A DNA stretch of 64,000 nt from positions 5,224,649 through 5,288,648 of the forward strand of contig OX578142.1 of NCBI GenBank assembly GCA_951213105.1, given 5' to 3'. The stretch is from Amaurobius ferox. Taxonomy: Eukaryota > Arthropoda > Arachnida > Araneae > Amaurobiidae. A program made the position numbers and the translations under genes. Shown here piece by piece: positions 1 through 64,000 of this stretch. Every line of letters starts with the position of its first letter. Position 1 is the stretch's first letter. The notes below the pieces were generated by a model. That model had not been told where the DNA came from. It was given only the letters and a program-made list of their open reading frames with translations, and made no database searches.

Positions 1-429
1 AATCCAGCATCCAATTTCCTTTTTCACCCAGTAAAGTGAATCTCAAAAAAGATGGAACTAAGCGCCAATCGGTGCTAAATCACACTTTTGTTTTATTTGC
101 ATTGGATTTGGGAAATCAACAGAAAATAAGAATAATTCAATTACAATATCACCTAAATCAAGCTTCAGATTTCCTTTTTCAGGCAGAAAAGTGAATCTAA
201 AAAAAAATAGAACTATGCGCAAATGAGTTCTAAATCACTCACTCTTCTGTTTTATTTCCATTGGCTATAGGAAATCAACAGAAAATAAGAAAAATTCATT
301 TACAATATCACCCAAATCAAGTTTATGATTTCCGTTTTTAGCCAGAAAAGTGAATCTCAAAATATATGGAATTATGCGCAAATGGGTTCTAAATTACTCT
401 ATAGTTTTTTTGCATTGGAGTTGGGAAAT
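1..429 (+). repeat. ~155-bp satellite monomers, left of element A
   Basis: About 2.7 monomers in direct orientation. Recurrent landmarks are the strings ACAATATCACCCAAATCAAG, GATTTCCTTTTTCAGCCAG, and TTTTATTTGCATTGGATTTG. The last monomer is cut after GGGAAAT at 429 by element A; its AAAT (426-429) is repeated at 2652-2655. No gene seen. Confidence 0.95.
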
Positions 430-849
430 TGTTGTGCTTAGATTCAGAGATTTTCATTTTCTAAGATTTTTAATGTTCAAAATTCATAATTTCCCTCTTC
501 CCTTCAAAATTCAAAATTAATTTATGGTTATTGAATATTTCGGCGATTTATCTCGTATTAACGTTTATTTATTATCCCTTTCATACATTTTTATATTCCA
601 AATTACACACGCGAAGTAGCTACAAACGCTAAATGTATTCATAGAATCCTTTACTTATTCGCCAGTGCCCCTGTAATTTTCCTTTTCGGCCTTACGGCTT
701 CACTTTCGAACGGCAATTATATTCCTCTGAAAGCGAAAAATAACGCTCCTTTTTGACCATTTCATTGCTTATCGGCTGAGTTGATGCGTTTACCAGATGT
801 TTTGGGGTGCCTAAAAATTCCGTAGGGTTGGTGCAACGGAGCAATGAAC

Positions 850-991
850 TTTGGCGGGAAAACGTGGTAGCTAGCTTGGCGGCATTTTCGTGCCGCGCGG
901 TTCGTTGCGAAGTGTCCCTTTTTTTTTATTCCCCGGGGTATGTGAGGCGCTCTGTGTGCGGCGCAAGTTTTTTCACTCGCCAAGATTGGCG
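850..991 (+). promoter_or_regulatory. PCNA-type cell-cycle promoter block of element A
   Basis: TTTGGCGGGAAA at 850-861 is a perfect high-affinity E2F/DP site. TTGGCGGC follows at 876-883. At 978-991 CGCCAAGATTGGCG is a perfect inverted repeat of two TTGGCG half-sites and also contains an inverted CCAAT (ATTGG). PCNA is a classic E2F target in flies and mammals, and these sites lie just upstream of PCNA coding remnants, so this is most simply the promoter of the donor PCNA gene. The block is CpG-rich in an otherwise ~30% GC window. No TATA box or start site can be assigned with confidence. Confidence 0.7.
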
Positions 992-1106
992 TCTCCTGGG
1001 AAGCGAAAATTTGGTTGGCAGGAGAGTTGGATTCTGAGCAGCAGACGAGTGAGGTTGATAAAATTTCTAGGGGCCGAGCCTGGCGCTCGCGCCCCGGGTC
1101 GCCGGT

Positions 1107-1293
1107 AGCTAACGAATTTGGATACTGAGCATCTTGGCATTCCTGAAACTGACTACAGCGTATTAGTAAAAATGCCTGCCTCTGAGTCCAGCGCCTTTGC
1201 AGGGAACTACGTCAAATTGGCGATTCTGTTTCTGCACAAGTTCAACTGTCTTTGTCACCGGATGTTCCATTAGTTATTGAATACAACGTTGAG
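1107..1293 (+). pseudogene. PCNA (sliding clamp) coding fragment, frameshifted and internally deleted
   Basis: From 1109 the frame reads LTN then LDTEHLGIPETDYS and VLVKMPASE, matching the interdomain connector loop of PCNA (about residues 118-135 of the ~260-residue protein) and the start of domain 2. One base is missing after codon GAG (1184-1186). In the shifted frame the match resumes as QRLCRELRQIGDSVS, then jumps about 60 residues to AQVQLSLSPDVPLVIEY near the C-terminus. Homology fades after 1293; a weak LAPKI-like MPTKI in another frame near 1330-1345 may be the last of it. Upstream, 1021-1080 aligns with the N-terminus-like repeat of element B (a decoded R-V-R-L-I-K-F-L-G-A resembles the L-L-K-K-V-L-E-A helix), which is weaker. 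With a frameshift, an internal deletion and most of domain 1 missing, it cannot encode a clamp. Capture with promoter implies a genomic, not mRNA, donor. Confidence 0.85.
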
Positions 1294-1305
1294 AAAAATC
1301 GGCCA

Positions 1306-1773
1306 ATGATTCATCATCAATCGTCATGCCAACAAAGATTGTCCAACAACAATGTTTTTGGGAAGCCTTTCATGCTTCAGAATTCCCATAAGACTTACTG
1401 TCCTTATTGCCGGCCAACTCAAGTATTTACTGTCATCAATTCATCTCATAAATACGTCATTACAGTGATAAATGCATCAGTGATCCCTCTCCACATTTTT
1501 CAGTGTTCCTCAAGTGTTTTGCGGGCCCACACTCGAGAGCTCCGCCGTTATGAGCTGTATTTTATTTTACCGGCCAACTGGAAGCGTTTTGATTTCAACC
1601 GTGTCATTAAATTTTACCAAGTTACATGTGAGAAAGTATTAGCATGTTCCAGAAAGAAAAATGTAAATTTCAATGTAGTTCTGGAAAAAGTTTCAATAGT
1701 AAAGATAGAAAGTGTTACATGTTTTTGCAAGACAACAAATAATAAGTATATTTTTATAAAAAGGTGTATGTAG
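1306..1773 (+). other. 155-codon open frame of unknown status in element A
   Basis: An ATG-initiated frame that continues the reading frame of the C-terminal PCNA fragment without a stop. It is cysteine-bearing (YCPYC near the first third) and basic towards the end, with no domain I recognise. In A' it is cut at 25522 by a TAA-creating change, and A versus A' differences include W to S, P to L and N to Y changes as well as synonymous ones, so there is no clear sign of selection on the protein. It is more likely former 3' UTR or unrelated captured sequence than a gene. Confidence 0.2.
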
Positions 1774-2007
1774 CTTTGTGAGTTTTATCGTTTATGGTGC
1801 TGACATCTAGTGAGAGTGTTTTTAAATATTTCTCTATGATAGAAATTTCACGCAGTAAATGGAGAAACAGTGTTTTCTGTTTACTCTTCCTTTTAAAGAT
1901 GTGAACATATATGTAGAAGGTTTTGTCATTTACAATTTGTGTTTGTTTTTATTAATTTGAGTAATTCATTTAACATTTTTAGTGGTGGACAGCTCAGGCA
2001 GACCAAA

Positions 2008-2027
2008 CTCTGGTCTTCAGACCAGAG
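2008..2027. repeat. 20-bp palindrome (9-bp arms, 2-bp centre)
   Basis: CTCTGGTCT / TC / AGACCAGAG. As RNA it gives an 8-bp stem with a UUCA loop. Identical in all A, A' and B copies in this window. Confidence 0.9.
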
Positions 2028-2186
2028 TGGAATCTGAACCTGGGATTTAAAATTGATAACTGGGTTATTTAATTTGGGTTTTAGTATTTCTTTTCTTATC
2101 ATCGCAATGTACTTTAACTATCCACTATACGAATTATTAGTATTAACAATTTGCAAGATGTTTTTTGTTTGTAAATTTAAAGTGTT

Positions 2187-2192
2187 AATAAA
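2187..2192 (+). terminator. Poly(A) signal AATAAA of element A
   Basis: Canonical AATAAA followed within about 30-65 bases by a T/GT-rich tract (TTTTGTGTTTCTTTGTTGG), the usual arrangement of a cleavage and polyadenylation site on the + strand. Confidence 0.6.
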
Positions 2193-2651
2193 GAAGGTTT
2201 TAGTTTAACATATAATTGAGTTGAGTTTTTCTTTTGTGTTTCTTTGTTGGCTGTGCTCTATTTAATTCTGGGTTAAAGGTAAGTGAAGTTTTAGAGAATT
2301 TGTTGATTGTTAATGATAATTATAAAAGGTAAACAACCAAGAATTATGCACAGGCCAAACTGTAGGAAAAGCAATTAGAAAAAGAAACATTATTAAAATA
2401 AGTTAGGAACTCTAATATTGAAGTGTAATAAGCAATGTAATATTAAATGGTAAAAAAGGAAACAAAGAATATTAATACAGCAAAAAGAAACCTTTATTAA
2501 CTTATATTAAGAGTAAAAATAAAATTAACTTATTTACATTAAAAGAAAAATAAATCTTGGAAGTAAAAGATATAAAAGATAAGTAGTAACTATATTTATT
2601 TATTTTAAAATATACGAAAAATAAAAAAAAACCTTTTTTTTATTCACAACA

Positions 2652-4897
2652 AAATCAACAAAAAATAAAAATTAGTCATTTCCAATATCACCCAAATCAA
2701 GCTTCAGATTTCCTTTTACAACCAGAAATGTGAATGTTAAAAAAGATGGAATTAACCTGAAATGGGTGCTAAATCACTCTTTGGTTTTATTTGCATTGGA
2801 TTTGGGAATTCAACAAAAAATAAAAATTATTCATTTACGATATCACCCAAATCAAGCTTCTGATTTCCTTTTCAGCCAGAAAGGTGAATCTCAAAATATA
2901 TGGAATTAAGCACAAATGGGTTCTAAATTACTCTTTTGTTTTATTTGCATTGGATTTGGGAATTCAACAAAAAATAAAAATTATTCATTTACGATATCAC
3001 CCAAATCAAGCTTCTGATTTCCTTTTCAGCCAGAAATGGGAATTTTAAAAAAGTTGGAATTAACTGCGAATGGGTACTAAATCACTCTTTTGTTTTATTT
3101 GCATTGGATTTGGGAAATTAACAGAAAATAAGAATAATTCATTTTAATATCACCCAAATCCAGCTTCCAATTTCCTTTTTCAGCCAGAAAAGTGAATCTC
3201 AAAAAAGATGGAATTAAGCGCAAATCGGTGCTAAATCACACTTTTGTTATATTTGCATAGGATTTGGGAAATCAGCAAAAATAAGAATAATTCACTTACA
3301 ATATCTCCCAAGTCAAGCTCCAGATTTCCTTTTTGAGCCAGAAAAGTGAATCTCAAAAAGATGGAATTAAGCGCAGATGAGTTCTAAATAACTCTTTTGT
3401 TTTATTTGCATTGGATTTGGAAAATTACTGAAAATAAGAATCATTCATTTACAATATCAACCAAATCAAGCTTCTGATTTCCTTTTTCAGCCAGAAATGT
3501 CAATCTCAAAATATATGGAATTAAGCCATATGGATTCTAAATTGCACTTTTCTTTTATTTGCATTGGATTTGGGAAATTAGCAGAAAATAAGAATAATTC
3601 ATTTTAATATCACCCAAATCCAGCTTCCAATTTCCTTTTTCAGCCAGAAAAGTGTATCTCAAAAAAGATGGAACTAAGCGCAAATCGGTGCTAAATCACA
3701 CTTTTGTTTTATTTGCATTGGATTTGGGAAATCAACAAAAATAAGAATAATTCATATACAATATCTCCCAGGTCAAGCTCCTGATTTCCTTTTTGAGCCA
3801 GAAAAGTGAATCTCAAAAAGATGGAATTAAGCGCAAATGTGTTCTAAAAAACTCTTTTGTTTTATTTGCATTGGAATTGGAAAATTACTGAAAATAAAAA
3901 GCATTCACTTACAATATCACCCAAATCAAGCTTCTGATTTCCTTTTTCAGCCAGAAATGCCAATCTCAAAATATATGGAATTAAGCCAAATGGGTTCTAA
4001 ATTACACTTTTGTTTCATTTGCATTGGATTTGGGAAATTAACAGAAAATAAGAATAATTCATTTTAATATCACCCAAATCCAGCTTCCAATTTCCTTTTT
4101 CATCCAGAAAAGTGAATCTCAAAAAAGATGGAATTAAGCGCATATCGGTGCTAAATCACAATTTTGTTTAATTTGCATTGGATTTGGGAAATTAACAGAA
4201 AATAAGAATAATTCATTTACAATATCTCCCAAGTCAAGTTCCAGATTTCCTTTTTGAGCCAGAAAAGTGAATCTCAAAAAGATGGAATTAAGCGCAGATG
4301 GGTTCTAAATAACTCTTTTGTTTTATTTGCATTGGATATTGAAAATTACTGAAAATAAGAATCATTCATTTACAATATCATCCAATCCGGCTATCCAACT
4401 TGCCGCTCTATATCTTAGGACGAGTCGGCTGGCCTGGGCTTTCGACAATATCATCCAAATACAGTTTATGATTTCCGTTTTTAGACAGAAAGGTTAATCT
4501 CAAAATATATGGAATTAAGCATAAATGGGTTCTAAATTACTCTTTTGTTTTATTTGCACTGGATTTGGGAATTCAACAGAAAATAAAAATAATTCATTTA
4601 CGATATCACCCAAATCAAGCTTCTGATTTCCTTTTTCAGCCAGAAATGTGAATCTTAAAAAAGATGGAATTAACCGCAAATGGGTGTAAATAACTCTTTT
4701 GTTTTATTTGCATTGGATTTGGGAAATTAACAGAAAATAAGAATAATTCATTTTAATATCATCTAAATCCAGCTTCCAATTTCCTTTTTCAGCCAGAAAA
4801 GTGAATCTCAAAAACGATGGAACTAAGAGCAAATCGGTGCTAAATCACACTTTTGTTTTCTTTGCATTGGATTTGGGAAATCAGCAAAAATAAGAAT
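2652..4897 (+). repeat. Satellite block between elements A and B
   Basis: About 14 direct monomers, one interrupted by a 60-bp insert at 4385-4444. The first monomers near element A lack a few bases and carry CAACAAAAAATAAAAATT. The last monomer is cut after AAGAAT at 4897 by element B. Several monomers carry the TTTTTGAGCCAG variant in place of TTTTTCAGCCAG. No gene. Confidence 0.95.
4385..4444 (+). repeat. 60-bp foreign insert, type 1, within a monomer
   Basis: GC-richer sequence (begins ATCCGGCTATCC, ends GGGCTTTCG) flanked by ACAATATCATCCA at 4372-4384 and 4445-4457, i.e. a 13-bp direct repeat. It has no similarity to the monomer, no poly(A) tail and no recognisable RNA fold or domain. 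Long flank duplication suggests a short retro-inserted or repair-inserted fragment. Confidence 0.8.
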
Positions 4898-5311
4898 TGT
4901 TGTGCTTAGATTCAGAGATTTTCATTACCTAAGGTTTTTAAGGTTCAAAATTCATGATTTTCCCCCTTCCCTTCAAAATTAATTTATGGTTATTGAATAT
5001 TTCGGCGATTTATCTCGTATTAACGTTTATTTATTATCCCTTTCATACATTTTTATATTCCAAATTACGCACACGAAGTATCTACAAACGCTAAAAGTAT
5101 TCATAGAATCCTTTACTTATTCGCCTGTGCCCCTGTAATTTTCCTTTTCGGCCTTACGCCTTCACTTTTCGAACAGCAATTATATTACTCTGAAAGCGAA
5201 AAATAACGCTCCTTTTTGACCATTTCATTGCTTATCAGTTGAGTTGATGTTTATTCCAGATCTTTTGGGGTGCCTAAAATTCCGTAGGGTTGGCGCCGCG
5301 GAGCAATGAAC

Positions 5312-5453
5312 TTTGGCGGGAAAAACGGGGTAGCTAGCTTGGCGGCATTTTCGTGCCGCGCGGTTCGTTGCGAAGTGTCCCATTTTTTAATTCCCCAGCG
5401 TATGTGAGGCGCTCTGTGTGCGGCGCAAGTTTTTTCACTCGCCAAGATTGGCG
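5312..5453 (+). promoter_or_regulatory. PCNA-type promoter block of element B
   Basis: E2F site TTTGGCGGGAAA at 5312-5323 and inverted pair CGCCAAGATTGGCG at 5440-5453, in the same spacing as element A. Just upstream B also has TTGGCGCC (5290-5297), an additional E2F-like core that A has lost (A reads TTGGTGCAA), so B looks closer to the donor promoter here. Confidence 0.7.
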
Positions 5454-5480
5454 TCTCCTGGGAAGCGAAATTTGGTTGGC

Positions 5481-5645
5481 ATGTTTGGAGTTCGATTCGG
5501 AGAGTAGAACAGAGAGGTTGAAAAAAAGATTTTGGGGCCGCGGCCGGACCTCACGCTAAGGGGCCGCGGTCGCCGTAAGAATGTTTTGAGTCGGATTCTG
5601 AGCAGTAGAGGAGTGAGGTTGAAAAAGTTTCTTAGGGCCGAGCAT
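5481..5645 (+). pseudogene. Probable PCNA N-terminus remnant, duplicated in tandem (100-bp spacing)
   Basis: ATGTTTGGAGTTCGATTC at 5481 decodes M-F-G-V-R-F, and after an in-frame TAG and small indels reads L-K-K and then I-L-G. This resembles the PCNA start M-F-E-A-R-L followed by L-L-K-K-V-L-E-A. A second diverged copy starts with ATGTTTTGAGTCGGATTC at 5581, exactly 100 bp later, with R-L-K-K-F-L-R-A. The position between E2F sites and the later PCNA fragment supports the reading, but similarity is short and several indels are needed. Confidence 0.4.
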
Positions 5646-5671
5646 AGGGCTCGCGCCCCGGGTCGCCAGTT

Positions 5672-5785
5672 GTAGTGAATATGCCTGCCTCCGAGTTCCA
5701 GCGCATTTTGCAGGGATCCTCGTCAAAATGACAATTCTGCTTCAATTGCCTGTCAGCTAAGGATGGAGTTCGATTTTCTGCAGGT
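5672..5785 (+). pseudogene. PCNA domain-2 fragment with two frameshifts
   Basis: Reads VVN-MPASEFQRI (ATG at 5681), then one extra T at about 5708, then CRDPRQNDNSASIAC, then a missing base near 5754, then AKDGVRFSAG. These match consecutive PCNA segments M-P-S-x-E-F-x-R-I-C-R-D-L and I-S-C-A-K-D-G-V-K-F-S-A-S-G. Unlike element A, the intact F codon and the AKDGVRFSAG stretch are kept, while the connector loop and C-terminal strand are missing. Together A and B show that the progenitor held more of PCNA than either does now. Confidence 0.8.
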
Positions 5786-5799
5786 GCTGCCTGCACCAG

Positions 5800-5952
5800 A
5801 AGTGTCTGTCTACAAGTTCCGTATTTTCAGTGCTCGCAGTTAGTTCTTGATGTTGCTCCCAAGCGTCTGTGTACAAGCTTCATTCCACAAAAGTAGCGAT
5901 ATCCGTTGTTCATAATGTTTCTCCTAAGTGTCTGCCTACAAGTTGGTATCAC
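5800..5952 (+). repeat. Three degenerate copies of AAGYGTCTGYSTACAAG in element B
   Basis: Copies at 5800-5816, 5861-5877 and 5936-5952 (spacings 61 and 75 bp). The last two share extra upstream similarity (TGTTGCTCCC / TGTTTCTCCT). Absent from element A. Function unknown. Confidence 0.6.
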
Positions 5953-6516
5953 CTAGGCGGAATGCCGTCAAAAGTGAAATTCCGTCCTACTGCCAGCATT
6001 GATCAAAAGTGGCATTCGACTGCCGTCTATGTGCCCGGCTACAATTCATCGGTGTGTTTACGTACAACCTTCAGGTTCCTGAAGGGATTGGAACCTTGCC
6101 TCCTTCATAAGTGCTTTTTCCATGCAACCAGTCTCCTTTGGTTTTAAATGTGTTGTACAAATGCATCTTGTTTGCACACTGTTATTGGGTTTGGTGCTGC
6201 CATCTATATTCACCAACTAGAATCTTTGCTGCTCAATTGATAATTATTGTTATAGTAAGAGCTGCGACGGCATTTTAATCATTTTATCTGTGGTGAATTC
6301 CTTTCGATACGGACAGCTTCGTTTTCTTTTTTTGTACCTTTGAGAATAATAATGATTTTGATACATGTACCAATTGGGAGTTTACATTTTACCATTTAGT
6401 GTTTGCTTTTATTATTCTGAATTTTGTAATTTTATCATTCACAATTTGTGTTTGGTTTTATTATTTTGAATTATTTATTTAACATTTTTAGTGGTGGACA
6501 GCTCAGGCAGACCAAA

Positions 6517-6536
6517 CTCTGGTCTTCAGACCAGAG
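6517..6536. repeat. 20-bp palindrome in element B
   Basis: Same sequence as at 2008-2027; preceded by the same acceptor-like TTTTTAG and followed by the same short open stretch. Confidence 0.9.
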
Positions 6537-6550
6537 TGGAATCTGAACCT

Positions 6551-6663
6551 GGGATTTAATCTGATAACTGGGAATCATATTAATAACTGGGATTTAATCT
6601 GATAACTGGGAATTATATTAATAACTGGGATTTAAAATTGATAACTGGGTTATTTAATCTGGG
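6551..6663 (+). repeat. 38-bp tandem repeat, ~3 copies
   Basis: GGGATTTAAT... units start at 6551, 6589 and 6627; each of the first two contains CTGATAACTGGGAA. Element A has only the third unit, so this is a B-lineage expansion. Confidence 0.8.
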
Positions 6664-6787
6664 TTTTAATATTTCTTTTCTTATCATCGCAATGTACTAA
6701 CTTTAATTTTCCACTATACGATACTTTAAATTTAGCAAATTGGAAGGTGTTTAAATTTTATAACTTTTGTTTGTTTTTGAAAGTGTT

Positions 6788-6793
6788 AATAAA
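6788..6793 (+). terminator. Poly(A) signal AATAAA of element B
   Basis: AATAAA followed by a GT/T-rich tract and then, at 6864-6872, the splice-donor string AAGGTAAGT, as in element A. Confidence 0.6.
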
Positions 6794-8857
6794 GCAAGTT
6801 TTAGTTTAACATATAAATGAGTTGAGTTTCCTTGTTGGCTGTGCTCTGTTTAATTCTGGGTTAAAGGTAAGTGAAGTTTTGAGAGAATTTGTTGATTGTT
6901 GATGATAAGTATAAAAGGTAAACAACCAAGAAATATGCACAGGCCAAAAACACTGTAGGAAATGCAATTTAGAAAAAGAAACATTAGAATAAGTTAGAAG
7001 CAAAGAATATTAATACATATTTAGAAACTTTATTATCTTATATTAAAAGAAAAAGAAATCTTTAACTTATATAAAAAAGAAACCTAAATCAACTTATATT
7101 TACTTTAGAAGCAAATAAAGAAAAATAAATAAAATAATGCTTATTATTCACAACAGAATAATTCATTTACAATATCTCCCAAGTCAAGCTCCGGATTTCC
7201 TTTTTGAGACAGAAAAGTGAATCTCAAAAAGATGGAATTAAGCGCAGATGGGTTCTAAATAACTCTTTTGTTTTATTTGCATTGGATTTGGAAAATTACT
7301 GAAAATAAGAATAATTCATTTACAATATCACCCAAATCAAGCTTTTGATTTCCTTTTTCACCCAGTAAAGTGAATCTCAAAAAAGATGGAACTAAGCGCC
7401 AATCGGTGCTAAATCACACTTTTGTTTTATTTGCATTGGATTTGGGAAATCAAAACAAAATAAGAATAATTCATTTACAATATCTCCCAAATCATTCTTC
7501 CGATTTCCTTTTAGAATAAGAAAAGTGAATTTAAAAGATGGAATTAAGCGCAAATGGGTACAAAATCTCTCTTTTGTTTTATTTGAATTGGATTTGGAAA
7601 ATTACTGAAAATAAGAATCATTCATTTACAATATCACCCAAATCCAGTTTATGATTTCCGTTTTTAGCCAGAAAGGTGAATCTCAAAATATATGGAATTA
7701 AGCCAAATGGGTTCTAAATAACTCTTTTCTTTTATTTGCATTGGGTTTGGGAAATTAACAGAAAATAAGAATAATTCATTTTAATATCACCCAAATCCAG
7801 CGCTTCCAATTTCCTTTTTCACCCAGTAAAGTGAATCTCAAAAAAGATGGAACTAAGCGCAAATCGGTGCTAAAACACACTTTTGTTTTATTTGCATTGG
7901 ATTTGGGAAATCAACAGAAAATAAGAATAATTCAATTACAATGTCACCTAAATCAAGCTTCAGATTTCCTTTTTCAGCCAGAAAAGTGAATCTCAAAAAA
8001 GATAGAATTATGACTCACTCTTCTGTTTTATTTCCATTGGCTATAGGAAATCAACAGAAAATAAGAAAAATTCATTTACAATATCACCCAAATCAAGCTT
8101 CTGAATTTCTTTTTTCAGCCAGAAATATAAATCTCAAAATATTTGGAAGCCCAAATGGGTTCTAAATTACTCTTTTGTTTTATTTGCATTGGCTTTGGGA
8201 AATCAACAGAAAATAAGAAATTTCATTTCCAATATCACCCAAATCAAGCTTCAGATTTCCTTTTACAGCCAGAAATGTGAATCTTAAAAAAGATGGAATG
8301 AACCGCAAATGGGTGCTAAATCACTCTTTTGTTTTATTTGCATTGGATTTGGGAAATTAACAGAAAATAAGAATAATTCATTTTAATATCACCCAAATCC
8401 AGCTTCCAATTTCCTTTTTTCAGCAAGAAAAGTGAATCTCAAAAAAGATGGAATTAACCGCAAATGGGTGCTAAATCACACTTTTGTTTTATTTGCATTG
8501 GATTTGGGAAATCAACAGAAAATAAGAATAATTCAATTACAATATCACCTAAATCAAGCTTCTGATTTCCTTTTTCAGCCAGAAATATGAATCTGAAAAA
8601 AGATGGAATTAACCACAAATGGGTGCTAAATCACACTTTTGTTTTATTTGCATTGGATTTGGGAAATCAACACAAAATAAGAATAATTCATTTACAATAT
8701 CTCCCAAATCATTCTTCTGATTACCTTTTGGAGCAAGAAAACTGAATTTAAATGATGGAATTAAGCGCAAATGGGTTCTAAATAACTCTTTTGTTTTATT
8801 TGCATTGGATTTGGAAAATTACTGAAATTAAGAATCATTCATTTACAATATCATCCA

Positions 8858-8917
8858 ATCCGGATATCCAACTTGCCGCTCTATGTCTTAGGACGAGTCG
8901 GCTGGCCTGGGCTTTCG
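8858..8917 (+). repeat. 60-bp insert, type 2
   Basis: Type 2 differs from type 1 by GGATATCC for GGCTATCC and TATGTC for TATATC, and its right flank reads ATCATACAAATTC. Left flank ACAATATCATCCA. Confidence 0.8.
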
Positions 8918-9074
8918 ACAATATCATACAAATTCAGTTTATGATTTCCGTTTTTAGACAGAAAGGTGAATCTCAAAACATATGGAATTAAGCATAAATG
9001 GGTTCTAAATTACTCTTTTGTTTTATTTGCACTGGATTTGGGAATTCAACAGAAAATAAAAATAATTCATTTAC

Positions 9075-9230
9075 GATATAACCCAAATCAAGCTTCTGAA
9101 TTCCTTTTTTCAGCCAGAAATATAAATCTCAAAATATATGGAAGTAAGTCCAAATGGGTTCTAAATTACTCTTTTGTTTTATTTGCATTGGCTTTGGGAA
9201 ATCAACCAAAAATAAGAAAAAATCATTTAC
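9075..9230 (+). repeat. Exemplar satellite monomer (156 bp)
   Basis: A representative monomer measured between successive ATAT landmarks. Order: CCCAAATCAAGCTT (HindIII), pyrimidine tract ending TTTTTTCAG, CCAGAAA, AATCTCAAAATATATGG, AAATGGGTTCTAAATTACTC, TTTTGTTTTATTTGCATTGG, GGGAAATCAAC, AATAAGAAAAAATCATTTAC. The 155-bp length is close to a nucleosome-scale repeat. Confidence 0.9.
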
Positions 9231-10926
9231 AATATCACCCAAATCAAGTTTATGATTTCCGTTTCTAGCCAGAAAAGTGAATCTCAAAATATATGAAATT
9301 AAGCGCAAATGGGTTCTAAATTACTCTTTTGTTTTATTTGCATTGGAATTGCGAAATCAAGAGAAAATAAAAATCATTCATTTATGATATCACACAAATC
9401 AAGCTTCAGATTTCCTTTTTCAGCCAGAAAAGTGAATCTCAAAAAAGATAGAATTATACGCAAATGAGTTCTAAATCACTCACTCTACTGTTTTATTTCC
9501 ATTGGCTATAGGAAATCAACAGAAAATAAGAAAAATTCATTTACAATATCACCCAAATCAAGTTTATGATTTCCGTTTCTAGCCAGAAAAGTGAATCTCA
9601 AAATATATGGAATTAAGCGCAAATGGGTTCTAAATTACTCTTTTGTTTTATTTGCATTGGAATTGCAAAATCAAGAGAAAATAAAAATCATTCATTTATG
9701 ATATCACACAAATCAAGCTTCAGATTTCCTTTTTCAGCCAGAAATGTGAATCTGAAAAAAGATGGAATTAACCGCAAATGGGTGTTAAATCACACTTTTG
9801 TTTTATTTGCATTGGATTTGGGAAATCAAAACAAAATAAGAATAATTCATTTACAATATCTCCCAAATCATTCTTCTGATTTCCTTTTAGAATAAGAAAA
9901 GTGAATTTAAAAGATGGAATTAAGCGCAAATGGTTACAAAATCTCTCTTTTGTTTTATTTGAATTGGATTTGGAAAATTACTGAAAATAAGAATCATTCA
10001 TTTACAATATCACCCAAATCCAGTTTATGATTTCCGTTTTTAGCCAGAAAGGTGAATCTCAAAATATATGGAATTAAGCCAAATGGATTCTAAATAACTC
10101 TTTTCTTTTATTTGCATTGGGTTTGGGAAATTAACAGAAAATAAGAATAATTCATTTTAATATCACCCAAATCCAGCGCTTCCAATTTCCTTTTTCACCC
10201 AGTAAAGTGAATCTCAAAAAAGATGGAACTAAGCGCAAATCGGTGCTAAAACACACTTTTGTTTTATTTGCATTGGATTTGGGAAATCAACAGAAAATAA
10301 GAATAATTCAATTACAATGTCACCTAAATCAAGCTTCAGATTTCCTTTTTCAGCCAGAAAAGTGAATCTCAAAACAGATAGAATTATGACTCACTCTTCT
10401 GTTTTATTTCCATTGGCTATAGGAAATCAACAGAAAATAAGAAAAATTCATTTACAATATCACCCAAATCAAGCTTCTGAATTTCTTTTTTCAGCCAGAA
10501 ATATAAATCTCAAAATATTTGGAAGCCCAAATGGGTTCTAAATTACTCTTTTGTTTTATTTGCATTGGCTTTGGGAAATCAACAGAAAATAAGAAATTTC
10601 ATTTCCAATATCACCCAAATCAAGCTTCAGATTTCCTTTTACAGCCAGAAATGTGAATCTTAAAAAAGATGGAATGAACCGCAAATGGGTGCTAAATCAC
10701 TCTTTTGTTTTATTTGCATTGGATTTGGGAAATTAACAGAAAATTGGACTAATTCATTTTAATATCACCCAAATCCAGCTTCCAATTTCCTTTTTTCAGC
10801 AAGAAAAGTGAATCTCAAAAAAGATTGAATTAACCGCAAATGGGTGCTAAATAACTCTTTTGTTTTATTTGCATTGGATTTGGAAAATTACTGAAATTAA
10901 GAATCATTCATTTACAATATCATCCA

Positions 10927-10986
10927 ATCCGGATATCCAACTTGCCGCTCTATGTCTTAGGACGAGTCGGCTGGCCTGGGCTTTCG
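10927..10986 (+). repeat. 60-bp insert, type 2
   Basis: 2,069 bp after the copy at 8858, which equals the offset of the surrounding multi-monomer block. Confidence 0.8.
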
Positions 10987-13148
10987 ACAATATCATACAA
11001 ATTCAGTTTATGATTTCCGTTTTTAGACAGAAAGGTGAATCTCAAAACATATGGAATTAAGCATAAATGGGTTCTAAATTACTCTTTTGTTTTATTTGCA
11101 CTGGATTTGGGAATTCAACAGAAAATAAAAATAATTCATTTACGATATAACCCAAATCAAGCTTCTGAATTCCTTTTTTCAGCCAGAAATATAAATCTCA
11201 AAATATATGGAAGTAAGTCCAAATGGGTTCTAAATTACTCTTTTGTTTTATTTGCATTGGCTTTGGGAAATCAACCAAAAATAAGAAAAAATCATTTACA
11301 ATATCACCCAAATCAAGTTTATGATTTCCGTTTCTAGCCAGAAAAGTGAATCTCAAAATATATGAAATTAAGCGCAAATGGGTTCTAAATTACTCTTTTG
11401 TTTTATTTGCATTGGAATTGCGAAATCAAGAGAAAATAAAAATCATTCATTTATGATATCACACAAATCAAGCTTCAGATTTCCTTTTTCAGCCAGAAAA
11501 GTGAATCTCAAAAAAGATAGAATTATACGCAAATGAGTTCAAAATCACTCACTCTACTGTTTTATTTCCATTGGCTATAGGAAATCAACAGAAAATAAGA
11601 AAAATTCATTTACAATATAACCCAAATCAAGTTTATGATTTCCGTTTCTAGCGAGAAAAGTGAATCTCAAAATATATGGAATTAAGCGCAAATGGGTTCT
11701 AAATTACTCTTTTGTTTTATTTGCATTGGAATTGCGAAATCAAGAGAAAATAAAAATCATTCATTTATGATATCACACAAATCAAGCTTCAGATTTCCTT
11801 TTTCAGCCAGAAATGTGAATCTGAAAAAAGATGGAATTAACCGCAAATGGGTGTTAAATCACACTTTTGTTTTATTTGCATTGGATTTGGGAAATCAAAA
11901 CAAAATAAGAATAATTCATTTACAATATCTCCCAAATCATTCTTCTGATTTCCTTTTAGAATAAGAAAAGTGAATTTAAAAGATGGAATTAAGCGCAAAT
12001 GGGTACAAAATCTCTCTTTTGTTTTATTTGAATTGGATTTGGAAAATTACTGAAAATAAGAATCATTCATTTACAATATCACCCAAATCCAGTTTATGAT
12101 TTCCGTTTTTAGCCAGAAAGGTGAATCTCAAAATATATGGAATTAAGCCAAATGGGTTCTAAATAACTCTTTTCTTTTATTTGCATTGGGTTTGGGAAAT
12201 TAACAGAAAATAAGAATAATTCATTTTAATATCACCCAAATCCAGCGCTTCCAATTTCCTTTTTCACCCAGTAAAGTGAATCTCAAAAAAGATGGAACTA
12301 AGCGCAAATCGGTGCTAAAACACACTTTTGTTTTATTTGCATTGGATTTGGGAAATCAACAGAAAATAAGAATAATTCAATTACAATGTCACCTAAATCA
12401 AGCTTCAGATTTCCTTTTTCAGCCAGAAAAGTGAATCTCAAAAAAGATAGAATTATGACTCACTCTTCTGTTTTATTTCCATTGGCTATAGGAAATCAAC
12501 AGAAAATAAGAAAAATTCATTTACAATATCACCCAAATCAAGCTTCTGAATTTCTTTTTTCAGCAAGAAATATAAATCTCAAAATATTTGGAAGCCCAAA
12601 TGGGTTCTAAATTACTCTTTTGTTTTATTTGCATTGGCTTTGGGAAATCAACAGAAAATAAGAAATTTCATTTCCAATATCACCCAAATCAAGGTTCAGA
12701 TTTCCTTTTACAGCCAGAAATGTGAATCTTAAAAAAGATGGAATGAACCGCAAATGGGTGCTAAATCACTCTTTTGTTTTATTTGCATTGGATTTGGGAA
12801 ATTAACAGAAAATAAGAATAATTCATTTTAATATCACCCAAATCCAGCTTCCAATTTCCTTTTTCATCCAGAAAAGTGAATCTCAAAAAAGATGGAATTA
12901 AGCGCATATCGGTTCTAATTCACACTTTTGTTTAATTTGCATTGGATTTGGGAAATTAACTGAAAATAAGAATAATTCATTTACAATATCTCCCAAGTCA
13001 AGTTCCAGATTTCCTTTTTGAGCCAGAAAAGTGAATCTCAAAAAGATGGAATTAAGCGCAGATGGGTTCTAAATAACTCTTTTGTTTTATTTGCATTGGA
13101 TATTGAAAATTACTGAAAATAAGAATCATTCATTTACAATATCATCCA

Positions 13149-13208
13149 ATCCGGCTATCCAACTTGCCGCTCTATATCTTAGGACGAGTCGGCTGGCCTG
13201 GGCTTTCG
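13149..13208 (+). repeat. 60-bp insert, type 1
   Basis: In a block paralogous to 4.0-4.9 kb (offset 8,764) but without element B downstream. Confidence 0.8.
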
Positions 13209-13629
13209 ACAATATCATCCAAATACAGTTTATGATTTCCGTTTTTAGACAGAAAGGTTAATCTCAAAATATATGGAATTAAGCATAAATGGGTTCTAAA
13301 TTACTCTTTTGTTTTATTTGCACTGGATTTGGGAATTCAACAGAAAATAAAAATAATTCATTTACGATATCACCCAAATCAAGCTTCTGATTTCCTTTTT
13401 CAGCCAGAAATGTGAATCTTAAAAAAGATGGAATTAACCGCAAATGGGTGTAAATAACTCTTTTGTTTTATTTGCATTGGATTTGGGAAATTAACAGAAA
13501 ATAAGAATAATTCATTTTAATATCATCTAAATCCAGCTTCCAATTTCCTTTTTCAGCCAGAAAAGTGAATCTCAAAAACGATGGAACTAAGAGCAAATCG
13601 GTGCTAAATCACACTTTTGTTTTCTTTGC

Positions 13630-13690
13630 ATTGGATTTGGGAAATCAGCAAAAATAAGAATAATTCATTTACAATATCTCCCAAGTCAAG
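13630..13690 (+). other. Empty (pre-insertion) paralogue of the element B target site
   Basis: The string AGCAAAAATAAGAATAATTC with a single GAAT (13658-13661) matches both flanks of element B; the following TCAAGCTCCGG also matches the right flank of B. This fixes the B boundaries and the 4-bp target duplication. Confidence 0.9.
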
Positions 13691-15334
13691 CTCCGGATTT
13701 CCTTTTTGAGCCAGAAAAGTGAATCTCAAAAAGATGGAATTAAGCGCAGATGGGTTCTAAATAACTCTTTTGTTTTATTTGCATTGGATTTGGAAAATTA
13801 CTGAAAATAAGAATCATTCATTTACAATATCACCCAAATCAAGCTTTTGATTTCCTTTTTCAGCCAGAAATGTCAATCTCAATATATATGGAATTAAGCC
13901 AAATGGGTTCTAAATAATCTTTTCTTTTATTTGCATTGGATTTGGGAAATTAACGAGAAATAAGAATAATTCATTTTAATATCACCCAAATCCAGCTTCC
14001 AATTTCCTTTTTCACCCAGTAAAGTGAATCTCAAAAAAGATGGAACTAAGCGCCAATCGGTGCTAAATCACACTTCTGTTTTATTTGCATTGGATTTGGG
14101 AAATCAACAGAAAATAAGAATAATTCAATTACAATATCACCTAAATCAAGCTTCAGATTTCCTTTTTCAGCCAGAAAAGTGAATCTCAAAAAAGATAGAA
14201 TTATGCGCAAATGAGTTCTAAATCACTCACTCTTCTGTTTTATTTAGATTGGTTATAGGAAATCAACAGAAAATAAGAAAAATTCATTTACAATATCACC
14301 CAAATATAGTTTATGATTTCCGTTTCTAGCCAGAAAAGTGAATCTCAAAATATATGGAATTAAGCGCAAATGGGTTCTAAATTACTCTTTTGTTTTATTT
14401 GCATTGGAATTGCGAAATCAAGAGAAAATAAAAATCATTCATTTATGATATCACACAAATCAAGCTTCAGATTTCCTTTTTCAGCCAGAAAAGTGAATCT
14501 CAAAAAAGATAGAATTATACGCAAATGAGTTCTAAATCACTCACTCTTCTGTTTTATTTCCATTGGCTATAGGAAATCAACAGAAAATAAGAAAAATTCA
14601 TTTACAATATCACCCAAATCAAGTTTATGATTTCCGTTTCTAGCCAGAAAAGTGAATCTCAAAATATATTGAATTAAGCGCAAATGGGTTCTAAATTACT
14701 CTTTTGTTTTATTTGCATTGGAATTGCGAAATCAAGAGAAAAAAAAATCATTCATTTATGATATCACACAAATCAAGCTTCAGATTTCCTTTTTCAGCCA
14801 GAAATGTGAATCTGAAAAAAGATGGAATTAACCGCAAATGGGTGTTAAATCACACTTTTGTTTTATTTGCATTGGATTTGGGAAATCAACACAAAATAAG
14901 AGTAATTCATTTACAATATCTCCCTAATCATTCTTCTGATTTCCATTTTAAGTAAGAAAAGTGAATTTAAAAGATGGAATTAAGTGCAAATGGGTACTAA
15001 ATCTCTCTTTTGTTTTATTTTAATTGGATTTGGAAAATTGCTTAAAATAAGAATCATTCATTTACAATATCCCCCAAATCAAGCTTCTGAATTTCTTTTT
15101 TCAGACAGAAATGTAAATCTCAAAATATATGGAATAAAGCCAAATGGGTTCTAAATCACTCTTTGGTTTTATTTGCATTGCATTTGGAAAATTACTGAAA
15201 ACAAGAATCATTCATTTACAATATCACCCAAATCATGCTTCTGATTTCCTTTTTCAGCCAGAAATGTCAATCTCAAAATTTATGGAATAAAGCCAAATGG
15301 GTTCTAAATAACTCTTTTCTTTTATTCGCATTGG

Positions 15335-17095
15335 ATTCGGGAAATCAACAGAAAATAAGAATAATTCATTTTAATATCACCCAAATCCAGCTTCCAATTT
15401 CCTTTTTTCAGCAAGAAAAGTGAATCTCAAAAAAGATGGAATTAACCGCAAATGGGTGCTAAATCACACTTTTGTTTTATTTGCATTGGATTTGGGAAAT
15501 CAACAGAAAATAAGAATAATTCAATTACAATATCACCTAAATCAAGCTTCTGATTTCCTTTTTCAGCCAGAAATGTGAATCTGAAAAAAGATGGAATTAA
15601 CCACAAATGGGTGCTAAATCACACTTTTGTTTTATTTGCATTGGATTTGGGAAATCAACACAAAATAAGAATAATTCATTTACAATATCTCCCAAATCAT
15701 TCTTCTGATTATCTTTTGGAGCAAGAAAACTGAATTTAAATGATGGAATTAAGCGCAAATGGGTTCTAAATAACTCTTTTGTTTTATTTGCATTGGAGTT
15801 GGAAAATTACTGAAATTAAGAATCATTCATTTACAATATCATCCAATCCGGATATCCAACTTGCCGCTCTATGTCTTAGGACGAGTCGGCTGGCCTGGGC
15901 TTTCGACAATATCATACAAATTCAGTTTATGATTTCCGTTTTTAGACAGAAAGGTGAATCTCAAAACATATGGAATTAAGCATAAATGGGTTCTAAATTA
16001 CTCTTTTGTTTTATTTGCACTGGATTTGGGAATTCAACAGAAAATAAAAATAATTCATTTACGATATAACCCAAATCAAGCTTCTGAATTCCTTTTTTCA
16101 GCCAGAAATATAAATCTCAAAATATATGGAAGTAAGTCCAAATGGGTTCTAAATTACTCTTTTGTTTTATTTGCATTGGCTTTGGGAAATCAACCAAAAA
16201 TAAGAAAAAATCATTTACAATATCACCCAAATCAAGTTTATGATTTCCGTTTCTAGCCAGAAAAGTGAATCTCAAAATATATGAAATTAAGCGCAAATGG
16301 GTTCTAAATTACTCTTTTGTTTTATTTGCATTGGAATTGCGAAATCAAGAGAAAATAAAAATCATTCATTTATGATATCACACAAATCAAGCTTCAGATT
16401 TCCTTTTTCAGCCAGAAAAGTGAATCTCAAAAAAGATAGAATTATACGCAAATGAGTTCTAAATCACTCACTCTACTGTTTTATTTCCATTGGCTATAGG
16501 AAATCAACAGAAAATAAGAAAAATTCATTTACAATATCACCCAAATCAAGTTTATGATTTCCGTTTCTAGCCAGAAAAGTGAATCTCAAAATATATGGAA
16601 TTAAGCGCAAATGGGTTCTAAATTACTCTTTTGTTTTATTTGCATTGGAATTGCAAAATCAAGAGAAAATAAAAATCATTCATTTATGATATCACACAAA
16701 TCAAGCTTCAGATTTCCTTTTTCAGCCAGAAATGTGAATCTGAAAAAAGATGGAATTAACCGCAAATGGGTGTTAAATCACACTTTTGTTTTATTTGCAT
16801 TGGATTTGGGAAATCAAAACAAAATAAGAATAATTCATTTACAATATCTCCCAAATCATTCTTCTGATTTCCTTTTAGAATAAGAAAAGTGAATTTAAAA
16901 GATGGAATTAAGCGCAAATGGGTACAAAATCTCTCTTTTGTTTTATTTGAATTGGATTTGGAAAATTACTGAAAATAAGAATCATTCATTTACAATATCA
17001 CCCAAATCCAGTTTATGATTTCCGTTTTTAGCCAGAAAGGTGAATCTCAAAATATATGGAATTAAGCCAAATGGGTTCTAAATAACTCTTTTCTT
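15335..17095 (+). repeat. ~1.76-kb block, tandemly duplicated at about 17265-19025
   Basis: Counterparts at offset 1,930 bp (15779/17709, 15954/17884, 16611/18541). The second copy joins at about 19020 to the 4.63-kb block, where one monomer is missing relative to the 10.1-10.3 kb region, marking a recombination junction. Confidence 0.75.
15846..15905 (+). repeat. 60-bp insert, type 2
   Basis: Identical to the copy at 17776; sits in the first half of the 1,930-bp tandem duplication. Confidence 0.8.
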
Positions 17096-17775
17096 TTATT
17101 TGCATTGGGTTTGGGAAATTAACAGAAAATAAGAATAATTCATTTTAATATCACCCAAATCCAGCGCTTCCAATTTCCTTTTTCACCAAGTAAAGTGAAT
17201 CTCAGAAAAGATGGAACTAAGCGCAAATCGGTGCTAAAACACACTTTTGTTTTATTTGCATTGGATTTGGGAAATCAACAGAAAATAAGAATAATTCATT
17301 TTAATATCACCCAAATCCAGCTTCCAATTTCCTTTTTTCAGCAAGAAAAGTGAATCTCAAAAAAGATGGAATTAACCGCAAATGGGTGCTAAATCACACT
17401 TTTGTTTTATTTGCATTGGATTTGGGAAATCAACAGAAAATAAGAATAATTCAATTACAATATCACCTAAATCAAGCTTCTGATTTCCTTTTTCAGCCAG
17501 AAATGTGAATCTGAAAAAAGATGGAATTAACCACAAATGGGTGCTAAATCACACTTTTGTTTTATTTGCATTGGATTTGGGAAATCAACACAAAATAAGA
17601 ATAATTCATTTACAATATCTCCCAAATCATTCTTCTGATTATCTTTTGGAGCAAGAAAACTGAATTTAAATGATGGAATTAAGCGCAAATGGGTTCTAAA
17701 TAACTCTTTTGTTTTATTTGCATTGGAGTTGGAAAATTACTGAAATTAAGAATCATTCATTTACAATATCATCCA

Positions 17776-17835
17776 ATCCGGATATCCAACTTGCCGCTCT
17801 ATGTCTTAGGACGAGTCGGCTGGCCTGGGCTTTCG
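17776..17835 (+). repeat. 60-bp insert, type 2
   Basis: Second half of the 1,930-bp tandem duplication. Confidence 0.8.
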
Positions 17836-19688
17836 ACAATATCATACAAATTCAGTTTATGATTTCCGTTTTTAGACAGAAAGGTGAATCTCAAAACATA
17901 TGGAATTAAGCATAAATGGGTTCTAAATTACTCTTTTGTTTTATTTGCACTGGATTTGGGAATTCAACAGAAAATAAAAATAATTCATTTACGATATAAC
18001 CCAAATCAAGCTTCTGAATTCCTTTTTTCAGCCAGAAATATAAATCTCAAAATATATGGAAGTAAGTCCAAATGGGTTCTTAATTACTCTTTTGTTTTAT
18101 TTGCATTGGCTTTGGGAAATCAACCAAAAATAAGAAAAAATCATTTACAATATCACCCAAATCAAGTTTATGATTTCCGTTTCTAGCCAGAAAAGTGAAT
18201 CTCAAAATATATGAAATTAAGCGCAAATGGGTTCTAAATTACTCTTTTGTTTTATTTGCATTGGAATTGTGAAATCAAGAGAAAATAAAAATCATTCATT
18301 TATGATATCACACAAATCAAGCTTCAGATTTCCTTTTTCAGCCAGAAAAGTGAATCTCAAAAAAGATAGAATTATACGCAAATGAGTTCTAAATCACTCA
18401 CTCTACTGTTTTATTTCCATTGGCTATAGGAAATCAACAGAAAATAAGAAAAATTCATTTACAATATCACCCAAATCAAGTTTATGATTTCCGTTTCTAG
18501 CCAGAAAAGTGAATCTCAAAATATATGGAATTAAGCGCAAATGGGTTCTAAATTACTCTTTTGTTTTATTTGCATTGGAATTGCAAAATCAAGAGAAAAT
18601 AAAAATCATTCATTTATGATATCACACAAATCAAGCTTCAGATTTCCTTTTTCAGCCAGAAATGTGAATCTGAAAAAAGATGGAATTAACCGCAAATGGG
18701 TGTTAAATCACACTTTTGTTTTATTTGCATTGGATTTGGGAAATCAAAACAAAATAAGAATAATTCATTTACAATATCTCCCAAATCATTCTTCTGATTT
18801 CCTTTTAGAATAAGAAAAGTGAATTTAAAAGATGGAATTAAGCGCAAATGGGTACAAAATCTCTCTTTTGTTTTATTTGAATTGGATTTGGAAAATTACT
18901 GAAAATAAGAATCATTCATTTACAATATCACCCAAATCCAGTTTATGATTTCCGTTTTTAGCCAGAAAGGTGAATCTCAAAATATATGGAATTAAGCCAA
19001 ATGGGTTCTAAATAACTCTTTTGTTTTATTTGCATTGGATTTGGGAAATCAACAGAAAATAAGAATAATTCAATTACAATGTCACCTAAATCAAGCTTCA
19101 GATTTCCTTTTTTAGCCAGAAAAGTGAATCTCAAAAAAGATAGAATTATGACTCACTCTTCTGTTTTATTTCCATTGGCTATAGGAAATCAACAGAAAAT
19201 AAGAAAAATTCATTTACAATATCACCCAAATCAAGCTTCTGAATTTCTTTTTTCAGCCAGAAATATAAATCTCAAAATATTTGGAAGCCCAAATGGGTTC
19301 TAAATTACTCTTTTGTTTTATTTGCATTGGCTTTGGGAAATCAACAGAAAATAAGAAGTTTCATTTCCAATATCACCCAAATCAAGCTTCAGATTTCCTT
19401 TTACAGCCAGAAATGTGAATCTTAAAAAAGATGGAATGAACCGCAAATGGGTGCTAAATCACTCTTTTGTTTTATTTGCATTGGATTTGGGAAATTAACA
19501 GAAAATAAGAATAATTCATTTTAATATCACCCAAATCCAGCTTCCAATTTCCTTTTTTCAGCAAGAAAAGTGAATCTCAAAAAAGATGGAATTAACCGCA
19601 AATGGGTGCTAAATAACTCTTTTGTTTTATTTGCATTGGATTTGGAAAATTACTGAAATTAAGAATCATTCATTTACAATATCATCCA

Positions 19689-19748
19689 ATCCGGATATCC
19701 AACTTGCCGCTCTATGTCTTAGGACGAGTCGGCTGGCCTGGGCTTTCG
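19689..19748 (+). repeat. 60-bp insert, type 2
   Basis: 8,762 bp after the copy at 10927. Confidence 0.8.
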
Positions 19749-21910
19749 ACAATATCATACAAATTCAGTTTATGATTTCCGTTTTTAGACAGAAAGGTGA
19801 ATCTCAAAACATATGGAATTAAGCATAAATGGGTTCTAAATTACTCTTTTGTTTTATTTGCACTGGATTTGGGAATTCAACAGAAAATAAAAATAATTCA
19901 TTTACGATATAACCCAAATCAAGCTTCTGAATTCCTTTTTTCAGCCAGAAATATAAATCTCAAAATATATGGAAGTAAGTCCAAATGGGTTCTAAATTAC
20001 TCTTTTTTTTTATTTGCATTGGCTTTGGGAAATCAACCAAAAATAAGAAAAAATCATTTACAATATCACCCAAATCAAGTTTATGATTTCCGTTTCTAGC
20101 CAGAAAAGTGAATCTCAAAATATATGAAATTAAGCGCAAATGGGTTCTAAATTACTCTTTTGTTTTATTTGCATTGGAATTGCGAAATCAAGAGAAAATA
20201 AAAATCATTCATTTATGATATCACACAAATCAAGCTTCAGATTTCCTTTTTCAGCCAGAAAAGTGAATCTCAAAAAAGATAGAATTATACGCAAATGAGT
20301 TCTAAATCACTCACTCTACTGTTTTATTTCCATTGGCTATAGGAAATCAACAGAAAATAAGAAAAATTCATTTACAATATAACCCAAATCAAGTTTATGA
20401 TTTCCGTTTCTAGCGAGAAAAGTGAATCTCAAAATATATGGAATTAAGCGCAAATGGGTTCTAAATTACTCTTTTGTTTTATTTGCATTGGAATTGCGAA
20501 ATCAAGAGAAAATAAAAATCATTCATTTATGATATCACACAAATCAAGCTTCAGATTTCCTTTTTCAGCCAGAAATGTGAATCTGAAAAAAGATGGAATT
20601 AACCGCAAATGGGTGTTAAATCACACTTTTGTTTTATTTGCATTGGATTTGGGAAATCAAAACAAAATAAGAATAATTCATTTACAATATCTCCCAAATC
20701 ATTCTTCTGATTTCCTTTTAGAATAAGAAAAGTGAATTTAAAAGATGGAATTAAGCGCAAATGGGTACAAAATCTCTCTTTTGTTTTATTTGAATTGGAT
20801 TTGGAAAATTACTGAAAATAAGAATCATTCATTTACAATATCACCCAAATCCAGTTTATGATTTCCGTTTTTAGCCAGAAAGGTGAATCTCAAAATATAT
20901 GGAATTAAGCCAAATGGGTTCTAAATAACTCTTTCCTTTTATTTGCATTGGGTTTGGGAAATTAACAGAAAATAAGAATAATTCATTTTAATATCACCCA
21001 AATCCAGCGCTTCCAATTTCCTTTTTCACCCAGTAAAGTGAATCTCAAAAAAGATGGAACTAAGCGCAAATCGGTGCTAAAACACACTTTTGTTTTATTT
21101 GCATTGGATTTGGGAAATCAACAGAAAATAAGAATAATTCAATTACAATGTCACCTAAATCAAGCTTCAGATTTCCTTTTTCAGCCAGAAAAGTGAATCT
21201 CAAAAAAGATAGAATTATGACTCATTCTTCTGTTTTATTTCCATTGGCTATAGGAAATCAACAGAAAATAAGAAAAATTCATTTACAATATCACCCAAAT
21301 CAAGCTTCTGAATTTCTTTTTTCAGCAAGAAATATAAATCTCAAAATATTTGGAAGCCCAAATGGGTTCTAAATTACTCTTTTGTTTTATTTGCATTGGC
21401 TTTGGGAAATCAACAGAAAATAAGAAATTTCATTTCCAATATCACCCAAATCAAGGTTCAGATTTCCTTTTACAGCCAGAAATGTGAATCTTAAAAAAGA
21501 TGGAATGAACCGCAAATGGGTGCTAAATCACTCTTTTGTTTTATTTGCATTGGATTTGGGAAATTAACAGAAAATAAGAATAATTCATTTTAATATCACC
21601 CAAATCCAGCTTCCAATTTCCTTTTTCATCCAGAAAAGTGAATCTCAAAAAAGATGGAATTAAGCGCATATCGGTTCTAATTCACACTTTTGTTTAATTT
21701 GCATTGGATTTGGGAAATTAACTGAAAATAAGAATAATTCATTTACAATATCTCCCAAGTCAAGTTCCAGATTTCCTTTTTGAGCCAGAAAAGTGAATCT
21801 CAAAAAGATGGAATTAAGCGCAGATGGGTTCTAAATAACTCTTTTGTTTTATTTGCATTGGATATTGAAAATTACTGAAAATAAGAATCATTCATTTACA
21901 ATATCATCCA

Positions 21911-21970
21911 ATCCGGCTATCCAACTTGCCGCTCTATATCTTAGGACGAGTCGGCTGGCCTGGGCTTTCG
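21911..21970 (+). repeat. 60-bp insert, type 1
   Basis: 8,762 bp after the copy at 13149. Confidence 0.8.
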
Positions 21971-22394
21971 ACAATATCATCCAAATACAGTTTATGATTT
22001 CCGTTTTTAGACAGAAAGGTTAATCTCAAAATATATGGAATTAAGCATAAATGGGTTCTAAATTACTCTTTTGTTTTATTTGCACTGGATTTGGGAATTC
22101 AACAGAAAATAAAAATAATTCATTTACGATATCACCCAAATCAAGCTTCTGATTTCCTTTTTCAGCCAGAAATGTGAATCTTAAAAAAGATGGAATTAAC
22201 CGCAAATGGGTGTAAATAACTCTTTTGTTTTATTTGCATTGGATTTGGGAAATTAACAGAAAATAAGAATAATTCATTTTAATATCATCTAAATCCAGCT
22301 TCCAATTTCCTTTTTCAGCCAGAAAAGTGAATCTCAAAAACGATGGAACTAAGAGCAAATCGGTGCTAAATCACACTTTTGTTTTCTTTGCATT

Positions 22395-22450
22395 GGATTT
22401 GGGAAATCAGCAAAAATAAGAATAATTCATTTACAATATCTCCCAAGTCA
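22395..22450 (+). other. Second empty paralogue of the element B target site
   Basis: AGCAAAAATAAGAATAATTC with single GAAT at 22420-22423. Confidence 0.85.
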
Positions 22451-24684
22451 AGCTCCGGATTTCCTTTTTGAGCCAGAAAAGTGAATCTCAAAAAGATGGA
22501 ATTAAGCGCAGATGGGTTCTAAATAACTCTTTTGTTTTATTTGCATTGGATTTGGAAAATTACTGAAAATAAGAATCATTCATTTACAATATCACCCAAA
22601 TCAAGCTTTTGATTTCCTTTTTCAGCCAGAAATGTCAATCTCAATATATATGGAATTAAGCCAAATGGGTTCTAAATAATCTTTTCTTTTATTTGCATTG
22701 GATTTGGGAAATTAACGAGAAATAAGAATAATTCATTTTAATATCACCCAAATCCAGCTTCCAATTTCCTTTTTCACCCAGTAAAGTGAATCTCAAAAAA
22801 GATGGAACTAAGCGCCAATCGGTGCTAAATCACACTTCTGTTTTATTTGCATTGGATTTGGGAAATCAACAGAAAATAAGAATAATTCAATTACAATATC
22901 ACCTAAATCAAGCTTCAGATTTCCTTTTTCAGCTAGAAAAGTGAATCTCAAAAAAGATAGAATTATGCGCAAATGAGTTCTAAATCACTCACTCTTCTGT
23001 TTTATTTAGATTGGCTATGGGAAATCAACAGAAAATAAGAAAAATTCATTTACAATATCACCCAAATATAGTTTATGATTTCCGTTTCTAGATAGAAAAG
23101 TGAATCTCAAAATATATGGAATTAAGCGCAAATGGGTTCTAAATTACTCTTTTGTTTTATTTGCATTGGAATTGCGAAATCAAGAGAAAATAAAAATCAT
23201 TCATTTATGATATCACACAAATCAAGCTTCAGATTTCCTTTTTCAGCCAGAAAAGTGAATCTCAAAAAAGATAGAATTATACGCAAATGAGTTCTAAGTC
23301 ACTCACTCTTCTGTTTTATTTCCATTGGCTATAGGAAATCAACAGAAAATAAGAAAAATTCATTTACAATATCACCCAAATAAAGTTTATGATTTCCGTT
23401 TCTAGCCAGAAAAGTGAATCTCAAAATATATGGAATTAAGCGCAAATGGGTTCTAAATTACTCTTTTGTTTTATTTGCATTGGAATTGCGAAATCAAGAG
23501 AAAAAAAAATCATTCATTTATGATATCACACAAATCAAGCTTCAGATTTCCTTTTTCAGCCAGAAATGTGAATCTGGAAAAAGATGGAATTAACCGCAAA
23601 TGGGTGTTAAATCACACTTTTGTTTTATTTGCATTTGATTTGGGAAATCAACAAAAATAAGAATAATTCATTTACAATTTCTCCCAGGTGAAGCTCCTGA
23701 TTTCCTTTTTGAGCCAAAAAAGTGATTCTCAAAAAGATGGAATTAAGCGCAAATGTGTTCTAAATAACTCTTTTGCTTTATTTGCATTGGAATTGGAAAA
23801 TTACTGAAAATAAGAATCATTCTCTTACAATATCACCCAAATCAAGCTTCTGATTTCCTTTTTCAGCCAGAAATGTCAATCTCAAAATATATGGAATTAA
23901 ACCAAATGGATTCTAAATTACACTTTTCTTTTATTTGAATTGGATTTGGAAAATTAACAGAAAATAAGAATAATTCTATTTAATATAACCCAAATCCAGC
24001 GCTTCCAATTTCCTTTTTCACCCAGTAAAGTGAATCTCAAAAAAGATGGAACTAAGCGAAAATCGGTGCTAAATCACACTTTTGTTTTATTTGCACTGGA
24101 TTTGGGAAATCAACAGAAAATAAGAATAATTCAATTACAATATCACCTAAATCAAGTTTATGATTTCCGTTTTTAGCCAGAAAAGTGAATCTCAAAATAT
24201 ATGGAATTATGCGCAAATGGGTTCTAAATTACTCTATAGTTTTTTTGCATTGGAGTTGGGAAATTGTTGTGCTTAGATTCAGAGATTTTCATTTTCTAAG
24301 ATTTTTAATGTTCAAAATTCATAATTTCCCCCTTCCCTTCAAAATTCAAAATTAATTTATGGTTATTGAATATTTCGGCGATTCATCTCGTATTAACGTT
24401 TATTTATTATCCCTTTCATACATTTTTATATTCCAAATTACACACGCGAAGTAGCTACAAACGCTAAATGTATTCATAGAATCCTTTACTTATTCGCCAG
24501 TGCCCCTGTAATTTTCCTTTTCGGCCTTACGGCTTCACTTTCGAACGGCAATTATATTCCTCTGAAAGCCAAAAATAACGCTCCTTTTTGACCATTTCAT
24601 TGCTTATCGGCTGAGTTGATGCTTTTACCAGATGTTTTGGGGTGCCTAAAAATTCCGTAGGGTTGGTGCAACGGAGCAATGAAC

Positions 24685-24827
24685 TTTGGCGGGAAAACGT
24701 GGTAGCTAGCTTGGCGGCATTTTCGTGCCGCGCGGTTCGTTGCGAAGTGTCCCTTTTTTTTTTATTCCCCGGGGTATGTGAGGCGCTCTGTGTGCGGCGC
24801 AAGTTTTTTCACTCGCCAAGATTGGCG
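24685..24827 (+). promoter_or_regulatory. PCNA-type promoter block of element A'
   Basis: TTTGGCGGGAAA at 24685-24696 and CGCCAAGATTGGCG at 24814-24827, both unchanged despite drift elsewhere in the element. Confidence 0.7.
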
Positions 24828-24942
24828 TCTCCTGGGAAGCGAAAATTTGGTTGGCAGGAGAGTTGGATTCTGAGCAGCAGACGTGTGAGGTTGATAAAAT
24901 TTCTAGGGGCCGAGCCTGGCGCTCGCGCCCCGGGTCGCCGGT

Positions 24943-25129
24943 AGCTAACGAATTTGGATACTGAGCATCTTGGCATTCCTGAAACTGACTACAGCGTATT
25001 AGTAAAAATGCCTGCCTCTGAGTCCAGCGCCTTTGCAGGGAACTACGTCAAATTGGCGATTCCGTTTCTGCACAAGTTCAACTGTCTTTGTCACCGGATG
25101 TTCTATTAGTTATTGAATACAACGTTGAG
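24943..25129 (+). pseudogene. PCNA fragment in element A'
   Basis: Same broken structure as at 1107 (shared 1-bp deletion after MPASE, shared internal deletion), plus a P to L change in the DVPLVIEY segment. The shared lesions show that decay preceded the A/A' duplication. The following open frame stops at 25522, eleven codons earlier than in A. Confidence 0.85.
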
Positions 25130-25843
25130 AAATATCGGCCAATGATTCATCATCAATCGTCATGCCAACAAAGATTGTCCAACAACAATGTTTTTGGGAA
25201 GCCTTTCATGCTTCAGAATTCCCATAAGACTTACTGTCCTTATTGCCGGCCAACTCAAGTGTTTACTGTCATCAATTCATCCCATAAATACGTCATTACA
25301 GTGATAAATGCATCAGTGATCCCTCTCCACATTTTTCAGTGTTCCTCAAGTGTTTTGCGGGCCCACACTCGAGAGCTCCGCCGTTATGAGCTGTATTTTA
25401 TTTTACCGGCCAACTCGAAGCGTTTTGATTTCAACCGTGTCATTAAATTTTACCAAGTTACATGTGAGAAAGTATTAGCATGTTCCAGAAAGAAAAATGT
25501 AAATTTCAATGTAGTTCTATAAAAAGTTTCAATAGTAAAGATAGAAAGTGTTACATGTTTTTACAAGACAACAAATAATAAGTATATTTTTATAAAAAGG
25601 TGTATGTAGCTTTGTGAGTTTTATCGTTTATGGTGCTGACATCTAGTGAGAGTGTTTTTAAATATTTCTCTATGATAGAAATTTCACGCAGAAAATGGAG
25701 AAACAGTGTTTTCTGTTTACTCTTCCTTTTAAAGATGTGAACATATATGTAGAAGGTTTTGTCATTTACAATTTGTGTTTGTTTTTATTAATTTGAGTAA
25801 TTCATTTAACATTTTTAGTGGTGGACAGCTCAGGCAGACCAAA

Positions 25844-25863
25844 CTCTGGTCTTCAGACCAGAG
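25844..25863. repeat. 20-bp palindrome in element A'
   Basis: Identical to the copy at 2008. Confidence 0.9.
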
Positions 25864-26022
25864 TGGAATCTGAACCTGGGATTTAAAATTGATAACTGGG
25901 TTATTTAATTTGGGTTTTAGTATTTCTTTTCTTATTATCGCAATGCACTTTAACTATCCACTATACGAATTATTAGTATTAACAATTTGGAAGATGTTTT
26001 TTGTTTGTAAATTTAAAGTGTT

Positions 26023-26028
26023 AATAAA
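26023..26028 (+). terminator. Poly(A) signal of element A'
   Basis: AATAAA with the same downstream T/GT-rich tract as in A. Confidence 0.6.
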
Positions 26029-27760
26029 GAAGGTTTTAGTTTAACATATAATTGAGTTGAGTTTTTCTTTTGTGTTTCTTTGTTGGCTGTGCTCTATTTA
26101 ATTCTGGGTTAAAGGTAAGTGAAGTTTTAGAGAATTTGTTGATTGTTAATGATAATTATAAAAGGTAAACAACCAAGAATTATGCACAGGCCAAACTGTA
26201 GGAAAAGCAATTAGAAAAAGAAACATTATTAAAATAAGTTAGGAACTCTAATATTGAAGTGTAATAAGCAATGTAATATTAAATGGTAAAAAAGGAAACA
26301 AAGAATATTAATACACCAAAAGAAACCTTTATTAACTTATATTAAGAGTAAAAATAAAATTAACTTATTTACATTAAAAGAAAAATAAATCTTGGAAGTA
26401 AAAGATATAAAAGATAAGTAGTAACTATATTTATTTATTTTAAAATATACGAAAAATGAAAAAAAAAGCTTTTTTTTATTCACAACAAAATCAACAAAAA
26501 ATAAAAATTTGTCATTTCCAATATCACCCAAATCAAGCTTCAGATTTCCTTTTACAACCAGAAATGTGAATGTTAAAAAAGATGGAATTAACTGCAAATG
26601 GGTGCTAAATCACTCTTTGGTTTTATTTGCATTGGATTTGGGAATTCAACAAAAAATAAAAATTATTCATTTACGATATCACCCAAATCAAGCTTCTGAT
26701 TTCCTTTTCAGCCAGAAAGGTGAATCTCAAAATATATGGAATTAAGCACAAATGGGTTCTAAATTACTCTTTTGTTTTATTTGCATTGGATTTAGGAATT
26801 CAACAAAAAATAAAAATTATTCATTTACGAAATCACCCAAATCAAGCTTCTGATTTCCTTTTCAGCCAGAAATGGGAATTTTAAAAAAGTTGGAATTAAC
26901 TGCGAATGGGTGCTAAATCACTCTTTTGTTTTATTTGCATTGGATTTGGGAAATTAACAGAAAATAAGAATAATTCATTTTAATATCACCCAAATTCAGC
27001 TTCCAATTTCCTTTTTCAGCCAGAAAAGTGAATCTCAAAAAAGATGGAATTAAGCGCAAATCGGTGCTAAATCACACTTTTGTTATATTTGCATAGGATT
27101 TGGGAAATCAGCAAAAATAAGAATAATTCACTTACAATATCTCCCAAGTCAAGCTCCAGATTTCCTTTTTGAGCCAGAAAAGTGAATCTCAAAAAGATGG
27201 AATTAAGCGCAAATGTGTTCTAAAAAACTCTTTTGTTTTATTTGCATTGGAATTGGAAAATTACTGAAAATAAAAAGCATTCACTTACAATATCACCCAA
27301 ATCAAGCTTCTGATTTCCTTTTTCAGTCAGAAATGCCAATCTCAAAATATATGGAATTAAGCCAAATGGGTTCTAAATTACACTTTTGTTTCATTTGCAT
27401 TGGATTTGGGAAATTAACAGAAAATAAGAATAATTCATTTTAATATCACCCAAATCCAGCTTCCAATTTCCTTTTTCATCCAGAAAAGTGAATCTCAAAA
27501 AAGATGGAATTAAGCGCATATCGGTGCTAAATCACAATTTTGTTTAATTTGCATTGGATTTGGGAAATTAACAGAAAATAAGAAAAATTTATTTACAATA
27601 TCTCCCAAGTCAAGTTCCAGATTTCCTTTTTGAGCCAGAAAAGTGAATCTCAAAAAGATGGAATTAAGCGCAGATGGGTTCTAAATAATTCTTTTGTTTT
27701 ATTTGCATTGGATATTGAAAATTACTGAAAATAAGAATCATTCATTTACAATATCATCCA

Positions 27761-27819
27761 ATCCGGCTATCCAACTTGCCGCTCTATATCATAGGACGAG
27801 TCGGCTGGCCTGGCTTTCG
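27761..27819 (+). repeat. 60-bp insert, type 1, 59-bp variant
   Basis: One G missing (GCCTGGCTTTCG) and ATAGG for TTAGG compared with other type 1 copies. Confidence 0.8.
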
Positions 27820-28244
27820 ACAATATCATCCAAATACAGTTTATGATTTCCGTTTTTAGACAGAAAGGTTAATCTCAAAATATATGGAATTAAGCATAAA
27901 TGGGTTCTATATTACTCTTTTGTTTTATTTGCACTGGATTTGGGAATTCAACAGAAAATAAAAATAATTCATTTACGATATCACCCAAATCAAGCTTCTG
28001 ATTTCCTTTTTCAGCCAGAAATGTGAATCTTAAAAAAGATGGAATTAACCGCAAATGGGTGTAAATAACTCTTTTGTTTTATTTGCATTGGATTTGGGAA
28101 ATTAACAGAAAATAAGAATAATTCATTTTAATATCATCTAAATCCAGCTTCCAATTTCCTTTTTCAGCCAGAAAAGTAAATCTCAAAAACGATGGAACTA
28201 AGAGCAAATCGGTGCTAAATCACACTTTTGTTTTCTTTGCATTG

Positions 28245-28300
28245 GATTTGGGAAATCAGCAAAAATAAGAATAATTCATTTACAATATCTCCCAAGTCAA
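28245..28300 (+). other. Third empty paralogue of the element B target site
   Basis: Single GAAT at 28269-28272 at the exact position where the A-side duplicate carries B, so B inserted after the A/A' block duplication. Confidence 0.85.
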
Positions 28301-29448
28301 GCTCCGGATTTCCTTTTTGAGCCAGAAAAGTGAATCTCAAAAAGATGGAATTAAGCTCAGATGGGTTCTAAATAACTCTTTTGTTTTATTTGCATTGGAT
28401 TTGGAAAATTACTGAAAATAAGAATCATTCATTTACAATATCACCCAAATCAAGCTTCTGATTTCCTTTTTCAGCCAGAAATGTCAATCTCAATATATAT
28501 GGAATTAAGCCAAATGGGTTCTAAATAATCTTTTCTTTTATTTGCATTGGATTTGGGAAATTAACGGAAAATAAGAATAATTCATTTTAATATCACCCAA
28601 ATCCAGCATCCAATTTCCTTTTTCACCCAGTAAAGTGAATCTCAAAAAAGATGGAACTAAGCGCCAATCGGTGCTAAATCACACTTTTGTTTTATTTGCA
28701 TTGGATTTGGGAAATCAACAGAAAATAAGAATAATTCAATTACAATATCACCTAAATCAAGCTTCAGATTTCCTTTTTCAGGCAGAAAAGTGAATCTAAA
28801 AAAAAATAGAACTATGCGCAAATGAGTTCTAAATCACTCACTCTTCTGTTTTATTTCCATTGGCTATAGGAAATCAACAGAAAATAAGAAAAATTCATTT
28901 ACAATATCACCCAAATCAAGTTTATGATTTCCGTTTTTAGCCAGAAAAGTGAATCTCAAAATATATGGAATTATGCGCAAATGGGTTCTAAATTACTCTA
29001 TAGTTTTTTTGCATTGGAGTTGGGAAATTGTTGTGCTTAGATTCAGAGATTTTCATTTTCTAAGATTTTTAATGTTCAAAATTCATAATTTCCCTCTTCC
29101 CTTCAAAATTCAAAATTAATTTATGGTTATTGAATATTTCGGCGATTTATCTCGTATTAACGTTTATTTATTATCCCTTTCATACATTTTTATATTCCAA
29201 ATTACACACGCGAAGTAGCTACAAACGCTAAATGTATTCATAGAATCCTTTACTTATTCGCCAGTGCCCCTGTAATTTTCCTTTTCGGCCTTACGGCTTC
29301 ACTTTCGAACGGCAATTATATTCCTCTGAAAGCGAAAAATAACGCTCCTTTTTGACCATTTCATTGCTTATCGGCTGAGTTGATGCTTTTACCAGATGTT
29401 TTGGGGTGCCTAAAAATTCCGTAGGGTTGGTGCAACGGAGCAATGAAC

Positions 29449-29590
29449 TTTGGCGGGAAAACGTGGTAGCTAGCTTGGCGGCATTTTCGTGCCGCGCGGT
29501 TCGTTGCGAAGTGTCCCTTTTTTTTTATTCCCCGGGGTATGTGAGGCGCTCTGTGTGCGGCGCAAGTTTTTTCACTCGCCAAGATTGGCG
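29449..29590 (+). promoter_or_regulatory. PCNA-type promoter block, element A copy 2
   Basis: E2F site at 29449-29460 and inverted TTGGCG pair at 29577-29590; unchanged from copy 1. Confidence 0.7.
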
Positions 29591-29705
29591 TCTCCTGGGA
29601 AGCGAAAATTTGGTTGGCAGGAGAGTTGGATTCTGAGCAGCAGACGAGTGAGGTTGATAAAATTTCTAGGGGCCGAGCCTGGCGCTCGCGCCCCGGGTCG
29701 CCGGT

Positions 29706-29892
29706 AGCTAACGAATTTGGATACTGAGCATCTTGGCATTCCTGAAACTGACTACAGCGTATTAGTAAAAATGCCTGCCTCTGAGTCCAGCGCCTTTGCA
29801 GGGAACTACGTCAAATTGGCGATTCTGTTTCTGCACAAGTTCAACTGTCTTTGTCACCGGATGTTCCATTAGTTATTGAATACAACGTTGAA
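29706..29892 (+). pseudogene. PCNA fragment, element A copy 2
   Basis: As at 1107, with the additional 1-bp loss at its end (GTTGAAAAAATCGG for GTTGAGAAAAATCGG). This uncouples the PCNA frame from the downstream open frame, which here stands alone at 29904-30371. Confidence 0.85.
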
Positions 29893-29903
29893 AAAATCGG
29901 CCA

Positions 29904-30371
29904 ATGATTCATCATCAATCGTCATGCCAACAAAGATTGTCCAACAACAATGTTTTTGGGAAGCCTTTCATGCTTCAGAATTCCCATAAGACTTACTGTC
30001 CTTATTGCCGGCCAACTCAAGTATTTACTGTCATCAATTCATCTCATAAATACGTCATTACAGTGATAAATGCATCAGTGATCCCTCTCCACATTTTTCA
30101 GTGTTCCTCAAGTGTTTTGCGGGCCCACACTCGAGAGCTCCGCCGTTATGAGCTGTATTTTATTTTACCGGCCAACTGGAAGCGTTTTGATTTCAACCGT
30201 GTCATTAAATTTTACCAAGTTACATGTGAGAAAGTATTAGCATGTTCCAGAAAGAAAAATGTAAATTTCAATGTAGTTCTGGAAAAAGTTTCAATAGTAA
30301 AGATAGAAAGTGTTACATGTTTTTGCAAGACAACAAATAATAAGTATATTTTTATAAAAAGGTGTATGTAG
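29904..30371 (+). other. 155-codon open frame, element A copy 2
   Basis: Same ATG frame as 1306-1773, unaffected by the upstream deletion. Unknown status; probably non-coding. Confidence 0.2.
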
Positions 30372-30605
30372 CTTTGTGAGTTTTATCGTTTATGGTGCTG
30401 ACATCTAGTGAGAGTGTTTTTAAATATTTCTCTATGATAGAAATTTCACGCAGTAAATGGAGAAACAGTGTTTTCTGTTTACTCTTCCTTTTAAAGATGT
30501 GAACATATATGTAGAAGGTTTTGTCATTTACAATTTGTGTTTGTTTTTATTAATTTGAGTAATTCATTTAACATTTTTAGTGGTGGACAGCTCAGGCAGA
30601 CCAAA

Positions 30606-30625
30606 CTCTGGTCTTCAGACCAGAG
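30606..30625. repeat. 20-bp palindrome
   Basis: Element A copy 2; identical to 2008-2027. Confidence 0.9.
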
Positions 30626-30784
30626 TGGAATCTGAACCTGGGATTTAAAATTGATAACTGGGTTATTTAATTTGGGTTTTAGTATTTCTTTTCTTATCAT
30701 CGCAATGTACTTTAACTATCCACTATACGAATTATTAGTATTAACAATTTGCAAGATGTTTTTTGTTTGTAAATTTAAAGTGTT

Positions 30785-30790
30785 AATAAA
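30785..30790 (+). terminator. Poly(A) signal, element A copy 2
   Basis: AATAAA plus downstream T/GT-rich tract. Confidence 0.6.
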
Positions 30791-31249
30791 GAAGGTTTTA
30801 GTTTAACATATAATTGAGTTGAGTTTTTCTTTTGTGTTTCTTTGTTGGCTGTGCTCTATTTAATTCTGGGTTAAAGGTAAGTGAAGTTTTAGAGAATTTG
30901 TTGATTGTTAATGATAATTATAAAAGGTAAACAACCAAGAATTATGCACAGGCCAAACTGTAGGAAAAGCAATTAGAAAAAGAAACATTATTAAAATAAG
31001 TTAGGAACTCTAATATTGAAGTGTAATAAGCAATGTAATATTAAATGGTAAAAAAGGAAACAAAGAATATTAATACAGCAAAAAGAAACCTTTATTAACT
31101 TATATTAAGAGTAAAAATAAAATTAACTTATTTACATTAAAAGAAAAATAAATCTTGGAAGTAAAAGATATAAAAGATAAGTAGTAACTATATTTATTTA
31201 TTTTAAAATATACGAAAAATAAAAAAAAACCTTTTTTTTATTCACAACA

Positions 31250-33495
31250 AAATCAACAAAAAATAAAAATTAGTCATTTCCAATATCACCCAAATCAAGC
31301 TTCAGATTTCCTTTTACAACCAGAAATGTGAATGTTAAAAAAGATGGAATTAACCTGAAATGGGTGCTAAATCACTCTTTGGTTTTATTTGCATTGGATT
31401 TGGGAATTCAACAAAAAATAAAAATTATTCATTTACGATATCACCCAAATCAAGCTTCTGACTTCCTTTTCAGCCAGAAAGGTGAATCTCAAAATATATG
31501 GAATTAAGCACAAATGGGTTCTAAATTACTCTTTTGTTTTATTTGCATTGGATTTGGGAATTCAACAAAAAATAAAAATTATTCATTTACGATATCACCC
31601 AAATCAAGCTTCTGATTTCCTTTTCAGCCAGAAATGGGAATTTTAAAAAAGTTGGAATTAACTGCGAATGGGTACTAAATCACTCTTTTGTTTTATTTGC
31701 ATTGGATTTGGGAAATTAACAGAAAATAAGAATAATTCATTTTAATATCACCCAAATCCAGCTTCCAATTTCCTTTTTCAGCCAGAAAAGTGAATCTCAA
31801 AAAAGATGGAATTAAGCGCAAATCGGTGCTAAATCACACTTTTGTTATATTTGCATAGGATTTGGGAAATCAGCAAAAATAAGAATAATTCACTTACAAT
31901 ATCTCCCAAGTCAAGCTCCAGATTTCCTTTTTGAGCCAGAAAAGTGAATCTCAAAAAGATGGAATTAAGCGCAGATGAGTTCTAAATAACTCTTTTGTTT
32001 TATTTGCATTGGATTTGGAAAATTACTGAAAATAAGAATCATTCATTTACAATATCAACCAAATCAAGCTTCTGATTTCCTTTTTCAGCCAGAAATGTCA
32101 ATCTCAAAATATATGGAATTAAGCCATATGGATTCTAAATTGCACTTTTCTTTTATTTGCATTGGATTTGGGAAATTAGCAGAAAATAAGAATAATTCAT
32201 TTTAATATCACCCAAATCCAGCTTCCAATTTCCTTTTTCAGCCAGAAAAGTGTATCTCAAAAAAGATGGAACTAAGCGCAAATCGGTGCTAAATCACACT
32301 TTTGTTTTATTTGCATTGGATTTGGGAAATCAACAAAAATAAGAATAATTCATATACAATATCTCCCAGGTCAAGCTCCTGATTTCCTTTTTGAGCCAGA
32401 AAAGTGAATCTCAAAAAGATGGAATTAAGCGCAAATGTGTTCTAAAAAACTCTTTTGTTTTATTTGCATTGGAATTGGAAAATTACTGAAAATAAAAAGC
32501 ATTCACTTACAATATCACCCAAATCAAGCTTCTGATTTCCTTTTTCAGCCAGAAATGCCAATCTCAAAATATATGGAATTAAGCCAAATGGGTTCTAAAT
32601 TACACTTTTGTTTCATTTGCATTGGATTTGGGAAATTAACAGAAAATAAGAATAATTCATTTTAATATCACCCAAATCCAGCTTCCAATTTCCTTTTTCA
32701 TCCAGAAAAGTGAATCTCAAAAAAGATGGAATTAAGCGCATATCGGTGCTAAATCACAATTTTGTTTAATTTGCATTGGATTTGGGAAATTAACAGAAAA
32801 TAAGAATAATTCATTTACAATATCTCCCAAGTCAAGTTCCAGATTTCCTTTTTGAGCCAGAAAAGTGAATCTCAAAAAGATGGAATTAAGCGCAGATGGG
32901 TTCTAAATAACTCTTTTGTTTTATTTGCATTGGATATTGAAAATTACTGAAAATAAGAATCATTCATTTACAATATCATCCAATCCGGCTATCCAACTTG
33001 CCGCTCTATATCTTAGGACGAGTCGGCTGGCCTGGGCTTTCGACAATATCATCCAAATACAGTTTATGATTTCCGTTTTTAGACAGAAAGGTTAATCTCA
33101 AAATATATGGAATTAAGCATAAATGGGTTCTAAATTACTCTTTTGTTTTATTTGCACTGGATTTGGGAATTCAACAGAAAATAAAAATAATTCATTTACG
33201 ATATCACCCAAATCAAGCTTCTGATTTCCTTTTTCAGCCAGAAATGTGAATCTTAAAAAAGATGGAATTAACCGCAAATGGGTGTAAATAACTCTTTTGT
33301 TTTATTTGCATTGGATTTGGGAAATTAACAGAAAATAAGAATAATTCATTTTAATATCATCTAAATCCAGCTTCCAATTTCCTTTTTCAGCCAGAAAAGT
33401 GAATCTCAAAAACGATGGAACTAAGAGCAAATCGGTGCTAAATCACACTTTTGTTTTCTTTGCATTGGATTTGGGAAATCAGCAAAAATAAGAAT
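31250..33495 (+). repeat. Satellite block, A to B, HOR copy 2
   Basis: Counterpart of 2652-4897; no gene. Confidence 0.95.
32983..33042 (+). repeat. 60-bp insert, type 1
   Basis: Counterpart of 4385-4444. Confidence 0.8.
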
Positions 33496-33909
33496 TGTTG
33501 TGCTTAGATTCAGAGATTTTCATTACCTAAGGTTTTTAAGGTTCAAAATTCATGATTTTCCCCCTTCCCTTCAAAATTAATTTATGGTTATTGAATATTT
33601 CGGCGATTTATCTCGTATTAACGTTTATTTATTATCCCTTTCATACATTTTTATATTCCAAATTACGCACACGAAGTATCTACAAACGCTAAAAGTATTC
33701 ATAGAATCCTTTACTTATTCGCCTGTGCCCCTGTAATTTTCCTTTTCGGCCTTACGCCTTCACTTTTCGAACAGCAATTATATTACTCTGAAAGCGAAAA
33801 ATAACGCTCCTTTTTGACCATTTCATTGCTTATCAGTTGAGTTGATGTTTATTCCAGATCTTTTGGGGTGCCTAAAATTCCGTAGGGTTGGCGCCGCGGA
33901 GCAATGAAC

Positions 33910-34051
33910 TTTGGCGGGAAAAACGGGGTAGCTAGCTTGGCGGCATTTTCGTGCCGCGCGGTTCGTTGCGAAGTGTCCCATTTTTTAATTCCCCAGCGTA
34001 TGTGAGGCGCTCTGTGTGCGGCGCAAGTTTTTTCACTCGCCAAGATTGGCG
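33910..34051 (+). promoter_or_regulatory. PCNA-type promoter block, element B copy 2
   Basis: E2F site at 33910-33921 and inverted pair at 34038-34051; extra TTGGCGCC just upstream. Confidence 0.7.
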
Positions 34052-34078
34052 TCTCCTGGGAAGCGAAATTTGGTTGGC

Positions 34079-34243
34079 ATGTTTGGAGTTCGATTCGGAG
34101 AGTAGAACAGAGAGGTTGAAAAAAAGATTTTGGGGCCGCGGCCGGACCTCACGCTAAGGGGCCGCGGTCGCCGTAAGAATGTTTTGAGTCGGATTCTGAG
34201 CAGTAGAGGAGTGAGGTTGAAAAAGTTTCTTAGGGCCGAGCAT
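34079..34243 (+). pseudogene. Probable PCNA N-terminus remnant, tandem pair, element B copy 2
   Basis: Counterpart of 5481-5645; same in-frame stop and indels. Confidence 0.4.
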
Positions 34244-34269
34244 AGGGCTCGCGCCCCGGGTCGCCAGTT

Positions 34270-34383
34270 GTAGTGAATATGCCTGCCTCCGAGTTCCAGC
34301 GCATTTTGCAGGGATCCTCGTCAAAATGACAATTCTGCTTCAATTGCCTGTCAGCTAAGGATGGAGTTCGATTTTCTGCAGGT
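34270..34383 (+). pseudogene. PCNA domain-2 fragment, element B copy 2
   Basis: Counterpart of 5672-5785 with the same two frameshifts. Confidence 0.8.
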
Positions 34384-35114
34384 GCTGCCTGCACCAGAAG
34401 TGTCTGTCTACAAGTTCCGTATTTTCAGTGCTCGCAGTTAGTTCTTGATGTTGCTCCCAAGCGTCTGTGTACAAGCTTCATTCCACAAAAGTAGCGATAT
34501 CCGTTGTTCATAATGTTTCTCCTAAGTGTCTGCCTACAAGTTGGTATCACCTAGGCGGAATGCCGTCAAAAGTGAAATTCCGTCCTACTGCCAGCATTGA
34601 TCAAAAGTGGCATTCGACTGCCGTCTATGTGCCCGGCTACAATTCATCGGTGTGTTTACGTACAACCTTCAGGTTCCTGAAGGGATTGGAACCTTGCCTC
34701 CTTCATAAGTGCTTTTTCCATGCAACCAGTCTCCTTTGGTTTTAAATGTGTTGTACAAATGCATCTTGTTTGCACACTGTTATTGGGTTTGGTGCTGCCA
34801 TCTATATTCACCAACTAGAATCTTTGCTGCTCAATTGATAATTATTGTTATAGTAAGAGCTGCGACGGCATTTTAATCATTTTATCTGTGGTGAATTCCT
34901 TTCGATACGGACAGCTTCGTTTTCTTTTTTTGTACCTTTGAGAATAATAATGATTTTGATACATGTACCAATTGGGAGTTTACATTTTACCATTTAGTGT
35001 TTGCTTTTATTATTCTGAATTTTGTAATTTTATCATTCACAATTTGTGTTTGGTTTTATTATTTTGAATTATTTATTTAACATTTTTAGTGGTGGACAGC
35101 TCAGGCAGACCAAA

Positions 35115-35134
35115 CTCTGGTCTTCAGACCAGAG
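35115..35134. repeat. 20-bp palindrome
   Basis: Element B copy 2. Confidence 0.9.
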
Positions 35135-35148
35135 TGGAATCTGAACCT

Positions 35149-35261
35149 GGGATTTAATCTGATAACTGGGAATCATATTAATAACTGGGATTTAATCTGA
35201 TAACTGGGAATTATATTAATAACTGGGATTTAAAATTGATAACTGGGTTATTTAATCTGGG
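35149..35261 (+). repeat. 38-bp tandem repeat, element B copy 2
   Basis: Counterpart of 6551-6663. Confidence 0.8.
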
Positions 35262-35385
35262 TTTTAATATTTCTTTTCTTATCATCGCAATGTACTAACT
35301 TTAATTTTCCACTATACGATACTTTAAATTTAGCAAATTGGAAGGTGTTTAAATTTTATAACTTTTGTTTGTTTTTGAAAGTGTT

Positions 35386-35391
35386 AATAAA
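35386..35391 (+). terminator. Poly(A) signal, element B copy 2
   Basis: AATAAA plus downstream GT/T-rich tract. Confidence 0.6.
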
Positions 35392-37455
35392 GCAAGTTTT
35401 AGTTTAACATATAAATGAGTTGAGTTTCCTTGTTGGCTGTGCTCTGTTTAATTCTGGGTTAAAGGTAAGTGAAGTTTTGAGAGAATTTGTTGATTGTTGA
35501 TGATAAGTATAAAAGGTAAACAACCAAGAAATATGCACAGGCCAAAAACACTGTAGGAAATGCAATTTAGAAAAAGAAACATTAGAATAAGTTAGAAGCA
35601 AAGAATATTAATACATATTTAGAAACTTTATTATCTTATATTAAAAGAAAAAGAAATCTTTAACTTATATAAAAAAGAAACCTAAATCAACTTATATTTA
35701 CTTTAGAAGCAAATAAAGAAAAATAAATAAAATAATGCTTATTATTCACAACAGAATAATTCATTTACAATATCTCCCAAGTCAAGCTCCGGATTTCCTT
35801 TTTGAGACAGAAAAGTGAATCTCAAAAAGATGGAATTAAGCGCAGATGGGTTCTAAATAACTCTTTTGTTTTATTTGCATTGGATTTGGAAAATTACTGA
35901 AAATAAGAATAATTCATTTACAATATCACCCAAATCAAGCTTTTGATTTCCTTTTTCACCCAGTAAAGTGAATCTCAAAAAAGATGGAACTAAGCGCCAA
36001 TCGGTGCTAAATCACACTTTTGTTTTATTTGCATTGGATTTGGGAAATCAAAACAAAATAAGAATAATTCATTTACAATATCTCCCAAATCATTCTTCCG
36101 ATTTCCTTTTAGAATAAGAAAAGTGAATTTAAAAGATGGAATTAAGCGCAAATGGGTACAAAATCTCTCTTTTGTTTTATTTGAATTGGATTTGGAAAAT
36201 TACTGAAAATAAGAATCATTCATTTACAATATCACCCAAATCCAGTTTATGATTTCCGTTTTTAGCCAGAAAGGTGAATCTCAAAATATATGGAATTAAG
36301 CCAAATGGGTTCTAAATAACTCTTTTCTTTTATTTGCATTGGGTTTGGGAAATTAACAGAAAATAAGAATAATTCATTTTAATATCACCCAAATCCAGCG
36401 CTTCCAATTTCCTTTTTCACCCAGTAAAGTGAATCTCAAAAAAGATGGAACTAAGCGCAAATCGGTGCTAAAACACACTTTTGTTTTATTTGCATTGGAT
36501 TTGGGAAATCAACAGAAAATAAGAATAATTCAATTACAATGTCACCTAAATCAAGCTTCAGATTTCCTTTTTCAGCCAGAAAAGTGAATCTCAAAAAAGA
36601 TAGAATTATGACTCACTCTTCTGTTTTATTTCCATTGGCTATAGGAAATCAACAGAAAATAAGAAAAATTCATTTACAATATCACCCAAATCAAGCTTCT
36701 GAATTTCTTTTTTCAGCCAGAAATATAAATCTCAAAATATTTGGAAGCCCAAATGGGTTCTAAATTACTCTTTTGTTTTATTTGCATTGGCTTTGGGAAA
36801 TCAACAGAAAATAAGAAATTTCATTTCCAATATCACCCAAATCAAGCTTCAGATTTCCTTTTACAGCCAGAAATGTGAATCTTAAAAAAGATGGAATGAA
36901 CCGCAAATGGGTGCTAAATCACTCTTTTGTTTTATTTGCATTGGATTTGGGAAATTAACAGAAAATAAGAATAATTCATTTTAATATCACCCAAATCCAG
37001 CTTCCAATTTCCTTTTTTCAGCAAGAAAAGTGAATCTCAAAAAAGATGGAATTAACCGCAAATGGGTGCTAAATCACACTTTTGTTTTATTTGCATTGGA
37101 TTTGGGAAATCAACAGAAAATAAGAATAATTCAATTACAATATCACCTAAATCAAGCTTCTGATTTCCTTTTTCAGCCAGAAATGTGAATCTGAAAAAAG
37201 ATGGAATTAACCACAAATGGGTGCTAAATCACACTTTTGTTTTATTTGCATTGGATTTGGGAAATCAACACAAAATAAGAATAATTCATTTACAATATCT
37301 CCCAAATCATTCTTCTGATTACCTTTTGGAGCAAGAAAACTGAATTTAAATGATGGAATTAAGCGCAAATGGGTTCTAAATAACTCTTTTGTTTTATTTG
37401 CATTGGATTTGGAAAATTACTGAAATTAAGAATCATTCATTTACAATATCATCCA

Positions 37456-37515
37456 ATCCGGATATCCAACTTGCCGCTCTATGTCTTAGGACGAGTCGGC
37501 TGGCCTGGGCTTTCG
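37456..37515 (+). repeat. 60-bp insert, type 2
   Basis: Counterpart of 8858-8917. Confidence 0.8.
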
Positions 37516-39524
37516 ACAATATCATACAAATTCAGTTTATGATTTCCGTTTTTAGACAGAAAGGTGAATCTCAAAACATATGGAATTAAGCATAAATGGG
37601 TTCTAAATTACTCTTTTGTTTTATTTGCACTGGATTTGGGAATTCAACAGAAAATAAAAATAATTCATTTACGATATAACCCAAATCAAGCTTCTGAATT
37701 CCTTTTTTCAGCCAGAAATATAAATCTCAAAATATATGGAAGTAAGTCCAAATGGGTTCTAAATTACTCTTTTGTTTTATTTGCATTGGCTTTGGGAAAT
37801 CAACCAAAAATAAGAAAAAATCATTTACAATATCACCCAAATCAAGTTTATGATTTCCGTTTCTAGCCAGAAAAGTGAATCTCAAAATATATGAAATTAA
37901 GCGCAAATGGGTTCTAAATTACTCTTTTGTTTTATTTGCATTGGAATTGCGAAATCAAGAGAAAATAAAAATCATTCATTTATGATATCACACAAATCAA
38001 GCTTCAGATTTCCTTTTTCAGCCAGAAAAGTGAATCTCAAAAAAGATAGAATTATACGCAAATGAGTTCTAAATCACTCACTCTACTGTTTTATTTCCAT
38101 TGGCTATAGGAAATCAACAGAAAATAAGAAAAATTCATTTACAATATCACCCAAATCAAGTTTATGATTTCCGTTTCTAGCCAGAAAAGTGAATCTCAAA
38201 ATATATGGAATTAAGCGCAAATGGGTTCTAAATTACTCTTTTGTTTTATTTGCATTGGAATTGCAAAATCAAGAGAAAATAAAAATCATTCATTTATGAT
38301 ATCACACAAATCAAGCTTCAGATTTCCTTTTTCAGCCAGAAATGTGAATCTGAAAAAAGATGGAATTAACCGCAAATGGGTGTTAAATCACACTTTTGTT
38401 TTATTTGCATTGGATTTGGGAAATCAAAACAAAATAAGAATAATTCATTTACAATATCTCCCAAATCATTCTTCTGATTTCCTTTTAGAATAAGAAAAGT
38501 GAATTTAAAAGATGGAATTAAGCGCAAATGGTTACAAAATCTCTCTTTTGTTTTATTTGAATTGGATTTGGAAAATTACTGAAAATAAGAATCATTCATT
38601 TACAATATCACCCAAATCCAGTTTATGATTTCCGTTTTTAGCCAGAAAGGTGAATCTCAAAATATATGGAATTAAGCCAAATGGATTCTAAATAACTCTT
38701 TTCTTTTATTTGCATTGGGTTTGGGAAATTAACAGAAAATAAGAATAATTCATTTTAATATCACCCAAATCCAGCGCTTCCAATTTCCTTTTTCACCCAG
38801 TAAAGTGAATCTCAAAAAAGATGGAACTAAGCGCAAATCGGTGCTAAAACACACTTTTGTTTTATTTGCATTGGATTTGGGAAATCAACAGAAAATAAGA
38901 ATAATTCAATTACAATGTCACCTAAATCAAGCTTCAGATTTCCTTTTTCAGCCAGAAAAGTGAATCTCAAAACAGATAGAATTATGACTCACTCTTCTGT
39001 TTTATTTCCATTGGCTATAGGAAATCAACAGAAAATAAGAAAAATTCATTTACAATATCACCCAAATCAAGCTTCTGAATTTCTTTTTTCAGCCAGAAAT
39101 ATAAATCTCAAAATATTTGGAAGCCCAAATGGGTTCTAAATTACTCTTTTGTTTTATTTGCATTGGCTTTGGGAAATCAACAGAAAATAAGAAATTTCAT
39201 TTCCAATATCACCCAAATCAAGCTTCAGATTTCCTTTTACAGCCAGAAATGTGAATCTTAAAAAAGATGGAATGAACCGCAAATGGGTGCTAAATCACTC
39301 TTTTGTTTTATTTGCATTGGATTTGGGAAATTAACAGAAAATTGGACTAATTCATTTTAATATCACCCAAATCCAGCTTCCAATTTCCTTTTTTCAGCAA
39401 GAAAAGTGAATCTCAAAAAAGATTGAATTAACCGCAAATGGGTGCTAAATAACTCTTTTGTTTTATTTGCATTGGATTTGGAAAATTACTGAAATTAAGA
39501 ATCATTCATTTACAATATCATCCA

Positions 39525-39584
39525 ATCCGGATATCCAACTTGCCGCTCTATGTCTTAGGACGAGTCGGCTGGCCTGGGCTTTCG
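39525..39584 (+). repeat. 60-bp insert, type 2
   Basis: Counterpart of 10927-10986. Confidence 0.8.
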
Positions 39585-41746
39585 ACAATATCATACAAAT
39601 TCAGTTTATGATTTCCGTTTTTAGACAGAAAGGTGAATCTCAAAACATATGGAATTAAGCATAAATGGGTTCTAAATTACTCTTTTGTTTTATTTGCACT
39701 GGATTTGGGAATTCAACAGAAAATAAAAATAATTCATTTACGATATAACCCAAATCAAGCTTCTGAATTCCTTTTTTCAGCCAGAAATATAAATCTCAAA
39801 ATATATGGAAGTAAGTCCAAATGGGTTCTAAATTACTCTTTTGTTTTATTTGCATTGGCTTTGGGAAATCAACCAAAAATAAGAAAAAATCATTTACAAT
39901 ATCACCCAAATCAAGTTTATGATTTCCGTTTCTAGCCAGAAAAGTGAATCTCAAAATATATGAAATTAAGCGCAAATGGGTTCTAAATTACTCTTTTGTT
40001 TTATTTGCATTGGAATTGCGAAATCAAGAGAAAATAAAAATCATTCATTTATGATATCACACAAATCAAGCTTCAGATTTCCTTTTTCAGCCAGAAAAGT
40101 GAATCTCAAAAAAGATAGAATTATACGCAAATGAGTTCTAAATCACTCACTCTACTGTTTTATTTCCATTGGCTATAGGAAATCAACAGAAAATAAGAAA
40201 AATTCATTTACAATATAACCCAAATCAAGTTTATGATTTCCGTTTCTAGCGAGAAAAGTGAATCTCAAAATATATGGAATTAAGCGCAAATGGGTTCTAA
40301 ATTACTCTTTTGTTTTATTTGCATTGGAATTGCGAAATCAAGAGAAAATAAAAATCATTCATTTATGATATCACACAAATCAAGCTTCAGATTTCCTTTT
40401 TCAGCCAGAAATGTGAATCTGAAAAAAGATGGAATTAACCGCAAATGGGTGTTAAATCACACTTTTGTTTTATTTGCATTGGATTTGGGAAATCAAAACA
40501 AAATAAGAATAATTCATTTACAATATCTCCCAAATCATTCTTCTGATTTCCTTTTAGAATAAGAAAAGTGAATTTAAAAGATGGAATTAAGCGCAAATGG
40601 GTACAAAATCTCTCTTTTGTTTTATTTGAATTGGATTTGGAAAATTACTGAAAATAAGAATCATTCATTTACAATATCACCCAAATCCAGTTTATGATTT
40701 CCGTTTTTAGCCAGAAAGGTGAATCTCAAAATATATGGAATTAAGCCAAATGGGTTCTAAATAACTCTTTTCTTTTATTTGCATTGGGTTTGGGAAATTA
40801 ACAGAAAATAAGAATAATTCATTTTAATATCACCCAAATCCAGCGCTTCCAATTTCCTTTTTCACCCAGTAAAGTGAATCTCAAAAAAGATGGAACTAAG
40901 CGCAAATCGGTGCTAAAACACACTTTTGTTTTATTTGCATTGGATTTGGGAAATCAACAGAAAATAAGAATAATTCAATTACAATGTCACCTAAATCAAG
41001 CTTCAGATTTCCTTTTTCAGCCAGAAAAGTGAATCTCAAAAAAGATAGAATTATGACTCACTCTTCTGTTTTATTTCCATTGGCTATAGGAAATCAACAG
41101 AAAATAAGAAAAATTCATTTACAATATCACCCAAATCAAGCTTCTGAATTTCTTTTTTCAGCAAGAAATATAAATCTCAAAATATTTGGAAGCCCAAATG
41201 GGTTCTAAATTACTCTTTTGTTTTATTTGCATTGGCTTTGGGAAATCAACAGAAAATAAGAAATTTCATTTCCAATATCACCCAAATCAAGGTTCAGATT
41301 TCCTTTTACAGCCAGAAATGTGAATCTTAAAAAAGATGGAATGAACCGCAAATGGGTGCTAAATCACTCTTTTGTTTTATTTGCATTGGATTTGGGAAAT
41401 TAACAGAAAATAAGAATAATTCATTTTAATATCACCCAAATCCAGCTTCCAATTTCCTTTTTCATCCAGAAAAGTGAATCTCAAAAAAGATGGAATTAAG
41501 CGCATATCGGTTCTAATTCACACTTTTGTTTAATTTGCATTGGATTTGGGAAATTAACTGAAAATAAGAATAATTCATTTACAATATCTCCCAAGTCAAG
41601 TTCCAGATTTCCTTTTTGAGCCAGAAAAGTGAATCTCAAAAAGATGGAATTAAGCGCAGATGGGTTCTAAATAACTCTTTTGTTTTATTTGCATTGGATA
41701 TTGAAAATTACTGAAAATAAGAATCATTCATTTACAATATCATCCA

Positions 41747-41806
41747 ATCCGGCTATCCAACTTGCCGCTCTATATCTTAGGACGAGTCGGCTGGCCTGGG
41801 CTTTCG
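41747..41806 (+). repeat. 60-bp insert, type 1
   Basis: Counterpart of 13149-13208. Confidence 0.8.
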
Positions 41807-44443
41807 ACAATATCATCCAAATACAGTTTATGATTTCCGTTTTTAGACAGAAAGGTTAATCTCAAAATATATGGAATTAAGCATAAATGGGTTCTAAATT
41901 ACTCTTTTGTTTTATTTGCACTGGATTTGGGAATTCAACAGAAAATAAAAATAATTCATTTACGATATCACCCAAATCAAGCTTCTGATTTCCTTTTTCA
42001 GCCAGAAATGTGAATCTTAAAAAAGATGGAATTAACCGCAAATGGGTGTAAATAACTCTTTTGTTTTATTTGCATTGGATTTGGGAAATTAACAGAAAAT
42101 AAGAATAATTCATTTTAATATCATCTAAATCCAGCTTCCAATTTCCTTTTTCAGCCAGAAAAGTGAATCTCAAAAACGATGGAACTAAGAGCAAATCGGT
42201 GCTAAATCACACTTTTGTTTTCTTTGCATTGGATTTGGGAAATCAGCAAAAATAAGAATAATTCATTTACAATATCTCCCAAGTCAAGCTCCGGATTTCC
42301 TTTTTGAGCCAGAAAAGTGAATCTCAAAAAGATGGAATTAAGCGCAGATGGGTTCTAAATAACTCTTTTGTTTTATTTGCATTGGATTTGGAAAATTACT
42401 GAAAATAAGAATCATTCATTTACAATATCACCCAAATCAAGCTTTTGATTTCCTTTTTCAGCCAGAAATGTCAATCTCAATATATATGGAATTAAGCCAA
42501 ATGGGTTCTAAATAATCTTTTCTTTTATTTGCATTGGATTTGGGAAATTAACGAGAAATAAGAATAATTCATTTTAATATCACCCAAATCCAGCTTCCAA
42601 TTTCCTTTTTCACCCAGTAAAGTGAATCTCAAAAAAGATGGAACTAAGCGCCAATCGGTGCTAAATCACACTTCTGTTTTATTTGCATTGGATTTGGGAA
42701 ATCAACAGAAAATAAGAATAATTCAATTACAATATCACCTAAATCAAGCTTCAGATTTCCTTTTTCAGCCAGAAAAGTGAATCTCAAAAAAGATAGAATT
42801 ATGCGCAAATGAGTTCTAAATCACTCACTCTTCTGTTTTATTTAGATTGGTTATAGGAAATCAACAGAAAATAAGAAAAATTCATTTACAATATCACCCA
42901 AATATAGTTTATGATTTCCGTTTCTAGCCAGAAAAGTGAATCTCAAAATATATGGAATTAAGCGCAAATGGGTTCTAAATTACTCTTTTGTTTTATTTGC
43001 ATTGGAATTGCGAAATCAAGAGAAAATAAAAATCATTCATTTATGATATCACACAAATCAAGCTTCAGATTTCCTTTTTCAGCCAGAAAAGTGAATCTCA
43101 AAAAAGATAGAATTATACGCAAATGAGTTCTAAATCACTCACTCTTCTGTTTTATTTCCATTGGCTATAGGAAATCAACAGAAAATAAGAAAAATTCATT
43201 TACAATATCACCCAAATCAAGTTTATGATTTCCGTTTCTAGCCAGAAAAGTGAATCTCAAAATATATTGAATTAAGCGCAAATGGGTTCTAAATTACTCT
43301 TTTGTTTTATTTGCATTGGAATTGCGAAATCAAGAGAAAAAAAAATCATTCATTTATGATATCACACAAATCAAGCTTCAGATTTCCTTTTTCAGCCAGA
43401 AATGTGAATCTGAAAAAAGATGGAATTAACCGCAAATGGGTGTTAAATCACACTTTTGTTTTATTTGCATTGGATTTGGGAAATCAACACAAAATAAGAG
43501 TAATTCATTTACAATATCTCCCTAATCATTCTTCTGATTTCCATTTTAAGTAAGAAAAGTGAATTTAAAAGATGGAATTAAGTGCAAATGGGTACTAAAT
43601 CTCTCTTTTGTTTTATTTTAATTGGATTTGGAAAATTGCTTAAAATAAGAATCATTCATTTACAATATCCCCCAAATCAAGCTTCTGAATTTCTTTTTTC
43701 AGACAGAAATGTAAATCTCAAAATATATGGAATAAAGCCAAATGGGTTCTAAATCACTCTTTGGTTTTATTTGCATTGCATTTGGAAAATTACTGAAAAC
43801 AAGAATCATTCATTTACAATATCACCCAAATCATGCTTCTGATTTCCTTTTTCAGCCAGAAATGTCAATCTCAAAATTTATGGAATAAAGCCAAATGGGT
43901 TCTAAATAACTCTTTTCTTTTATTCGCATTGGATTCGGGAAATCAACAGAAAATAAGAATAATTCATTTTAATATCACCCAAATCCAGCTTCCAATTTCC
44001 TTTTTTCAGCAAGAAAAGTGAATCTCAAAAAAGATGGAATTAACCGCAAATGGGTGCTAAATCACACTTTTGTTTTATTTGCATTGGATTTGGGAAATCA
44101 ACAGAAAATAAGAATAATTCAATTACAATATCACCTAAATCAAGCTTCTGATTTCCTTTTTCAGCCAGAAATGTGAATCTGAAAAAAGATGGAATTAACC
44201 ACAAATGGGTGCTAAATCACACTTTTGTTTTATTTGCATTGGATTTGGGAAATCAACACAAAATAAGAATAATTCATTTACAATATCTCCCAAATCATTC
44301 TTCTGATTATCTTTTGGAGCAAGAAAACTGAATTTAAATGATGGAATTAAGCGCAAATGGGTTCTAAATAACTCTTTTGTTTTATTTGCATTGGAGTTGG
44401 AAAATTACTGAAATTAAGAATCATTCATTTACAATATCATCCA

Positions 44444-44503
44444 ATCTGGATATCCAACTTGCCGCTCTATGTCTTAGGACGAGTCGGCTGGCCTGGGCTT
44501 TCG
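44444..44503 (+). repeat. 60-bp insert, type 2, with private C to T
   Basis: Counterpart of 15846-15905; reads ATCTGGATATCC, a base change unique to this copy in the window. Confidence 0.8.
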
Positions 44504-46373
44504 ACAATATCATACAAATTCAGTTTATGATTTCCGTTTTTAGACAGAAAGGTGAATCTCAAAACATATGGAATTAAGCATAAATGGGTTCTAAATTACT
44601 CTTTTGTTTTATTTGCACTGGATTTGGGAATTCAACAGAAAATAAAAATAATTCATTTACGATATAACCCAAATCAAGCTTCTGAATTCCTTTTTTCAGC
44701 CAGAAATATAAATCTCAAAATATATGGAAGTAAGTCCAAATGGGTTCTAAATTACTCTTTTGTTTTATTTGCATTGGCTTTGGGAAATCAACCAAAAATA
44801 AGAAAAAATCATTTACAATATCACCCAAATCAAGTTTATGATTTCCGTTTCTAGCCAGAAAAGTGAATCTCAAAATATATGAAATTAAGCGCAAATGGGT
44901 TCTAAATTACTCTTTTGTTTTATTTGCATTGGAATTGCGAAATCAAGAGAAAATAAAAATCATTCATTTATGATATCACACAAATCAAGCTTCAGATTTC
45001 CTTTTTCAGCCAGAAAAGTGAATCTCAAAAAAGATAGAATTATACGCAAATGAGTTCTAAATCACTCACTCTACTGTTTTATTTCCATTGGCTATAGGAA
45101 ATCAACAGAAAATAAGAAAAATTCATTTACAATATCACCCAAATCAAGTTTATGATTTCCGTTTCTAGCCAGAAAAGTGAATCTCAAAATATATGGAATT
45201 AAGCGCAAATGGGTTCTAAATTACTCTTTTGTTTTATTTGCATTGGAATTGCAAAATCAAGAGAAAATAAAAATCATTCATTTATGATATCACACAAATC
45301 AAGCTTCAGATTTCCTTTTTCAGCCAGAAATGTGAATCTGAAAAAAGATGGAATTAACCGCAAATGGGTGTTAAATCACACTTTTGTTTTATTTGCATTG
45401 GATTTGGGAAATCAAAACAAAATAAGAATAATTCATTTACAATATCTCCCAAATCATTCTTCTGATTTCCTTTTAGAATAAGAAAAGTGAATTTAAAAGA
45501 TGGAATTAAGCGCAAATGGGTACAAAATCTCTCTTTTGTTTTATTTGAATTGGATTTGGAAAATTACTGAAAATAAGAATCATTCATTTACAATATCACC
45601 CAAATCCAGTTTATGATTTCCGTTTTTAGCCAGAAAGGTGAATCTCAAAATATATGGAATTAAGCCAAATGGGTTCTAAATAACTCTTTTCTTTTATTTG
45701 CATTGGGTTTGGGAAATTAACAGAAAATAAGAATAATTCATTTTAATATCACCCAAATCCAGCGCTTCCAATTTCCTTTTTCACCCAGTAAAGTGAATCT
45801 CAAAAAAGATGGAACTAAGCGCAAATCGGTGCTAAAACACACTTTTGTTTTATTTGCATTGGATTTGGGAAATCAACAGAAAATAAGAATAATTCATTTT
45901 AATATCACCCAAATCCAGCTTCCAATTTCCTTTTTTCAGCAAGAAAAGTGAATCTCAAAAAAGATGGAATTAACCGCAAATGGGTGCTAAATCACACTTT
46001 TGTTTTATTTGCATTGGATTTGGGAAATCAACAGAAAATAAGAATAATTCAATTACAATATCACCTAAATCAAGCTTCTGATTTCCTTTTTCAGCCAGAA
46101 ATGTGAATCTGAAAAAAGATGGAATTAACCACAAATGGGTGCTAAATCACACTTTTGTTTTATTTGCATTGGATTTGGGAAATCAACACAAAATAAGAAT
46201 AATTCATTTACAATATCTCCCAAATCATTCTTCTGATTATCTTTTGGAGCAAGAAAACTGAATTTAAATGATGGAATTAAGCGCAAATGGGTTCTAAATA
46301 ACTCTTTTGTTTTATTTGCATTGGAGTTGGAAAATTACTGAAATTAAGAATCATTCATTTACAATATCATCCA

Positions 46374-46433
46374 ATCCGGATATCCAACTTGCCGCTCTAT
46401 GTCTTAGGACGAGTCGGCTGGCCTGGGCTTTCG
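46374..46433 (+). repeat. 60-bp insert, type 2
   Basis: Counterpart of 17776-17835. Confidence 0.8.
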
Positions 46434-48286
46434 ACAATATCATACAAATTCAGTTTATGATTTCCGTTTTTAGACAGAAAGGTGAATCTCAAAACATATG
46501 GAATTAAGCATAAATGGGTTCTAAATTACTCTTTTGTTTTATTTGCACTGGATTTGGGAATTCAACAGAAAATAAAAATAATTCATTTACGATATAACCC
46601 AAATCAAGCTTCTGAATTCCTTTTTTCAGCCAGAAATATAAATCTCAAAATATATGGAAGTAAGTCCAAATGGGTTCTTAATTACTCTTTTGTTTTATTT
46701 GCATTGGCTTTGGGAAATCAACCAAAAATAAGAAAAAATCATTTACAATATCACCCAAATCAAGTTTATGATTTCCGTTTCTAGCCAGAAAAGTGAATCT
46801 CAAAATATATGAAATTAAGCGCAAATGGGTTCTAAATTACTCTTTTGTTTTATTTGCATTGGAATTGTGAAATCAAGAGAAAATAAAAATCATTCATTTA
46901 TGATATCACACAAATCAAGCTTCAGATTTCCTTTTTCAGCCAGAAAAGTGAATCTCAAAAAAGATAGAATTATACGCAAATGAGTTCTAAATCACTCACT
47001 CTACTGTTTTATTTCCATTGGCTATAGGAAATCAACAGAAAATAAGAAAAATTCATTTACAATATCACCCAAATCAAGTTTATGATTTCCGTTTCTAGCC
47101 AGAAAAGTGAATCTCAAAATATATGGAATTAAGCGCAAATGGGTTCTAAATTACTCTTTTGTTTTATTTGCATTGGAATTGCAAAATCAAGAGAAAATAA
47201 AAATCATTCATTTATGATATCACACAAATCAAGCTTCAGATTTCCTTTTTCAGCCAGAAATGTGAATCTGAAAAAAGATGGAATTAACCGCAAATGGGTG
47301 TTAAATCACACTTTTGTTTTATTTGCATTGGATTTGGGAAATCAAAACAAAATAAGAATAATTCATTTACAATATCTCCCAAATCATTCTTCTGATTTCC
47401 TTTTAGAATAAGAAAAGTGAATTTAAAAGATGGAATTAAGCGCAAATGGGTACAAAATCTCTCTTTTGTTTTATTTGAATTGGATTTGGAAAATTACTGA
47501 AAATAAGAATCATTCATTTACAATATCACCCAAATCCAGTTTATGATTTCCGTTTTTAGCCAGAAAGGTGAATCTCAAAATATATGGAATTAAGCCAAAT
47601 GGGTTCTAAATAACTCTTTTGTTTTATTTGCATTGGATTTGGGAAATCAACAGAAAATAAGAATAATTCAATTACAATGTCACCTAAATCAAGCTTCAGA
47701 TTTCCTTTTTTAGCCAGAAAAGTGAATCTCAAAAAAGATAGAATTATGACTCACTCTTCTGTTTTATTTCCATTGGCTATAGGAAATCAACAGAAAATAA
47801 GAAAAATTCATTTACAATATCACCCAAATCAAGCTTCTGAATTTCTTTTTTCAGCCAGAAATATAAATCTCAAAATATTTGGAAGCCCAAATGGGTTCTA
47901 AATTACTCTTTTGTTTTATTTGCATTGGCTTTGGGAAATCAACAGAAAATAAGAAGTTTCATTTCCAATATCACCCAAATCAAGCTTCAGATTTCCTTTT
48001 ACAGCCAGAAATGTGAATCTTAAAAAAGATGGAATGAACCGCAAATGGGTGCTAAATCACTCTTTTGTTTTATTTGCATTGGATTTGGGAAATTAACAGA
48101 AAATAAGAATAATTCATTTTAATATCACCCAAATCCAGCTTCCAATTTCCTTTTTTCAGCAAGAAAAGTGAATCTCAAAAAAGATGGAATTAACCGCAAA
48201 TGGGTGCTAAATAACTCTTTTGTTTTATTTGCATTGGATTTGGAAAATTACTGAAATTAAGAATCATTCATTTACAATATCATCCA

Positions 48287-48346
48287 ATCCGGATATCCAA
48301 CTTGCCGCTCTATGTCTTAGGACGAGTCGGCTGGCCTGGGCTTTCG
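48287..48346 (+). repeat. 60-bp insert, type 2
   Basis: Counterpart of 19689-19748. Confidence 0.8.
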
Positions 48347-50508
48347 ACAATATCATACAAATTCAGTTTATGATTTCCGTTTTTAGACAGAAAGGTGAAT
48401 CTCAAAACATATGGAATTAAGCATAAATGGGTTCTAAATTACTCTTTTGTTTTATTTGCACTGGATTTGGGAATTCAACAGAAAATAAAAATAATTCATT
48501 TACGATATAACCCAAATCAAGCTTCTGAATTCCTTTTTTCAGCCAGAAATATAAATCTCAAAATATATGGAAGTAAGTCCAAATGGGTTCTAAATTACTC
48601 TTTTTTTTTATTTGCATTGGCTTTGGGAAATCAACCAAAAATAAGAAAAAATCATTTACAATATCACCCAAATCAAGTTTATGATTTCCGTTTCTAGCCA
48701 GAAAAGTGAATCTCAAAATATATGAAATTAAGCGCAAATGGGTTCTAAATTACTCTTTTGTTTTATTTGCATTGGAATTGCGAAATCAAGAGAAAATAAA
48801 AATCATTCATTTATGATATCACACAAATCAAGCTTCAGATTTCCTTTTTCAGCCAGAAAAGTGAATCTCAAAAAAGATAGAATTATACGCAAATGAGTTC
48901 TAAATCACTCACTCTACTGTTTTATTTCCATTGGCTATAGGAAATCAACAGAAAATAAGAAAAATTCATTTACAATATAACCCAAATCAAGTTTATGATT
49001 TCCGTTTCTAGCGAGAAAAGTGAATCTCAAAATATATGGAATTAAGCGCAAATGGGTTCTAAATTACTCTTTTGTTTTATTTGCATTGGAATTGCGAAAT
49101 CAAGAGAAAATAAAAATCATTCATTTATGATATCACACAAATCAAGCTTCAGATTTCCTTTTTCAGCCAGAAATGTGAATCTGAAAAAAGATGGAATTAA
49201 CCGCAAATGGGTGTTAAATCACACTTTTGTTTTATTTGCATTGGATTTGGGAAATCAAAACAAAATAAGAATAATTCATTTACAATATCTCCCAAATCAT
49301 TCTTCTGATTTCCTTTTAGAATAAGAAAAGTGAATTTAAAAGATGGAATTAAGCGCAAATGGGTACAAAATCTCTCTTTTGTTTTATTTGAATTGGATTT
49401 GGAAAATTACTGAAAATAAGAATCATTCATTTACAATATCACCCAAATCCAGTTTATGATTTCCGTTTTTAGCCAGAAAGGTGAATCTCAAAATATATGG
49501 AATTAAGCCAAATGGGTTCTAAATAACTCTTTCCTTTTATTTGCATTGGGTTTGGGAAATTAACAGAAAATAAGAATAATTCATTTTAATATCACCCAAA
49601 TCCAGCGCTTCCAATTTCCTTTTTCACCCAGTAAAGTGAATCTCAAAAAAGATGGAACTAAGCGCAAATCGGTGCTAAAACACACTTTTGTTTTATTTGC
49701 ATTGGATTTGGGAAATCAACAGAAAATAAGAATAATTCAATTACAATGTCACCTAAATCAAGCTTCAGATTTCCTTTTTCAGCCAGAAAAGTGAATCTCA
49801 AAAAAGATAGAATTATGACTCATTCTTCTGTTTTATTTCCATTGGCTATAGGAAATCAACAGAAAATAAGAAAAATTCATTTACAATATCACCCAAATCA
49901 AGCTTCTGAATTTCTTTTTTCAGCAAGAAATATAAATCTCAAAATATTTGGAAGCCCAAATGGGTTCTAAATTACTCTTTTGTTTTATTTGCATTGGCTT
50001 TGGGAAATCAACAGAAAATAAGAAATTTCATTTCCAATATCACCCAAATCAAGGTTCAGATTTCCTTTTACAGCCAGAAATGTGAATCTTAAAAAAGATG
50101 GAATGAACCGCAAATGGGTGCTAAATCACTCTTTTGTTTTATTTGCATTGGATTTGGGAAATTAACAGAAAATAAGAATAATTCATTTTAATATCACCCA
50201 AATCCAGCTTCCAATTTCCTTTTTCATCCAGAAAAGTGAATCTCAAAAAAGATGGAATTAAGCGCATATCGGTTCTAATTCACACTTTTGTTTAATTTGC
50301 ATTGGATTTGGGAAATTAACTGAAAATAAGAATAATTCATTTACAATATCTCCCAAGTCAAGTTCCAGATTTCCTTTTTGAGCCAGAAAAGTGAATCTCA
50401 AAAAGATGGAATTAAGCGCAGATGGGTTCTAAATAACTCTTTTGTTTTATTTGCATTGGATATTGAAAATTACTGAAAATAAGAATCATTCATTTACAAT
50501 ATCATCCA

Positions 50509-50568
50509 ATCCGGCTATCCAACTTGCCGCTCTATATCTTAGGACGAGTCGGCTGGCCTGGGCTTTCG
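50509..50568 (+). repeat. 60-bp insert, type 1
   Basis: Counterpart of 21911-21970. Confidence 0.8.
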
Positions 50569-53282
50569 ACAATATCATCCAAATACAGTTTATGATTTCC
50601 GTTTTTAGACAGAAAGGTTAATCTCAAAATATATGGAATTAAGCATAAATGGGTTCTAAATTACTCTTTTGTTTTATTTGCACTGGATTTGGGAATTCAA
50701 CAGAAAATAAAAATAATTCATTTACGATATCACCCAAATCAAGCTTCTGATTTCCTTTTTCAGCCAGAAATGTGAATCTTAAAAAAGATGGAATTAACCG
50801 CAAATGGGTGTAAATAACTCTTTTGTTTTATTTGCATTGGATTTGGGAAATTAACAGAAAATAAGAATAATTCATTTTAATATCATCTAAATCCAGCTTC
50901 CAATTTCCTTTTTCAGCCAGAAAAGTGAATCTCAAAAACGATGGAACTAAGAGCAAATCGGTGCTAAATCACACTTTTGTTTTCTTTGCATTGGATTTGG
51001 GAAATCAGCAAAAATAAGAATAATTCATTTACAATATCTCCCAAGTCAAGCTCCGGATTTCCTTTTTGAGCCAGAAAAGTGAATCTCAAAAAGATGGAAT
51101 TAAGCGCAGATGGGTTCTAAATAACTCTTTTGTTTTATTTGCATTGGATTTGGAAAATTACTGAAAATAAGAATCATTCATTTACAATATCACCCAAATC
51201 AAGCTTTTGATTTCCTTTTTCAGCCAGAAATGTCAATCTCAATATATATGGAATTAAGCCAAATGGGTTCTAAATAATCTTTTCTTTTATTTGCATTGGA
51301 TTTGGGAAATTAACGAGAAATAAGAATAATTCATTTTAATATCACCCAAATCCAGCTTCCAATTTCCTTTTTCACCCAGTAAAGTGAATCTCAAAAAAGA
51401 TGGAACTAAGCGCCAATCGGTGCTAAATCACACTTCTGTTTTATTTGCATTGGATTTGGGAAATCAACAGAAAATAAGAATAATTCAATTACAATATCAC
51501 CTAAATCAAGCTTCAGATTTCCTTTTTCAGCTAGAAAAGTGAATCTCAAAAAAGATAGAATTATGCGCAAATGAGTTCTAAATCACTCACTCTTCTGTTT
51601 TATTTAGATTGGCTATGGGAAATCAACAGAAAATAAGAAAAATTCATTTACAATATCACCCAAATATAGTTTATGATTTCCGTTTCTAGATAGAAAAGTG
51701 AATCTCAAAATATATGGAATTAAGCGCAAATGGGTTCTAAATTACTCTTTTGTTTTATTTGCATTGGAATTGCGAAATCAAGAGAAAATAAAAATCATTC
51801 ATTTATGATATCACACAAATCAAGCTTCAGATTTCCTTTTTCAGCCAGAAAAGTGAATCTCAAAAAAGATAGAATTATACGCAAATGAGTTCTAAGTCAC
51901 TCACTCTTCTGTTTTATTTCCATTGGCTATAGGAAATCAACAGAAAATAAGAAAAATTCATTTACAATATCACCCAAATAAAGTTTATGATTTCCGTTTC
52001 TAGCCAGAAAAGTGAATCTCAAAATATATGGAATTAAGCGCAAATGGGTTCTAAATTACTCTTTTGTTTTATTTGCATTGGAATTGCGAAATCAAGAGAA
52101 AAAAAAATCATTCATTTATGATATCACACAAATCAAGCTTCAGATTTCCTTTTTCAGCCAGAAATGTGAATCTGGAAAAAGATGGAATTAACCGCAAATG
52201 GGTGTTAAATCACACTTTTGTTTTATTTGCATTTGATTTGGGAAATCAACAAAAATAAGAATAATTCATTTACAATTTCTCCCAGGTGAAGCTCCTGATT
52301 TCCTTTTTGAGCCAAAAAAGTGATTCTCAAAAAGATGGAATTAAGCGCAAATGTGTTCTAAATAACTCTTTTGCTTTATTTGCATTGGAATTGGAAAATT
52401 ACTGAAAATAAGAATCATTCTCTTACAATATCACCCAAATCAAGCTTCTGATTTCCTTTTTCAGCCAGAAATGTCAATCTCAAAATATATGGAATTAAAC
52501 CAAATGGATTCTAAATTACACTTTTCTTTTATTTGAATTGGATTTGGAAAATTAACAGAAAATAAGAATAATTCTATTTAATATAACCCAAATCCAGCGC
52601 TTCCAATTTCCTTTTTCACCCAGTAAAGTGAATCTCAAAAAAGATGGAACTAAGCGAAAATCGGTGCTAAATCACACTTTTGTTTTATTTGCACTGGATT
52701 TGGGAAATCAACAGAAAATAAGAATAATTCAATTACAATATCACCTAAATCAAGTTTATGATTTCCGTTTTTAGCCAGAAAAGTGAATCTCAAAATATAT
52801 GGAATTATGCGCAAATGGGTTCTAAATTACTCTATAGTTTTTTTGCATTGGAGTTGGGAAATTGTTGTGCTTAGATTCAGAGATTTTCATTTTCTAAGAT
52901 TTTTAATGTTCAAAATTCATAATTTCCCCCTTCCCTTCAAAATTCAAAATTAATTTATGGTTATTGAATATTTCGGCGATTCATCTCGTATTAACGTTTA
53001 TTTATTATCCCTTTCATACATTTTTATATTCCAAATTACACACGCGAAGTAGCTACAAACGCTAAATGTATTCATAGAATCCTTTACTTATTCGCCAGTG
53101 CCCCTGTAATTTTCCTTTTCGGCCTTACGGCTTCACTTTCGAACGGCAATTATATTCCTCTGAAAGCCAAAAATAACGCTCCTTTTTGACCATTTCATTG
53201 CTTATCGGCTGAGTTGATGCTTTTACCAGATGTTTTGGGGTGCCTAAAAATTCCGTAGGGTTGGTGCAACGGAGCAATGAAC

Positions 53283-53425
53283 TTTGGCGGGAAAACGTGG
53301 TAGCTAGCTTGGCGGCATTTTCGTGCCGCGCGGTTCGTTGCGAAGTGTCCCTTTTTTTTTTATTCCCCGGGGTATGTGAGGCGCTCTGTGTGCGGCGCAA
53401 GTTTTTTCACTCGCCAAGATTGGCG
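53283..53425 (+). promoter_or_regulatory. PCNA-type promoter block, element A' copy 2
   Basis: E2F site at 53283-53294 and inverted pair at 53412-53425. Confidence 0.7.
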
Positions 53426-53540
53426 TCTCCTGGGAAGCGAAAATTTGGTTGGCAGGAGAGTTGGATTCTGAGCAGCAGACGTGTGAGGTTGATAAAATTT
53501 CTAGGGGCCGAGCCTGGCGCTCGCGCCCCGGGTCGCCGGT

Positions 53541-53727
53541 AGCTAACGAATTTGGATACTGAGCATCTTGGCATTCCTGAAACTGACTACAGCGTATTAG
53601 TAAAAATGCCTGCCTCTGAGTCCAGCGCCTTTGCAGGGAACTACGTCAAATTGGCGATTCCGTTTCTGCACAAGTTCAACTGTCTTTGTCACCGGATGTT
53701 CTATTAGTTATTGAATACAACGTTGAG
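53541..53727 (+). pseudogene. PCNA fragment, element A' copy 2
   Basis: Counterpart of 24943-25129. The downstream frame stops at 54120. Confidence 0.85.
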
Positions 53728-54441
53728 AAATATCGGCCAATGATTCATCATCAATCGTCATGCCAACAAAGATTGTCCAACAACAATGTTTTTGGGAAGC
53801 CTTTCATGCTTCAGAATTCCCATAAGACTTACTGTCCTTATTGCCGGCCAACTCAAGTGTTTACTGTCATCAATTCATCCCATAAATACGTCATTACAGT
53901 GATAAATGCATCAGTGATCCCTCTCCACATTTTTCAGTGTTCCTCAAGTGTTTTGCGGGCCCACACTCGAGAGCTCCGCCGTTATGAGCTGTATTTTATT
54001 TTACCGGCCAACTCGAAGCGTTTTGATTTCAACCGTGTCATTAAATTTTACCAAGTTACATGTGAGAAAGTATTAGCATGTTCCAGAAAGAAAAATGTAA
54101 ATTTCAATGTAGTTCTATAAAAAGTTTCAATAGTAAAGATAGAAAGTGTTACATGTTTTTACAAGACAACAAATAATAAGTATATTTTTATAAAAAGGTG
54201 TATGTAGCTTTGTGAGTTTTATCGTTTATGGTGCTGACATCTAGTGAGAGTGTTTTTAAATATTTCTCTATGATAGAAATTTCACGCAGAAAATGGAGAA
54301 ACAGTGTTTTCTGTTTACTCTTCCTTTTAAAGATGTGAACATATATGTAGAAGGTTTTGTCATTTACAATTTGTGTTTGTTTTTATTAATTTGAGTAATT
54401 CATTTAACATTTTTAGTGGTGGACAGCTCAGGCAGACCAAA

Positions 54442-54461
54442 CTCTGGTCTTCAGACCAGAG
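54442..54461. repeat. 20-bp palindrome
   Basis: Element A' copy 2. Confidence 0.9.
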
Positions 54462-54620
54462 TGGAATCTGAACCTGGGATTTAAAATTGATAACTGGGTT
54501 ATTTAATTTGGGTTTTAGTATTTCTTTTCTTATTATCGCAATGTACTTTAACTATCCACTATACGAATTATTAGTATTAACAATTTGGAAGATGTTTTTT
54601 GTTTGTAAATTTAAAGTGTT

Positions 54621-54626
54621 AATAAA
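54621..54626 (+). terminator. Poly(A) signal, element A' copy 2
   Basis: AATAAA plus downstream T/GT-rich tract. Confidence 0.6.
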
Positions 54627-55085
54627 GAAGGTTTTAGTTTAACATATAATTGAGTTGAGTTTTTCTTTTGTGTTTCTTTGTTGGCTGTGCTCTATTTAAT
54701 TCTGGGTTAAAGGTAAGTGAAGTTTTAGAGAATTTGTTGATTGTTAATGATAATTATAAAAGGTAAACAACCAAGAATTATGCACAGGCCAAACTGTAGG
54801 AAAAGCAATTAGAAAAAGAAACATTATTAAAATAAGTTAGGAACTCTAATATTGAAGTGTAATAAGCAATGTAATATTAAATGGTAAAAAAGGAAACAAA
54901 GAATATTAATACACCAAAAGAAACCTTTATTAACTTATATTAAGAGTAAAAATAAAATTAACTTATTTACATTAAAAGAAAAATAAATCTTGGAAGTAAA
55001 AGATATAAAAGATAAGTAGTAACTATATTTATTTATTTTAAAATATACGAAAAATGAAAAAAAAAGCTTTTTTTTATTCACAACA

Positions 55086-57626
55086 AAATCAACAAAAAAT
55101 AAAAATTTGTCATTTCCAATATCACCCAAATCAAGCTTCAGATTTCCTTTTACAACCAGAAATGTGAATGTTAAAAAAGATGGAATTAACTGCAAATGGG
55201 TGCTAAATCACTCTTTGGTTTTATTTGCATTGGATTTGGGAATTCAACAAAAAATAAAAATTATTCATTTACGATATCACCCAAATCAAGCTTCTGATTT
55301 CCTTTTCAGCCAGAAAGGTGAATCTCAAAATATATGGAATTAAGCACAAATGGGTTCTAAATTACTCTTTTGTTTTATTTGCATTGGATTTAGGAATTCA
55401 ACAAAAAATAAAAATTATTCATTTACGAAATCACCCAAATCAAGCTTCTGATTTCCTTTTCAGCCAGAAATGGGAATTTTAAAAAAGTTGGAATTAACTG
55501 CGAATGGGTGCTAAATCACTCTTTTGTTTTATTTGCATTGGATTTGGGAAATTAACAGAAAATAAGAATAATTCATTTTAATATCACCCAAATTCAGCTT
55601 CCAATTTCCTTTTTCAGCCAGAAAAGTGAATCTCAAAAAAGATGGAATTAAGCGCAAATCGGTGCTAAATCACACTTTTGTTATATTTGCATAGGATTTG
55701 GGAAATCAGCAAAAATAAGAATAATTCACTTACAATATCTCCCAAGTCAAGCTCCAGATTTCCTTTTTGAGCCAGAAAAGTGAATCTCAAAAAGATGGAA
55801 TTAAGCGCAAATGTGTTCTAAAAAACTCTTTTGTTTTATTTGCATTGGAATTGGAAAATTACTGAAAATAAAAAGCATTCACTTACAATATCACCCAAAT
55901 CAAGCTTCTGATTTCCTTTTTCAGTCAGAAATGCCAATCTCAAAATATATGGAATTAAGCCAAATGGGTTCTAAATTACACTTTTGTTTCATTTGCATTG
56001 GATTTGGGAAATTAACAGAAAATAAGAATAATTCATTTTAATATCACCCAAATCCAGCTTCCAATTTCCTTTTTCATCCAGAAAAGTGAATCTCAAAAAA
56101 GATGGAATTAAGCGCATATCGGTGCTAAATCACAATTTTGTTTAATTTGCATTGGATTTGGGAAATTAACAGAAAATAAGAAAAATTTATTTACAATATC
56201 TCCCAAGTCAAGTTCCAGATTTCCTTTTTGAGCCAGAAAAGTGAATCTCAAAAAGATGGAATTAAGCGCAGATGGGTTCTAAATAATTCTTTTGTTTTAT
56301 TTGCATTGGATATTGAAAATTACTGAAAATAAGAATCATTCATTTACAATATCATCCAATCCGGCTATCCAACTTGCCGCTCTATATCATAGGACGAGTC
56401 GGCTGGCCTGGCTTTCGACAATATCATCCAAATACAGTTTATGATTTCCGTTTTTAGACAGAAAGGTTAATCTCAAAATATATGGAATTAAGCATAAATG
56501 GGTTCTATATTACTCTTTTGTTTTATTTGCACTGGATTTGGGAATTCAACAGAAAATAAAAATAATTCATTTACGATATCACCCAAATCAAGCTTCTGAT
56601 TTCCTTTTTCAGCCAGAAATGTGAATCTTAAAAAAGATGGAATTAACCGCAAATGGGTGTAAATAACTCTTTTGTTTTATTTGCATTGGATTTGGGAAAT
56701 TAACAGAAAATAAGAATAATTCATTTTAATATCATCTAAATCCAGCTTCCAATTTCCTTTTTCAGCCAGAAAAGTAAATCTCAAAAACGATGGAACTAAG
56801 AGCAAATCGGTGCTAAATCACACTTTTGTTTTCTTTGCATTGGATTTGGGAAATCAGCAAAAATAAGAATAATTCATTTACAATATCTCCCAAGTCAAGC
56901 TCCGGATTTCCTTTTTGAGCCAGAAAAGTGAATCTCAAAAAGATGGAATTAAGCTCAGATGGGTTCTAAATAACTCTTTTGTTTTATTTGCATTGGATTT
57001 GGAAAATTACTGAAAATAAGAATCATTCATTTACAATATCACCCAAATCAAGCTTCTGATTTCCTTTTTCAGCCAGAAATGTCAATCTCAATATATATGG
57101 AATTAAGCCAAATGGGTTCTAAATAATCTTTTCTTTTATTTGCATTGGATTTGGGAAATTAACGGAAAATAAGAATAATTCATTTTAATATCACCCAAAT
57201 CCAGCATCCAATTTCCTTTTTCACCCAGTAAAGTGAATCTCAAAAAAGATGGAACTAAGCGCCAATCGGTGCTAAATCACACTTTTGTTTTATTTGCATT
57301 GGATTTGGGAAATCAACAGAAAATAAGAATAATTCAATTACAATATCACCTAAATCAAGCTTCAGATTTCCTTTTTCAGGCAGAAAAGTGAATCTAAAAA
57401 AAAATAGAACTATGCGCAAATGAGTTCTAAATCACTCACTCTTCTGTTTTATTTCCATTGGCTATAGGAAATCAACAGAAAATAAGAAAAATTCATTTAC
57501 AATATCACCCAAATCAAGTTTATGATTTCCGTTTTTAGCCAGAAAAGTGAATCTCAAAATATATGGAATTATGCGCAAATGGGTTCTAAATTACTCTATA
57601 GTTTTTTTGCATTGGAGTTGGGAAAT
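55086..57626 (+). repeat. Satellite block, A' copy 2 to A copy 3
   Basis: Counterpart of 26488-29028, with an empty B site at 56867; no gene. Confidence 0.95.
56359..56417 (+). repeat. 60-bp insert, type 1, 59-bp variant
   Basis: Counterpart of 27761-27819; the same G is missing, so the deletion predates HOR amplification. Confidence 0.8.
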
Positions 57627-58046
57627 TGTTGTGCTTAGATTCAGAGATTTTCATTTTCTAAGATTTTTAATGTTCAAAATTCATAATTTCCCTCTTCCCT
57701 TCAAAATTCAAAATTAATTTATGGTTATTGAATATTTCGGCGATTTATCTCGTATTAACGTTTATTTATTATCCCTTTCATACATTTTTATATTCCAAAT
57801 TACACACGCGAAGTAGCTACAAACGCTAAATGTATTCATAGAATCCTTTACTTATTCGCCAGTGCCCCTGTAATTTTCCTTTTCGGCCTTACGGCTTCAC
57901 TTTCGAACGGCAATTATATTCCTCTGAAAGCGAAAAATAACGCTCCTTTTTGACCATTTCATTGCTTATCGGCTGAGTTGATGCTTTTACCAGATGTTTT
58001 GGGGTGCCTAAAAATTCCGTAGGGTTGGTGCAACGGAGCAATGAAC

Positions 58047-58188
58047 TTTGGCGGGAAAACGTGGTAGCTAGCTTGGCGGCATTTTCGTGCCGCGCGGTTC
58101 GTTGCGAAGTGTCCCTTTTTTTTTATTCCCCGGGGTATGTGAGGCGCTCTGTGTGCGGCGCAAGTTTTTTCACTCGCCAAGATTGGCG
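58047..58188 (+). promoter_or_regulatory. PCNA-type promoter block, element A copy 3
   Basis: E2F site at 58047-58058 and inverted pair at 58175-58188. Confidence 0.7.
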
Positions 58189-58303
58189 TCTCCTGGGAAG
58201 CGAAAATTTGGTTGGCAGGAGAGTTGGATTCTGAGCAGCAGACGAGTGAGGTTGATAAAATTTCTAGGGGCCGAGCCTGGCGCTCGCGCCCCGGGTCGCC
58301 GGT

Positions 58304-58490
58304 AGCTAACGAATTTGGATACTGAGCATCTTGGCATTCCTGAAACTGACTACAGCGTATTAGTAAAAATGCCTGCCTCTGAGTCCAGCGCCTTTGCAGG
58401 GAACTACGTCAAATTGGCGATTCTGTTTCTGCACAAGTTCAACTGTCTTTGTCACCGGATGTTCCATTAGTTATTGAATACAACGTTGAG
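58304..58490 (+). pseudogene. PCNA fragment, element A copy 3
   Basis: Counterpart of 1107-1293. Confidence 0.85.
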
Positions 58491-58502
58491 AAAAATCGGC
58501 CA

Positions 58503-58970
58503 ATGATTCATCATCAATCGTCATGCCAACAAAGATTGTCCAACAACAATGTTTTTGGGAAGCCTTTCATGCTTCAGAATTCCCATAAGACTTACTGTCC
58601 TTATTGCCGGCCAACTCAAGTATTTACTGTCATCAATTCATCTCATAAATACGTCATTACAGTGATAAATGCATCAGTGATCCCTCTCCACATTTTTCAG
58701 TGTTCCTCAAGTGTTTTGCGGGCCCACACTCGAGAGCTCCGCCGTTATGAGCTGTATTTTATTTTACCGGCCAACTGGAAGCGTTTTGATTTCAACCGTG
58801 TCATTAAATTTTACCAAGTTACATGTGAGAAAGTATTAGCATGTTCCAGAAAGAAAAATGTAAATTTCAATGTAGTTCTGGAAAAAGTTTCAATAGTAAA
58901 GATAGAAAGTGTTACATGTTTTTGCAAGACAACAAATAATAAGTATATTTTTATAAAAAGGTGTATGTAG
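58503..58970 (+). other. 155-codon open frame, element A copy 3
   Basis: Counterpart of 1306-1773. Unknown status; probably non-coding. Confidence 0.2.
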
Positions 58971-59204
58971 CTTTGTGAGTTTTATCGTTTATGGTGCTGA
59001 CATCTAGTGAGAGTGTTTTTAAATATTTCTCTATGATAGAAATTTCACGCAGTAAATGGAGAAACAGTGTTTTCTGTTTACTCTTCCTTTTAAAGATGTG
59101 AACATATATGTAGAAGGTTTTGTCATTTACAATTTGTGTTTGTTTTTATTAATTTGAGTAATTCATTTAACATTTTTAGTGGTGGACAGCTCAGGCAGAC
59201 CAAA

Positions 59205-59224
59205 CTCTGGTCTTCAGACCAGAG
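59205..59224. repeat. 20-bp palindrome
   Basis: Element A copy 3. Confidence 0.9.
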
Positions 59225-59383
59225 TGGAATCTGAACCTGGGATTTAAAATTGATAACTGGGTTATTTAATTTGGGTTTTAGTATTTCTTTTCTTATCATC
59301 GCAATGTACTTTAACTATCCACTATACGAATTATTAGTATTAACAATTTGCAAGATGTTTTTTGTTTGTAAATTTAAAGTGTT

Positions 59384-59389
59384 AATAAA
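59384..59389 (+). terminator. Poly(A) signal, element A copy 3
   Basis: AATAAA plus downstream T/GT-rich tract. Confidence 0.6.
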
Positions 59390-59848
59390 GAAGGTTTTAG
59401 TTTAACATATAATTGAGTTGAGTTTTTCTTTTGTGTTTCTTTGTTGGCTGTGCTCTATTTAATTCTGGGTTAAAGGTAAGTGAAGTTTTAGAGAATTTGT
59501 TGATTGTTAATGATAATTATAAAAGGTAAACAACCAAGAATTATGCACAGGCCAAACTGTAGGAAAAGCAATTAGAAAAAGAAACATTATTAAAATAAGT
59601 TAGGAACTCTAATATTGAAGTGTAATAAGCAATGTAATATTAAATGGTAAAAAAGGAAACAAAGAATATTAATACAGCAAAAAGAAACCTTTATTAACTT
59701 ATATTAAGAGTAAAAATAAAATTAACTTATTTACATTAAAAGAAAAATAAATCTTGGAAGTAAAAGATATAAAAGATAAGTAGTAACTATATTTATTTAT
59801 TTTAAAATATACGAAAAATAAAAAAAAACCTTTTTTTTATTCACAACA

Positions 59849-62094
59849 AAATCAACAAAAAATAAAAATTAGTCATTTCCAATATCACCCAAATCAAGCT
59901 TCAGATTTCCTTTTACAACCAGAAATGTGAATGTTAAAAAAGATGGAATTAACCTGAAATGGGTGCTAAATCACTCTTTGGTTTTATTTGCATTGGATTT
60001 GGGAATTCAACAAAAAATAAAAATTATTCATTTACGATATCACCCAAATCAAGCTTCTGATTTCCTTTTCAGCCAGAAAGGTGAATCTCAAAATATATGG
60101 AATTAAGCACAAATGGGTTCTAAATTACTCTTTTGTTTTATTTGCATTGGATTTGGGAATTCAACAAAAAATAAAAATTATTCATTTACGATATCACCCA
60201 AATCAAGCTTCTGATTTCCTTTTCAGCCAGAAATGGGAATTTTAAAAAAGTTGGAATTAACTGCGAATGGGTACTAAATCACTCTTTTGTTTTATTTGCA
60301 TTGGATTTGGGAAATTAACAGAAAATAAGAATAATTCATTTTAATATCACCCAAATCCAGCTTCCAATTTCCTTTTTCAGCCAGAAAAGTGAATCTCAAA
60401 AAAGATGGAATTAAGCGCAAATCGGTGCTAAATCACACTTTTGTTATATTTGCATAGGATTTGGGAAATCAGCAAAAATAAGAATAATTCACTTACAATA
60501 TCTCCCAAGTCAAGCTCCAGATTTCCTTTTTGAGCCAGAAAAGTGAATCTCAAAAAGATGGAATTAAGCGCAGATGAGTTCTAAATAACTCTTTTGTTTT
60601 ATTTGCATTGGATTTGGAAAATTACTGAAAATAAGAATCATTCATTTACAATATCAACCAAATCAAGCTTCTGATTTCCTTTTTCAGCCAGAAATGTCAA
60701 TCTCAAAATATATGGAATTAAGCCATATGGATTCTAAATTGCACTTTTCTTTTATTTGCATTGGATTTGGGAAATTAGCAGAAAATAAGAATAATTCATT
60801 TTAATATCACCCAAATCCAGCTTCCAATTTCCTTTTTCAGCCAGAAAAGTGTATCTCAAAAAAGATGGAACTAAGCGCAAATCGGTGCTAAATCACACTT
60901 TTGTTTTATTTGCATTGGATTTGGGAAATCAACAAAAATAAGAATAATTCATATACAATATCTCCCAGGTCAAGCTCCTGATTTCCTTTTTGAGCCAGAA
61001 AAGTGAATCTCAAAAAGATGGAATTAAGCGCAAATGTGTTCTAAAAAACTCTTTTGTTTTATTTGCATTGGAATTGGAAAATTACTGAAAATAAAAAGCA
61101 TTCACTTACAATATCACCCAAATCAAGCTTCTGATTTCCTTTTTCAGCCAGAAATGCCAATCTCAAAATATATGGAATTAAGCCAAATGGGTTCTAAATT
61201 ACACTTTTGTTTCATTTGCATTGGATTTGGGAAATTAACAGAAAATAAGAATAATTCATTTTAATATCACCCAAATCCAGCTTCCAATTTCCTTTTTCAT
61301 CCAGAAAAGTGAATCTCAAAAAAGATGGAATTAAGCGCATATCGGTGCTAAATCACAATTTTGTTTAATTTGCATTGGATTTGGGAAATTAACAGAAAAT
61401 AAGAATAATTCATTTACAATATCTCCCAAGTCAAGTTCCAGATTTCCTTTTTGAGCCAGAAAAGTGAATCTCAAAAAGATGGAATTAAGCGCAGATGGGT
61501 TCTAAATAACTCTTTTGTTTTATTTGCATTGGATATTGAAAATTACTGAAAATAAGAATCATTCATTTACAATATCATCCAATCCGGCTATCCAACTTGC
61601 CGCTCTATATCTTAGGACGAGTCGGCTGGCCTGGGCTTTCGACAATATCATCCAAATACAGTTTATGATTTCCGTTTTTAGACAGAAAGGTTAATCTCAA
61701 AATATATGGAATTAAGCATAAATGGGTTCTAAATTACTCTTTTGTTTTATTTGCACTGGATTTGGGAATTCAACAGAAAATAAAAATAATTCATTTACGA
61801 TATCACCCAAATCAAGCTTCTGATTTCCTTTTTCAGCCAGAAATGTGAATCTTAAAAAAGATGGAATTAACCGCAAATGGGTGTAAATAACTCTTTTGTT
61901 TTATTTGCATTGGATTTGGGAAATTAACAGAAAATAAGAATAATTCATTTTAATATCATCTAAATCCAGCTTCCAATTTCCTTTTTCAGCCAGAAAAGTG
62001 AATCTCAAAAACGATGGAACTAAGAGCAAATCGGTGCTAAATCACACTTTTGTTTTCTTTGCATTGGATTTGGGAAATCAGCAAAAATAAGAAT
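59849..62094 (+). repeat. Satellite block, A to B, HOR copy 3
   Basis: Counterpart of 2652-4897; no gene. Confidence 0.95.
61582..61641 (+). repeat. 60-bp insert, type 1
   Basis: Counterpart of 4385-4444. Confidence 0.8.
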
Positions 62095-62508
62095 TGTTGT
62101 GCTTAGATTCAGAGATTTTCATTACCTAAGGTTTTTAAGGTTCAAAATTCATGATTTTCCCCCTTCCCTTCAAAATTAATTTATGGTTATTGAATATTTC
62201 GGCGATTTATCTCGTATTAACGTTTATTTATTATCCCTTTCATACATTTTTATATTCCAAATTACGCACACGAAGTATCTACAAACGCTAAAAGTATTCA
62301 TAGAATCCTTTACTTATTCGCCTGTGCCCCTGTAATTTTCCTTTTCGGCCTTACGCCTTCACTTTTCGAACAGCAATTATATTACTCTGAAAGCGAAAAA
62401 TAACGCTCCTTTTTGACCATTTCATTGCTTATCAGTTGAGTTGATGTTTATTCCAGATCTTTTGGGGTGCCTAAAATTCCGTAGGGTTGGCGCCGCGGAG
62501 CAATGAAC

Positions 62509-62650
62509 TTTGGCGGGAAAAACGGGGTAGCTAGCTTGGCGGCATTTTCGTGCCGCGCGGTTCGTTGCGAAGTGTCCCATTTTTTAATTCCCCAGCGTAT
62601 GTGAGGCGCTCTGTGTGCGGCGCAAGTTTTTTCACTCGCCAAGATTGGCG
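62509..62650 (+). promoter_or_regulatory. PCNA-type promoter block, element B copy 3
   Basis: E2F site at 62509-62520 and inverted pair at 62637-62650. Confidence 0.7.
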
Positions 62651-62677
62651 TCTCCTGGGAAGCGAAATTTGGTTGGC

Positions 62678-62842
62678 ATGTTTGGAGTTCGATTCGGAGA
62701 GTAGAACAGAGAGGTTGAAAAAAAGATTTTGGGGCCGCGGCCGGACCTCACGCTAAGGGGCCGCGGTCGCCGTAAGAATGTTTTGAGTCGGATTCTGAGC
62801 AGTAGAGGAGTGAGGTTGAAAAAGTTTCTTAGGGCCGAGCAT
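62678..62842 (+). pseudogene. Probable PCNA N-terminus remnant, tandem pair, element B copy 3
   Basis: Counterpart of 5481-5645. Confidence 0.4.
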
Positions 62843-62868
62843 AGGGCTCGCGCCCCGGGTCGCCAGTT

Positions 62869-62982
62869 GTAGTGAATATGCCTGCCTCCGAGTTCCAGCG
62901 CATTTTGCAGGGATCCTCGTCAAAATGACAATTCTGCTTCAATTGCCTGTCAGCTAAGGATGGAGTTCGATTTTCTGCAGGT
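62869..62982 (+). pseudogene. PCNA domain-2 fragment, element B copy 3
   Basis: Counterpart of 5672-5785, with the same two frameshifts. Confidence 0.8.
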
Positions 62983-63713
62983 GCTGCCTGCACCAGAAGT
63001 GTCTGTCTACAAGTTCCGTATTTTCAGTGCTCGCAGTTAGTTCTTGATGTTGCTCCCAAGCGTCTGTGTACAAGCTTCATTCCACAAAAGTAGCGATATC
63101 CGTTGTTCATAATGTTTCTCCTAAGTGTCTGCCTACAAGTTGGTATCACCTAGGCGGAATGCCGTCAAAAGTGAAATTCCGTCCTACTGCCAGCATTGAT
63201 CAAAAGTGGCATTCGACTGCCGTCTATGTGCCCGGCTACAATTCATCGGTGTGTTTACGTACAACCTTCAGGTTCCTGAAGGGATTGGAACCTTGCCTCC
63301 TTCATAAGTGCTTTTTCCATGCAACCAGTCTCCTTTGGTTTTAAATGTGTTGTACAAATGCATCTTGTTTGCACACTGTTATTGGGTTTGGTGCTGCCAT
63401 CTATATTCACCAACTAGAATCTTTGCTGCTCAATTGATAATTATTGTTATAGTAAGAGCTGCGACGGCATTTTAATCATTTTATCTGTGGTGAATTCCTT
63501 TCGATACGGACAGCTTCGTTTTCTTTTTTTGTACCTTTGAGAATAATAATGATTTTGATACATGTACCAATTGGGAGTTTACATTTTACCATTTAGTGTT
63601 TGCTTTTATTATTCTGAATTTTGTAATTTTATCATTCACAATTTGTGTTTGGTTTTATTATTTTGAATTATTTATTTAACATTTTTAGTGGTGGACAGCT
63701 CAGGCAGACCAAA

Positions 63714-63733
63714 CTCTGGTCTTCAGACCAGAG
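63714..63733. repeat. 20-bp palindrome
   Basis: Element B copy 3. Confidence 0.9.
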
Positions 63734-63747
63734 TGGAATCTGAACCT

Positions 63748-63860
63748 GGGATTTAATCTGATAACTGGGAATCATATTAATAACTGGGATTTAATCTGAT
63801 AACTGGGAATTATATTAATAACTGGGATTTAAAATTGATAACTGGGTTATTTAATCTGGG
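63748..63860 (+). repeat. 38-bp tandem repeat, element B copy 3
   Basis: Counterpart of 6551-6663. Confidence 0.8.
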
Positions 63861-63984
63861 TTTTAATATTTCTTTTCTTATCATCGCAATGTACTAACTT
63901 TAATTTTCCACTATACGATACTTTAAATTTAGCAAATTGGAAGGTGTTTAAATTTTATAACTTTTGTTTGTTTTTGAAAGTGTT

Positions 63985-63990
63985 AATAAA
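63985..63990 (+). terminator. Poly(A) signal, element B copy 3
   Basis: AATAAA; its downstream tract lies outside the window. Confidence 0.5.
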
Positions 63991-64000
63991 GCAAGTTTTA

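Follow-up and report, generated by a model that had tools for sequence, protein, structure and literature searches.

The window, a 64-kb stretch of the Amaurobius ferox genome, holds an AT-rich satellite interrupted by eight 2.2-kb units (Table 1). Each is a solo LTR left behind by a spider LTR retrotransposon family and not a satellite-borne gene copy. Every unit is bounded by 7-bp inverted termini, TGTTGTG...CACAACA, and is flanked by 4-bp target duplications, AAAT for units A and B and GAAT for unit C. The restored empty site matches the satellite at 91.7% over 133 columns with one gap for unit B, and at 99.3% identity over 136 nt, ungapped, for unit C. Units A and B differ by 0.9%, and their right flanks are 98% identical across 800 nt. 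The eight units thus represent two insertions (A/B and C), of which the A/B insertion was later duplicated. An earlier note on this DNA, in which the inverted ends and target duplications bounding the units at 430, 4898 and 24265 do not appear, described the units as parts of a 28.6-kb satellite repeat. The repeat itself is real, with 8 mismatches and 1 gap between copies across 28,598 nt, but it forms no long homogeneous array: no C unit of the genome-wide block-candidate list lies one period beyond either side of the window's three, the repeat does not continue at +/-28.6 kb, and there are 2-3 copies as assembled, a number that collapse of the assembly may have lowered. An Rfam search of 1-9000 returned nothing up to E 1, and exact unit pieces were without match in IMG/VR (two pieces) and in GTDB contigs (one piece).

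Table 1. Positions of the satellite, LTR units and unit features within the 64-kb window
Feature	Position	Strand	Details	Evidence
Satellite, AT-rich, ~155-bp monomer	1..429	.	Insertion target; also between units	
Unit B, solo LTR	430..2651	+	TGTTGTG...CACAACA; AAAT/AAAT flanks	Ends, target duplication, empty site, full elements with same LTR
U3 CpG-rich block, unit B	836..1017	+	E2F-consensus site 850-861; CTTGGCGGC 875-883; inverted pair CGCCAAGATTGGCG 978-991	
PCNA mRNA piece, unit B	1107..1232	+	Host CDS nt 350-476; exon 3/exon 4 junction crossed intronless	92%
PCNA piece, unit B	1226..1273	+	Host CDS nt 659-706 (exon 5 end)	90%
Stable conserved hairpin	1980..2060	+	5' of poly(A) signal	z -3.45; 1/200 shuffles as good
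AATAAA	2187..2192	+	GT-rich stretch (75% G+T) downstream	
Unit C, independent solo LTR	4898..7155	+	GAAT/GAAT flanks	Empty site
PCNA piece, unit C	5673..5789	+	Host CDS nt 407-520	85%
Unit A	24265..26487	+	B's AAAT insertion duplicated with flank	99.1% to B
Unit B, second 28.6-kb copy	29029..31249	+		Ends/target duplication
Unit C, second 28.6-kb copy	33496..35753	+		Ends/target duplication
Unit A, second 28.6-kb copy	52863..55085	+		Ends/target duplication
Unit B, third (partial) copy	57627..59848	+		Ends/target duplication
Unit C, third copy	62095..64000	+	Truncated at window end	Ends/target duplication

Full elements with the same LTR were found by searching the 3.56-Gb host genome, whose PCNA most resembles that of a spider and in which 40 of 957 block candidates, the top-scoring ones, were scored and fewer were fetched. 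Pairs of CpG blocks lie on the same strand 5.2-6.1 kb apart, and all seven fetched pairs proved to be direct repeats whose principal alignments show about 97-99.9% identity. One of them, L011, is rearranged, though it is counted among the paired-LTR elements. LTRs of ~2.1 kb enclose an interior of ~3.5 kb, and the three elements that could be read over their full length total 7.9-8.1 kb. Target duplications (CTTC, GTTC and GTAC) flank the three elements in which CACAACA was read at both outer ends; L009, as cut, has none, and the survey leaves out L014 and L015 (unread) as well as L011. A primer-binding-like site (TGGTGCCGTTCACC / ttTGGTGCCGTTCACC) adjoins the 5' LTR in 4/4 elements with that end located. 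TG...CA ends, 4-bp duplications (within the 3-6 bp range of LTR retrotransposons), direct LTRs and this site together mark an LTR element. Autonomous gag-pol capacity is absent from the interiors analysed: none of the six holds an ORF of 120 aa, and 10 of the 16 smaller listed ORFs of L012, when scanned, gave no Pfam match above the cut-off. The family is thereby LARD-like under a threshold of an LTR element over 4 kb without TE proteins, as worded in the available part of PMC2533021. The copies examined yielded neither reverse transcriptase nor gag, nor did an autonomous partner turn up, so superfamily assignment is made from the LTR ends alone. The ends TGTTGTG...CACAACA fit the LTR consensus TGTTRNR...YNYAACA published in PMC3601003 (accessible text), where it is accompanied by AATAAA and a GT-rich stretch; the same combination occurs here at 2187, 6788 and 26023. 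The 5' end also fits the Mag A motif TGTTRKR, while the longer Mag 3' motif of that text fits in part. The family is presumably of Ty3/Gypsy type, with a Mag-like affinity as a lead only.

Broken PCNA-derived coding sequence, as read from the units in the earlier note, was borne out by translated search. In unit B, tblastn matched PCNA at 1109-1186 plus 1189-1230 (E 4e-13) and at 1228-1296 (E 2e-5), the protein similarity of the CDS 659-706 piece thus extending to 1296; in unit C the match lies at 5669-5782 (E 2e-4). The satellite gave no tblastn match under E 2 to the five PCNAs used. A PDB search supports PCNA for A/B, as does Pfam below its cut-off, and the frames of unit C matched neither PDB nor Pfam. 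All PCNA copies in the window are broken. The E2F-consensus site, inverted pair, PCNA pieces and poly(A) signal do co-occur in the units, as had been claimed.

A PCNA search of the genome gave 1158 first-look candidates, of which the 146 top-scoring copies were scored and fewer fetched, yielding 148 matches including host gene exons. PCNA lies within 500 nt 3' of 32/34 LTR blocks (27 loci), the exceptions being L042 and one LTR of L011. Conversely, an LTR block, either CpG or hairpin, is present at each of the 28 PCNA places outside the gene that were examined, and there was no free PCNA retrocopy among them. The fragment is in sense orientation and intronless, and occupies a slot roughly 90-240 nt 3' of the CpG block, in which different PCNA segments recur among the loci examined. 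Host exon junctions at CDS 221, 319, 387 and 532 are crossed without introns in various copies: CDS 115-519, spanning three junctions, is intronless in L017, L018, L019, L020, L025 and L027, and CDS 350-706, spanning two, in L016. The pieces therefore derive from spliced mRNA. They are roughly 4-19% divergent from host PCNA, which was included in trees of the pieces as a tip only, without an outgroup. The 12.5 kb of the host locus analysed showed no sign of the last PCNA exon.

The CpG-rich block was the center of the earlier proposal that PCNA's own E2F promoter had been carried along and kept intact. In unit B, CpG o/e is 1.22 across 836-1108. The 12-mer TTTGGCGGGAAA occurs exactly, on the + strand, at 850, 5312, 24685, 29449, 33910, 53283, 58047 and 62509, against about 0.02 exact copies expected in the window. 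It fits the E2F consensus TTT[CG][CG]CGC, and these eight sites are the only matches to that consensus in the 64 kb. All eight are intact, as had been stated, but they cannot demonstrate conservation because all derive from two insertions. Among 21 non-redundant LTRs genome-wide, the 12-mer is intact in 12 and altered in nine, and the site has no clearly higher conservation than other U3 windows. In an alignment with a gap inside the motif, that window ranked even lower. Divergence of C from A/B is not significantly lower in the E2F block than in its flank (p = 0.12). Special conservation of the block is rejected on these two results, and its retention while the coding part decays is not supported.

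In the host PCNA promoter an E2F-like core, TTGGCGGGAA, lies 124 nt upstream of the ATG. The CpG block gave no blastn match to the host PCNA upstream region at E 1e-3, and in a search at E 10 the best values (E 0.28 and 0.87) were not better than those of 50 simulated sequences (best E 0.006, median 0.25). Capture of the PCNA promoter is rejected, as the host locus shares only the short E2F-like core; the earlier note had itself named a dissimilar host promoter as a refutation of its claim. The predicted CpG-rich U3 promoter is the LTR family's own, not PCNA's, and its motif makes it a candidate for E2F regulation.

We put at about 93% the probability that a young LARD-like family with a non-coding interior, presumably of Ty3/Gypsy type, left solo LTRs with PCNA mRNA fragments at this locus. 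Direct observations are the LTR structure with its target duplications, the pairing of LTRs, the location of PCNA within them, the intronless pieces and the dissimilarity of the host promoter. The LTR reads, 5' to 3', CpG-rich U3, PCNA fragment, type-specific stretch, hairpin, poly(A) signal and U5. Transcription may begin within the CpG block or close to it, perhaps driven by E2F in proliferating cells, with gag-pol supplied in trans by an autonomous relative; during reverse transcription, switching of template onto spliced PCNA mRNA would have led to uptake of the fragments. Two such elements probably inserted in the satellite and lost their interiors by recombination, after which one solo LTR gave rise to a second (A to B) and, recently, the 28.6-kb block was tandemly repeated 2-3 times.

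A surprising feature of the fragments is that their cut points recur: among the junction rows listed, pieces start at CDS 115, 350, 592 and 514. Three of these four starts (115, 350 and 592) precede in-frame ATGs (118, 355 and 595) by 3-5 nt, with a chance of about 0.001, or 0.005 when the 124 and 407 classes are included, both calculated post hoc; the 514 start has no ATG nearby. The fragments could be, or could have been, translated from Met 40, 119 or 199 and benefit the element during S phase, for instance as clamp fragments that bind the partners of PCNA. Consistent with this, fixed changes in the 115-519 type are 13 silent to 12 replacing, fewer replacing than expected (p 0.006), its single-copy private changes look neutral (9 : 34), and 6/25 pieces are without stop or frameshift. 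Against it, stops occur in 9/25 pieces and frameshifting gaps in 18/25, the window copies are broken, and the fixed changes include those of the host branch. Changes specific to a group number 6 : 5 for the 115-519 type and 6 : 9 across five types (p 0.2), counts that weaken a protein function; two types have no significant bias (p 0.60 and 0.12) and two are marginal (0.03). We consider such translation to the element's benefit unlikely. Somewhat less likely still is a reusable capture slot, in which PCNA segments would be repeatedly acquired or reshuffled with an internal ATG first, and E2F-timed expression as clamp fragments or PCNA-like RNA would aid replication or silencing evasion in S phase. 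A role at the RNA level, whereby sense PCNA in the 5' portion of the transcript would make small-RNA silencing of the element costly to the host or seed small RNAs against PCNA, is more doubtful again: at the loci examined the fragments lie close to the promoter in sense orientation, and varied PCNA segments share one slot of a young, multiplied family, but their divergence from host PCNA restricts cross-matching, and functionless passenger sequence accounts for the data.

Two further readings dispute the LTR identity itself. A non-autonomous DNA transposon with TGTTGTG ends, Pack-TYPE-like or Ginger-like, might have captured PCNA; the units do end in short inverted repeats and lie between 4-bp duplications, resembling the TGTNR start and 4-bp duplications of Ginger elements in the available portion of PMC2836005. 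That portion gives Ginger inverted repeats of about 40-270 or 50-180 bp and targets CCGG/CCGT or RTATAY, whereas the spider family has 7-bp inverted ends and the targets AAAT, GAAT, CTTC, GTTC and GTAC. Repeat length and target thus speak against Ginger, and the arrangement of 2.1-kb direct repeats, 3.5-kb interior and primer-binding-like site, as in LTR elements, together with intronless PCNA pieces, make any DNA transposon very improbable; this identity is rejected. Least credible of all is the earlier proposal that a satellite took up and amplified a PCNA gene with its E2F promoter: the units do sit in satellite and recur each 28.6 kb, and the host promoter has its E2F-like core, but target duplications, restored empty sites and paired LTRs identify an LTR retrotransposon family as the carrier, the same units occur genome-wide beyond the 28.6-kb block, the promoter similarity is no better than simulated, and the pieces are intronless. 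What spreads the PCNA pieces genome-wide is the element, the block adding only 2-3 copies of one stretch.

It is unusual for a mobile element's LTR to be loaded with a core replication gene, and a literature search of partial coverage returned no description of a PCNA-carrying LTR family. Processed PCNA pseudogenes are likewise intronless mRNA copies, but here each piece occurs with LTR sequence (28/28). The LTR-encoded protein of mouse mammary tumour virus is a viral ORF with known function; coding sequence in the LTR is common to both, but here it is host PCNA and mostly broken. LARDs are best known from plants, and HeT-A, TART and TAHRE of Drosophila are non-LTR elements, unlike the spider family. 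LARDs share long LTRs, a primer-binding-like site and an interior without gag-pol with the present elements, but the accessible part of PMC2533021, which uses the term, makes no mention of host gene fragments within an LTR, where PCNA lies here. HeT-A/TART/TAHRE are under E2F1-Dp control according to experimental E2F evidence in the available text of PMC11698117; the likeness is retrotransposon transcription tied to G1-S by E2F, which here is suggested by a motif in 12/21 LTRs. Bdelloid rotifer LTR retrotransposons captured extra ORFs (ORF3s) of enzyme or envelope type (PMC5408684, in part), and are similar as LTR elements with extra, sometimes host-related, coding sequence, but the spider LTRs contain mostly broken replication-gene fragments that vary among subfamilies at one slot.

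A recently active family thus carries fragments of an essential, highly conserved replication gene at >100 scored places, with about 1150 first-look candidates, in one genome. This is relevant to how LTR elements take up host sequence, possibly via template switching onto spliced mRNA, and raises the questions of what makes a single gene recur, cut at preferred points, and how a host with many PCNA near-copies avoids small-RNA or dominant-negative interference. Annotators should be aware that a PCNA match in a genome of this kind can be a fragment of an LTR. Retrotransposon use of replication-clamp pieces, if it occurs, would be a new strategy.

Unit B also has an open frame of 195 codons, a length reached by 0/2000 order-1 simulations of 1018-1950; its part after PCNA was reached by 0 to 6 of 1000. 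The frame has no period-3 signal (276/1000 simulated sequences were equally high), and a protein search returned PCNAs only (13 proteins), with no NCBIfam family above the cut-off. Its predicted fold has a mean pLDDT of 32, and in unit A the frame ends at 166 codons.

The eight units of about 2.2 kb in the window are solo LTRs of a spider retrotransposon family that carries PCNA fragments, inserted in the satellite. Every unit starts with TGTTGTG, and the seven of eight that end inside the window end with CACAACA. AAAT stands on both sides of the A/B insertion and GAAT on both sides of C; taking the unit ends as fixed, both 4-bp repeats would arise by chance with a probability of about 5e-5. 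With the unit and one GAAT removed, the empty site of C restores the satellite monomer (99.3% over 136 nt, gapless), and removal of one AAAT does so for A/B (about 91%, one gap). The unit ends, AATAAA and a GT-rich stretch 3' of it agree with the published LTR consensus (PMC3601003). Units A and B share 99.1% identity as well as their flanks (the right flank at 98% over 800 nt), and are therefore a single insertion that was duplicated. Since the 28.6-kb-spaced copies also differ by just 8 mismatches and one gap in 28,598 nt, the eight intact blocks reduce to two independent events (A/B and C). The earlier note had read the satellite itself as the PCNA carrier, which the LTR structure contradicts; its eight intact blocks do bear eight exact E2F words, although these count as two insertions.

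Coordinates of features in the window and in contigs of the same genome
Feature	Location	Remark
Window	C7:5224649-5288648	
Unit A	24265..26487	+ strand
Unit B	430..2651	+ strand
Unit C	4898..7155	+ strand
CpG block, unit B	836..1017	
Stop-free frame, unit B	1186-1773	195 codons
PCNA-to-hairpin stretch, unit B	1233-1920	688 nt
PCNA-to-hairpin stretch, unit C	5744-6429	686 nt
CTGGGATTTAATCTGATAA-like repeats, unit C	6549-6643	19-nt spacing, expanded directly 3' of hairpin
Satellite segments, 6.4 kb	9084-15500; 17847-24264	8.76 kb apart, 94.7% identity
GC-rich segments, ~59 bp	4386-4444; 8859-8917	15 more elsewhere
More pieces or copies of LTR family	C7 5.20-5.63 Mb	several, both orientations, around the window
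PCNA gene (L028, L052)	C16:143388-143395 kb	intron-bearing

A search of the 3.56-Gb assembly with the CpG block yielded 957 first-look candidates; all 40 that were scored matched, many in same-strand pairs spaced 5.2-6.1 kb apart. Seven fetched pairs (L009-L015) are direct LTRs, mostly of about 2.1 kb, with 97-99.9% identity over their main aligned stretches; L009 has one short stretch at 87%, and the rearranged L011 has others down to 83%. Target duplications (CTTC, GTTC, GTAC) were found in three elements whose outer ends are CACAACA, were absent in L009 as cut, and were not readable in L014 and L015; L011 lay outside this analysis. A primer-binding-like TGGTGCCGTTCACC lies directly 3' of the 5' LTR wherever that LTR end was located (four elements). 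None of the six interiors analysed has an ORF of 120 aa, and none of the 10 ORFs compared with Pfam, among 16 listed for L012 of at least 55 aa, scored above cut-off. The family is young, and these copies of it are non-autonomous. We know of no description of a PCNA-carrying LTR family in the literature searched, of which coverage was partial.

The PCNA similarity proposed earlier is real: tblastn with a database PCNA (P0018) matched A/B at E 4e-13 and C at E 2e-4, and every window match below E 1 with five PCNAs falls inside the units. A 26-residue match to PCNA chains in PDB had E 5.5e-7; a later frame matched PCNA in PDB at E 0.006 and PCNA_C in Pfam at E 0.001, below the curated cut-off, and frames of C by themselves matched nothing in PDB or Pfam. 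Unit B corresponds to host CDS 350-476 and 659-706, and unit C to 407-520. The stop-free frame of unit B is entered in the PCNA frame, extends far past PCNA and far exceeds simulated-sequence lengths; a period-3 signal is absent, and the same frame stops at 166 codons in unit A.

Genome-wide, a PCNA protein search gave 1158 first-look candidates, of which 146 were scored, giving 148 matches. The protein of the intron-bearing gene shares 99% identity with Stegodyphus mimosarum PCNA across 97 residues, and 86-89% with five other PCNAs compared, so the host is probably a spider or closely related to one. A CpG or hairpin LTR block was present at all 28 non-gene PCNA places examined; in 26 of them a CpG block ends within 300 nt 5' of PCNA. 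Among 34 LTR blocks from 27 block-selected loci, sampled from the most similar copies, 32 had PCNA at most 500 nt downstream (31 of 33 distinct LTRs, L015/L049 being one LTR counted twice); L042 and one LTR of L011 did not. The PCNA pieces are located inside the LTR. After position 710, L042 holds an LTR with a CpG block and neither PCNA nor hairpin alongside.

There is good support for the fragments deriving from mRNA. Host exon junctions lie at CDS nt 221, 319, 387, 532 and 706, and the introns between the first five exons measure 929, 72, 2463 and 2012 nt. CDS 115-519 is intronless across junctions in six loci (L017, L018, L019, L020, L025, L027), as are 350-706 in L016 and 514-706 in L023 and L067; the source was therefore spliced mRNA.

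Across 57 loci, which include the window units and are partly non-independent, PCNA began at CDS 115-118 (n=15), 124 (n=13) or 348-350 (n=18), and more rarely 407 (n=4), 514 (n=2) or 592 (n=5). The sequence at the junctions suggests that classes 124 and 407 derive from classes 115 and 350. Starts 115, 350 and 592 lie 3-5 nt 5' of in-frame ATGs, with chance probabilities, judged after the fact, of about 0.001 (three of four classes) or 0.005 (three of six). By eye, the 115-type leader of L018 and L020 has an upstream ATG in the PCNA frame near oriented 1460-1510, and the PCNA piece itself begins GCCATGG. The PCNA-to-hairpin stretches of units B and C have no detectable similarity, and other LTR types differ again there; this type-specific DNA is possibly other captured material.

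A protein function of the pieces is unproven. One type has 13 silent : 12 replacing fixed changes (p 0.006) and 9 : 34 private ones, which may hint at past protein constraint, but host-branch changes are mixed in; the other four types gave p 0.03, 0.03, 0.12 and 0.60. Group-specific changes were 6 : 5 in that same type, and the five types together gave 6 : 9, close to what neutrality predicts (p 0.2). dN/dS to host lay at 0.29-0.58 for 19 of the 25 pieces; the other six had 0.7-1.2, and three of those are of the 115-337 type. Stops occur in 9 of 25 pieces, frameshifting gaps in 18 and neither in six.

The E2F-consensus word TTTGGCGGGAAA occurs exactly eight times in the window, as the earlier note had seen, with about 0.02 expected from window dinucleotide frequencies, and all occurrences of TTT[CG][CG]CGC coincide with these sites. 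That PCNA brought its own promoter is not borne out: the 3 kb upstream of host PCNA shows no likeness to the CpG block above simulated-sequence level, so the E2F site is part of the LTR's U3. Host PCNA has its own ATTGGCGGGAAT, 124 nt 5' of the ATG. In 21 non-redundant LTRs, drawn from 58 block sequences (reference included), the E2F 12-mer is unchanged in 12, and 20% of U3 windows show equal or higher conservation. Between C and A/B, 6/180 sites changed in the block and 27/398 in the flank (p 0.12). Because Drosophila telomeric retrotransposons are E2F1-Dp targets (PMC11698117), the U3 is by analogy a plausible candidate for an E2F-timed promoter.

Within the 28.6-kb block, the two 6.4-kb satellite segments are a nested segmental duplication. 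The satellite is also broken up by 17 copies of the GC-rich ~59-bp segment, mostly 1.9-4.5 kb apart, between copies of ACAATATCAT.
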